Below are positions 1-38,297 of a stretch of 38,297 nt of DNA, one piece after another. Every line of letters begins with the position of its first letter. Within the stretch, counting starts at the first letter, position 1. Both the position numbers and the translations under genes were made by a program. The stretch is from Streptomyces prasinopilosus (GTDB lineage: Bacteria > Actinomycetota > Actinomycetes > Streptomycetales > Streptomycetaceae), in the NCBI RefSeq assembly GCF_001419695.1, contig NZ_LIRG01000014.1, positions 1 through 38,297 of the forward strand, read 5' to 3'. The notes beneath the pieces are model-generated. The model was given only the letters and a program-made list of their open reading frames with translations, made no database searches and was not told where the DNA came from.

Positions 1-170
1 AGAACTGCCACCGCGTCGGCAGGGGCGATCCGCCCGCCGATGGGATCTGCGGCGTCTGCGTGAAGGCACGGCAGATGCGGGAGGAGATCGCCCGGGAACA
101 GCAGGCGGTCGCGGCCCGCTACGAGGCGCCCGAGGACGAGTACGCGTCCGCCGGTCCGCCGCCGTTCTAG
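1..170 (+). CDS. C-terminal end of the replication protein (joins the gene at 36941-38297)
   Basis: The frame is open from the first base and stops at 168-170. It encodes about 56 residues beginning NCHRVGRG, with a CGVC motif and an acidic, proline-rich tail ending GPPPF. By itself it is half a zinc site. Joined to the frame open at the right edge (last base g plus bases 1-2 gives a GAG codon), it completes DCENC ... ICGVC, a CxxC-x13-CxxC zinc ribbon. I therefore read it as the last part of the 508-residue Rep protein of a circular molecule. If the molecule is not circular, it is the 3' end of an unknown zinc-binding protein. A strong hairpin follows the stop. Confidence 0.8.
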   Translation, partial: NCHRVGRGDPPADGICGVCVKARQMREEIAREQQAVAARYEAPEDEYASAGPPPF

Positions 171-177
171 TCCCGGC

Positions 178-204
178 GGGGTGGCAGTCCCGTGCTGCCA
201 CCCC
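178..204 (+). terminator. Hairpin after rep
   Basis: A perfect 10-bp inverted repeat, GGGGTGGCAG (178-187) and CTGCCACCCC (195-204), has a 7-base loop and lies 7 bases after the rep stop. There is no T-run, as is common in Streptomyces. It probably ends or attenuates rep transcription before the small genes that follow. Confidence 0.6.
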
Positions 205-296
205 GGCCGGCCGCACCGTTCGAGCAGTCGCACCACCCGACGTCAGACCGGCTTGTTGCCCAAGGCGCAACCGCCGTCCCACGACAGGGGGAACGA

Positions 297-629
297 ATGA
301 GCGACCAGCACCTCAACCCCGAAGACGTAGCCGCCATGCGCCGCCAAGGCGACCTGAGGGCCTTCATGCGGCAGGGCATCAGGTCGGGCCAGGGCGTCCA
401 GCGCGAGGGCGTGCGCCAGTTCCAGCAGCAGAGCAGCAAGCCGCCGGCGAACCTGCCCGACGCCACCGGCCATGTTCCGGGCGCCTGGCCCGTCGGCCCG
501 TCCGACGCCGCCGCCGACACCCGCACGACATGCACCTGCACCAGGTGCCGGTCCTACGCCAAGGAACAGCCCGGGTCCGCCGAACTGCTCCGACGCACCC
601 AGACCTATCTGGACCGCCCGAACGCCTGA
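297..629 (+). CDS. Small hypothetical protein with C-terminal Cys cluster
   Basis: The protein has 110 residues starting MSDQHLNPED. The ATG at 297 follows AGGGGG with a 5-base gap; an upstream start at 192 would overlap the rep hairpin and is less likely. The N-terminal half is helical and rich in Gln and Arg (RSGQGVQREGVRQFQQQ). The C-terminal half carries TCTCTRCRSYA, a short Cys-rich motif that could bind zinc. No enzyme motif is visible. It is the first of three co-oriented small genes behind rep, spaced 29 and 12 bases apart, so it may share their transcript. Function unknown. Confidence 0.7.
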   Translation: MSDQHLNPEDVAAMRRQGDLRAFMRQGIRSGQGVQREGVRQFQQQSSKPPANLPDATGHVPGAWPVGPSDAAADTRTTCTCTRCRSYAKEQPGSAELLRRTQTYLDRPNA

Positions 630-658
630 CCGCCGTGCCTTCCCGGAACGGAGACGAC

Positions 659-973
659 ATGATCCCCGCAGACAAGAAGATCATCAGGGCTCAGCTCCGC
701 GAGCTGCGGACCGAGCTCAACCGGTGGACGCTCAAGGCGCCCGGCCTGCACATCGACGAGACGCTCGTCTGTCCCACCGGGCAGGGACGTCTGCGCCGCG
801 GTACGCCCGTGCTGTGCGCGGACGGCAAGCGCGGCCTGTGCGAAGGATGCGTGGCCACCCTGTACCGCCACGACCGAGCGGAACCGCTCCGGGCCGGTAT
901 CCGCGCCCTGGACGAACGACTGAACGGCACCACGCCCACACCGACGGCTGCGCAACTGCCTCTGTTCGCCTGA
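659..973 (+). CDS. Small Cys-containing hypothetical protein
   Basis: The protein has 104 residues starting MIPADKKIIRAQL; the ATG at 659 has GGAG about 5 bases upstream. An N-terminal amphipathic helix (KKIIRAQLRELRTELNRW) is followed by well-spaced cysteines in LVCPTGQG, VLCADGKRG and LCEGCVATLYRH, which together resemble a zinc-binding module. The tail ends TAAQLPLFA; the QLPLF stretch resembles short sliding-clamp-binding peptides (QxxLF), but that is only a resemblance. It belongs to the small-gene string behind rep. Function unknown. Confidence 0.7.
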   Translation: MIPADKKIIRAQLRELRTELNRWTLKAPGLHIDETLVCPTGQGRLRRGTPVLCADGKRGLCEGCVATLYRHDRAEPLRAGIRALDERLNGTTPTPTAAQLPLFA

Positions 974-985
974 CCCGGAGACGAC

Positions 986-1609
986 GTGAACCCCTGCACC
1001 ATCTGCGGCTTCGTCCTGCACGGCGCCCGCGCCCTGTGGACCACCTGCCAGGCCTGCCACGACCGCATCCTCGCCCGCCTGGACGCCATCGAGGAGATCT
1101 GGCCGCGGCTGTCGGCGGCCCTCGAGCCCGGCCGCGCCCTCGGCGGCCAGCGGGTCTCCGGCAGCCCGGAACCGGTCCTCCCGCTGAACGGGCGGATCCT
1201 CGCCCTGATCGGCCCGATGGGCGTGCCGAACACCCTGTACCTGAGGTACGCCGACCTCACCCTCGCCCGCGGCATCTCCCCGGCGTCCCGGCCGCCCGGC
1301 GAGGACGCCCGCCTCGCCCTCGCCCTGTGGGGCATCCGCAAACACCTGCCCTGGGCGGTCCAGGGCACCGACCTGACCGAGCTGCACCGTACGGCCGGCC
1401 GCCTCGCCGACGAACTGCGCACGGTCACCGCCGACGCCGACACCCCGAACGTGCCGTGCCCGGCCGAACTGGCCGACGGCTCCCGCTGCACCGGCCGGAT
1501 GCGCTACGACCGCGGCCGCAACACCGCCTCCTGCCGCACCTGCCGCACGGAGCTCGCCCCGGGGGAGTGGCTCGACGTCTGGGTCAGGCTCGGACAGCCG
1601 GCCGCCTGA
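986..1609 (+). CDS. Two-ended zinc-ribbon hypothetical protein
   Basis: The protein has 207 residues with a GTG start, 12 bases after the previous stop and preceded by CGGAG. The N-terminus carries CTIC and CQAC (MNPCTICGF ... TCQACHDR), a CxxC-CxxC ribbon. The C-terminus carries a second cysteine set: PCPAEL, RCTGRMRY and CRTCRTELAPGEW. The middle is helical, with no catalytic motif. Paired ribbons suggest nucleic-acid or protein binding. It is the last gene of the rep-side operon and meets the parB-like gene tail to tail across a bidirectional terminator. Function unknown. Confidence 0.75.
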   Translation: MNPCTICGFVLHGARALWTTCQACHDRILARLDAIEEIWPRLSAALEPGRALGGQRVSGSPEPVLPLNGRILALIGPMGVPNTLYLRYADLTLARGISPASRPPGEDARLALALWGIRKHLPWAVQGTDLTELHRTAGRLADELRTVTADADTPNVPCPAELADGSRCTGRMRYDRGRNTASCRTCRTELAPGEWLDVWVRLGQPAA

Positions 1610-1624
1610 CCCCGGGCACGGCGA

Positions 1625-1670
1625 AGGCCCCGCACCCTCTGCGTCGCCCCCGACGAAGGATGCGGGGCCT
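1625..1670. terminator. Bidirectional terminator between convergent operons
   Basis: Perfect 10-bp arms AGGCCCCGCA (1625-1634) and TGCGGGGCCT (1661-1670) sit in the gap between the zinc-ribbon gene ending at 1609 and the parB-like gene ending at 1695. The loop is 26 bases, so it is a plausible two-way terminator without a long T-run. Confidence 0.65.
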
Positions 1671-1694
1671 CAGCGTCCCCACGCCATCTACCTC

Positions 1695-2663
1695 TCAATC
1701 ATCCCCCGCGCTCCGACCCTCGTTCCCCTCGCCGCCGCGGCCGCGAGCCCGGTACGCCGTCCGGTTCGCATACTGCCGCAGTTCCCCCAACAGCATGTCC
1801 GCCCGGCCCGGGTCGTACAGCAGCGCCGGCGCCACCACACCGGCGAGCCGGTCATAGATCTGCTTCTGCTGCGCCAGCGCGGCCTCAAGGACGGCGATCC
1901 CCTCGGCACCCGCCCGCGCGGCGTCCTTCAGCGCGTCCCCGTCGGCCGGCGTCGGCTCCCCGGCCGGCCGTTCCGGGATCTCCACCCGGGGCGGCACGAT
2001 GCGCGGCACCCGGCCCTCGGCGGCGGCCGCCCGCAGCACATCGGCGACCTGGGCCGGCGCGGCCAGACGTGGCGGCAGCACCGCACGGGCCTCCGCCAGC
2101 GCGGCCGCCGTCACCTTCCGCTCCCCGGCCAGTTCGGTGGTCTCCCGGAAGAAGGCCACGGCCGTCTCCGGGCCGTGGTTCTTGTACACCGGCAGCAGCT
2201 CCCGGGCCTGCGCCTCGTTGATGTCTCCAATTGGAGACATCGCCACCGCCACGGGCCACTCATCGATCAGCCGGTAGGCGTGAGCCCGCTTGAATCCCCA
2301 CACCTCCCACACGTACTCCTCGAACGTGCCGTGCGTCTCCCGGTACAGCCGGCCCCGGTTGATGACCTCCAGCGCCTTGCCCGCGACGATCAGCGCCTTG
2401 CGGAACCCATGGAGGGCCTGCTCGCACCGCTTGAGGTCGCTGCGTTCCTTGTCCGTGAGGGGCGAGGTGATCTCGGGGGCGACGTCGTAGGGCGTGGGCA
2501 GGCTGGCGACCGACAGGACAGCGGTCGTGTCCATCCCGACCATCCCCTGGACCACGCCTTCGCCCGTGTTCAGCGATTCCGGGAGCATGTCTGGCAGGAC
2601 CTGCTGTTCCGCGTCCGGCGAGCCAGTCCGGGCGGGCGGCAGATTCAACGACCGTCGGCTCAC
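1695..2663 (-). CDS. ParB-like plasmid partition / DNA-binding protein
   Basis: The protein has 322 residues. The GTG start at 2663 overlaps the parA stop by 4 bases (GTGA), so the two are translationally coupled. Residues about 75-150 hold a helical core with FEEYVWEVWGFKRAHAYRLIDEW, an HTH-like block seen in ParB-like proteins of actinobacterial plasmids and phages, followed by MSPIGDINEAQARELLPV. The C-terminal half is Ala/Arg-rich and helical, fitting an oligomerisation region. Position behind ParA and the HTH indicate the centromere-binding partner or a KorB-like repressor. The codons for MSPIGDIN form a perfect 22-bp DNA palindrome, so the coding sequence may carry its own binding site. 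The assignment rests on context and motif, not on a complete classical ParB domain. Confidence 0.75.
   Translation of the reverse strand: MSRRSLNLPPARTGSPDAEQQVLPDMLPESLNTGEGVVQGMVGMDTTAVLSVASLPTPYDVAPEITSPLTDKERSDLKRCEQALHGFRKALIVAGKALEVINRGRLYRETHGTFEEYVWEVWGFKRAHAYRLIDEWPVAVAMSPIGDINEAQARELLPVYKNHGPETAVAFFRETTELAGERKVTAAALAEARAVLPPRLAAPAQVADVLRAAAAEGRVPRIVPPRVEIPERPAGEPTPADGDALKDAARAGAEGIAVLEAALAQQKQIYDRLAGVVAPALLYDPGRADMLLGELRQYANRTAYRARGRGGEGNEGRSAGDD
2220..2241. promoter_or_regulatory. Perfect 22-bp palindrome (candidate parS/operator) inside the parB-like gene
   Basis: The half-site GATGTCTCCAA is followed directly by its exact reverse complement TTGGAGACATC, with no spacer. The AT-rich centre (CCAATTGG) stands out in coding DNA of about 70% GC. 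I saw no second copy in the window. A perfect palindrome of this length fits a dimeric DNA-binding protein, and the obvious candidate is the ParB-like protein encoded around it. Binding is inferred. Confidence 0.55.
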
Positions 2664-3592
2664 GCTTGCGGTCCTCGGGACAGGAGCAGGCCGGCCGCCT
2701 GGTCATAGTCGGCGGCTGCCGTCGACTCCGGCGCCCACACCCGCACCGGCTGCTCCGCGATCGGCGCCTCCGCCGCCCGCACACTCCGCCGGATCGGGAA
2801 CAGCGCGGCCTCCGGGTAGTCCTCGGTCACCCTGGACGCCAGCTGTCGCGCGAACCCGGACTTGTCCCACGCCGTCAGGAACACCGCGCCGACTTCCAGC
2901 TTCGGGTTCGTCTTCGCCCGCACATTCGTGATCGTCCGATCCAGCGCGGCCATCGCCTTCAGGTCCAGGCCGCCGACCGCGAGGGGCACCAGCACCTGGT
3001 CGCCGGCGGTCAACGCGGCCACCGTCACCAGACCCAGGGACGGGGCCCCGTCGATCAGCGTCACGTCGTACGGGGAACGGCCGCCGTGCGCCTCGGCTTC
3101 CTGCCGCAGCGCGCTTGCCAGAGCCATTTCCGCTCCGATCGGCCGGTCGTACTCCACCCGCTTCAGGTCCAGGCTGGAGGGCACGATGTCGATGCCCTCA
3201 TACAACGTGGGGTAGGTGGCCTCCAGCAGCGTGCACTCGTCGAAGAACACCGACCGCAGCGAATGCCGCGTCGCACCGTCCGGGTACTGGGGGAGCAGCC
3301 ATTCCGACAGGGCCGCTTCCTGGTCGTCGGCGTCGACCACCCGCACCCGCAGGCCCTGCGCCGCCCACGCGGCCGCGAGTTCCACGGTGGTCGTCGTCTT
3401 GCCCGCGCCGCCTTTCTGGTTGACCACGGCGTACACCCGCGGCGTGGTCGCCGGCCGGAGCGTGGACGGGACGAGGGCCTGGGGGCGCCACGACTGGTAC
3501 GGGGTGGCCTCGTCCCACGCCGACACGACCTCGAGCCGGTCCCCCGGGGGACTGGACAGGGCGGGCAGTGGAGTCCTGGGAAGTGCGTTCAT
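2660..3592 (-). CDS. parA: ParA-type partition ATPase
   Basis: The protein has 310 residues starting MNALPRTPLP. Walker A is KGGAGKT (residues 60-66), the deviant ParA/MinD form, followed by VVDADDQ (about 86-92) and the switch region LIDGAPSLG. It also has the family's conserved VPLAVGGLDLKAM and VFLTAWDKSGFARQL blocks. The roughly 50-residue N-terminal extension lacks a clear domain. The start was chosen because longer frames run into the divergent gene. No Shine-Dalgarno is obvious, and TAGGTT lies 7 bases before the ATG, so the message may be leaderless. It forms an operon with the ParB-like gene (4-base overlap). Role: ATP-dependent segregation of a low-copy plasmid. Confidence 0.93.
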   Translation of the reverse strand: MNALPRTPLPALSSPPGDRLEVVSAWDEATPYQSWRPQALVPSTLRPATTPRVYAVVNQKGGAGKTTTTVELAAAWAAQGLRVRVVDADDQEAALSEWLLPQYPDGATRHSLRSVFFDECTLLEATYPTLYEGIDIVPSSLDLKRVEYDRPIGAEMALASALRQEAEAHGGRSPYDVTLIDGAPSLGLVTVAALTAGDQVLVPLAVGGLDLKAMAALDRTITNVRAKTNPKLEVGAVFLTAWDKSGFARQLASRVTEDYPEAALFPIRRSVRAAEAPIAEQPVRVWAPESTAAADYDQAAGLLLSRGPQA

Positions 3593-3713
3593 GGCACGGA
3601 ACCTAACCGTGCCGCCGGCCACACCAGCCAGACCCCGGGCCGATCCAGTCATGCGGGTGATGTGATAGGGCCCCGTCGTTCCGCCGACCAGCGGAGTGAC
3701 AGAGTCTGCGCTT

Positions 3714-3980
3714 ATGACCAGGAAGCCCGAGGACGAGACCCCGAGATACCAGACGTTCGTTCGGTCGGAGGCGCGACTACGCGATGACCAGGTGGCCGCG
3801 CTGGCGACCCTACGCCGACGTGTTGCTGCCGAGCGCACCGACAAGACCGAGCGGATCACCGACAACACCCTGATCCGTATCGCCGTCGATCTGCTGCTAC
3901 GGCACAGCCACCAGATCAGCGGCAACACCGAGGCCGAGATGCGCCGCTCACTGCTGGGGGCGGACATCAACAACCAATGA
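3714..3980 (+). CDS. Ribbon-helix-helix-like partition accessory protein
   Basis: The protein has 88 residues from the ATG at 3714 (MTRKPEDETPRYQTF); a GTG at 3696 would add six. It shows a basic N-terminus, a short strand (YQTFVRSEARL), a helix (DDQVAALATLRRRV) and a second helix (TDNTLIRIAVDLLLRHS), the order expected of a CopG/Arc-type DNA-binding dimer. It is divergent from parA across about 120 bp, the place where small RHH centromere-binding or autoregulatory proteins usually lie. It probably regulates parA or binds the centromere. Neither start has a strong Shine-Dalgarno. Confidence 0.65.
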   Translation: MTRKPEDETPRYQTFVRSEARLRDDQVAALATLRRRVAAERTDKTERITDNTLIRIAVDLLLRHSHQISGNTEAEMRRSLLGADINNQ

Positions 3981-4063
3981 ACTCCCGAACTCTGTAAGTC
4001 CGGTAGTGTGGCGTGAGCCGCTCCCGGACTTCGCCCCCCGTCGTCTGGGGCGGCCCTCGGCAC

Positions 4064-4136
4064 CCCTGCCCGGTGACCTGCGACGGGCAGGGTGGCCGCC
4101 CGGTGTCCCTGCCCGCGAGCCCTGCGGCGGGCAGGG
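4064..4136. repeat. Two tandem stem-loops in intergenic DNA
   Basis: CCCTGCCC (4064-4071) pairs with GGGCAGGG (4085-4092), and CCCTGCCCGC (4107-4116) pairs with GCGGGCAGGG (4127-4136). The two hairpins are near copies. They lie in the 298-bp gap between the convergent genes ending at 3980 and 4279, where I see no reading frame. Termination of the RHH transcript is the simplest role. Confidence 0.5.
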
Positions 4137-4177
4137 CCATCTCCTCTGAACGGCCGGGAATCGCAGCACCGGCCCAC

Positions 4178-4215
4178 GGCCCCGCCCCGAGGTCACAAAA
4201 CTCCGGGACGGGGCC
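4178..4215 (+). terminator. Terminator-like hairpin with T-run
   Basis: A 13-bp near-perfect inverted repeat, GGCCCCGCCCCGA (4178-4190) against CCGGGACGGGGCC (4203-4215), has an AT-rich loop (GGTCACAAAACT) and TTTT shortly downstream at 4222-4225. It lies in the convergent gap before the RapZ-like gene. Confidence 0.6.
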
Positions 4216-4278
4216 GCTGACTTTTCACGGAACCTCGGCCGCGGCACCCTCCCCGCAGCAGCGGCGACGTATCGCGGA

Positions 4279-4725
4279 TCAGCCGGAAGCGGGCAGGACC
4301 GGGCGGTCGATGTGGTGGTGCTCCACCTCGACTCCGCGCTCGCCCTCCCATGCGGTCCAGATCTCATGGGCGACCGCCTCCGCAACAGCCACGGAACGAT
4401 GCCGACCTCCCTGGCACGCCACGGTGAGGCGGACCAGCCGGCCCGCGGGTACCTCGTCGGCCAGGACGCGGAGTTGGACGGCGGTCCGGGCGATGACTTC
4501 CCGGGCTCCGGGGGTGGCCAGGACGTGGGCGTACACGTCTCCGTCCAGGCCGGTGCGGTAGCGCATGGTCGGGTCGTCGGCGGGGTTGCGCAGGGCGGTG
4601 CGCAGGTCGAGGTAGAGGCCATCGGTCACGAGGTCGTGTGCGCCCTCGTGACGGAAGCCGATGGAGCGGATGACAGCGGCGACGGGACCCAGCCCGTCCA
4701 GGTGTGTGGTCTGCATGTCCACCAC
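4279..4725 (-). CDS. Stand-alone RapZ C-terminal-domain-like protein
   Basis: The protein has 148 residues (GTG start at 4725; an ATG lies 9 bases further in). The segment VRLTVACQGGRHRSVAVAEAVA matches the signature at the end of RapZ/YvcJ proteins (GCTGGxHRSV), and DLYLDLRTALRNPADD matches their FDVRFLPNP block. RapZ is an RNase adaptor whose C-terminal domain binds the small RNA GlmZ and a sugar metabolite in E. coli. Here the N-terminal P-loop kinase domain is absent. Small RNA or nucleotide-sugar binding is a family-based inference; its job on this element is unknown. It is a single minus-strand gene between the partition and integrase loci. Confidence 0.75.
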   Translation of the reverse strand: MVDMQTTHLDGLGPVAAVIRSIGFRHEGAHDLVTDGLYLDLRTALRNPADDPTMRYRTGLDGDVYAHVLATPGAREVIARTAVQLRVLADEVPAGRLVRLTVACQGGRHRSVAVAEAVAHEIWTAWEGERGVEVEHHHIDRPVLPASG

Positions 4726-4851
4726 GATTCCGGCTCGGGGGACACCGCGGTAGGAGTTGCCTGTTGCCTCTCTAGGAGTCCGCGCGTGCGAGGGGCGGTC
4801 TCACCAGTTCCACGCGCGCCCGTGCGTAGGGGGGCCGGAAAGCCCGGGAAC

Positions 4852-5094
4852 TCAGAACAGCCCGGTCGGCTCCGGCGGTGTGCGCAAAATTTTGCTCACC
4901 GAGGGGTCGTCGTTGGGGGAGACGAACAGCAGCAGCGCGCCCGCCGGCGCCTGCACCGGCTTCAGCGATCCCGGGCACGATCTCAGTTCCGGATCCCGGC
5001 CGCCCCTCGGATCGTGGCGGTACACCAGACCCCGCCGGGTCACGGCGACGTCGCGGGTACACACGGGGCACTCGGTCCGGGGAAGGGCAGCCAT
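4852..5094 (-). CDS. Small zinc-binding hypothetical protein
   Basis: The protein has about 80 residues starting MAALPRTECPVC; a longer frame to 5181 would cross the operator of the divergent integrase promoter. CPVC near the N-terminus and a single Cys in LRSCPGSLKP, with YRHDPRGG between, suggest a small zinc ribbon. The C-terminal half is hydrophobic and then acidic (ALLLFVSPNDDPSV). It is transcribed away from the integrase, and a -10-like TATTCT on its strand lies within the shared dyad at 5180-5203. Function unknown; the position fits a partner or regulator of the recombinase. Confidence 0.6.
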   Translation of the reverse strand: MAALPRTECPVCTRDVAVTRRGLVYRHDPRGGRDPELRSCPGSLKPVQAPAGALLLFVSPNDDPSVSKILRTPPEPTGLF

Positions 5095-5179
5095 GCGCGC
5101 TATGTTCCCCCGGCTTCCCCCGGACCCCAAACGGGCAGGAACGATCACCTCCGCCGGGCCGCGCCGAACCCCGGGCAGC

Positions 5180-5203
5180 ACAGAATAATGACCCTTATCC
5201 TGT
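5180..5203. promoter_or_regulatory. Operator dyad with two divergent -10 boxes at the integrase promoter
   Basis: Inverted repeat ACAGAATAA (5180-5188) and TTATCCTGT (5195-5203), one mismatch, spacer TGACCC. The right arm contains TATCCT (5196-5201), a -10 box ending 6 bases before the integrase ATG, so that message is probably leaderless. The left arm read on the minus strand gives TATTCT, a -10 for the divergent zinc gene. Bases 5181-5194 (CAGAATAATGACCC) match 12 of 14 bases of the palindrome repeated inside rep, suggesting Rep itself may bind here. Confidence 0.6.
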
Positions 5204-5207
5204 AGTC

Positions 5208-6248
5208 ATGGACACGCTTCCCGCCGTACCCGCCGCCGCCGACCTCGCGCGGCCGGACGAGACCCGGCTCCCCCTGCGCGGCACCCCACCCGCCGCGTCA
5301 CCCACCGCGCTCCTCGAACTCCTCGCCGACGCCGGCGCCTCGCCCGCGGTGCTGAAGTCCACCCGCGCCTGGATGGCCCGCCGCCCGAGCGAGCACAGCC
5401 GCACCGCCTACGCCAAGGACGCCGCCTGGTGGCTGGCCTACTGCGCCCACGCCGGGGTCGACCCCACCCGGGCGAAGCCCACCGACGCCGACGAGTACGA
5501 GACCGCCCTGCGGGAGACCGGCCTCGCCAAGTCGACCCGGGCCCGCCGACTCGCCGCCGCCTCGAGCTGGTACACGTACCTGATCCGCGCCGACGTTGCC
5601 GACCGCAACCCCTTCGAGGGCATGGAACGCCCCTCGGTGTCCGCCGACGACTCCCCCACCCGCGGCCTCACCGCCGCCCAGCTCGGCACGCTGCTGGCCT
5701 ACGCCCGCGACCACGAGTCGACCCGCACCTACGCGCTGCTGGCCACCCTCGCCACCACCGCCGGCCGCATCGGCTCCGTCCTGGCCCTCACCGTGGGCAA
5801 GCTCGGGCACGACCAGGGCCACCGCGTCGCCGACCTGGTGGTGAAGGGCGACCACACCAAGCGCGTCGTCCTGGTGCCGCTCGCCGTGGACGCCATCGAC
5901 CGCCATCTCGGTCCCGGCCGCCGCCGCGCCGCCGACTACGTCTTCGCCACCCGCACCGGCAGGCCGATGGACGAACCCGCCGCGTTCCGCCTCATCCGCC
6001 GCGTGGCGAAGGCCGCCGACATCCCGCACCACGCCACGCTCTCCCCGCACTCCCTGCGCCACTCCTACGCCACCGCGCTGCTGTCCAAGGGCGTCCCGCT
6101 GGCCGACGTTCAGGACGCCATGGGCCACGCCGACCCGCGCACCACCAAGCGGTACGACCGCGACGCCGGCAAGCTGCACCGCTCCCCCAGCTACCGCATG
6201 CAGGACGAACTGGCGAAGGCAATGCACACCGACGGCATCGGCCTGTGA
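5208..6248 (+). CDS. Tyrosine recombinase (XerC/D-like integrase)
   Basis: The protein has 346 residues. The ATG at 5208 lies 6 bases after a TATCCT box and has no Shine-Dalgarno. Residues about 55-140 form the SAM-like core-binding domain; about 150-330 form the catalytic domain, with R187 (TAGRIGS), a K213 region (VVKGDHTKR), H281-x-x-R284 (HSLRHSYAT), H307 (MGHADPRTTKRY) and nucleophile Y316. All catalytic positions are present. The roughly 50-residue Ala/Pro-rich N-terminus is typical of actinobacterial forms. On a circular plasmid it could resolve multimers, Xer-fashion, or integrate the element. The HTH gene just downstream would fit an excisionase, and repeats at 6506-6558 are candidate sites. 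Confidence 0.93.
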   Translation: MDTLPAVPAAADLARPDETRLPLRGTPPAASPTALLELLADAGASPAVLKSTRAWMARRPSEHSRTAYAKDAAWWLAYCAHAGVDPTRAKPTDADEYETALRETGLAKSTRARRLAAASSWYTYLIRADVADRNPFEGMERPSVSADDSPTRGLTAAQLGTLLAYARDHESTRTYALLATLATTAGRIGSVLALTVGKLGHDQGHRVADLVVKGDHTKRVVLVPLAVDAIDRHLGPGRRRAADYVFATRTGRPMDEPAAFRLIRRVAKAADIPHHATLSPHSLRHSYATALLSKGVPLADVQDAMGHADPRTTKRYDRDAGKLHRSPSYRMQDELAKAMHTDGIGL

Positions 6249-6304
6249 CCGCCGCCGGTTGAGCGAAGGGAACAGTCGGGCGAAAGCTGATCACACTGGG
6301 GTGT

Positions 6305-6511
6305 ATGGCCCGACTGCTTCCTGCCGACCTCGCCGCCCGCGCCCTGGGCATCTCCACCAGCACCCTGCGCGTCTGGCGCCACCGCGGCCTCATACGGCCC
6401 GCCGGCGGCACCGAACGCCACCCGCTGTACGCCCTCGAAGACCTGCACGCCGCCCGGCAGGCCCCCAAACCGCGCCTGACCAGCGACAAGACACCCGCCC
6501 TTGCGGGGTAA
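6305..6511 (+). CDS. Small MerR-like HTH protein, excisionase candidate
   Basis: The protein has 68 residues. Nearly all of it is one winged-helix module of the MerR/HTH_17 kind: LPADLAARALGISTSTLRVWRHRGLIRPA followed by the wing and YALEDLHAARQ. This is the architecture of many recombination directionality factors. It starts 57 bases after the integrase stop on the same strand, supporting an int-xis pair. GGGG lies 3 bases before the ATG, a weak ribosome site. It could instead be a small autoregulator. Confidence 0.75.
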   Translation: MARLLPADLAARALGISTSTLRVWRHRGLIRPAGGTERHPLYALEDLHAARQAPKPRLTSDKTPALAG

Positions 6512-6558
6512 CGATGCGTGGGTAACGATCACGCGCAGGTAGAACAACTGTGTCTACC
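6506..6558. repeat. Direct repeats and inverted core: candidate recombinase site
   Basis: The 10-mer GGGTAACGAT occurs at 6506-6515 and 6520-6529, 14 bases apart. Nine bases later a 21-bp imperfect palindrome at 6538-6558 has perfect GGTAGA / TCTACC ends. Directly repeated arm sites next to an inverted core is how attP or dif-like sites of tyrosine recombinases look, and this lies directly downstream of the integrase and HTH genes. The role is inferred. Confidence 0.35.
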
Positions 6559-6569
6559 CCCAGACAAGG

Positions 6570-6616
6570 CCCGCCGGAGTGGTCGCATCCCCGCACCCAG
6601 CCTCCGGCGGGTCTTT
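6570..6616 (+). terminator. Rho-independent terminator after the integrase/HTH genes
   Basis: Perfect 10-bp arms CCCGCCGGAG (6570-6579) and CTCCGGCGGG (6602-6611) are followed by TCTTT. They separate the recombinase genes from the lysis and virion genes. Confidence 0.75.
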
Positions 6617-6671
6617 CCCGTTCACGAGCCCCCGCCTGTCCGGGAAGCAGCCGCGTGCGGCCGTGAACCCA

Positions 6672-6723
6672 GGCCCCCGCACCGGACCGTTCGAAGCCGA
6701 CACGGACACCGGTCGCGGGGGCC
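6672..6723 (+). terminator. Second strong hairpin in the leader before the lysis genes
   Basis: GGCCCCCGCACCGG (from 6672) pairs with CCGGTCGCGGGGGCC (ending 6723), followed by GTCTCCTT. It lies within the 154-bp leader upstream of the GTG at 6771. It may be a second terminator or a transcript-leader structure at the head of the phage operon. Confidence 0.5.
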
Positions 6724-6770
6724 GTCTCCTTCCCGCACCCCTTCCCGGCCTCCACCAAGGAGCCTCCACC

Positions 6771-7154
6771 GTGCAGACCCTCACCACCCGCGAACTCCGC
6801 GTCATCGCCGCCATCCTCGACGGCCTCAACAAGGCCCGCACCCTCAACACCCGCATGGGCGTGCCCACCACCCCCGACGCGTTCCCCGCCCGCTTCCCCA
6901 CCGGGCACGTCTTCGTCCTCCGCTGGACCGAGGGCGTACAGAGCAGCGACCCCAAGCGGAAGCGCATCATCGAGCAGGCCGCACGCCACCGCGACGGCTA
7001 CGTCCTCGACCTCGCCACACCCGCCGACTTCGCCGCCGCCGTCCAGCTCCAGGACCCGCAGCCGGCCAAGCGCGGCACCAGCATCCGCGTCGACCTGCGC
7101 GGCGAAGCCGAGAACCTGCGGGACTCCATCCGACGCACCATCCGCGAGGACTGA
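6771..7154 (+). CDS. Hypothetical protein at the start of the lysis/virion operon
   Basis: The protein has 127 residues. The GTG at 6771 is supported by AAGGA 9 bases upstream; an upstream in-frame start would read through the leader hairpin. It starts MQTLTTRELRVIAAILDGL, a helical HTH-like opening, then an alpha/beta region (HVFVLRWTEGVQSS) and a charged C-terminus (RGEAENLRDSIRRTIRED). No known motif was recognised. It is 25 bases upstream of the endolysin-like gene and likely cotranscribed with it. Function unknown. Confidence 0.75.
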   Translation: MQTLTTRELRVIAAILDGLNKARTLNTRMGVPTTPDAFPARFPTGHVFVLRWTEGVQSSDPKRKRIIEQAARHRDGYVLDLATPADFAAAVQLQDPQPAKRGTSIRVDLRGEAENLRDSIRRTIRED

Positions 7155-7179
7155 CCCGAGCCGACGAGAGGCGGTCCCC

Positions 7180-8637
7180 GTGCCCACGGCCCCACCGATG
7201 ACCCCGACGCAGATGCTCGCCGCGCTGCAGGCCGAAGGCCTCGCCCCGGTAGAGAACCTGTCGCCCAACTGGCGCACCCACGACCGCAACCACATTGCGG
7301 CCTGGGGCCCCGTTGCCGGTGTGGCCATCCACCACACCGCAGGCACCGACAGCCTCGCCTTCTGCATCAACGGCGACGCCGGACTCCCCGGACCGCTCTG
7401 CCACGCCCACCTCGCCAAGAACGGCACCCTCACCCTCATCTCCGGGGGCCGCGCCAACCACTTCGGCGGCATGGCGCAGAACGCCTACGACGCGATGGTG
7501 GCCCAGGCCCCGGTACACCCCGCACCCGCCGCCGCGGAACCCGTCGACGGCAACACGGTCACCTACGGGATCGAGATCGAGAACCTGGGCGACGGCGTAG
7601 ACCCCTACCCGGCCGCCCAGTACGAGGCGGCCGTGAAGTGGGCCGCCGCGATCTGCCGCCACCACGGCTGGACCGCCGACGCGGTCATCGGCCACGGCGA
7701 GGGCACCACCCGCAAGGTCGACCCCAGCTTCCCCATGGCCGGCTTCCGTGCGGCCGTCGCCGCCCGCCTGGAGACCCACACCATGCCGCTCACCTACGTC
7801 GAAGTCCGCGACACCGCCCTGAAGGCCGACCAGACCCCGGCCACCGGCTACTACACGTTCGTGCCGTCCGGCCGCATCACCAACGGCACCACCAGCCAGA
7901 CCGCCGACCCGATCCGCGTCGACATCGACGCCGACGGCCAGGTCGTGGTGCGGCTCGCCGCCGGGGACGATCCCGACACGGAGCCGGAAGGCCTCACCTA
8001 CACCGTGATCCGCCGCACCCGGCACCACGACAAGGGCCCCCTGGTCGCGGACCCCCCGTACTCGATCGAGGTCAACGCGGCCGACGCCGTCCCCGGCATC
8101 GACCTCGCCGACCGCGCCCGCGTCGACGTCATGCCCGAGTTCATCCAGTACGCGCTGACCGTGGCCGGCATCGAGCCGAACCCGGCGACCGGCGACGTCC
8201 CCCTGACCCCCGAGATCATCGGTGCGCTCACCCAGACGCTCGCCGATCAGCGGTACCTGCAACGGACCGGCGGCACCATCACCGGCACCGTCACCACCCA
8301 GCGCGCCACCGCCACCGACACCCTGCTGGCCGGCATCGTCGGCGTCGAAGCCTTCGACCGCGTCCGGATCCTGGCGAACGGCACCATCGAGGCCGGGCCC
8401 GGCACCGGAGCCCGTGACGTGAACTGGCGCCGGAGCGCCGCCAACGAGTGGACGACGGACGACTCCGTCGTCATCGCGCTCGCCCTGCGCCACCTCGGCA
8501 CCACGCTCGGCTTCTACGGGGCGACGGCCGCAGCCAAGCCGACCGTGACCGGGTCGACCGGCGGGAACGCGGCCCTCACCTCCCTGCTGACCGCGCTCGC
8601 CACCCTGGGGCTGATCACCAACAGCACCACCGCCTGA
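7180..8637 (+). CDS. N-acetylmuramoyl-L-alanine amidase fused to a tail-fibre-like region
   Basis: The protein has 485 residues with a GTG start. Residues about 45-195 are an amidase_2/PGRP-type domain with zinc ligands AIHHTAGTD (H51/H52), H172 (IGHGEGT) and D181 (KVDP), and E132 in GIEIEN. It would cut the amide between MurNAc and the stem peptide. From about residue 205 the protein changes character: a beta-rich virion-like domain, then YLQRTGGTITGTVTT, typical of phage tail fibre repeats, and a terminal LGFYGATAAAKPTV...ALATLGLITNSTTA segment like siphovirus fibre tips. So it may be virion-associated, cutting the wall at entry, as well as or instead of a free endolysin. No other lysin is visible. 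Confidence 0.88.
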   Translation: MPTAPPMTPTQMLAALQAEGLAPVENLSPNWRTHDRNHIAAWGPVAGVAIHHTAGTDSLAFCINGDAGLPGPLCHAHLAKNGTLTLISGGRANHFGGMAQNAYDAMVAQAPVHPAPAAAEPVDGNTVTYGIEIENLGDGVDPYPAAQYEAAVKWAAAICRHHGWTADAVIGHGEGTTRKVDPSFPMAGFRAAVAARLETHTMPLTYVEVRDTALKADQTPATGYYTFVPSGRITNGTTSQTADPIRVDIDADGQVVVRLAAGDDPDTEPEGLTYTVIRRTRHHDKGPLVADPPYSIEVNAADAVPGIDLADRARVDVMPEFIQYALTVAGIEPNPATGDVPLTPEIIGALTQTLADQRYLQRTGGTITGTVTTQRATATDTLLAGIVGVEAFDRVRILANGTIEAGPGTGARDVNWRRSAANEWTTDDSVVIALALRHLGTTLGFYGATAAAKPTVTGSTGGNAALTSLLTALATLGLITNSTTA

Positions 8638-8742
8638 CCCCCGGCACGGGCGCATCGGTGTGTCACAGCACCGTCACCACGCCCTCGCCGCCCTCCCACG
8701 TAACAGACGATGTCTCCTCAGCCATCGACTTCTGGGGGGACC

Positions 8743-9165
8743 ATGCGCACCCGCGCCACCACCGCCGGCATCCTCGCCGCCCTCGCCCTCACGCTCACCG
8801 CATGCAGCAGCGAAGAGGAGCCCACCGTGGACAACAAGCCGTCCAACATCAGCGCCGAAGACAAGGCCAAGGCCCGCGAGGCCGCCGGCCTTCCGCCCGA
8901 GCCCGACGAGGCCGTCCGCAAGGCGTTCCTGGACGCGCTGAACGCCATCGACCCCAGGATCATCAAGCCCGGCAAGGAAGACCAGGCCGTCAGCCGCGGA
9001 CTGAACCAGTGCAGCTCCATCAAGGGCTCGGACGACCGGGAGAAGCTGGCACAGCAGGCACTGGGACGGTTCACCATCGACACACGCCTGCCCGAGCTCA
9101 ACACCCCGGAGACCGGACAGAAGATCGTGGACGCCGTACACAAGCACCTCTGCCCCGACTTCTGA
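8743..9165 (+). CDS. Secreted lipoprotein, DUF732-like
   Basis: The protein has 140 residues; the ATG at 8743 follows GGGGGGA. MRTRATTAGILAALALTLTAC is a signal peptide with lipobox L18-T-A-C21, so the mature protein is lipid-anchored outside the membrane. The mature part has an acidic linker, helices (EAVRKAFLDALNAIDP), one Cys in NQCSSIK and a final CPDF. This two-cysteine helical layout recalls DUF732 exported proteins of actinobacteria and their phages. A phage-encoded surface lipoprotein next to the lysin suggests superinfection exclusion or a lysis function, but no specific role is shown. Confidence 0.8.
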   Translation: MRTRATTAGILAALALTLTACSSEEEPTVDNKPSNISAEDKAKAREAAGLPPEPDEAVRKAFLDALNAIDPRIIKPGKEDQAVSRGLNQCSSIKGSDDREKLAQQALGRFTIDTRLPELNTPETGQKIVDAVHKHLCPDF

Positions 9166-9231
9166 CCCATCCCCGCCCGAGCCCGGCCATGCATCACACA
9201 GGCCGGGCTCACGCACGTCCAGGAGGACACC

Positions 9232-9381
9232 ATGGGCGACACACCCGCAGACCCCATCAGCAAGCTCGCCGGCGCATCCGTCGCCCTTCACGAGCTGTAC
9301 ACCTCCCTGATCAAAGCAGGCTTCACCGAGGCCCAGGCCCTGGAACTGGTCAAGGCCGCACTGGTCGGCAAGCCCCGCTGA
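9232..9381 (+). CDS. 49-residue soluble helical protein
   Basis: It starts MGDTPADPISKLAGASV at 9232 with a strong AGGAGG 7 bases upstream. Two short helices (HELYTSLIKAGFTEAQALELVKAAL) end in VGKPR. Its stop overlaps the start of the next gene by one base (TGATG), so the two are coupled. No transmembrane segment. Similar short proteins often sit in actinophage lysis cassettes; function unknown. Confidence 0.7.
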   Translation: MGDTPADPISKLAGASVALHELYTSLIKAGFTEAQALELVKAALVGKPR

Positions 9382-9500
9382 TGGGCGAGACCTGGAAGCA
9401 CCTGCTGCTCACCCTGAGCATCCCCGTCCTGGCTCTCATCCTCGGACTCGGCTGGTCTGCCTTCCATGAGGACGTACTGAAGAAGCGCTACAAGGACTGA
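9381..9500 (+). CDS. 39-residue single-span membrane protein, possible holin-like
   Basis: It starts MGETWKHLLL; one hydrophobic helix (LLLTLSIPVLALILGLGW) is followed by a basic tail ending KKRYKD. The start codon overlaps the previous stop. Its position between the amidase/lipoprotein and HNH/terminase genes, with one span and a charged C-terminus, fits a small holin or spanin-like accessory, though 39 residues is short for a holin. It is too small for motif evidence, but the coupling and ribosome-site logic support it as a real gene. Confidence 0.65.
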   Translation: MGETWKHLLLTLSIPVLALILGLGWSAFHEDVLKKRYKD

Positions 9501-9518
9501 CCAGGGAGACACGGCACG

Positions 9519-9875
9519 ATGGCCGCACGCAAGGCCATGCAGGTCTGCCCCACACCAGGCTGCCCCACCCTCACCCCCAGAGGCAGGTGTGCCCCCTGCC
9601 AGGCCAAGGCCCGGGTAGCTCGCCCCCAGCCCAACACGAGGGGCTACGACAGGGCATGGCGCAAGGCCAGTGCCCAGTACCTGCAGACGCATCCCTACTG
9701 CGAGTGCACCGAGTGCAGCGCCAAGCCTCAGCTACAGCGCGACCTTGCAACCGAGGTCGACCACATCGACGGACTTGGACCCCTCGGACCACGAGGCTTC
9801 GACCCGTCCAACTGGCAAGCCATGAGCAAGCGTCATCACTCGCGCAAGACCGCAGCCGAGACATGGGGAACGTGA
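9519..9875 (+). CDS. HNH endonuclease
   Basis: The protein has 118 residues; the ATG at 9519 follows CAGGGAG. Cysteines CPTPGC and CAPC near the N-terminus form a zinc ribbon. The HNH core is EVDHIDGLGP with NWQAMSKRHHSRKT (the H-N-H positions and the terminal zinc-side basic segment). In HK97-like siphoviruses an HNH nuclease beside the terminase is needed for cos cleavage and packaging with TerL. Gene order HNH, gap, TerS, TerL is exactly that arrangement. Confidence 0.9.
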   Translation: MAARKAMQVCPTPGCPTLTPRGRCAPCQAKARVARPQPNTRGYDRAWRKASAQYLQTHPYCECTECSAKPQLQRDLATEVDHIDGLGPLGPRGFDPSNWQAMSKRHHSRKTAAETWGT

Positions 9876-9993
9876 CGCACGGTCACGGCACCCAGGGGGG
9901 TGACCCCCAGCCGGCCAGGGGGTGGACAGCGCGGGGGAGGGCTCCGGGGGGTTCGTCGGGTCAAAGGGTCCACCAGCCGTCACGCAAGGTGAC
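9872..9993. other. Candidate cos/terminase-binding region
   Basis: The 162-bp gap between HNH and TerS has no reading frame of interest. It is bounded by GTGAC-N5-GTCAC (9872-9886) and its mirror GTCAC-N5-GTGAC (9979-9993), enclosing G-runs (CAGGGGGGTGACCCCC, CCAGGGGGTGG, GCGGGGGAGG, CTCCGGGGGG). HNH-type siphoviruses carry cos between these genes. The cut position cannot be seen. Confidence 0.4.
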
Positions 9994-10037
9994 GCCGATT
10001 CGTGCTGCGCAACGCAGTACACCGAGGAGTGATTGCC

Positions 10038-10517
10038 ATGCCGCGAGGCGGACATGCCGCGTCCGGTCCGCCGCCGGACCCGAACTCTCTGAGGCAGATG
10101 CGGGCGGCCGAGGCCGGCGGGTGGAAGACGCTGCCGGCGGACGGCTATGCCGGGCCGGTGCCCGAGTGGCCGCTGACCGAGGCGACGCCGCGGGAGGAAG
10201 CCGTCTGGGCGGACCTGTGGGCGAAGCCGCAGGCGGTGATGTGGGCGGAGATGGGCCAGGCCCTCGAGGTGGCGCTGTTCTGCCGGACGCTGGCGGAGGC
10301 GGAGCGGCCGGACGCCCGCGCGGACATCAAGAAGATGGTGCGCGGCTACCTGGACAGCCTGGGGCTGAGCGTCTCCGGGATGCTGCGGAACCGGTGGAGG
10401 ATCGCCCCGGTGGTCGACGCGGTGGTGCTGGACCTCCCGTCCGTCGCTGCGGAGGCACCGCGGCGTCCCGGTCCGCGTGACCGGATGAAGGTCGTGCCCA
10501 ATGGCGAAGGGTCCTGA
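10038..10517 (+). CDS. Terminase small subunit
   Basis: The protein has 159 residues; the ATG at 10038 has GAGGAG about 9 bases upstream and is preferred to an earlier in-frame ATG. The basic, glycine-rich N-terminus (MPRGGHAASGPPPDPNSLRQMR) is followed by helical EATPREEAVWADLWAKPQAVMW and EVALFCRTLAEAERPDA, and a C-terminal region with ADIKKMVRGYLDSLGLSVSGMLRNRW. This is the usual layout of P27-like small terminases of actinophages (DNA recognition). It overlaps TerL by 17 bases. Confidence 0.85.
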   Translation: MPRGGHAASGPPPDPNSLRQMRAAEAGGWKTLPADGYAGPVPEWPLTEATPREEAVWADLWAKPQAVMWAEMGQALEVALFCRTLAEAERPDARADIKKMVRGYLDSLGLSVSGMLRNRWRIAPVVDAVVLDLPSVAAEAPRRPGPRDRMKVVPNGEGS

Positions 10518-12144
10518 CGCCGGGCCCGAGTTCGTCGTCGACTTCCCCACGCTCTGGGTCGTCCCGTACTGGATCGAAGAACACTGCCCGGTGCCGGACG
10601 GCTTCCGCGCGGGCCAGCGTATGGAGCTGTACCCGTGGCAGCTGTGGTGCACGGTCAACCACTACCGGATCAAGCCGGGGGTGGAGCCGTACCGCGCCGA
10701 TGGCGAGCGGCGTCTGGCGACGGCGTTTCAGCATCGCCGGTCGCAGGTCGTTGCCCCGCAGAAGACCGGTAAGGGCCCGTGGTCGGCGACGATCGTGCTT
10801 GCCGAGGCGGCCGGCCCGGTTGTCTTCGACGGCTGGGCGCGCGGCGGCGAGCGGTACCGGTGCTCGGATCACGGCTGCGGCTGCGGCTGGTGGTACCAGT
10901 ACGAGCCGAGCGAGCCGATGGGCGTGCCGTGGCCGACCCCGCTGATCCAGCTGATGGCCACGTCGGAGTCGCAGGTCGATAACGTCTACCGGCCGCTTCA
11001 GCAGATGGTGAAGCGCGGTCCGCTCCGTGAGCAGATGCGGGTGGGCGAGGAGTTCACCCGGGTCGGCGAGGACGGGAAGATCGAGACGGTGACGTCGTCG
11101 GCGCTGTCCCGGCTGGGCAACCCGATCATCTTCGCCATGCAGGACGAGTCCGGCCTGTACACCGCGGCGAACAAGCTGCGAAAGGCGGGGGAGACCCAGC
11201 GACGCGGCGCCGCCGGCATGGGCGGCCGGTCGATGGAGACGACGAACGGCTGGGACCCCTCGGAGAACTCGGTGGCGCAGACGACGTCCGAGTCGAAGGC
11301 CCGGGACATCTTCCGCTACCACCCGCAGGCACCCAAGACGCTGTCCTACGCCAACAAGCGGGACCGCCGGAAGATCCACGCCGTGGTGTACGCCGGGTCC
11401 TCGCACGTCGACCTGGACGCGATCGAGGCGGAGGCTGCCGAGATCATGGAGAAGGACCCGGCCCAGGCCGAACGGTTCTTCGGCAACCGGTGCGTCTCGG
11501 GCAGCGCGGCGTGGCTGGACCCGGCGAAGTGGGCGGCCAAGGCCGACCCGCGCAGGATCCGCCCGTTCACCCGGATCGTGCTCGGCTTCGACGGCTCCGA
11601 CGTCGACGACTGGACGGCGCTGCGTGCGGAGACGATGGACGGCTACCAGTTCACCCCGGTCTACGGGGAGAACGACGAGCCGACCATCTGGAACCCGGCC
11701 GACTACGGGGGCCAGGTCCCGCGTGCCGAGGTGCGGGCGGCCCTGGGGCAGCTGATGGCCCGCTACGACGTGGTGCGGCTGTACGCGGACCCCCCGTACT
11801 GGGAGACCGAGATCGACGAATGGGTCGACCTGTACGGCGAGGAACGCGTCATCCGCTGGCACACCCGGCGCATCGTCCAGATGCACGCGGCGTGCGAGCG
11901 GCTGAAGACCGACGTGGTCAAGAAGGACAGCACGTTCTCGCACGACGGCTGCCCCATCACGGCGGACCACATCGCCAACACACGCGCGGCCGCGCGCCCG
12001 ATGGACCGTTACGTGCTCCGCAAGGCGAGCCCCGCCCAGAAGATCGACGCCACCATCCCCAGCATCCTCGCCCACGAGGCGCTGGGCGACGTCATCGCGG
12101 CCGGCCTCGCTGAGAAACGAGAGTCCTACTACTACGGCGCATGA
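10501..12144 (+). CDS. Terminase large subunit
   Basis: The protein has 547 residues. The ATPase part has the Walker A-like VVAPQKTGKG (about 83-92) and Walker B IIFAMQDES (209-217). The nuclease part starts near 355 with IVLGFDGSDVDDW, then VRLYADPPYW (about 430), with acidic metal ligands in place. It packages DNA into the prohead and cuts it. An odd CSDHGCGCGW cysteine/histidine cluster (121-130) sits between the ATPase motifs, an insertion that could bind zinc. The C-terminus ends RESYYYGA. Next to TerS and an HNH gene it fits the HK97-like packaging group. Confidence 0.95.
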   Translation: MAKGPDAGPEFVVDFPTLWVVPYWIEEHCPVPDGFRAGQRMELYPWQLWCTVNHYRIKPGVEPYRADGERRLATAFQHRRSQVVAPQKTGKGPWSATIVLAEAAGPVVFDGWARGGERYRCSDHGCGCGWWYQYEPSEPMGVPWPTPLIQLMATSESQVDNVYRPLQQMVKRGPLREQMRVGEEFTRVGEDGKIETVTSSALSRLGNPIIFAMQDESGLYTAANKLRKAGETQRRGAAGMGGRSMETTNGWDPSENSVAQTTSESKARDIFRYHPQAPKTLSYANKRDRRKIHAVVYAGSSHVDLDAIEAEAAEIMEKDPAQAERFFGNRCVSGSAAWLDPAKWAAKADPRRIRPFTRIVLGFDGSDVDDWTALRAETMDGYQFTPVYGENDEPTIWNPADYGGQVPRAEVRAALGQLMARYDVVRLYADPPYWETEIDEWVDLYGEERVIRWHTRRIVQMHAACERLKTDVVKKDSTFSHDGCPITADHIANTRAAARPMDRYVLRKASPAQKIDATIPSILAHEALGDVIAAGLAEKRESYYYGA

Positions 12145-12155
12145 GAGGGGGCCCG

Positions 12156-13646
12156 ATGGCGACGATGGAACAGGCCCTCCACCTGGTGCAGCTGCTGGAA
12201 GCAGAGCTGATCCAGCGCGGCCGGGACATCACCGTGCACAACGCGTTCTACCGCGGCGACCACCCGCTGAAGTTCGCGTCGGACGAGTTCGCGAAGTTCC
12301 ACGGGGACCGCTACCGCGACTTCTCCGACAACTGGACGCAGGTGGTGGCCGACTCCCCGGTGGAGCGGATGACCGTGACCGGCTTCCAGGCCTCGGAGGA
12401 GACGGACGCCGACAAGGAACTGTGGAAGGTGTGGCAGGTCAACGGCCTGGACGCCGACTCGCAGCTGGGGTTCCTCGGCTCGGTCGTCCACGCCCGCAGC
12501 TTCGTGCTGGTGTGGGGCGACCCGGACGACCCGGAGATCCCGGTGGTCACGTTCGAGGACCCCTCTCAGTGCGTCATCGCCTACGAGCCCGGCTCGCGCC
12601 GGCTGCGCAGAGCGGCGCTGAAGCGGTGGCAGGACGGCGGCGAGGACTTCGCCACCCTCTACCTGGCGGACGAGGTGTGGAAGTTCTCCAGGCCGCACCT
12701 GATCTCGGACGGCGACAAGTCGCCGCAGATGGCGGACGTCGACGAGGCGCTGAAGCGGTGGAAGCCGCGGGAGATAGGCCACGAGCCGAACCCGCAGCCC
12801 AACCCCATGGGCGTGGTGCCGATGGTGGAGCTGCCGAACAAGCCGTCGCTGGCGGCCGACCCGATCAGCGACGTGGGCGGCGTGATCGCCATGCAGAACG
12901 CCATCAACCTGTTGTGGGCGCAGCTGTTCACCGCCTCCGACTACGCGTCGTTCCCGCAGCGGGTCATCCTGGGCGCCGAACTGCCGTCCATTCCGAAGAT
13001 GAACAGCGAGGGCATTGTCGTCGGCAAGCAGCCGGTGGACCTGGCGAAGTTCGCCGTCGACCGCGTGATGATGTTCAACGACAAGGACGCCCGCATCGGC
13101 GAGTGGCAGGCCGCCAACCTGCTGATGTACACCGGCCTGATCGAGGTCGCGGTCGGTCACCTCGCCGCGCAGACCCGCACCCCGCAGCACTACCTGGTCG
13201 GGAAGATGGCCAACCTTGCCGAGGGCGCGCTGCTGGCCGCGGAGACCGGTCTGGTGAAGCGGGTGGAGGAGAAGCAGACGTGGTCGGGGCAGGGCCTGCG
13301 CGAGACGGCCCGCCTGATCGCCCTGGCCCGCGGCGAGAAGGGGAAGGCGCAGGCGATGCGCTCGGGGCGCGTCCTGTGGAAGGACGCAGAGTCCCGCTCG
13401 CACGCGCAGCTGGCGGACGCGCTGCTGAAGCTGAAGCAGCTCGGGTTCCCGTTCAAGTGGCTGGCCCTGCGCTACGGCCTCACACCGACCGAGGTGGCCG
13501 ACATCATGGCGATGCGGATGGAGGAGCTGGAGGCCGACCCGGTCACCGAGCTCACCCGGCAGATCGGCGGCGGACCGCCCACCCTCGGCAACGAGGAGCC
13601 CGGCCTGGACGACGCGCCCGACGAGGGTGAGGAGCCGGCGGCGTGA
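12156..13646 (+). CDS. Portal protein, SPP1 gp6-like
   Basis: The protein has 496 residues. The ATG at 12156 has GAGGGGG 5 bases upstream; an ATG at 12141 overlapping the TerL stop is possible. The N-terminus (NAFYRGDHPLKFA, FSDNWTQVVADSPVERMTVTGF) is the standard opening of SPP1-gp6-like portals of actinophages. A long helical region runs to about 370, and the tail is acidic. The portal is the dodecameric ring at the capsid vertex through which DNA enters and to which connectors bind. The stop overlaps the next start by 4 bases. Confidence 0.93.
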   Translation: MATMEQALHLVQLLEAELIQRGRDITVHNAFYRGDHPLKFASDEFAKFHGDRYRDFSDNWTQVVADSPVERMTVTGFQASEETDADKELWKVWQVNGLDADSQLGFLGSVVHARSFVLVWGDPDDPEIPVVTFEDPSQCVIAYEPGSRRLRRAALKRWQDGGEDFATLYLADEVWKFSRPHLISDGDKSPQMADVDEALKRWKPREIGHEPNPQPNPMGVVPMVELPNKPSLAADPISDVGGVIAMQNAINLLWAQLFTASDYASFPQRVILGAELPSIPKMNSEGIVVGKQPVDLAKFAVDRVMMFNDKDARIGEWQAANLLMYTGLIEVAVGHLAAQTRTPQHYLVGKMANLAEGALLAAETGLVKRVEEKQTWSGQGLRETARLIALARGEKGKAQAMRSGRVLWKDAESRSHAQLADALLKLKQLGFPFKWLALRYGLTPTEVADIMAMRMEELEADPVTELTRQIGGGPPTLGNEEPGLDDAPDEGEEPAA

Positions 13647-14611
13647 GCCCCTCCCCGCAGGCGGTCGCGCACATGGAGGCCCGCCGGCGTCTGGCCCTGG
13701 CGACCGCGCTGGCCACGCGCCGCGTGTGGCGGCGGCTGGACCAGGACAACCTGTACCCGTCGTGGCTCGGGCTGCTGGGTGACGTCCTTGCCCTGGTGAT
13801 GGCCTCGCAGATGACGGCCGTGCAGATGACCGACCCGTGGCTGCTGCGGCTGCTGGGCCCGGAGAACGAAGACCGTCCGGCCGCTGACCGGCTCATTCCG
13901 CAGGCGTTCGCCGGTGTGGACGGGTCGGGCCGGCCGCTGGCCGATGTGCTGCGGGCGCCGATCTGGACGGCTCTGCGGATGCTCACCCAGGGGCGGCCGC
14001 TGGTGCAGGCGCTGGTCTCCGGGCAGGCGCTGCTGGACGCCATCGTGCAGACCGCCGTAGCGGACACCGGCCGGGCCGCCGACTCGGTGGGCATGACCGC
14101 ACGCCCGTCCGTGACCGGCTACATCCGCGTGGTGGAGGCCGGTGCGTGCTCGCGGTGCATCATCCTCGCCGGTGCCGAGTACCAGACCGACAAGGCGTTC
14201 CTGCGGCATCCGCGCTGCAAGTGCGGCATGGAGCCCGTCACCCGCGACCACACCCCGGAAGTGCCCTCGCCGAAGCGGCTGGTGGCGCAGATGTCCGAGG
14301 AGCAGAAGCGGAGGACGTTCGGCGAGGCCGGCGCGCGGGCTCTCGCTGAGGGCGCCGATCTCGGGCAGCTGGTGAACGCCCGCCGCGGCATGCAGTCCGC
14401 GACCGTCTACGGCCGGAAGCTGCAGATCACCACCGAGGGCGTCACCAAGCGAGGCTTCGCCGGGGCCCGGCTGCGCAACTTCCAGAAGGTCGAAGGGCAG
14501 CGCTACCGCGTGTCGAAGACGCCCCGGCTGATGCCCGAAGAGATCTACCGCCTGGCCGACGACCGTGAGCACGCCGTGCGGCTGCTGCGGAACCACGGCT
14601 ACCTCGCCTGA
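13643..14611 (+). CDS. MuF-like minor head protein
   Basis: The protein has 322 residues. The GTG start overlaps the portal stop (GTGA). The helical N-terminal half (LATALATRRVWRRLDQ) is followed at about 165-200 by CSRCIILAG...RHPRCKCGM, a CxxC...H..CxC cluster characteristic of MuF/VG15-type minor capsid proteins in actinophages. Position right after the portal and before the scaffold supports this. MuF proteins are packaged in the head with the portal, and some carry C-terminal effectors; here the C-terminal part (about 210-322) has no toxin motif I recognise. Confidence 0.85.
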   Translation: MSPSPQAVAHMEARRRLALATALATRRVWRRLDQDNLYPSWLGLLGDVLALVMASQMTAVQMTDPWLLRLLGPENEDRPAADRLIPQAFAGVDGSGRPLADVLRAPIWTALRMLTQGRPLVQALVSGQALLDAIVQTAVADTGRAADSVGMTARPSVTGYIRVVEAGACSRCIILAGAEYQTDKAFLRHPRCKCGMEPVTRDHTPEVPSPKRLVAQMSEEQKRRTFGEAGARALAEGADLGQLVNARRGMQSATVYGRKLQITTEGVTKRGFAGARLRNFQKVEGQRYRVSKTPRLMPEEIYRLADDREHAVRLLRNHGYLA

Positions 14612-14616
14612 CCCCT

Positions 14617-14637
14617 GCCCGCGCGCAACGCGCGGGC
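14617..14637 (+). terminator. Compact hairpin before the scaffold gene
   Basis: A 9-bp perfect stem, GCCCGCGCG and CGCGCGGGC, has a 3-base loop CAA, 5 bases after the MuF stop. There is no T-run. It may attenuate read-through or protect the highly expressed scaffold/capsid mRNA from decay. Confidence 0.45.
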
Positions 14638-14661
14638 CCGCACCCGCAACGGGAGACCACC

Positions 14662-15333
14662 ATGACCACGCCCACGCCTGCCGCCGAGCTCGACGTCGAC
14701 CCGGCTGCCGAGCCGGTGGAGCCGACCGAGGAAGTCGAAGGCCTCGAGCCGGACGACACGGACGCCGACCCGGAGGGCGCCGACCAGCTCGGTGACCCGG
14801 GCAAGAAGGCCCTGGACACCATGAAGGGCAAGCTGAAGGCGGAGCGCGAGCGGCGCCGCGACCTCGAGGCCCGGCTGGCCGAACGCGACAAGCCGGCCGA
14901 CGGCGACCAGCCCGACCCCGAGGCCCTGGTGCGGCAGGCCGAAGCGACGGCCATGGCCCGCGTCAACGAGCGCCTGGTGAAGGCGGAGGTGAAGGCCGCC
15001 GCCGCGGGCCGCCTCGCCGACCCGGGCGACGCGCACCGCTTCCTGGACCTGACCGCCTTCGAGGTCGACGACGACGGCAACGTCGACGCCGACGAGGTCG
15101 CCGACGCGATCGACGACCTGCTGAAGTCCAAGCCCTACCTGGCCGCGCAAGGCGGCAGCACCAAGCCGCGGTTCCAAGGGACCGCAGACTCCGGCGCCCG
15201 CAAGGGGAATGCCCGGCCCACCCAGCTCACCGAGGCGGACGTCAGGCGTCTGTCGCAGGCGGGCAAGCACGCCGAGATCGTCAAGGCCCAGAACGAGGGC
15301 CGCCTCGACGACTACCTCGGCTCCAACCGGTAA
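14662..15333 (+). CDS. Capsid scaffolding protein
   Basis: The protein has 223 residues; the ATG follows GGGAG. An acidic N-terminus (EPVEPTEEVEGLEPDDTDADPEG) leads to a long charged coiled coil (KKALDTMKGKLKAERERRRDLEARLAERD) and a short C-terminal region ending LDDYLGSNR. Acidic-coiled-coil composition and location immediately before the major capsid gene are the marks of siphovirus scaffolds, which template prohead assembly and are then removed. Confidence 0.88.
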   Translation: MTTPTPAAELDVDPAAEPVEPTEEVEGLEPDDTDADPEGADQLGDPGKKALDTMKGKLKAERERRRDLEARLAERDKPADGDQPDPEALVRQAEATAMARVNERLVKAEVKAAAAGRLADPGDAHRFLDLTAFEVDDDGNVDADEVADAIDDLLKSKPYLAAQGGSTKPRFQGTADSGARKGNARPTQLTEADVRRLSQAGKHAEIVKAQNEGRLDDYLGSNR

Positions 15334-15351
15334 CCCCTCAAGGAGAAACCC

Positions 15352-16218
15352 ATGGCCATCAGCGCCTTCAAGCCGGAAGTCTGGAACGCCAACCTCCTGG
15401 TCACCCTGGAGAAGTCGCACGTCTACGCCGCCCCGGGCGTCGTGAACCGCGAGTACGAGGGCGACATCGCCAACTACGGCGACACCGTGCACATCACGTC
15501 CCTGGCGGAGCCGACGATCGGCACCTACACCCCGCACACGGACATCACCATCGAGGACGTCGACGACACCGACTCCACGCTGCTGATCGACCAGTCGAAG
15601 TACTTCGCGTTCGAGGTCGACGACGTGGAGAAGCGGCAGGCCTTCAACGGCGGCAAGGTCCTCACCGAGCAGGCCCGCAAGGCCGCCTACAAGCTGCGGG
15701 ACGTCGCCGACGCCTACGTGGCCGGCCTGATGGCCGCGGGCGTGCACGCCGGGAACCTGGTCGCTGAACAGACCATCTCCAAGGCGACCGGATCCGCGAA
15801 GGCCTACGACCTGCTGGTGGACCTGGGCACGGTCCTCGACGAGGACAACGTGCCGACCGAGGGCCGCTGGGTCGTCGTGCCGCCCGCGTTCTACGGTCTG
15901 CTGCTGCGCGACTCCCGCTTCGTCAGCACCGGCGACGCGCAGGCGGCGGCGACCCGCGCCAACGGTGTGGTCGGCGAGGCGGCCGGCTTCACCATCCGCA
16001 AGTCCAACAACGCCCCCGACGGTCCGGGCGCGGGCGCGGGCAAGCTCGTCATCGCCGGATACAACGGCGCGGTGACCTACGCGGAGCAGATCAACAAGAC
16101 CGAGGCGACCCGCAAGGAGAAGGGCTTCGCGGACATCGTCAAGGGCCTGCACCTGTACGGCGCGAAGGTCGTGCGGCCGACCGGTCTGGCCGCGGCCGAC
16201 GTCATCGTGGGGGCCTGA
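15352..16218 (+). CDS. Major capsid protein
   Basis: The protein has 288 residues; AAGGAG lies 7 bases before the ATG. It opens AISAFKPEVWNANLL and continues with NREYEGDIANYGDTVHI, typical of actinophage coat proteins with the HK97 fold in the P22-coat-like Pfam family. IDQSKYFAFEVDDVEKRQA and EGRWVVVPPAFYGLLLRD are further conserved stretches. It has no N-terminal protease-cleaved delta domain; a separate scaffold is present instead. It forms the icosahedral shell. Confidence 0.95.
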   Translation: MAISAFKPEVWNANLLVTLEKSHVYAAPGVVNREYEGDIANYGDTVHITSLAEPTIGTYTPHTDITIEDVDDTDSTLLIDQSKYFAFEVDDVEKRQAFNGGKVLTEQARKAAYKLRDVADAYVAGLMAAGVHAGNLVAEQTISKATGSAKAYDLLVDLGTVLDEDNVPTEGRWVVVPPAFYGLLLRDSRFVSTGDAQAAATRANGVVGEAAGFTIRKSNNAPDGPGAGAGKLVIAGYNGAVTYAEQINKTEATRKEKGFADIVKGLHLYGAKVVRPTGLAAADVIVGA

Positions 16219-16219
16219 C

Positions 16220-16663
16220 ATGGAGCCGGGAGACAAGATCCGGCTGCGCGGTTCGGCGGGCGCCCTGTTCCTGGTCACCGTCGGCCAGCCGTTCACGAAG
16301 GAGCTGATCGAGCGGCGGCTGGAGTCCGGCGAGTGGTCCTGGCCGCAGGACGAGCCTGCCGCAGCGCAGGCCTCCGGGCCCGAGCCGCGGACCGAGGAGA
16401 AGTCCAAACCCGCCCCGGGCGAGGACAGTCCCAAGCCGCGCACCGAGCTGAAGTCGGAGCGCGACGAGGACGGGCCGCCGCCGCAGCCGCGCCAGGAGAT
16501 CGTGTCGGGCCCCGACACCGGCTCCGAGGACGGCGACCCGGAGCGGCCCGCACAGTCCGCGCCGAAGTCCGAGTGGGCCGCCTACGTGGCGCGCACGCAG
16601 CACATGTCCCTCGAGGACGCGGCGAACTACACCAAGGCCGACCTGATCGACATGGCCAAGTAG
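16220..16663 (+). CDS. Capsid-proximal protein with disordered middle
   Basis: The protein has 147 residues; its ATG is 1 base after the capsid stop. A short beta-rich start (MEPGDKIRLRGSAGALFLVTVGQPF) leads to a 70-residue Pro/Glu/Lys-rich disordered linker and a compact helical end (SEWAAYVARTQHMSLEDAANYTKADLIDMAK) similar to small SAP/Rho-N-like modules. Such proteins follow the capsid gene in many actinophages and may decorate the head. Role uncertain. Confidence 0.75.
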   Translation: MEPGDKIRLRGSAGALFLVTVGQPFTKELIERRLESGEWSWPQDEPAAAQASGPEPRTEEKSKPAPGEDSPKPRTELKSERDEDGPPPQPRQEIVSGPDTGSEDGDPERPAQSAPKSEWAAYVARTQHMSLEDAANYTKADLIDMAK

Positions 16664-16676
16664 CAGGGAGGACGCC

Positions 16677-17270
16677 GTGGCACTGGCACCGCTCGCGACG
16701 GTGGACGACCTCGAGGCCCGCGGCCTGGCCGTGGATCCCTCGGAGGCGGCCGTCGTCAACGTGTATCTGGGCGTCGCGTCCACGGCCGTGCGGGAGGCGG
16801 CGGGAACGGCCATCTCCCGCACGACGTCCACCGTCACCCTGGAGGGCGTGCCCGGACAGCGGCTGACGCTGCCCGGGGTGCCCGTCGTGTCGGTCGACGC
16901 GGTCACCGTGGACGGCCGCACCGAGACCGGCTGGCGGCTGTCCTCCGGGCGCCTGTGGCGGGCCGCCGGCTGGTCGGGCCGGGAGCCGTCCGAGATCGAG
17001 GTCACCTACACGCACGGCCTGGTGGAGGTGCCCGCCGACATCGTCGACCTGGTGTGCCGGATGGTCGCGGCCGCGCTGAAGGCGTACCGGGCGGAGGACG
17101 GCGGCGAGGGCCTGGCCGCCGACAAGGAGGTCACCTCCGAACGGCTCGGGGACTGGGCGGTGACCTACGGGTCCGACGGCCGGGTCACCGAGATGGAGCT
17201 GACGCAGCACTGGCGGGAGCGGCTGGCCGCCCGGTTCGGGTCCAGCGTCACGACGCTGGTGTCCCGGTGA
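16677..17270 (+). CDS. Head-tail connector (adaptor) protein
   Basis: The protein has 197 residues with a GTG start. LATVDDLEARGL and the helical region with AADIVDLVCRMVAAALKAY bracket a beta-rich centre (LEGVPGQRLTLPGVPVVSVDAVTVDG) that is recurrent in actinophage head-tail connectors. It would bind beneath the portal ring. The stop overlaps the next start by 4 bases. Confidence 0.82.
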   Translation: MALAPLATVDDLEARGLAVDPSEAAVVNVYLGVASTAVREAAGTAISRTTSTVTLEGVPGQRLTLPGVPVVSVDAVTVDGRTETGWRLSSGRLWRAAGWSGREPSEIEVTYTHGLVEVPADIVDLVCRMVAAALKAYRAEDGGEGLAADKEVTSERLGDWAVTYGSDGRVTEMELTQHWRERLAARFGSSVTTLVSR

Positions 17271-17617
17271 AGGGCATCGGCCGGCACCTGAACCGGCGCC
17301 TGGAGGTGTGGCGGGAGACGACCGTGGACGACGGCGCGGGCGGCCAGGAAACCACCCTGACGCAGGCGGGCACGGTCCGCGGCAAGGTCGACCAGCCGTC
17401 GCCCACCGAGCGACTGATGGCCCAGCAGTCCGGCTCGGACCACTCGCACAACGTGTACCTGTCCGCGCGGGCGGACGTGCGCCGCGGTGACGAGCTGCGC
17501 GGCACCGACGCCCTGGGCAACGCACAGAAGTTCCGGGTGCTGTCCGTGGTGCAGCCGTCGGCGCCCGTCTACTCCAAGGCGCTGGTGCAGCTCACCCAAT
17601 CCCAGCAGGGAGGCTGA
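17267..17617 (+). CDS. Head-closure / head-tail joining protein
   Basis: The protein has 116 residues with a GTG start overlapping the previous stop (GTGA). NRRLEVWRETTVDDGAGGQETTLTQAGTVRGKVDQPSPTE is the beta-barrel opening of SPP1 gp16-type stoppers, and DELRGTDALGNAQKFRVLSV continues it. It probably closes the DNA exit channel after packaging and links to the tail. Confidence 0.82.
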   Translation: MKGIGRHLNRRLEVWRETTVDDGAGGQETTLTQAGTVRGKVDQPSPTERLMAQQSGSDHSHNVYLSARADVRRGDELRGTDALGNAQKFRVLSVVQPSAPVYSKALVQLTQSQQGG

Positions 17618-17619
17618 CC

Positions 17620-17775
17620 GTGGAGAAGCCGTTCGTGGCGAGCGAGCCGCACGAGTGCAAGAAGCGGGCGGAGGACCCCCAGCTGCCCACCGAGGAGCGG
17701 CTGGTGTGGGCCCAGCTGGCCGTGGCCGCCGAACTGTTCGCCCTGCGCAAGGACCGGCGCAGGGCCGGCCGCTGA
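17620..17775 (+). CDS. 51-residue hypothetical protein
   Basis: GTG start at 17620 with AGGGAGG 7 bases upstream. It is charged and helical (EERLVWAQLAVAAELFALRKDRRRAGR), with one Cys and no motif. It lies between the head-closure gene and the HK97-gp10-like gene; small genes in this slot occur in related actinophages. Function unknown. Confidence 0.65.
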   Translation: MEKPFVASEPHECKKRAEDPQLPTEERLVWAQLAVAAELFALRKDRRRAGR

Positions 17776-17790
17776 CTTGAGGGAGGGCCC

Positions 17791-18213
17791 ATGGCACGAC
17801 GACGAAGCGGCGGCGGGCGCCGCCACCCGCGCGGGGGCGGCCGGTCCAGCGGCATCACCGTGACCATCCACGGGCTGCCCGAGCTGCGCCGCCGCCTGGA
17901 GCAGCTGCCCACCGAGGTGCGCGCCGCGTGCTTCCGGGCCCTGAAGGAGTCCGCCGGCGCCATCGTCGACGGCACCAAGGGCCGCGTGAAGGTCGACAGC
18001 GCCAACCTGCAGGGCTCGGTGAAGGCCCGCTACGAGAACAGCAAGCTGCGCGCCGAGATCGGCTGGTGGGACCGGGACGACCGGTACGCCATCTGGCAGG
18101 AGTTCGGCACCCGCAAGATGCCCGCGAACCCCTCCCTGGGCCCGTCCCTGGAAGAGGAGAAGCGGCGCCTGCCCGAGCGGCTGAAGCGCGAGATCCGGAA
18201 GGCCACCCAGTGA
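17791..18213 (+). CDS. HK97 gp10-like tail-completion protein
   Basis: The protein has 140 residues; GGAGG lies 5 bases before the ATG. After a basic Gly/Arg-rich N-terminus comes the HK97-gp10 pattern: GLPELRRRLEQLP, ALKESAGAIVDGTKGRVKVDSANLQGSV, then YAIWQEFGTRKMPANPSLGPSLEEE. The WQEFGTRKMPANP stretch is the family signature. It acts at the head-tail interface or tail completion. The stop overlaps the next start by 4 bases. Confidence 0.88.
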   Translation: MARRRSGGGRRHPRGGGRSSGITVTIHGLPELRRRLEQLPTEVRAACFRALKESAGAIVDGTKGRVKVDSANLQGSVKARYENSKLRAEIGWWDRDDRYAIWQEFGTRKMPANPSLGPSLEEEKRRLPERLKREIRKATQ

Positions 18214-18623
18214 CCTCCCCCGCGCCGATGCTGCCGGTCCAGTCCGCCATCTACGCCCGCCTCAAGGGCGACGCCACCCTGACCGGCCTGATCAAGGGCG
18301 TCTACGACTACGTCCCCGAGGACGCCGCCTACCCGTTCGTCGTGATCGGCGAGGCGCTCGAGACGCCGGACAACCGGCACGGCGGCTTCGGCCGGGAGAC
18401 CGTCATCACCCTGCACTCGTGGTCCCGCTATCAGGGCTACGCGCAGGTCCTGCGGATCGGCGCCCGGGTCACGGCGCTGCTGGACCACCAGCCGCTCACC
18501 ATCACGGGCCTGAACCACATCGTGACCCGCTTCGAGTTCTCCCAGACGCTGACCGACCCGGAACCGCCGGGCGACATCCGGCACCTGGTGCAGCGCTACC
18601 GCGTGGTCACCGAGCAGCACTGA
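18210..18623 (+). CDS. Tail terminator, DUF3168-like
   Basis: The protein has 137 residues with a GTG start. VQSAIYARLKGDATLTGLIKGVYDYVPEDAAYPFVVIGE, then ETVITLHSWSRYQGYAQVL and ITRFEFSQTLTDPE-type strands, match the DUF3168 tail-terminator pattern. It caps the polymerised tail tube and binds the head connector. Gene order (gp10-like, DUF3168, tail tube) is standard. Confidence 0.88.
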   Translation: MTSPAPMLPVQSAIYARLKGDATLTGLIKGVYDYVPEDAAYPFVVIGEALETPDNRHGGFGRETVITLHSWSRYQGYAQVLRIGARVTALLDHQPLTITGLNHIVTRFEFSQTLTDPEPPGDIRHLVQRYRVVTEQH

Positions 18624-18641
18624 CCCCACCCCGCCCCCCTT

Positions 18642-18666
18642 GCCCCGGACCTCACCGGCCCGGGGC
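18642..18666 (+). terminator. Hairpin before the tail tube gene
   Basis: GCCCCGG (18642-18648) and CCGGGGC (18660-18666) are followed by TTCCTC, in the 71-bp gap before the tail tube gene. It may be an attenuator or 5'-stabilising hairpin. Confidence 0.45.
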
Positions 18667-18694
18667 TTCCTCATGCACAGACAGGAGTAGGCCC

Positions 18695-19117
18695 ATGGCC
18701 GGTATGGATGGCTTCGGCGTCCAGCTCAAGCGCGGCGACGGCGCAGAGCCCGAGGTGTTCACGAAGATCGCCGACGTGACGTCGCTGAACCCCCCCAACA
18801 TCTCGCGGGAGACGCTCGACGTCACCAGCCACGACAGCCCCAACGGCTGGATGCAGTTCCTCGGCAGCCTGAAGGACCCGGGCGAGGTGTCCGCGGACAT
18901 CAACTACCAGCCCGACAAGCACGACCTGCTGGTGGGCGACTTCGAGGACGCCGCGCCCCGCAACTACCAGATCGTCTTCCCCGACGAGGACGCCACGACG
19001 TGGGAGTTCCCGGCGATCCTCACCGGCTTCGAGCCGGAGGCGCCCTACGACGACAAGGCGTCCGCGTCGCTGACGTGGAAGGTCTCCGGCAAGCCGACCA
19101 TCACGACGGGGGCGTAG
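18695..19117 (+). CDS. Major tail (tube) protein
   Basis: The protein has 140 residues; ACAGGAG lies 8 bases before the ATG. Conserved features are ADVTSLNPPNISRETLDVTSHDSPNGWMQFLGSLKDPGEV, the signature of TP901-1-like tail tube subunits, then FPDEDATTWEFPAILTGFEPEAPYDDKASASLTWKVSGKP. It polymerises into the tail tube. At 140 residues it is compact and lacks an added Ig-like domain. Confidence 0.93.
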   Translation: MAGMDGFGVQLKRGDGAEPEVFTKIADVTSLNPPNISRETLDVTSHDSPNGWMQFLGSLKDPGEVSADINYQPDKHDLLVGDFEDAAPRNYQIVFPDEDATTWEFPAILTGFEPEAPYDDKASASLTWKVSGKPTITTGA

Positions 19118-19121
19118 GCGC

Positions 19122-19523
19122 ATGGCACTGCTGAGCAAGGACCAGATCACCACCGCCGACGACCGGGCGTGGGAGGACGTGCCGGTGCCCGAGTGGGGCG
19201 GCACCGTCCGGCTGCTGGGCATGTCCGGCACCGAACGCAACGCCTACCAGTCCTCCCTGGTGGTCCTCGGGCCGAACGGCTCGGTGCAGAAGATGAACAT
19301 GGCCGACCAGCTCGCCAAGCTGGTCGCCAAGTGCCTGGTCGGCGAGGACTTCGAGCGGCTGTTCACCGACAAGGAGGTGAAGGCCCTCGGGGCGAAGAAC
19401 GGCGCCGTCCTCGAGCGGCTCGGCACGGTCTGCCAGCGGCTGTCCGGGCTCCGCAAGGAGGACGTGGAGGACGCGGCGGGAAAATCCGAGCCGACCCCGA
19501 GCGACGCTTCTACCACCGACTAG
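19122..19523 (+). CDS. Tail assembly chaperone, short form (gpG-like)
   Basis: The protein has 133 residues; its ATG is 4 bases after the tail tube stop. It has a helical body with LLGMSGTERNAYQSSLV and a charged C-terminus ending DASTTD. It lies between tail tube and tape measure and contains a -1 slippery heptamer near its end, as in the lambda G/GT arrangement. It guides tape measure folding and is not in the virion. Confidence 0.9.
   Translation: MALLSKDQITTADDRAWEDVPVPEWGGTVRLLGMSGTERNAYQSSLVVLGPNGSVQKMNMADQLAKLVAKCLVGEDFERLFTDKEVKALGAKNGAVLERLGTVCQRLSGLRKEDVEDAAGKSEPTPSDASTTD
19478..19484 (+). promoter_or_regulatory. -1 programmed ribosomal frameshift site
   Basis: GGGAAAA is read as G GGA AAA in frame, a perfect X XXY YYZ heptamer. 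A -1 slip continues in an open frame to 19852. It is the only A-run in a very GC-rich stretch, which supports selection for slippage. Confidence 0.85.
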
Positions 19524-19852
19524 CGCTCGAACTGGGCTGCACCGTGCGCGAGCTGCTGGCGCGCACGACGTCGGCGGAACTGACGGAGTGGATGGCGTAT
19601 GAGCGGGTCACCGGCCCGCTCGGGCCCGAGCGCCTGGACCTGCTGCACGGCATCCTGTCGGCCACCGTCGCCAACGCGGCCCGCGGCAAGGGCAAGAAGG
19701 CCACCCCGAAGGACTTCATCCCCGAGTGGGACCAGGGCCCCAAGGGGCCGATGGAGTGGCGGCAGATGCTCACCGCGGTGAAGGCCTACAACCGTCGCAT
19801 CGGCGGCACCGACTCAACGACCGAGGGGGGTGCCGCAGATGGCGACGCTTGA
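19484..19852 (+). CDS. Frameshift extension of the tail assembly chaperone (gpGT-like T part)
   Basis: The long form is 19122-19484 joined to 19484-19852 in the -1 frame, about 243 residues. The extension reads IRADPERRFYHRLALELGCTVRELLARTT, then TEWMAYERVTGPLGPERLDLLHGIL, as in T-domains of actinophage chaperones. It has no start of its own. Its end overlaps the tape measure start by 14 bases. Confidence 0.87.
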   Translation: MRADPERRFYHRLALELGCTVRELLARTTSAELTEWMAYERVTGPLGPERLDLLHGILSATVANAARGKGKKATPKDFIPEWDQGPKGPMEWRQMLTAVKAYNRRIGGTDSTTEGGAADGDA

Positions 19853-21806
19853 AGAAGTGCTGGTCGCGATCGGCATCAACACCGATGACCTGACCGCCGG
19901 CGCCGACGGCGCGGCCAACGAGGTCGAATCCAGCCTGGGCGGCATCCAGACCGCCGCCGCCGGCGTGGCCGTGGGCGGTCTGTTCATGGCGGGCCTGCAG
20001 TCCGCGATGGACATGCAGGCCACCCAGGCCCAGCTGCAGACGCAGTTCGGGTACACCGAGCAGGAGGCCGCCCGCGCGGGCGACGCGGCCGGGCGCGTGT
20101 ACTCGGCCGGCTTCGGCCAGTCCGTGGAGGAGGTCGGGCAGGCCATCGGCTCGGTCGCCGAGGCGATGGGCGGGCTCGGGGAGGTCTCGGACGCCGAACT
20201 CGACCAGATGTCCAAGCACGCCATGGTGCTCGCGGAGACCCTGCAGGTCGACGTCGCCGACGCCGCCGGGGCAGCCGGGAACCTGATCAAGAACGGGCTG
20301 GCGGCCGACGGCCAGGAGGCGTTCGACGTCCTCACCCGGGCGGCACAGACGCTGCCCCGGGAGATGGTCGCGGACATCCCCGCCGTCGTGCAGGAGTACG
20401 GCAAGCACTTCCAGCGCCTGGGCCTCGACGGCAAGCAGGCGTTCGGAATGATGTCGCAGTACGTGCAGGCCGGCGGCCGGGACATCGACCAGGCCGCCGA
20501 CGTCATCCACGAGTTCGCCCGCATCACCTCCGAGGAGACCGACCGGGCGGCGGAGGCCTTCAAGGCACTCAACCTGCCCGCCAAGCAGATGCTGGACGAC
20601 ATCGGCAAGGGCGGTCCCGAAGCCGAGCAGGCCCTGGGCAAGACCCTGGAGGCGCTGCGCGGGGTGAAGGACCCGGCCGAACAGTCCGCGCTCGCCGTCG
20701 AGCTGTTCGGCGACATGGCCGGTGAGGGTGCCGACGCGCTGTGGGCGATGAACCCGGCGACCGCGGCCGCCGCGTCCGGCATGGACCAGGCCGCCGGCGC
20801 CGCGGACAAGGCGACGGCGGCGGCCGCCGCCTCGCAGTCCCTGTCGGCGATCTGGCGGACCATGGCCACGACCCTGGGGGAGATGCTGCTGCCGGTCCTG
20901 CAGCCGCTGGCGAAGTTCATGAGCGAGAACCCCGCCCTGGTGAAGATCCTGGCGGTGGCGCTGCTGCTGATGGCCGCCGCGATCGGCATTGCGGTGATCG
21001 CACAGTGGGCGTGGAACACCGCCCTGTGGGCGTTCCCGGGCACGTGGATCATCGCCGCGATCATCGCCCTGATCGCCATCATCGTGCTGATCGTCGTCTA
21101 CTGGGACCAGATCGTCGCGGCCACCGTGTCCGCCTGGAACTGGATCACTGACGCGGTCGGTGCGGGTGTCGGCTGGGTCTCGGGCCTGATCTCGCAGTTC
21201 ACCGCCTGGATCTCCAGCAAGTGGAACCAGGCGTGGAGCTGGGTGGAGAGCAAGACCCAGAGCGCGGTCTCAGCCATCCTCGGTGTGATCGGCTGGCTGT
21301 CGGCCATCCCCGGCCGGGTCGCCGGCTGGTTCGGCCAGGTCGTCTCCTTCGTGTCCGGCCTGCCGGGCCGGATCTCGCGTGCCGCGTCGGGCATGTGGGA
21401 CGGCATCCTGCGCTCCTTCCGTAGCGCCGTGAACAGCATCATCAGCGGCTGGAACAGCCTGTCCTTCACGATCGGCGGCGGCTCCATCATGGGCGTCGAC
21501 ATCCCATCGGTCACCCTGTCCACCCCGAACATCCCCATGCTCGCCCAGGGCGGCGTCACCACCGGTCCCACCTTCGCGATGATCGGTGAGGGCCGGGAGC
21601 AGGAAGCGGTCATGCCGCTGTCCAAGCTGGACGGCATGCTCCGCTCGGTCGCCGGCGCGGTGCGCCGCACCGGTGGGGACGGCCCGCAGGCCATCCCGGT
21701 CCGGATCGAGCTCGCCGGGCCCGAGGACATGAAGCGGCTGGTGCGCAGCATCGTGCAGACCGGCTCCCGCGGTGGCGACGTCCAGGGCTTCTTCGGCACC
21801 CCGTAA
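19839..21806 (+). CDS. Tape measure protein
   Basis: The protein has 655 residues; the ATG at 19839 has GAGGGGGG upstream (a GTG at 19830 is also possible). Long Ala-rich helices fill the first 330 residues. Hydrophobic spans follow at about 365-430 (KILAVALLLMAAAIGIAVIAQ and WIIAAIIALIAIIVLIVVYW), then Trp-rich helical repeats and a C-terminal region (GGVTTGPTFAMIGEGREQEAVMPLSKLDGML) typical of tape measures. Its length would set a fairly short tail. The membrane spans are thought to help DNA pass the membrane. Confidence 0.95.
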   Translation: MATLEEVLVAIGINTDDLTAGADGAANEVESSLGGIQTAAAGVAVGGLFMAGLQSAMDMQATQAQLQTQFGYTEQEAARAGDAAGRVYSAGFGQSVEEVGQAIGSVAEAMGGLGEVSDAELDQMSKHAMVLAETLQVDVADAAGAAGNLIKNGLAADGQEAFDVLTRAAQTLPREMVADIPAVVQEYGKHFQRLGLDGKQAFGMMSQYVQAGGRDIDQAADVIHEFARITSEETDRAAEAFKALNLPAKQMLDDIGKGGPEAEQALGKTLEALRGVKDPAEQSALAVELFGDMAGEGADALWAMNPATAAAASGMDQAAGAADKATAAAAASQSLSAIWRTMATTLGEMLLPVLQPLAKFMSENPALVKILAVALLLMAAAIGIAVIAQWAWNTALWAFPGTWIIAAIIALIAIIVLIVVYWDQIVAATVSAWNWITDAVGAGVGWVSGLISQFTAWISSKWNQAWSWVESKTQSAVSAILGVIGWLSAIPGRVAGWFGQVVSFVSGLPGRISRAASGMWDGILRSFRSAVNSIISGWNSLSFTIGGGSIMGVDIPSVTLSTPNIPMLAQGGVTTGPTFAMIGEGREQEAVMPLSKLDGMLRSVAGAVRRTGGDGPQAIPVRIELAGPEDMKRLVRSIVQTGSRGGDVQGFFGTP

Positions 21807-21819
21807 GGAGACACACCCG

Positions 21820-24800
21820 ATGGCGTTCCCCGACACCCCGCTGGACTCCCTCCTGGAGATCCTCGTGGACGGGCAGTGGCTCCCGGTCCCGACGTACAAC
21901 CGTGACCGGGTCCAGATCGAGACGGGCCGCCGCGAGGGGGCCACCGTCACCGACCCCGGCAGCCTGTCCGTCACCATCAACAACCGCAACGGCCGCTTCT
22001 CCCCGAGGAACGCGGAGTCGGACCTGTACGGGCGGATCGGCCGCAACACCCGCTGCCGGCTGTCCGTGGCCGACACCCAGTCCTTCCTCGAGCTGGACGG
22101 TGTCACGGTGGGCACCGCATCCACCCCCGACCACGCCGCCCTCGACATCACCGGCGATCTGGATTTGAGGTGGGAGGGCGAGGCCGACTGGTACGCGCCC
22201 GGCGCCCAGATGCTGATCGGCAAGTGGGGCGATCCCGGGGACCGCAGCTACCACATGCGGCTGGACGGCGGCTCGCTGTGGGTGGGCGCCACCATCAACG
22301 GGACCACCGGCCACGTCGCGGGCCGGGTCCTGCCCCCGCTGCCCCGCCGGGCCGCCGTCCGCGTCACCATCGACGTCAACGACGGGTCGGGCAACAGTGT
22401 CTTCCGCATGTACTGGGCGCCCGGCATCGACGGACCGTGGACGCAGATCAGCGACCCCGTCATCCTGCCCTCGCTGACCATCTTCCCGGTCGCCGCCCCG
22501 CTGACCATCTCGCCCCGGCAGGTCGACGAGTTCGGCACCCGGCTGCCGGTGACGGGCCGCTGCTACCGGGCCCAGGTCCGAGCCGGCATCAACGGCACGA
22601 TCGTCGCCGACCCCGACTTCACCACCCTGCCCGCCGGCACCCTGGCGTTCACCGACGCGCCAGGCCGCCCCTGGACCGTCACCGCTGCCGGGGCCGTCCG
22701 CGACCGCGCGGACCTGTTCGTCGGGGAGATCTCCGAGTGGCCCCAGGAATGGACCCCGGACGGCGCGGATGCCTGGGTCCCCGTCCAGGCCGCGGGCATC
22801 CTGCGCCGCCTGGGCCAGGGCCGCAAAGCCCTGCAGTCGACGCTGCGCCGCCGCATCCCCTCCTACCGGCCGCTGGCGTACTGGCCGATGGAGGAGGGCG
22901 CCAACGCGCGGTACGCGTACTCGCCGATCGAGCGGGTGCCGCGCCTGCAGCTCACCAACGCGAACTGGGCGGCGGCCGACAGCCTGCCCAGCTCCGAACC
23001 CCTGCCCACCCTGAAGGGCACCGCGGGCAACCTGTCCCACCTGACCGGCCTCGTCTTCAACCGCTCGTTCGTGAGTCTGCCGGCGTGGAGTGTGCAGTTC
23101 GTGTACCGGCTGGACGAGCCGAACGAGTCCCTGAACACGTTCCTGCGGATCCTGTCCATGGGCAGCGTGCGGCAGTGGTACATCCAGTTCCGCGCTGATC
23201 TCACCCGCATCATCGGCCGCGACCAGGACGGCGAGGACCTCTTCTCCAGGGACATCGCCACCGGCAGCTACCTGTACGGGCAGTGGGTGCGGGTGCGCTT
23301 CCAGGTCACCCAGGAGGGCGGCAACGTCCGCTGGCGCATCGTGTGGACCGACCTCCTGGGTGACAGCTTCAACTACAGCGAGACCTTCGCCGGGAACGCG
23401 GGCCGGCCCACGGGCGTCACCTCGCCCCCCGGCGGTTACGCGCAGGCCCTCAACGGCATGGCGATCGGCCACATCGGAGTCTTCGACGTCGAGAGCAGCC
23501 CGGCCTACTTCGGCGCCATCGACGCCTGGACGGGCGAGAGCGCCTGGGAGCGGATGTACCGGCTGGCCGGTGAGGAAGGCCTGCGGGTGGCCCGGCTGCC
23601 GGGCCCGGAGACCCCCCAGCGGGTGGGGCCGCAGACCGTGGACACCCTCCTGAACCTGCTGCAGGCCGCCGCCGACGCCGACGGCGGGATGCTCCTGGAG
23701 GACCGCCGCCGCCCCGGGCTGCTGTTTAGGGAGCGTTCCAGCCTGTACAACCAGACGCCGAAGCTGTTGCTGTCCTACGCCGGGGCGCCGGGCCTGGCCG
23801 CGCCGCTGCGGCCGGTCGACGACGACGCCGCGATCCGCAACGACCGCACCGTCAAACGCGACGGCGGGAGCGAGGGGCGCGCGGTCCTCGAGACCGGCCC
23901 CCTGTCCGTGGCCGAACCCCCGGCCGGGCTCGGCCGCTACGACGACTCGGTGACGCTGTCGCTGCACGACGACGCGCAGGCGGAGCCGATCGCCCACTGG
24001 CGGCTGCACCTGGGCACCCACGACGGGCCCCGCTACCCGCAGATCCGCATCATGCTCCACAAGGCGCCCGCCCTGATCCCGGCCGCCCTCACCCTGACCG
24101 AGGGCGACCTGGTCCGCGTCACCGGCCTGCCCAAGTGGGCCGGGCACGGCGACGTCGACCTGATCGTGGAGGGCATCCGGCACGAGGCGACGCTGACCAC
24201 GTGGGACCTCATCCTCACCTGCTCACCCGGCCGGCCGTGGCGCGTGGGCACGGTCGGCGCGGCGTCGGCGCGGGCGGACACCGACGGCAGTCAGCTGGTC
24301 ACCCCGGTGGGCGCGGACGCCACCATCCTGACCGTGCAGGCCACCGCCGGCCCCGCCTGGATCACCTCGGCCGAGTTCCCGTCCGAGTTCCCGTTCGACG
24401 TCCGCGCGGGAGGCGAGGTGATGACCGTGACCGCCGTCGCAGACGCCGTGACGGACACCTTCGGGCGGACCGCGGCGGGCGGCTGGGGCACGGCGAACAC
24501 GGGGCAGCCGTGGACGCTCACGGGCGGCACCGCCACGGACTACGCGGTCGGCTCCGGCGTCGGCACCCACACCATGACCACCGTCAACATCTCCCGCCGG
24601 ACCCTCATGCCCCAGCCGGGCCGGGACTTCGATCTTCAGGTCGACATGGCCACCAGCGCCCTGTCCACGGGCGGCCACCAGTCCGGCGGGCCGATGGCCC
24701 GCGCGACGGACGGCAACAACCTGTACCAGGCGAGGCTGGAAGCCACCCCGGCCCAGGGACTCGTGCTGACCCTGCGCAAGCGCGTGGGCGGCACGGAGAC

Positions 24801-25155
24801 CGTGCTGGCGACCGCCACCCTGGCCCTCACCCACACGGCCGGCACGTTCTACCGGATCCGCTTCCAGGGCCAGGGCTCCACCCTGCAGGCCCGCGCCTGG
24901 CGGGCGGCCGACCCCGACCCGGGCGGCTGGCAGGTCGCTGCCGTCGACGGGGATCTGACGGCGGCCGGCGAGATGGGGGTCCGCTCGCTCATCGCCACGA
25001 GCAACACCAACACCAGCCCCGTCATCCGCTACGACAACTTCCGGCTGCTCAACCCGCAGTGGTTCACCGTGACCCGCTCGGTCAACGGCGTGAGGAAACC
25101 GCATCCGGCCGGGACGGCCGTGGGGCTCGCCTCCCCGGCCGTCGTCGCCCTGTAG
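21820..25155 (+). CDS. Large minor tail protein
   Basis: The protein has 1,111 residues; AAGGAG precedes the ATG by 10 bases. The N-terminus (LDSLLEILVDGQWLPVPTYNRDRVQIETGRREGATVTDPGSLSVTINNRNGRFSPRN) is a distal-tail/baseplate-type opening seen in Streptomyces phages. It is followed by beta-rich, LamG-like stretches (about 130-260 and 370-590), a hub-like middle (EEGLRVARLPG ... VDTLLNLLQAAADADGG) and a second jelly-roll-like region (DTFGRTAAGGWGTANTGQPW to the end). It probably combines hub and adhesion functions at the tail tip. Separate Dit and Tal genes are not seen. Confidence 0.88.
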   Translation: MAFPDTPLDSLLEILVDGQWLPVPTYNRDRVQIETGRREGATVTDPGSLSVTINNRNGRFSPRNAESDLYGRIGRNTRCRLSVADTQSFLELDGVTVGTASTPDHAALDITGDLDLRWEGEADWYAPGAQMLIGKWGDPGDRSYHMRLDGGSLWVGATINGTTGHVAGRVLPPLPRRAAVRVTIDVNDGSGNSVFRMYWAPGIDGPWTQISDPVILPSLTIFPVAAPLTISPRQVDEFGTRLPVTGRCYRAQVRAGINGTIVADPDFTTLPAGTLAFTDAPGRPWTVTAAGAVRDRADLFVGEISEWPQEWTPDGADAWVPVQAAGILRRLGQGRKALQSTLRRRIPSYRPLAYWPMEEGANARYAYSPIERVPRLQLTNANWAAADSLPSSEPLPTLKGTAGNLSHLTGLVFNRSFVSLPAWSVQFVYRLDEPNESLNTFLRILSMGSVRQWYIQFRADLTRIIGRDQDGEDLFSRDIATGSYLYGQWVRVRFQVTQEGGNVRWRIVWTDLLGDSFNYSETFAGNAGRPTGVTSPPGGYAQALNGMAIGHIGVFDVESSPAYFGAIDAWTGESAWERMYRLAGEEGLRVARLPGPETPQRVGPQTVDTLLNLLQAAADADGGMLLEDRRRPGLLFRERSSLYNQTPKLLLSYAGAPGLAAPLRPVDDDAAIRNDRTVKRDGGSEGRAVLETGPLSVAEPPAGLGRYDDSVTLSLHDDAQAEPIAHWRLHLGTHDGPRYPQIRIMLHKAPALIPAALTLTEGDLVRVTGLPKWAGHGDVDLIVEGIRHEATLTTWDLILTCSPGRPWRVGTVGAASARADTDGSQLVTPVGADATILTVQATAGPAWITSAEFPSEFPFDVRAGGEVMTVTAVADAVTDTFGRTAAGGWGTANTGQPWTLTGGTATDYAVGSGVGTHTMTTVNISRRTLMPQPGRDFDLQVDMATSALSTGGHQSGGPMARATDGNNLYQARLEATPAQGLVLTLRKRVGGTETVLATATLALTHTAGTFYRIRFQGQGSTLQARAWRAADPDPGGWQVAAVDGDLTAAGEMGVRSLIATSNTNTSPVIRYDNFRLLNPQWFTVTRSVNGVRKPHPAGTAVGLASPAVVAL

Positions 25156-25171
25156 GAAAGGAAGCCCGGCT

Positions 25172-25576
25172 GTGACCCAGTGGCAACCCGGCATGATCAT
25201 CACCGCCGCGCGGCTGAACGACTTCACCCCCGTCCCGCTCACGACCAACCCGACCGCCGCAACCGGCTTCACGGTGTCGTCCTACAGCGCCCGCAAGGCG
25301 GGCGGGATGACGGAGTGGGCGGTGATGCTGACCTACTCCGGGTCCACGATCACGGCTACGTCGACAGGCAACCTTGCTCCGGACACCCTGTGCATGACGC
25401 TGCCGCCCGACTGCCGCCCCACAGCCGAGACCTACACGATGTTCGAGGTAGGGGGCACGACGGCGGGTTCGGTTCGGCTGATGCCGGACGGCCAGTGCCT
25501 GTTGACCACCCTCTACCCGACATCCAGCATCGGCGCGAACACCGTCAAATTCGGTACCAGCTTCGCCACCGGGTAG
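25172..25576 (+). CDS. Small tail-tip/structural protein
   Basis: The protein has 134 residues with a GTG start preceded by AAAGGAAG. It begins MTQWQPGMIITAARLNDFTP; the WQPGMxIT-ARLND opening is found in short virion proteins following the large tail protein in Streptomyces phages. The rest is beta-rich (TEWAVMLTYSGSTITATSTGN). Probably part of the adhesion tip. Confidence 0.75.
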   Translation: MTQWQPGMIITAARLNDFTPVPLTTNPTAATGFTVSSYSARKAGGMTEWAVMLTYSGSTITATSTGNLAPDTLCMTLPPDCRPTAETYTMFEVGGTTAGSVRLMPDGQCLLTTLYPTSSIGANTVKFGTSFATG

Positions 25577-25619
25577 CCCCTCCCGCTCGGGCCGGACCCA
25601 ACCAGCACCGGGAGGTGAC

Positions 25620-25928
25620 GTGGGCGAGATATTCGGAATCAACCCTGTGCAGGGGGGAGCCGCCGCGCTGCTGTGCGTAGCGGTGCTGTTCGTTCTGACC
25701 GGCCGTCTGGTCCCACGCAACTACATCGAGGACGCCCGCGCGGACCGGGACTACTGGCGGGCCGCCCACAGCGCGGAAGTCTCCGCCCGGCAGGCGGAGC
25801 GGGACCTGACCAACGAGCTGCTGGAGGTCGCCCGGACCGCCGACCACGTGCTGGCATCCCTGCCCCGGGCGGCGGACGGACGGGAGGAGGTGGCCCCCAG
25901 GAATGCGGTGGATCACCCTTCCCCGTAA
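25620..25928 (+). CDS. Membrane protein with coiled coil
   Basis: The protein has 102 residues with a GTG start; GGGAGG is 6 bases upstream. One hydrophobic segment (GGAAALLCVAVLFVLTGRLV, about 12-31) precedes a charged coiled coil (YIEDARADRDYWRAAHSAEVSARQAERDLTNELLEVA). The layout resembles actinophage membrane proteins in the holin region. Its end overlaps the next gene by 26 bases. Confidence 0.75.
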   Translation: MGEIFGINPVQGGAAALLCVAVLFVLTGRLVPRNYIEDARADRDYWRAAHSAEVSARQAERDLTNELLEVARTADHVLASLPRAADGREEVAPRNAVDHPSP

Positions 25929-26130
25929 GCGCCGCAAGGAGCACGCCCGGGAGGCACGAGAAGCGGCCCGGCAGGCCCTGTCGGAGGCCCAAGAGGCACA
26001 GCGCGAGATCGAAGAGGAACGCCGGCCCATGGTGCTGGCCATCGTCCACCGGCTGCGGGTGGCACGCGAGGAGAACCATTTCCAGGAGCGGATCGAGGCC
26101 GCTTACGCAGCACGCAGAGGAGCGGTGTGA
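25903..26130 (+). CDS. 75-residue charged helical protein
   Basis: It starts MRWITLPRKRRKEHAREAREAARQ; almost entirely a Glu/Arg/Ala-rich helix (ALSEAQEAQREIEEERRPM) ending ARRGAV. It has no span or catalytic motif. Overlaps with both neighbours indicate translational coupling between two membrane proteins, perhaps forming a complex with them. Function unknown. Confidence 0.7.
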   Translation: MRWITLPRKRRKEHAREAREAARQALSEAQEAQREIEEERRPMVLAIVHRLRVAREENHFQERIEAAYAARRGAV

Positions 26131-26456
26131 TGGACGGACTGAGCATCGACCAGTGGGTGAACGCGACCGCGTCGATGCTGGCCTTTGCGGCCTGTGCCGG
26201 ATTCGCGGCGGTCTACCACTGGCGGGCCACCTGGTGGCGCACCGAGGTGGGCCGCAACCTGATGGGCTTCGCCGTCACCGTGGGCCTGCTGTGCCTGTAC
26301 ACGGTGCTGGTGACGCTCTGGCCGGACGGCTGTTTCGTCGTCATCGCCCGGTGGATGCGCACGGTGCTGCTGCTGGCCGTGGCCGCGCTGATGGTGCAGC
26401 GCACCCGGCTGTTCATCCGGGCCCAGCAGGACCACCGGCACCGAACCGGAGTGTGA
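26127..26456 (+). CDS. Three-span membrane protein, holin candidate
   Basis: The protein has 109 residues (GTG at 26127 overlapping the previous stop, or ATG at 26130). Three hydrophobic segments are visible: SMLAFAACAGFAAVYHW, LMGFAVTVGLLCLYTVLVTLW and VLLLAVAALMV, with a basic C-terminus (RAQQDHRHRTGV). Three spans, about 110 residues and a charged tail fit a class I holin, at the end of the virion operon. A strong terminator follows. Confidence 0.7.
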   Translation: MMDGLSIDQWVNATASMLAFAACAGFAAVYHWRATWWRTEVGRNLMGFAVTVGLLCLYTVLVTLWPDGCFVVIARWMRTVLLLAVAALMVQRTRLFIRAQQDHRHRTGV

Positions 26457-26466
26457 GAACAGCGAA

Positions 26467-26492
26467 GCCCCCGCCGACCGGCGGGGGCCTTT
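26467..26492 (+). terminator. Strong terminator at the end of the virion operon
   Basis: A 9-bp perfect stem GCCCCCGCC / GGCGGGGGC with a 4-base loop is followed by CTTTC. It sits 10 bases after the holin-like stop and 15 bases before the convergent gene, so it can serve both directions. Confidence 0.85.
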
Positions 26493-26506
26493 CGTCGTCT
26501 CTGGGC

Positions 26507-27172
26507 TCAGGCGTCGGCCCGGCGGCAGACCGCGCACCGCACCCGGGTCTCCTGCGCCTTGCCGGTGCCGGAGTGCACGCGGGTCTGGATGGTGATCCAT
26601 CCGGACCGGCAGCCCTTCACCGTGCAGCGGGACCGCGTCCGCTTGGCCGGTGCGGCGCCGGCCCCGCCGGTCTGCGCCGACCAGGCCGCGGTCAGGGCCT
26701 TCGACTTCACCGTGCCCGCGGCCTCGCCGACCGCTGCGCCCGCCCGCTTCTTCGCCGCCCGGAACGGCGCCTTCGCCGCCCGCTTCTTCCCCCGCCACCA
26801 GCGCTTGACGTGCGGGGACGCCCCCTCGTGCACAGCCTTGACGGCGACGACCGCCTGGTAGACGTCCAGGGTGGGCACCAGCTCGCCGGACAGCACCGTG
26901 CCGCGCCACTGGGCGGTGAACGTGTCCCGGGTGTCCACCTGCCGGCGCTGCTGCGCCCACCCGGTGAGGACGGCGTCGACCAGGCCCGTGGTGACGGCGG
27001 GGTGCTCGCCGCCGTGCCCGCAGGACAGGCAGCACACCCAGGCCGGGGACGTCTCGAACGGGGCGCGCTTGTGGACCTCGAGGGAGAAGGTGTTGCCGCA
27101 TCCGGCGCAGGCGAGCGGGGCGCCGTCGACTTCGGCGACGCCCAGCAGCTTCAGATCTGCGGTGGTGTTCAC
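26507..27172 (-). CDS. Zinc-ribbon protein at the end of the transfer operon
   Basis: The protein has 221 residues; the GTG start at 27172 overlaps the spdB-like stop. The N-terminal ribbon has CAGC (residues 22-25) and CCLSCGHGG. The C-terminal ribbon has RCTVKGCRSG and RVRCAVCRRADA. The middle is very basic (KRWWRGKKRAAKAPFRAAKKRAG). Two ribbons and a basic linker suggest DNA binding. As the last gene of the TraB operon it may act in spread or transfer, but the family was not recognised. Confidence 0.75.
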   Translation of the reverse strand: MNTTADLKLLGVAEVDGAPLACAGCGNTFSLEVHKRAPFETSPAWVCCLSCGHGGEHPAVTTGLVDAVLTGWAQQRRQVDTRDTFTAQWRGTVLSGELVPTLDVYQAVVAVKAVHEGASPHVKRWWRGKKRAAKAPFRAAKKRAGAAVGEAAGTVKSKALTAAWSAQTGGAGAAPAKRTRSRCTVKGCRSGWITIQTRVHSGTGKAQETRVRCAVCRRADA

Positions 27173-27627
27173 CGCACGCCCCGGACCTGGTTGCGGTTGC
27201 GGGCGAACAGACCGCGCGCGGTGCTGCTGATCTCCGTCTTGTTGGTGACGGACACGGACCCCTTGTAGACGTTCGTGGTGCTGGCGCGGCCTGCCCTGGC
27301 GATGGCCGCGCCGATGGCGAGGGCGAGGACAGCGAGGCCGACGAACGGGGACAGGGCGGCGAGGACTCCGGTCAGCGTGATCGCGGCAAGACCCTTGGCG
27401 GCCAGCCAGACCGCGCAGCCGATGCCGACGGCGCCGGCACCGATGCCGATGGAGGCGACGGCGATTCCGGTGGCCCAGGTGGGCACCCGGCGCGTCTCGG
27501 GCTGGGCGACGGGCGGGGCATCACCGACGGCGGGGACGGGGGTGTCGTCGCGGTACGCGGTGGGTGCCTTCATCGCGTCGTTGACGGCGTCGATGAGCTG
27601 GCGGGCCTGGTCGTCGGCGGTGTTCAT
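27169..27627 (-). CDS. SpdB-like plasmid spread protein
   Basis: The protein has 152 residues; ATG start. It opens MNTADDQARQLIDAVNDAMKAPTA, typical of SpdB proteins of Streptomyces conjugative plasmids. Then come hydrophobic segments (ATGIAVASIGIGAGAVGIGCAVWLAAKGL and LSPFVGLAVLALAIGAAIARAG) and a polar C-terminus (VYKGSVSVTNKTEISSTARGLFARNRNQ). Spd proteins move the plasmid through septa inside the recipient mycelium with TraB, causing pock formation. Confidence 0.85.
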   Translation of the reverse strand: MNTADDQARQLIDAVNDAMKAPTAYRDDTPVPAVGDAPPVAQPETRRVPTWATGIAVASIGIGAGAVGIGCAVWLAAKGLAAITLTGVLAALSPFVGLAVLALAIGAAIARAGRASTTNVYKGSVSVTNKTEISSTARGLFARNRNQVRGVR

Positions 27628-27658
27628 CGAAGTGCCTTTCAGGGTCGGTTGGATTGGG

Positions 27659-28330
27659 TTACTGAGCGCGCTTCGGCTTGCTCTTGCGGCGATCAGCTGC
27701 GGCTGCGATCAGGTCTTGGGCCAGGTAGCCCCACGCCCTGCCGCCACCGGCCGTCTGCCGGCGCACCTGGCGCAGCGCGATTCCGTCCGCCTTCAGCGCG
27801 GCGGCGAGCAGCAGCCCGGCCCTCAGCAGGTACGGCTGCTCCGGCTCGTCGTCCCCCTGCGCATAGGCGGGGTCGACGGCTGCCAAGTGGGCGTACAGCT
27901 CCAACTTGCTGACGAAGCCTCGGTGGTGGTCTGCCTTCTGAGCGGCCCGGGCGAGGTGGTCCACGAACCGGAACCTGGCGGCGTCGGGGCTCTCGTCGGG
28001 GATGTCGATCGCTCGGGGGCGGTCTTTGGGTGCGACGCGTTTCGGGTGGACGGGGTAGCCCATCAGCGTTGCCGCGGACACGACGAGGGTCACGGGATTC
28101 TCGTCGCCGAAGTCGAACCACTCGCCGTGAGTCCGGTACGCCCTGAAGTAGTCGTGCAGCTTCCGCTCAAGTACGGGACCGCCGGGGATCGCGAGGATCA
28201 CCAGGAGTTGCACGGGCGATCCGGTCTGGAGTGCGGTGGCTCGCATCGCCGGGGTGTCAGAGAGTCCGATCTTGACTTGGCGGATCACCGGTGACCCGAT
28301 GAGGTAGACGTACCGACCCTTGTCTTCCAC
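27659..28330 (-). CDS. GIY-YIG (T5orf172-like) nuclease-family protein
   Basis: The protein has 223 residues. The GTG at 28330 has AGGGAG about 5 bases upstream. RYVYLIGSPVIRQVKIGLSD is the GIY-YIG-like pair (YVYLIG ... VKIG) of the T5orf172/Mug113 group, followed by ATALQTGSPVQLLVILAIPGG and the acidic ERKLHDYFRAYRTHGEWFDF motif. The C-terminal 120 residues are helical and basic (DRRKSKPKRAQ). It lies between the candidate clt repeats and spdB, so a role in transfer DNA processing, entry defence or target-site cutting is possible. TraB transfer needs no known relaxase, so a nick is not assumed. Confidence 0.8.
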   Translation of the reverse strand: MEDKGRYVYLIGSPVIRQVKIGLSDTPAMRATALQTGSPVQLLVILAIPGGPVLERKLHDYFRAYRTHGEWFDFGDENPVTLVVSAATLMGYPVHPKRVAPKDRPRAIDIPDESPDAARFRFVDHLARAAQKADHHRGFVSKLELYAHLAAVDPAYAQGDDEPEQPYLLRAGLLLAAALKADGIALRQVRRQTAGGGRAWGYLAQDLIAAAADRRKSKPKRAQ

Positions 28331-28365
28331 GACTCTCCCTTTGGGATGGTTTGTGTCCTGTCGGC

Positions 28366-28395
28366 GACCTGCACGCACCTGTATCGGTGCAGGTC
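28366..28395. repeat. Inverted repeat flanking the clt-like array
   Basis: Perfect 9-bp arms GACCTGCAC (28366-28374) and GTGCAGGTC (28387-28395) have a 12-base loop. It lies between the array and the GIY-YIG gene and could form an mRNA hairpin in the long operon transcript or be an extension of the site. Confidence 0.5.
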
Positions 28396-28418
28396 AGAGG
28401 CGGTGAGGGTGACGCGGT

Positions 28419-28529
28419 GACCCTGTACAGCCCTGCTTGCGGAGGGGGTTGAACGGTCAGGGCTGTACAGGGTCGCCCCCCCGACCCTGTACAGCCCTGA
28501 CCTGCGCTTTTGCAGGGCCGTACAGGGTC
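28419..28529. repeat. Four 17-bp repeats, candidate clt / TraB recognition site
   Basis: GACCCTGTACAGCCCTG occurs at 28419-28435 (plus), 28458-28474 (minus), 28483-28499 (plus) and 28513-28529 (minus, one change, CCGTAC for CTGTAC), so the four form two head-to-head pairs. The array ends 10 bases from the traB stop. Streptomyces plasmid clt loci are noncoding repeat arrays next to tra that the FtsK-like hexamer recognises (for pSVH1 by 8-bp repeats beginning GACCC). Position and repeat style match; binding is inferred. Confidence 0.7.
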
Positions 28530-28539
28530 ACGGCAGGGA

Positions 28540-30729
28540 TCAAGTGCGGGCATTCCGGGCAGCTTCGGCGGCCTCCTGAAGCGCCGCCAGAGTCCAGCCG
28601 GAGGGGCGGGTGTTGTCCGGGCCGGCCACGCGGGCGGTCTCCAGCTCCGCCCCTGTCCCGGCCGCCTGCGCTTTGACCGCCTTGCCCACCCGGGCGATCC
28701 AGGCACTGTCCGTCTCACCGTCCCGACGGGCGTACCGGTCGGCGTCGATACCGGCCAGCAGCGGCGCCGCCTCGGCCACCGTCAGACAGCCGCGCCCGGT
28801 TCCGGCCGCCGCGGTGGCGAGGTGGTCCAGGACCGTGCCGCGGACGATGCCGCCGTTGCCCTTCGCCCCGCCGGCCACCGAGGACGCCCCGGTGAGCCGC
28901 AGCAGCGCGTCTTCCACCGGGTCGGCGCAGTGCCCGGGGAGGGTGCCGGCGGTCCGGCGCAGTTCCTGCCCGATGGCGATGGGCGTGCGGATCTCGCCGG
29001 TGGATTCGTCGATGAACAGGGAGCGGACGGCGATCATGCCGGTGTCGGGGGTGGTCAGCCATCCGCGGCCGCGGGTCGTCTTCGCGTTGGCGATCTTGCT
29101 GGAGTCGAAGCCGTCGCCCGCCTTGCCCTTGCCGAGGATGGTGTTGGAGGCGTCGGCGCTCTCCGTGCGCATCGCCATCCGCCCGGCACAGTTGCCGCGC
29201 AGCCGCGAGGGCACGATGGCCACCTCGGGGTACTGCGTGGCGAGGACCACGACGATGCCGACCGCCGCGCCCACCGCGGCGAGCTGCGCCAGATACTCGA
29301 CGATCTCCTCCGCGTACTCCTTGGACGGGCCGTCCGGGGCGGTGTACGTCGCCAGTTCGTCGACCACGACCAGCTCGATCCCGCCGACCTTCTCGATCAG
29401 GTCCTCGGACAGCTTGGACAGACCCAGGTCCACCAGGATCTCGGTGCGCCGGTTCATCTCCTCGACCTCGACCCGCAGGAAGTCCAGCAGCCGGGCGGGG
29501 TTGCGGCGGACGAACGTGTGCAGGACGGGGGCGTGCGGCACGTACTCGCCGGTGCCTTTTCCGTCGAACAGCCGGATCCGCACCCGCGGGTCCAGCAGCG
29601 CGCCGGCCAGGATGTTGGCGACGCCCATGCCCTTGCCGGAGCGGGTGGCCCCGCCGAACAGCAGGGAGTAGTCCGAGATGGTGACGGCGACGATCTGGCC
29701 GCGCTTGTCGAAGGCGAGCGGGATGCCGTCCTTCCAGGTGTTGAGCGGCTCGCGGCGGTCCAGCAGCGGGGACCGCACCGTGCGGTCGAACGGGTCGCGC
29801 ATGGACGCCCACAGAGTCATGCGGGCCTCCCCGCCGACCTGCCGGATGTCGAGCTGGGCGCGGTCGATACCGAGCGCGGCGGCGAGCTCCACCTCACGGG
29901 AGCGGGCCTTGTCGACGGTGGCGTCCGGCAGTTCCAGCATCACCGTCCAGGCGTCCACGCCGTCGCTGACCACGGGGGTGAGCAGCCGCAGTTCCTTGCC
30001 CTCCCCGATGACCTTCGCCTCGGTGAAGGCGCGGTTCAGCATCGTCTCGGTGAGCGGGTCGCCGTCGGCGAGGCTGCGCCGGTCGGGGTCCCAGGCCGTG
30101 TCGGTGAGGGGCTTGCGGCCGATCCACGCGGCGACGGACAGGGTGGTGAAGACGCCGGCGGCCAGCCCGAGGCCGCCGAACTCCACCAGGGCGGCGGTGT
30201 CGACCAGCAGCGGCGTGCCGTAGGCGCCCGCTCCGCGCAGGAGACGGCCGTTGCGCACCTTGCGGCGGGCCTGTTCGTGGAGCTGGACGGCGGCCATGGC
30301 GGCGGTCTGCGCGCGGTCGGCGGCCTGGCGGGCCTTGTCCCGCTGGCCGGGCATCATCGTGTACCGGGCGCGGCGGGCGGCCTCGCGGGCCTCGCGGGTG
30401 GCGGTGTGCGCCTGGTGGGCGGCGGCCTGGACGTTGACGCCGTGGAAGCCGACGACCCATTCGTGGACGCGGCGGGTTCCGCGGCTGATCTGGGCGGCGT
30501 GGCCCTGCGGGGTGCGCTGCCGGGAGACCCAGCGGCGGCCGGCCCGCTTGGTGCGGCGGGCGGCGCGGCGGGCGGCGGACTTCCGGCCCTCGCCGGTACG
30601 GGTCCAGGCGGGGATCAGGGGCAGGTCGCCGGCGAGGTCCTCGGGGAGGTCCGGCACGAGGTGCAGCGGCGGCTTGGTGAGGTCGACGACCGGGGCGGTG
30701 GTGTCGGTGGCGCGGATGACGTCGGACAT
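28540..30729 (-). CDS. traB: FtsK/SpoIIIE-like conjugative DNA translocase TraB
   Basis: The protein has 729 residues. The basic N-terminus (KSAARRAARRTKRAGRRW) leads to one or two membrane segments near 178-203 (VEFGGLGLAAGVFTTLSVAAWI), then the RecA-like motor with Walker A GGATRSGKG (359-367), Walker B LVVVDE (453-458) and the VVVLATQYPEVAIVPSRLRGN block. The C-terminus (about 650-729, VAEAAPLLAG ... WTLAALQEAAEAARNA) is the place of the winged helix that reads clt repeats. Streptomyces TraB alone moves double-stranded plasmid DNA between hyphae. A strong hairpin lies in its leader and clt-like repeats lie just past its stop. Confidence 0.93.
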   Translation of the reverse strand: MSDVIRATDTTAPVVDLTKPPLHLVPDLPEDLAGDLPLIPAWTRTGEGRKSAARRAARRTKRAGRRWVSRQRTPQGHAAQISRGTRRVHEWVVGFHGVNVQAAAHQAHTATREAREAARRARYTMMPGQRDKARQAADRAQTAAMAAVQLHEQARRKVRNGRLLRGAGAYGTPLLVDTAALVEFGGLGLAAGVFTTLSVAAWIGRKPLTDTAWDPDRRSLADGDPLTETMLNRAFTEAKVIGEGKELRLLTPVVSDGVDAWTVMLELPDATVDKARSREVELAAALGIDRAQLDIRQVGGEARMTLWASMRDPFDRTVRSPLLDRREPLNTWKDGIPLAFDKRGQIVAVTISDYSLLFGGATRSGKGMGVANILAGALLDPRVRIRLFDGKGTGEYVPHAPVLHTFVRRNPARLLDFLRVEVEEMNRRTEILVDLGLSKLSEDLIEKVGGIELVVVDELATYTAPDGPSKEYAEEIVEYLAQLAAVGAAVGIVVVLATQYPEVAIVPSRLRGNCAGRMAMRTESADASNTILGKGKAGDGFDSSKIANAKTTRGRGWLTTPDTGMIAVRSLFIDESTGEIRTPIAIGQELRRTAGTLPGHCADPVEDALLRLTGASSVAGGAKGNGGIVRGTVLDHLATAAAGTGRGCLTVAEAAPLLAGIDADRYARRDGETDSAWIARVGKAVKAQAAGTGAELETARVAGPDNTRPSGWTLAALQEAAEAARNART

Positions 30730-30775
30730 GAGCGTGCTCGCTTCCTTCAGAGTGGCTGTACGGTGTGGCTGCGGT

Positions 30776-30816
30776 CCGCGGTGGCCTGCCTGGTTGAGTC
30801 GGGCAGGACACCGCGG
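30776..30816 (-). terminator. Large hairpin in the traB leader
   Basis: Fifteen-base arms (CCGCGGTGGCCTGCC, 30776-30790; GGCAGGACACCGCGG, 30802-30816), one mismatch, 11-base loop. It lies between the spread-protein stop at 30826 and the traB start at 30729. Without a T-run it may act as an attenuator limiting TraB relative to upstream genes. Confidence 0.6.
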
Positions 30817-30825
30817 GCCGTCCTG

Positions 30826-32028
30826 CTAGTCGTTGCTGCGCTCGCTCTGCACCGCGTCCCGGACGCGCTTCGCGTAGACCTTGCTGCGGCCGAGGAGCTT
30901 GGCGATGGCGGGGGTGGAGAACTGTTCTGCGGGGACCGCATCGGCGAGCTTCCGCGCGGCGTCCAGATCGGTCTCGGAGAGGGGCTCCACGGCGTCCCTG
31001 CGGGGCCTGCGGGAAAGTGCGCGCTTCCCAATCCCCCCAAGGGTTGTAGCGCCCTCAGAAGGGCCCCCAGAGGGCTTCTTCGGGATGACCCCGGCGGACC
31101 CTCCGTCGCCCTCGTCGAGGACCTCCGACAGCCAGCCGTCGACCCCGTCGTGGAACTGCCGACGCAGGGCCACCGCGGACAGCGATTCGGCGACGGCTTC
31201 GGCCGCCTGGAACTTGCGGGTCACGGCGGCGGTGCGGGAGACGTCCATCGCGTGCTCGTCCATCCACGCGGTGCGCCAGGCGTCCTCTTCGGTGACCGTG
31301 CCGTAGGGGTGCGCGCGCAGGATGTCGTCGGCGCGCTCGGCAACCTCGGGGAACCTCTTCCGCCGGGCCCGGGAGTGCTTCGCCCGGCGGCGGTCCTCGG
31401 CACGCTGGGCCCGGGTGCGGGTCGCGGTGTGCGTGGTGGCGACGCGCCACCACAGGAACACGCCGACCAGTGAGGCGACCGCGAACACGATCGCCTTGAG
31501 AACCGCGTCCGATCCGCCTTCGATGACGTGCCCGTAGCCGTTCAGAGCGGCGGCGACGAACGCCGACACCCACGTCCACGTCATGAGGCTCGCGTGCGGC
31601 TTCTTGGCGGTCATCGCGGCCGACGTGAGCGTGGCCAAGGTGAGCGTCAGGCCCTCGAGCATGAGGGGGACGCCGATGCTGTACGCGCCGAACCCTGCGG
31701 CGTGAGCGGCTTCGTACTGGCCGCCCCACGCCATGGCCATGGACGCGGCGACCACGGGGATACCGGCGATCGGCATGTGTGCGGTGACCGCGGCCAGGGC
31801 CCGCTTACGCGCCGCGGCCTGCTGCTGCTTGCGCAGCGCCTTGGCCTTGGCCTTCTCCGCGTCGCGCTGCCGCTTCAGCTTGGCCTCGGCCTCAGCGTTC
31901 TTGCGGGTCTCCTCCGCGCGGAGCCGTTCGGCCTCGAGGCGGGCCTCGATCTCCAGGCGCTTGTCCTCGCGGTCCTGCTCACGGTCGGCGGCCTTGTCCA
32001 GGCGCCGCTGCTCGGTCCAGGTGCTCAT
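30826..32028 (-). CDS. DUF2637-type membrane spread protein (SpdB2-like)
   Basis: The protein has 400 residues. Residues 1-75 are a highly charged coiled coil (REDKRLEIEARLEAERLRAEETRKNAEAEAKLKRQR). Four hydrophobic segments follow at about 85-200 (MPIAGIPVVAASMAMAW, FGAYSIGVPLMLEGLTLTLATL, WTWVSAFVAAALNGYGHVI and AIVFAVASLVGVFLWW), the DUF2637 pattern. The cytoplasmic C-terminus ends in an HTH-like block (FSTPAIAKLLGRSKVYAKRVRDAV). Such proteins sit immediately upstream of traB in Streptomyces plasmids and AICEs and take part in intramycelial spread. The C-terminal HTH suggests it also binds DNA. Confidence 0.85.
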   Translation of the reverse strand: MSTWTEQRRLDKAADREQDREDKRLEIEARLEAERLRAEETRKNAEAEAKLKRQRDAEKAKAKALRKQQQAAARKRALAAVTAHMPIAGIPVVAASMAMAWGGQYEAAHAAGFGAYSIGVPLMLEGLTLTLATLTSAAMTAKKPHASLMTWTWVSAFVAAALNGYGHVIEGGSDAVLKAIVFAVASLVGVFLWWRVATTHTATRTRAQRAEDRRRAKHSRARRKRFPEVAERADDILRAHPYGTVTEEDAWRTAWMDEHAMDVSRTAAVTRKFQAAEAVAESLSAVALRRQFHDGVDGWLSEVLDEGDGGSAGVIPKKPSGGPSEGATTLGGIGKRALSRRPRRDAVEPLSETDLDAARKLADAVPAEQFSTPAIAKLLGRSKVYAKRVRDAVQSERSND

Positions 32029-32051
32029 CGGGATCGGTTCCTTCCGGGGGT

Positions 32052-32246
32052 TCAGGCGGTGGTCGTGGCGGGCTTGTGCTTGAGCCAGGCGATGACGCCG
32101 ACGGCGACCCAGACCGGGCCGGGGACCGTGGCGAGGACGGCGGCCGCGCCGGCGACGGCGAGGGTGACGGGGGCGAGCGCGGCCGGGAACAGGCCGACGG
32201 CGATCAGGAAGGCGATCAGCAGGAGCCAGTGGGCGGTGCGGTTCAC
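32052..32246 (-). CDS. 64-residue two-span membrane protein
   Basis: GTG at 32246 with AAAGAGG 7 bases upstream; the longer frame to 32420 crosses the neighbouring gene's end and is rejected. VNRTAHWLLLIAFLIAVGLFPAAL and LAVAGAAAVLATVPGPVWVAVGVIAWL are two spans, ending KHKPATTTA. Small two-span proteins of this kind occur among spd genes of Streptomyces plasmids. It is probably part of the spread complex. Confidence 0.75.
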   Translation of the reverse strand: MNRTAHWLLLIAFLIAVGLFPAALAPVTLAVAGAAAVLATVPGPVWVAVGVIAWLKHKPATTTA

Positions 32247-32285
32247 GGCGACCTCTTTCGGTGGTCGGGACGGTGGGGTCAGGGG

Positions 32286-32338
32286 TGGCGCCCCGGGCCG
32301 GAGTCGATCCGGCGCCCTCACGGCAGGGATGCCGGGGC
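32286..32338 (-). other. tRNA-like 53-nt element (tRNA remnant or chance fold)
   Basis: On the minus strand, GCCCCGG (32338-32332) pairs with CCGGGGC (32296-32290), followed by G and CCA like an acceptor end. A 5-bp arm GCCGG / CCGGC encloses the 7-base loop ATCGACT, close to a T-loop. A 4-bp arm CCCT / AGGG fills the place of the missing 5' part. It is too short for a working tRNA. An alternative hairpin (CCCTCA / TGAGGG) with the preceding stop region competes, so it may be only a terminator-like structure between the Nudix and membrane genes. Confidence 0.3.
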
Positions 32339-32344
32339 TGAGGG

Positions 32345-32764
32345 TCAGGTGGTGACGAGCTGAGCGAGGATGTCGGCGTGGTCGAACGCGAGCGGCGGCA
32401 GGTCGCTCAGGGGCCACCACTGGGCATTGGTCGCGTCATCGCCGGCCTCGACGGTCGTTCCGGGGATGACGGTCAGGTGGTAGGCGACGGTGACGTACCT
32501 GCCGCGCGGGTCCCGGTCGGGCCGGTCGAACGTGCCGATCTGGGTCAGCTCGTCCGGTGCCGCGTACACACCGGCCTCTTCCGCGAGCTCGCGGGCGGCA
32601 GCGGCGCGGCTCGTCTCACCGGGGTCGACGTGACCGCCGGGCAGGGCCCACTGGCCCTTGAACGGGTCCCAGCCGCGCTCGATCAGCAGGACGTATCCGT
32701 CGGTCGTGGTGACGACAACGTCGGCGGTGTAGCGGATGGTCTCGAAGGTCTCGGTCTCGGTCAT
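32345..32764 (-). CDS. Nudix hydrolase
   Basis: The protein has 139 residues; the ATG at 32764 has AGAGGA 8 bases upstream. The full Nudix box is GGHVDPGETSRAAAARELAEEAGV (first G to last V, with REL-EE), and it binds Mg2+ to cut nucleoside-diphosphate-linked substrates. DGYVLLIERGWDPFKGQWALPGG is the usual lead-in. In the Streptomyces element pSAM2 the Nudix protein Pif blocks redundant transfer into cells already carrying the element. A Nudix gene inside this transfer operon may have the same entry-exclusion role; the substrate cannot be told. Confidence 0.88.
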   Translation of the reverse strand: MTETETFETIRYTADVVVTTTDGYVLLIERGWDPFKGQWALPGGHVDPGETSRAAAARELAEEAGVYAAPDELTQIGTFDRPDRDPRGRYVTVAYHLTVIPGTTVEAGDDATNAQWWPLSDLPPLAFDHADILAQLVTT

Positions 32765-32855
32765 GGGCTGGTCCTCTCGGGTTGGTGGTGCGGTCCGGTC
32801 TGTCCGGCTCCCTGCGACCGGGCCCGACACGGGGTTCGGGCCCGGGAGGCAGCCG

Positions 32856-33320
32856 TCAGGCGGTTCGGTCGGCGGTCAGGTGGCAGCCGGCGGCCGTGAC
32901 GAGTTCGTCGGTCTTGGCGATGGCGCGCTCCCGTCGGCCCGCGAGTCCGGTCTCGCCCGACTCCCAGGCCCCGCGCAGGGCGTAGGTGGCCTGGGCGGCG
33001 GCCTGCGCGGCCGGTGCTACCTCGGGCATAAGGAGCTGCACACGCAGCAGCGGGACGGTGACGGCTGACCGGGTGCGGTGGCTTTCGGCCCTGGCTTCCG
33101 TCCAGTCCTGGCGGCGCAGGCGCAGGTCCTCGCGGACCCACATTGCGCGGCGGTGGTCGGCCAGCGCGGCGGCCAGGTCCGCCACGGCGGCCAAGCCCTC
33201 ACTGCGGCGAGTGGCCGCGGTGTCGGCCCGGCGAACGGCCTGCTGGCTGTAGTGCTGAAGCGCTCCGGTCAGGAGCGATCCGGCCAGGGTGCCCAGAACG
33301 GCGATGATGGCGGTGGTCAT
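32856..33320 (-). CDS. Membrane-anchored helical protein
   Basis: The protein has 154 residues; ATG overlaps the preceding stop by one base. One N-terminal span (AIIAVLGTLAGSLLTGAL) is followed by a long Ala/Arg-rich helix with LRLRRQDWTEARAESHRTRSAV, giving a protein anchored by its N-terminus with a helical cytoplasmic rod. This pattern recurs in Streptomyces plasmid transfer operons without a named family. Function unknown. Confidence 0.75.
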   Translation of the reverse strand: MTTAIIAVLGTLAGSLLTGALQHYSQQAVRRADTAATRRSEGLAAVADLAAALADHRRAMWVREDLRLRRQDWTEARAESHRTRSAVTVPLLRVQLLMPEVAPAAQAAAQATYALRGAWESGETGLAGRRERAIAKTDELVTAAGCHLTADRTA

Positions 33321-33652
33321 CAGGTCCTCGATTCGGTGGTGGTGGTCGGGAAGGAGTCGGTGGGGACCATCCGCAGCACCGGGGCCGCGGGGGGCTGGGA
33401 CTGGGCGGTCTGGTGGCGGAGCTGCTCACGGACGAGGTCCGTGGAGCGGGCGCGGGCGGCGTCGACCAGTTCGGTGAAGGCGAGGAGCCGCAGGGACAGG
33501 GAGTCCAGGGCCTCGCCGGTCTCGGGGTCGGTGAACGTGATTCGCACCGCGGGGAAGTCGTCGTCGTGGCGGGTCACACCGTGCAGGGAGGCCAGCGCCT
33601 GGCGCAGGTTCCGCATCTGGCGGCGGATCAGCACGTCCCGGAAGGTGGTCAT
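33320..33652 (-). CDS. 110-residue hypothetical protein
   Basis: ATG at 33652 overlaps the preceding stop by 4 bases. It opens MTTFRDVLIRRQMRNLRQAL, a basic amphipathic helix, then a strand-rich stretch (AVRITFTDPETGEALDSLSLRLLAF), a second helix (ELVDAARARSTDLVREQLRHQ) and a Pro/Thr-rich tail. No motif recognised. It is coupled to both neighbours in the transfer operon. Confidence 0.7.
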   Translation of the reverse strand: MTTFRDVLIRRQMRNLRQALASLHGVTRHDDDFPAVRITFTDPETGEALDSLSLRLLAFTELVDAARARSTDLVREQLRHQTAQSQPPAAPVLRMVPTDSFPTTTTESRT

Positions 33653-34578
33653 CGGGCCTCCCCCTTCAGCGCGCGCCGCTCCTTGGAGGTGAGGGCTCCG
33701 GCCACGCCGTGCTGCTGCTTGCCGTTCGGCTTCAGCGCGAAGTCCCGGCACGGCTCCAGGAACGGGCACTCGCCGCACAGTTCCTTGGCGACGGCGATCC
33801 GGCGGCGGGCCAGGCCCTGATCCATCGCGCCGGCCGTGTCGTCCGCGTTGTAGAACAGGTCGGCCAGGCCGGTGCAGGCGGGCCGGGCGCCGTCCCCGCA
33901 CAGCTGGCCCTCGCGGGCGGCGAGCTGCACGGCGTGCACGGTGGCGGCGTCGCTCAGGGAGTAGAGGTGTGCCTTCTGGCCGTCGACCTTGTGCGCGGGC
34001 AGGTTGTGCAGCCGCGCCCAGCGGGCGAGCGTCGCCAGCGGCACCTTGTGCCCGGACTGGGCGAAGAACTCGGTGAGGAAGGCGAGGGAGCGAAGGTCCG
34101 CGGGGTAGCCCTCGGAGCGGCGCACGCCGGACGGGGTACCGGCCGTGGTGTAGCCGAGGTCGCGGTAGGTCCAGCGGCGGCGCAGCCCCGGGCGGGGCGC
34201 GCAGTGACGGTTCACGCACTGGGCCTTGCCCTTGAGCGGGACCAGGGTGAAGCAGCCGCAGGCCGGGCAGGCGCGGGTGCGGACCGTTTCGGTGGAGCCG
34301 GTCAGGTCCTCGGTCTCCATGACGAAGGCGTCCCGGATGGCGGCCGCCTCCCGGCGGGCGAGGGGCGTGCCCTCGCGGGCCAGACGCTCGGCGCGGGCGA
34401 TGACGTCCAGTCCCTCGGTGCGCTTGTCGAGAACCTTGGTGTTCACGGTCGCCGGTGCCTCCGTTCGTGTCGCGGTGCGGGTCGCGGTCAGCGGGTCCAC
34501 CCGCCGGCCGGTCGACCCGGCGGTGGTCCAGTAGGTCTGGGAGAGAGCAGTGATCCACTGCTCGGGCGTTGCGGGCAT
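33649..34578 (-). CDS. Zinc-ribbon / HTH / WhiB-like fusion protein
   Basis: The protein has 309 residues. Residues 104-126 hold CPACGC and CVNRHC, a zinc ribbon. Residues about 178-210 (VPLATLARWARLHNLPAHKVDGQKAHLYSLSD) look like a MerR/HTH reading head. Residues 230-302 match the WhiB domain: C235, then C268-x2-C271-x5-C277 (four iron-sulphur ligands) and GVAGALTSKERR in place of the usual GVWGG turn. Free-standing WhiB proteins are about 80-130 residues; this fusion with two DNA-binding-type modules is unusual. It probably regulates transfer or lysogeny genes in response to redox or NO, by analogy with Wbl proteins. It is the second gene of the transfer operon. Confidence 0.8.
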   Translation of the reverse strand: MPATPEQWITALSQTYWTTAGSTGRRVDPLTATRTATRTEAPATVNTKVLDKRTEGLDVIARAERLAREGTPLARREAAAIRDAFVMETEDLTGSTETVRTRACPACGCFTLVPLKGKAQCVNRHCAPRPGLRRRWTYRDLGYTTAGTPSGVRRSEGYPADLRSLAFLTEFFAQSGHKVPLATLARWARLHNLPAHKVDGQKAHLYSLSDAATVHAVQLAAREGQLCGDGARPACTGLADLFYNADDTAGAMDQGLARRRIAVAKELCGECPFLEPCRDFALKPNGKQQHGVAGALTSKERRALKGEAR

Positions 34579-34628
34579 GGCTGTCCCCCGGGCGGTGCGC
34601 GTGCGGTGGTGGTGCGCGAGTGCGCTGG

Positions 34629-34668
34629 GGCCCGGCAGCGTGGGGGGTGCGTGGGTGGCTGCCGGGCC
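34629..34668 (-). terminator. Hairpin between the OB-fold and WhiB-fusion genes
   Basis: Perfect 10-bp arms GGCCCGGCAG (34629-34638) and CTGCCGGGCC (34659-34668) begin 10 bases after the OB-fold-like gene's stop on the minus strand. Without a T-run it is likely a partial terminator, so the first gene would be made in excess of the rest. Confidence 0.55.
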
Positions 34669-34677
34669 GACCCGGGG

Positions 34678-35070
34678 TCAGGCGAAGAGGGGCTCGACCT
34701 GCGTCACGCGGATGTACGCGGTGCGCGAGTCGTCCTCGAAGGCGCGGACGGCGTGGCCGTGGAGGGTGACCTCGTCACCGGCGACCAGGTAGCCGAAGAT
34801 CTCGTCGTAGGTGGCGGTGCCGACGGCCGCGTAGGTGGCGGCGCCGTCACCGGCGATCAGGGTGAACACGGCGCGGGGCTCGTCGGGCGTGCCGTACATG
34901 CGGACGTTCTCGACCGTGCCGGCGGCGATGACGCTGGTGCCGTCGGGGACGCGGTTCAGGCGGGCGGCGTGGCGGTTGCTGCGGTCGCCGGCGAAGACGA
35001 CGATGCTCGCGTCCGGCGTGCCGTAGGGCTGGGGGACGTTGGGCTTCGGGGTGCCGCTAGGGTTCTGCAT
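34678..35070 (-). CDS. OB-fold-like protein, first gene of the transfer operon
   Basis: The protein has 130 residues; GAGGAGA lies 9 bases before the ATG at 35070. After a Pro-rich start, GTSVIAAGTVENVRMYGTPDEPRAVFTLIAGDGAATYAAVG and AGDEVTLHGHAVRAFEDDSRTAYIRVTQVEPLF follow the beta-strand order of OB folds that bind single-stranded nucleic acid. The operon's promoter and dyad lie just upstream. It could coat DNA or mRNA during transfer; the fold is inferred from pattern only. Confidence 0.7.
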   Translation of the reverse strand: MQNPSGTPKPNVPQPYGTPDASIVVFAGDRSNRHAARLNRVPDGTSVIAAGTVENVRMYGTPDEPRAVFTLIAGDGAATYAAVGTATYDEIFGYLVAGDEVTLHGHAVRAFEDDSRTAYIRVTQVEPLFA

Positions 35071-35128
35071 GCGGATCGCTCTCCTCTTGCTGGTAGCGGT
35101 TCGCCGGGCTTCTCCGGAGGCCCCCGAG

Positions 35129-35154
35129 AGGCCAGGTGTGCAACCACCTGGCCT
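35129..35154. terminator. Hairpin in the transfer-operon leader
   Basis: Ten-bp perfect stem AGGCCAGGTG / CACCTGGCCT with a 6-base loop is followed on the plus strand by TTTC. On the minus strand it lies in the 5' leader of the OB-fold-like gene, between promoter and start codon, where it could cause early termination or insulate the divergent genes. Confidence 0.65.
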
Positions 35155-35193
35155 TTCGGCGTATCTGGACCGCCGTCGTTGCCCGACAACAAG

Positions 35194-35248
35194 AACCATA
35201 AAGAAGGATAGCCAACTTGTCAAAGGGCTATCCTTCTGCGTTATGGTT
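35194..35248. promoter_or_regulatory. Divergent promoter with long operator dyad (transfer operon / gntR)
   Basis: A 12-bp perfect inverted repeat AGAAGGATAGCC (35202-35213) and GGCTATCCTTCT (35226-35237), extended by AACCATAA (35194-35201) and TTATGGTT (35241-35248). The minus strand shows TTGACA (35223-35218), a 17-base spacer and TATGGT (35200-35195), a near-consensus vegetative promoter for the transfer operon. The plus strand shows TTGTCA and a TATGGT for gntR with a longer spacer. The dyad fills the spacer, ideal for repression by the adjacent GntR protein. Confidence 0.8.
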
Positions 35249-35277
35249 GAGGTCGCAGAGGAGAGGAGGGGAACCCG

Positions 35278-36033
35278 ATGGCCACCTACCGAGACGTGGC
35301 AGACGAGCTCCGCCGCCGCATCGAACTCGAACAGGACGAGTACCGACCCGGCGATGAGCTGCCGACCATCGAGAGGCTGCAAGACCAGTTCAGTCTGTCG
35401 AAGCAGACGATCAGGGCAGCAATCCGCGTACTGGCAGACGAGGGCTTGGTAAGCACCGGTCGCGGCCGCCCTGCCCGGGTACGAGACAACCAGCGAATCC
35501 GCATTCCGTTCAGCAGGTACGGCGGCGTCATGGCTCCCGGTGGCACGGCTGGTCCGTGGGAGTCGGCCTGCGCCGACCAGGGCCTGGACGGGCGGATGAA
35601 GACAGTCACCGTGGACACACGCCCGATCGGGCAGGCGGACGCTGCTCTCTTGGGCGTGCCGCCGGGATCGGATGTCGTCTACCGGCAGCGCCATGCCTGC
35701 GTTGGTGACGACGTTCTGCAAGTTCAGCAGGCCTGGTACCCGCGCCCGGTCGCCCTTCAGGCTGGGTTGACCACCGCACGGAAGATCGAGGGTGGAATCT
35801 ACGGTGCCCTCGCCGCGTCAGGCATGGCTCCGTCCGAGCTGGACGAGACGATCCGCGGGCGCATGCCGACGACGGAAGAGGCAGAGCTGCTCCACACCGG
35901 CACGGGCGTTCCCCTGCTGACCGTCGAACGGGTCACGCGTGGTGCGGACGGAAAGCCGCTTGAGCTGCTGCGCGTCACGGCGCCGGCCGACCGCATCGAG
36001 TTCGTCTACAACAACCTTCCGCTATCCCAGTAA
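35278..36033 (+). CDS. GntR/HutC-family regulator (KorSA/TraR-like)
   Basis: The protein has 251 residues; GAGGAGGGG precedes the ATG. Residues 1-70 are the GntR winged helix (YRDVADELRRRI ... LPTIERLQDQFSLSKQTIRAAIRVLADEGLVSTGRGR). Residues about 100-245 are a UTRA ligand domain with LGVPPGSDVVYRQRHACVGDDVLQVQQAWYP and the ending PADRIEFVYNNL. GntR regulators of this type (KorSA of pSAM2, TraR of pSN22/pSVH1-like plasmids) silence tra genes and autoregulate. It is divergent from the transfer operon across one dyad, so the same role is very likely. Confidence 0.92.
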   Translation: MATYRDVADELRRRIELEQDEYRPGDELPTIERLQDQFSLSKQTIRAAIRVLADEGLVSTGRGRPARVRDNQRIRIPFSRYGGVMAPGGTAGPWESACADQGLDGRMKTVTVDTRPIGQADAALLGVPPGSDVVYRQRHACVGDDVLQVQQAWYPRPVALQAGLTTARKIEGGIYGALAASGMAPSELDETIRGRMPTTEEAELLHTGTGVPLLTVERVTRGADGKPLELLRVTAPADRIEFVYNNLPLSQ

Positions 36034-36154
36034 CCGCAGGCCAGGCCCTAGAAAGGGAAGCGGAGGGAACGTCTCGTGAAATCTGTGGGAGCGTGTGAAA
36101 CACGTTCGCCCCGCACCGCGCGGGGCGGACCACTTGACCTACTCGGAGGCACCG

Positions 36155-36370
36155 ATGGAGCGGACAGCAACGCCCATCTCTACGCCGGACTGGATGAAGA
36201 CGTCCGAGGTGGCGGCCCGCATGGGCTGCACGCAGCGGGCAGTCAGGAACCGCCTTCACCGCGGGTCCATCCCGGTCCGGTGGACGTTCGTCGAACGGAC
36301 GATCCATGTGAACCGTGCGCAGTTCCTCGCCTGGCTTGAGGGCGGGGACGGTCGGGCCGAGAAGGCCTAG
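36155..36370 (+). CDS. Small HTH protein, excisionase-like
   Basis: The protein has 71 residues; GGAGG is 6 bases before the ATG at 36155. DWMKTSEVAARMGCTQRAVRNRLHRGSIPVRWTFVERTIHVNRAQFLAWLE is one HTH_17/excisionase module with a wing. It is a second candidate recombination factor, far in sequence from the one next to the integrase. It lies between gntR and rep on the same strand, so it could equally be a plasmid copy-number or rep regulator. Confidence 0.72.
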   Translation: MERTATPISTPDWMKTSEVAARMGCTQRAVRNRLHRGSIPVRWTFVERTIHVNRAQFLAWLEGGDGRAEKA

Positions 36371-36380
36371 AACGCGCTGA

Positions 36381-36447
36381 AGCCCGGCGCGGGGTACGCC
36401 GGGCTCCGATGCGTTTGCGCTGGCCGGACGGGAAGTTCCGCCAGCGC
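36381..36447. terminator. Two tandem hairpins between the HTH gene and rep
   Basis: AGCCCGGCG (36381-36389) / CGCCGGGCT (36397-36405) and GCGCTGGC (36417-36424) / GCCAGCGC (36440-36447) are both perfect stems. They isolate the rep promoter from upstream transcription. Confidence 0.65.
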
Positions 36448-36450
36448 GTG

Positions 36451-36581
36451 TCATTCACCTATGAATGAAGTCTGGGTTCCGGGAAGGTCCCCACAGGCGA
36501 GACTACCTGCCACCGGGAAGGGCGGGTAGTCGGGTCGGGGATAAACCGGGTCTCAGTACTTCGCTTACTTCTAAGGAAGTA
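36451..36581. promoter_or_regulatory. Cluster of dyads upstream of the rep operon
   Basis: Three dyads lie in the 217-bp gap before the first rep gene: TCATTCA-CCTA-TGAATGA (36451-36468), GACTACC / GGTAGTC (36501-36531) and TACTTC-N4-GAAGTA (36566-36581), the last with an extra TACTTC at 36557-36562. The area is richer in AT than its surroundings. They are probable operators or part of the replication control/origin. No promoter hexamers are clear. Confidence 0.5.
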
Positions 36582-36587
36582 GTCGGC

Positions 36588-36944
36588 ATGGCCCAGAAGG
36601 CCGCAGATACCCGGAACGCCCTGGCGTTCGGCATGGTCGCACCGTCGGTGATGTGCGACCCGAATCACACCCCGCTCGCCCGCGTGCTGTACGCCATCCT
36701 GGCGTCGTACGCCCGCGGCCCGGAGCGCATCGCCGCCCGCCTGGTGCCGAACCGGCACCGGCTCGCCGCGATGCTCGGCACCGACAGCGACGGCCTGGAC
36801 GCCGCCCTCGCGGAACTCGAGACGGCCGGCATCGTCACCGCGACCTGGCGCTCGGACCGCCGCGGCCGCGTCTCCGTCATGTACCAGCTGCACGACGCCG
36901 CGCTCCTCTTCGGCGGGCAGCCCTGCCACGGGGGGCACCAGTGA
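36588..36944 (+). CDS. Small winged-helix replication accessory protein
   Basis: The protein has 118 residues; AAGGAAG lies 8 bases before the ATG at 36588 (a longer frame from 36465 would run through the dyads). HTPLARVLYAILASYARGPERIAARLVPNRHRLAAMLGTDSDGLDAALAELETAGIVTATWRSD is a winged helix of the replication-initiator type (HTH plus wing). It overlaps the large rep gene by 4 bases. Paired small/large rep genes are common on Streptomyces plasmids. Likely a DNA-binding partner or regulator of Rep. Confidence 0.75.
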   Translation: MAQKAADTRNALAFGMVAPSVMCDPNHTPLARVLYAILASYARGPERIAARLVPNRHRLAAMLGTDSDGLDAALAELETAGIVTATWRSDRRGRVSVMYQLHDAALLFGGQPCHGGHQ

Positions 36945-38297
36945 CCACGCAGCCCGTCCCTAACCACTCGGACGACTCCGTCCTGATCGAGCTGTACGGG
37001 CCCGAGAACGACGGCTGGTACACCTCTCGCATCTCCGACTGGATCGGCGTCTGCGATGACCTCCGAGACCCGGACGCGCGCGGGTACCTGGTGCTGCGCG
37101 CTCTGGTCTACGAGAAGTTCAAGAAGCCCGTCAGGAACCTGACGCTCGCCATCCTGTGTGAGCTGATCCCCGGGCCGAACGGCAAGCCCAGCAGTCAAGG
37201 CCGTGTCCGCGGCATCCTCAAGGCGCTGTCCGACGTCGGGCTGATCTCCACGCCCGAGGGCGGCCCGATCAAGACGTCATCCCGTCCCGGCGCCGCAGGT
37301 AAGCCGCTTCGCATCCGCATCAACGACATGCCCAAGGAGGGCTATGCCGGGTGGCGGAACGTTGAGGCCAAGCTCAAGTGGTTGCAGGCCGGAAAGCCCG
37401 ATCTGGGGGCGGGTCAGAATTCTGACCCGGCTGACCAGGAGGATGAGGGCCCGGAGGGGGCGGGTCAGAATTCTGACCCGTTGGGTCAGAATTCTGACCC
37501 GCATCCCCGGGGCGACGTGCAGGAACCCGAACACCCACTGGTTCCTTCTCTTGGTGCGGACGATGGCCCTGACGGGCGTAGCCCGGGTGAACGCCGTAGG
37601 CCATCTACCGGTAGTAGTGAGCGCGCGAGCGAAAGCGGCTGCGCCGCGTCCGGCAAAGACAGCCCCTCGCCCTCATCCCAGGAAGCCCCCCGCGCCACCG
37701 CATCCAAGAGCCGGGTCCTCACCGACGAACAGCGGCAGGCGAGGGACGCGATCCTTCCGCTGCTGCCGCCGCACCTCCTCGAGGCCCTCGGCAACGTGGT
37801 CCCGCAGAACGTCTGCCAGGCCATGGTCGACGCCCTTGCTGCTGGCCTGCCCCGGGAGCGCACGCCGCAGCAGCTGGTGGACTACCGGGTGCTGCCGCGC
37901 TGGAACGGCTACTGGGCGTCGAAGTTCTACGCCGGGGAGTTGACCCCGGAGGTGAACGGCAAGAAGCGTCCGCCGTTCGGGCCGCTGCTTCAGATGCTCG
38001 AGGACACCGACGAGTGCAGGAACCTGACGTGCGAGGACCGGCACGACTTCGTCCTGGGCGACGACTGCCGGAACTGCGCGATGCGCAAGGACGACCGGAA
38101 GGCCGACCAGAAGCGGGAGCGCCGCGAGGCCCAGGAGGAAGCCGACCGGCAGGCCCGTCGGGGCGAGGAACAAGCAGCAGCAGAGGCAGGCACGGCTGCG
38201 GCCGGGACCGGTGACGCCCCTGCGGGCCCGATGCCGACCCCCCGCAACGAGACGATCGTCGTCCACAGCCCCAAGGCCGACGAGTGGTGGGACTGCG
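36941..38297 (+). CDS. Replication initiator-like protein (continues at bases 1-170)
   Basis: GTG start overlapping the previous stop (GTGA); the frame is open to the right edge. With bases 1-170 it makes 508 residues. Residues about 15-120 are a winged-helix domain (VCDDLRDPDARGYLVLRALVYEKF ... QGRVRGILKALSDVGLISTPEGGPI). Residues about 155-190 carry three GQNSDP repeats encoded by three DNA palindromes. A disordered Ser/Pro-rich linker follows, then LTDEQRQARDAILPLLPPHLLEALG, a helical domain, and two zinc sites: C359-x4-C364-x11-C376-x2-C379 and C452-x2-C455-x13-C469-x2-C472, the latter spanning the window junction. No helicase or relaxase motif. Initiator function is inferred from the iterons, domain order and context. 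Confidence 0.8.
   Translation, partial: MTTQPVPNHSDDSVLIELYGPENDGWYTSRISDWIGVCDDLRDPDARGYLVLRALVYEKFKKPVRNLTLAILCELIPGPNGKPSSQGRVRGILKALSDVGLISTPEGGPIKTSSRPGAAGKPLRIRINDMPKEGYAGWRNVEAKLKWLQAGKPDLGAGQNSDPADQEDEGPEGAGQNSDPLGQNSDPHPRGDVQEPEHPLVPSLGADDGPDGRSPGERRRPSTGSSERASESGCAASGKDSPSPSSQEAPRATASKSRVLTDEQRQARDAILPLLPPHLLEALGNVVPQNVCQAMVDALAAGLPRERTPQQLVDYRVLPRWNGYWASKFYAGELTPEVNGKKRPPFGPLLQMLEDTDECRNLTCEDRHDFVLGDDCRNCAMRKDDRKADQKRERREAQEEADRQARRGEEQAAAEAGTAAAGTGDAPAGPMPTPRNETIVVHSPKADEWWDC
37411..37500. repeat. Three identical 18-bp palindromes inside rep (iteron-type origin candidate)
   Basis: GGGTCAGAATTCTGACCC, a perfect palindrome, occurs at 37411-37428, 37462-37479 and 37483-37500. Start-to-start distances are 51 and 21 bp, close to five and two helical turns, so bound proteins would lie on one face. 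Several Streptomyces plasmid origins are iterons inside rep genes. A related 14-base sequence (12 matches) lies at the integrase promoter. Confidence 0.75.

Follow-up and report, generated by a model that had tools for sequence, protein, structure and literature searches.

The window, by which is meant the whole stretch of DNA analysed (38,297 bp, the entire contig C105 of a 6.4 Mb host draft assembly in 1058 contigs), is almost certainly a closed circle, and the ring is very probably a Streptomyces plasmid-phage. The fuller reading, that it is a complete circular Streptomyces-type plasmid-phage of 38,297 bp which works in the manner proposed below, is held with only slightly less confidence. 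Plasmid-phages are a known but rare kind of element, of which pFP4 and pZL12 are examples and this ring would be a further one; of most interest here are the palindromes within rep and the combination of modules, namely replication of a non-pFP4 kind, a pSVH1-like transfer module and a phiSASD1-like virion. Literature searches returned no passage that names this very element. According to PMC4170104, which cites Chen et al. 2012, plasmid-phages can be propagated and passed on by conjugation in episomal form, and can give rise to infective particles as well. The features of the window are collected in Table 1.

Table 1. Features of the window, in order of position
Feature	Position	Strand	Assignment and remarks
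rep, remainder with stop	1..170	+	Second half of C-terminal zinc ribbon; final ...PPPF
Small gene	297..629	+	36% homologue after pFP4 replication genes; no PHROG match
Small CxxC-containing gene	986..1609	+	56% homologue beside ParA in pFP4
Gene in parB place	1695..2663	-	By position; four-base overlap with parA; no Pfam or PHROG match
parA	2660..3592	-	Pfam and PHROG; 73% to annotated ParA of Streptomyces coelicolor A3(2) plasmid record AL645771
Tyrosine recombinase	5208..6248	+	Integrase or multimer resolvase
Endolysin	7180..8637	+	Amidase_2
HNH endonuclease	9519..9875	+	Directly before cos
cos-like site	9930..9944	+	CGCGGGGGAGGGCTC; 571 bases before terminase gene
Terminase large subunit	10501..12144	+
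Portal, head maturation protease, scaffold, major capsid protein	12156..16218	+
Head-tail connectors, major tail protein, chaperone, tape measure, 1111-aa large tail-region protein	16220..25155	+
Two small ORFs with membrane-like segment	25620..26456	+	Possible holins (guess)
clt-like array	28419..28529		Four 17-bp units GACCCTGTACAGCCCTG on alternating strands, directly after tra stop codon
TraB-like FtsK/SpoIIIE DNA translocase	28540..30729	-	Walker A GATRSGK, Walker B LVVVDE
SpdB2-like spread protein	30826..32028	-	34% to pSVH1 SpdB2 over 274 columns
WhiB-domain protein	33649..34446	-	76% to pFP4 homologue
GntR/UTRA regulator	35278..36033	+	Upstream of rep, divergent from transfer block
Excisionase/MerR-like HTH protein, 91 aa	36095..36370	+
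118-aa ORF	36588..36944	+	Four-base overlap with rep; weak HTH-family matches; phage replication-initiation family, E 5e-4
rep, first part, GTG start	36941..38297	+	452 codons and first base of codon 453; pZL12/pSAM1-type replication-initiator-like protein, by homology
Three perfect 18-bp palindromes GGGTCAGAATTCTGACCC	37411..37500		Starts 37411, 37462, 37483, inside rep; candidate Rep-binding iterons or origin

Evidence for a closed circle

When base 38297 is joined to base 1, a single open frame of 1527 bases runs from 36941 to 170. The first-pass annotation had described the window as a complete circular replicon cut inside rep, in which the frame open at 38297 continues exactly into bases 1-170 to give 509 codons with the stop; recomputation returns the same frame, of 508 residues and a stop codon. 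The zinc ribbon of the form CxxC-x13-CxxC that this join was said to complete is likewise present, since CENC-x13-CGVC is split between the two ends and made whole at residues 452-472 of the joined Rep protein. Comparison of the contig ends found no common repeat of 6-200 bases, i.e. no end overlap. Among the scored candidates of a search of the host assembly (40 of 185 and 40 of 392), neither end was found at a second place, other than where the query's own inverted repeat matched itself, and hence no repeat accounts for the break in the contig. The best explanation is that the assembler opened the ring at an arbitrary base within rep.

A continuation scan scored 73,340 points (the window on both strands, with rep excluded) against the C-termini of seven homologues. 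The top 12 points all fall at positions 1-40, in the same frame; as position 1 ranked third, one point under the top score, the scan places the join within a few codons. This result was judged by rank and the z-score (2.1) set aside, the score distribution being skewed. In a cruder scan with rep left in, position 1 ranked 24 of 76,474, and the eight highest-ranked points fall within rep. The exact point of the join would rest on the CxxC spacing, which differs among homologues.

Homologues of Rep are single proteins of 475-529 residues, and among the eight examined none is divided into separate proteins at the join. A search for relatives that cover the joined 508-residue protein from end to end found locus L099, in which residues 16-508 are matched at 42% identity in a single open frame; in G074, whose terminase is 60% related, residues 151-508 are also matched in one open frame. 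The corresponding genes on pSAM1, an S. europaeiscabiei plasmid and the NBC_01590 plasmid are single ORFs, encoding 475-509 residues. Full-length homology amounts to 45-47% for three plasmid homologues and 27% for a fourth, the values being 45% for pSAM1 and 27% for pZL12.82 over residues 51-390. All four C-terminal cysteines of the joined protein are retained in the alignment with four plasmid proteins. A second cysteine cluster near the C-terminus is found in six of the eight homologues (it is missing from L100 and pZL12.82), with the exact CxxC-x13-CxxC spacing in pSAM1 only, and a C-terminal PF is found in seven. When joined Rep was compared with plasmids by tblastn, none of the 65 matching records reached at least 80% coverage, and against genome contigs 29 stretches fitted a pattern, none of which was confirmed.

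The order of genes leads to the same conclusion. Of the 45 called genes, 13 have a homologue in pFP4 (NC_017833, 40,949 bp, circular), and every one of these keeps the same circular order, across the join as well. The calculated value of 4e-9 for this collinearity is too strong, because many of the common genes are virion genes, whose order is generally conserved. The homologues of the genes at 297-629 and 986-1609 lie after the replication block and beside ParA in pFP4, and the equivalent adjacency to the GntR and replication side exists in the window only if its ends join. The layout around the join, which the first-pass annotation had considered continuous, matches that of a circular plasmid, with parB assigned by position only. 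As far as sequence can tell, the join, the homologues and the collinearity with pFP4 thus agree with a complete replicon cut inside rep.

The closest relative by terminase, G072 (91% over 550 columns; a record of 37,798 bp), appears to be a ring too, opened elsewhere on the map, because its tail-terminator gene is split with an overlap. Its last bases correspond to residues 1-91 of the tail-terminator protein and its first bases to residues 50-131, an overlap of 126 bases in query terms, as reckoned from protein matches rather than from a letter-by-letter comparison of bases. Searched with the TraB-like protein and the Rep of the window, G072 gave no match to either.

Probable replication gene and candidate origin

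On homology to plasmid records, Rep is probably a pZL12-type replication initiator. In the pZL12 and pSAM1-like plasmids a Rep of this family is encoded at the corresponding position, following a GntR gene and a small gene; here two small ORFs lie between (36095-36370 and 36588-36944). Rep matched no PHROG family, and the part of it inside the window no Pfam family. Its structural model has a mean pLDDT of 57 and gave 54 structural matches at E values up to 10 and none at 0.001; no fold is claimed for the protein, because the model is poor and lacks a significant structural match.

The palindromes within rep begin at gene positions 471, 522 and 543. Palindromes of a similar sort are present inside rep in seven of the eight homologues examined: there are two perfect copies each in L089, L099 and L100, two copies with one mismatched pair and a weaker third in L086 and pSAM1, one perfect and one weaker copy in L101, and in pZL12 a different palindrome, GTTCCAGGATTCTGGAAC, twice, with a near copy. 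Examination of the NBC_01310 rep found no palindromes. The spacing from the first to the second palindrome is 51 bp in the window, L086, pSAM1, L089, L099, L100 and pZL12. Where the unit of the window has A and T, the first copies of the GGGTC-type relatives have G and C, which implies that the dyad has been kept through paired change; this may have been a single ancestral event. The third copies in L086 and pSAM1 break the dyad, with A facing C. In the reading frame of rep, the unit is translated as GQNSDP in the window and as GRNSDP or GRKSDP in the relatives. One of the paired changes alters an amino acid while the other is silent, which favours selection acting on the DNA.

On balance, it seems slightly more likely than not that a pZL12-type rep holds its own origin, in the form of palindromic iterons at fixed places in the coding sequence, with Rep and its binding site co-evolving in one gene. 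On a 38-kb ring open to segregation, conjugation and packaging, replicon identity would thus be a single swappable cassette of plasmid-phages. The suggestion of co-evolution arises from the palindromes changing symmetrically and so staying palindromic. Rep would bind the three 18-bp palindromes in its own gene and replication would start there, proceeding by the theta mode with the helicase and polymerase of the host. In the lambda O gene, short dyad-symmetric iterons and the origin similarly lie inside the gene for the initiator. This likeness is in plan only, as neither a sequence nor a fold relation between lambda O and Rep was found. The palindromes offer a direct test of where replication starts in the pZL12-type plasmid family.

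Probable transfer module

Over 573 columns the translocase shares 39% identity with the pSVH1 FtsK-type protein, and its identity to that of pFP11 is also 39%; both alignments end near residue 600, short of the C-terminal winged helix expected to read clt. The pSVH1 gene is taken to be traB from published accounts and from its being the sole FtsK-type gene in the 11,517 of 12,652 bp examined. The modules of pSVH1 and pFP11 are alike in having such a translocase, a SpdB2-like or DUF2637 protein, a GntR regulator and repeats after the translocase gene. The repeat itself differs, being GACCCTGTAC in the window and GACCCGGA in pSVH1, where five copies follow the gene and seven occur in the 11,517 bases examined.

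The array after the translocase gene is a putative clt transfer site. Three of its 17-bp units are exact and one has one change. The window contains four exact copies of GACCCTGTAC, all within the array, and two further places with one mismatch, at which tolerance shuffles average 1.8. The array was spotted by eye in the sequence and tested afterwards; a scan of the intergenic regions for 8-mer repeats gave little or nothing above simple shuffles, and the best count for 28331-28539 was equalled by a shuffle. In JCM17656, the translocase of which is 80% identical, diverged copies with 2 and 3 mismatches follow the gene. The part of PMC3583192 that deals with pWTY27 places its clt next to tra and partly within it, and describes clt sites as varying yet containing repeats.

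By analogy with pSVH1-type systems, the TraB-like translocase would recognise the 17-bp array and pump double-stranded plasmid into recipient mycelium, the SpdB-like protein would aid spread and the divergent GntR protein would act as repressor. A different possibility is that the ring is as described here while its FtsK-like gene acts in segregating the plasmid or in handling phage DNA. An FtsK gene alone is no proof of conjugation, because sibling phages carry distant FtsK-like genes: six of ten sibling records have a 27-32% match, always about 1.8-2.7 kb upstream of the terminase. The gene of the window instead has SpdB-like and GntR genes for neighbours, an arrangement shared with pSVH1 and pFP11; its product is nearer the translocases of those plasmids and a repeat array follows it. 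Neighbourhood and array do more to argue for conjugation than the FtsK gene by itself, and a role outside transfer is consequently considered unlikely, though still to be reckoned with.

Virion module and packaging site

PHROG and Pfam scans identified a siphovirus head and tail set, constituting a near-complete virion and packaging module; neither a repressor nor a holin was identified with confidence among the genes of the window. The module resembles that of phiSASD1 and Dubu, with about 60% identity in the terminase, about 65% in the portal and the same cos sequence. Among the 17 called genes in 10098-25155, 13 were matched in phiSASD1 and 14 in Dubu. The phiSASD1 record starts with the cos letters listed in Table 1, and in the Dubu record the same letters arise when its end is joined to its start. 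This 15-mer, whole in the window, was found within two mismatches in 34 of 50 loci (all with 800 bases or more ahead of the terminase, and including the record of the window itself), versus none of 100 control stretches. Upon induction, the terminase would cut at cos and pack one 38.3-kb unit into a siphovirus particle, with release by the endolysin, a course of events suggested by the module and the cos site.

Both phages carry a phage primase, DNA polymerase I and other integrases, whereas no such replication genes were recognised in the window; tblastn of the two phages found nothing like its ParA, Rep or TraB. The PHROG scan covered 47 ORFs, made up of the 45 called genes with 36095-36370 and 9519-9875 (46 in the window, and joined rep), and in none of them was a primase, replicative helicase or DNA polymerase of phage type recognised. 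No part of the window left uncovered by these ORFs is longer than 522 bases. Because the ring is closed these absences carry weight, as the first-pass annotation had anticipated: a phiSASD1-like head and tail have been kept while none of the phage replication genes of the relatives is seen, and the element therefore appears to depend for its replication on the plasmid Rep and on host functions.

The presence of a full virion module and cos raises the possibility that the contig represents virion DNA, either replicating as concatemers or linear, rather than a maintained plasmid ring. Concatemers could give the same join, hence a lytic burst in the culture could account for it. Mature linear DNA would be expected to end at cos rather than in rep, given where the cos of the related phages lies on this map, and roughly this is seen in 14 of 80 related contigs. 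A cut within 1 kb of the terminase is seen in 34 of these 80 loci; it falls 520-610 bases ahead of the gene in 14 of them and at other places in 20. The sequences of L014 and L015 open with the first letters of the Dubu record. Since cos lies whole inside the window, 9.9 kb from its start, the contig does not represent the mature linear form of virion DNA. Maintenance is suggested, moreover, by ParA and by a Rep of plasmid type, and an origin from virion DNA is highly unlikely.

Partition and recombinase genes

Identity between ParA and its seven best-matching plasmid counterparts is 73-78%. The one encoded by AL645771 belongs to plasmid SCP2. The adjacent gene at 1695-2663 is named ParB by position only, because it matches no Pfam or PHROG family. 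ParA, assigned by homology, and the product of this neighbouring gene would segregate a low-copy ring. The tyrosine recombinase, also recognised by homology, may resolve multimers or integrate the ring.

Together with the excisionase-like HTH protein, the recombinase could indicate a chromosomally integrated element, with the contig stopping inside rep at both ends, for example in a tandem array, which would likewise join end to start. The window has chromosomal flank on neither side, no second place was found for either end, and pFP4 and the pZL12-type plasmids that were inspected are all recorded as circular. A search of the window for tRNA genes found none, although partial attachment sites would escape such a search. 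Integration is more improbable still than an origin from virion DNA, and the free ring is preferred.

Relationship to known elements

The plan of the window is common to pFP4, which has a virion module, a tyrosine recombinase, ParA and a replication block, and also a GntR gene facing a WhiB, DUF2637 and FtsK block. The two differ in that pFP4 has a primase/polymerase and a DUF927 protein instead of Rep, and in that the FtsK protein and recombinase of pFP4 are not clearly similar to their counterparts in the window; nothing in pFP4 was matched by the terminase, capsid, Rep, TraB or recombinase of the window. The pZL12 and pSAM1-like plasmids, which resemble the window in the position of rep and in its repeated palindromes, are about 90 kb, more than twice its size, and the palindrome sequence of pZL12 differs. 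That the contig ends do not overlap and that related plasmid-phages of this larger size exist could be taken to mean that the frames at the two ends match by chance in a fragment of a larger replicon, but this is scarcely credible in the light of the continuation ranks, the end-to-end homologues of Rep, the gene order common with the 40.9-kb pFP4 and the similar size of the probable G072 ring. Megablast of 12000-36900 against phages gave no match, and against plasmids both this region and 1-12000 matched in short pieces only, covering at most 11% of the query.

The closed ring would thus be a compact and apparently complete example of an element that fits plasmid backbone, mating system and virion into 38 kb. 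Comparison with pFP4, pZL12, pSAM1 and phiSASD1 indicates that these modules occur in different combinations. Such a ring may go unrecognised in a draft assembly where the contig ends lack overlap. The Samy prophage was set aside as a match, because its paper reports an integrase of the serine type and a length of about 61 kb. A record in IMG/VR, IMGVR_UViG_2690316023_000002, matches the window and has the same size, 38,297 bp.

Gene content relative to related elements

The modules for replication and transfer seem to be swapped even among close relatives of this element, because in G072, its nearest relative by terminase (91%), no match to either Rep, the replication-initiator-like protein, or TraB, the FtsK/SpoIIIE-like translocase, was found, and an open reading frame for a DnaB-like helicase, identified by reading its translation, lies near the place of rep. 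The endolysin gene precedes that of the terminase in the window, whereas in the Streptomyces phages phiSASD1 and Dubu it comes after the tail genes.

Close to parA, a stand-alone protein with a RapZ C-terminal domain is encoded; a similar stretch on a Streptomyces plasmid is annotated as RNase adapter RapZ. The clt-like array is adjoined by a gene whose product carries a MUG113/T5orf172 (GIY-YIG-like) domain. Both copies in the window of the 9-mer CTGACCTGC, counted on either strand, fall inside the clt-like region. By inspection of the sequence, this 9-mer is also present past the translocase genes of the plasmids pSVH1 and pFP11, and its reverse complement, GCAGGTCAG, is carried by JCM17656.

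Positions of the features discussed
Feature	Sequence	Position
RapZ C-terminal domain protein	window	4279-4725
Endolysin gene	window	7180-8637
MUG113/T5orf172 domain protein	window	27659-28330
9-mer, two copies	window	28389; 28497
DnaB-like helicase	nearest relative G072	L004:1-687
Second terminase	host assembly G000	C682:37869-39131
Best capsid-protein match	sibling record G067	G067:5677-6513
Exact cos 15-mer	sibling record G067	L109:7634-7648

Other loci and records

The host genome is likely to contain another prophage, since one of its contigs, 63.8 kb long, encodes a second terminase that is distantly similar (31%). In the sibling record G067, the best match to the capsid protein of the window and an exact copy of the packaging-site (cos) 15-mer are situated some 20 kb ahead of the main virion module, and may represent a second phage or a satellite.

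Record NZ_CP108534.1 (26,964 bp, topology recorded as linear) has recombinase, primase, primase/polymerase and HTH proteins each annotated twice. As the copies are 13,482 bp apart, exactly half of the record length, the entry is probably a 13.5-kb ring deposited as a doubled copy.
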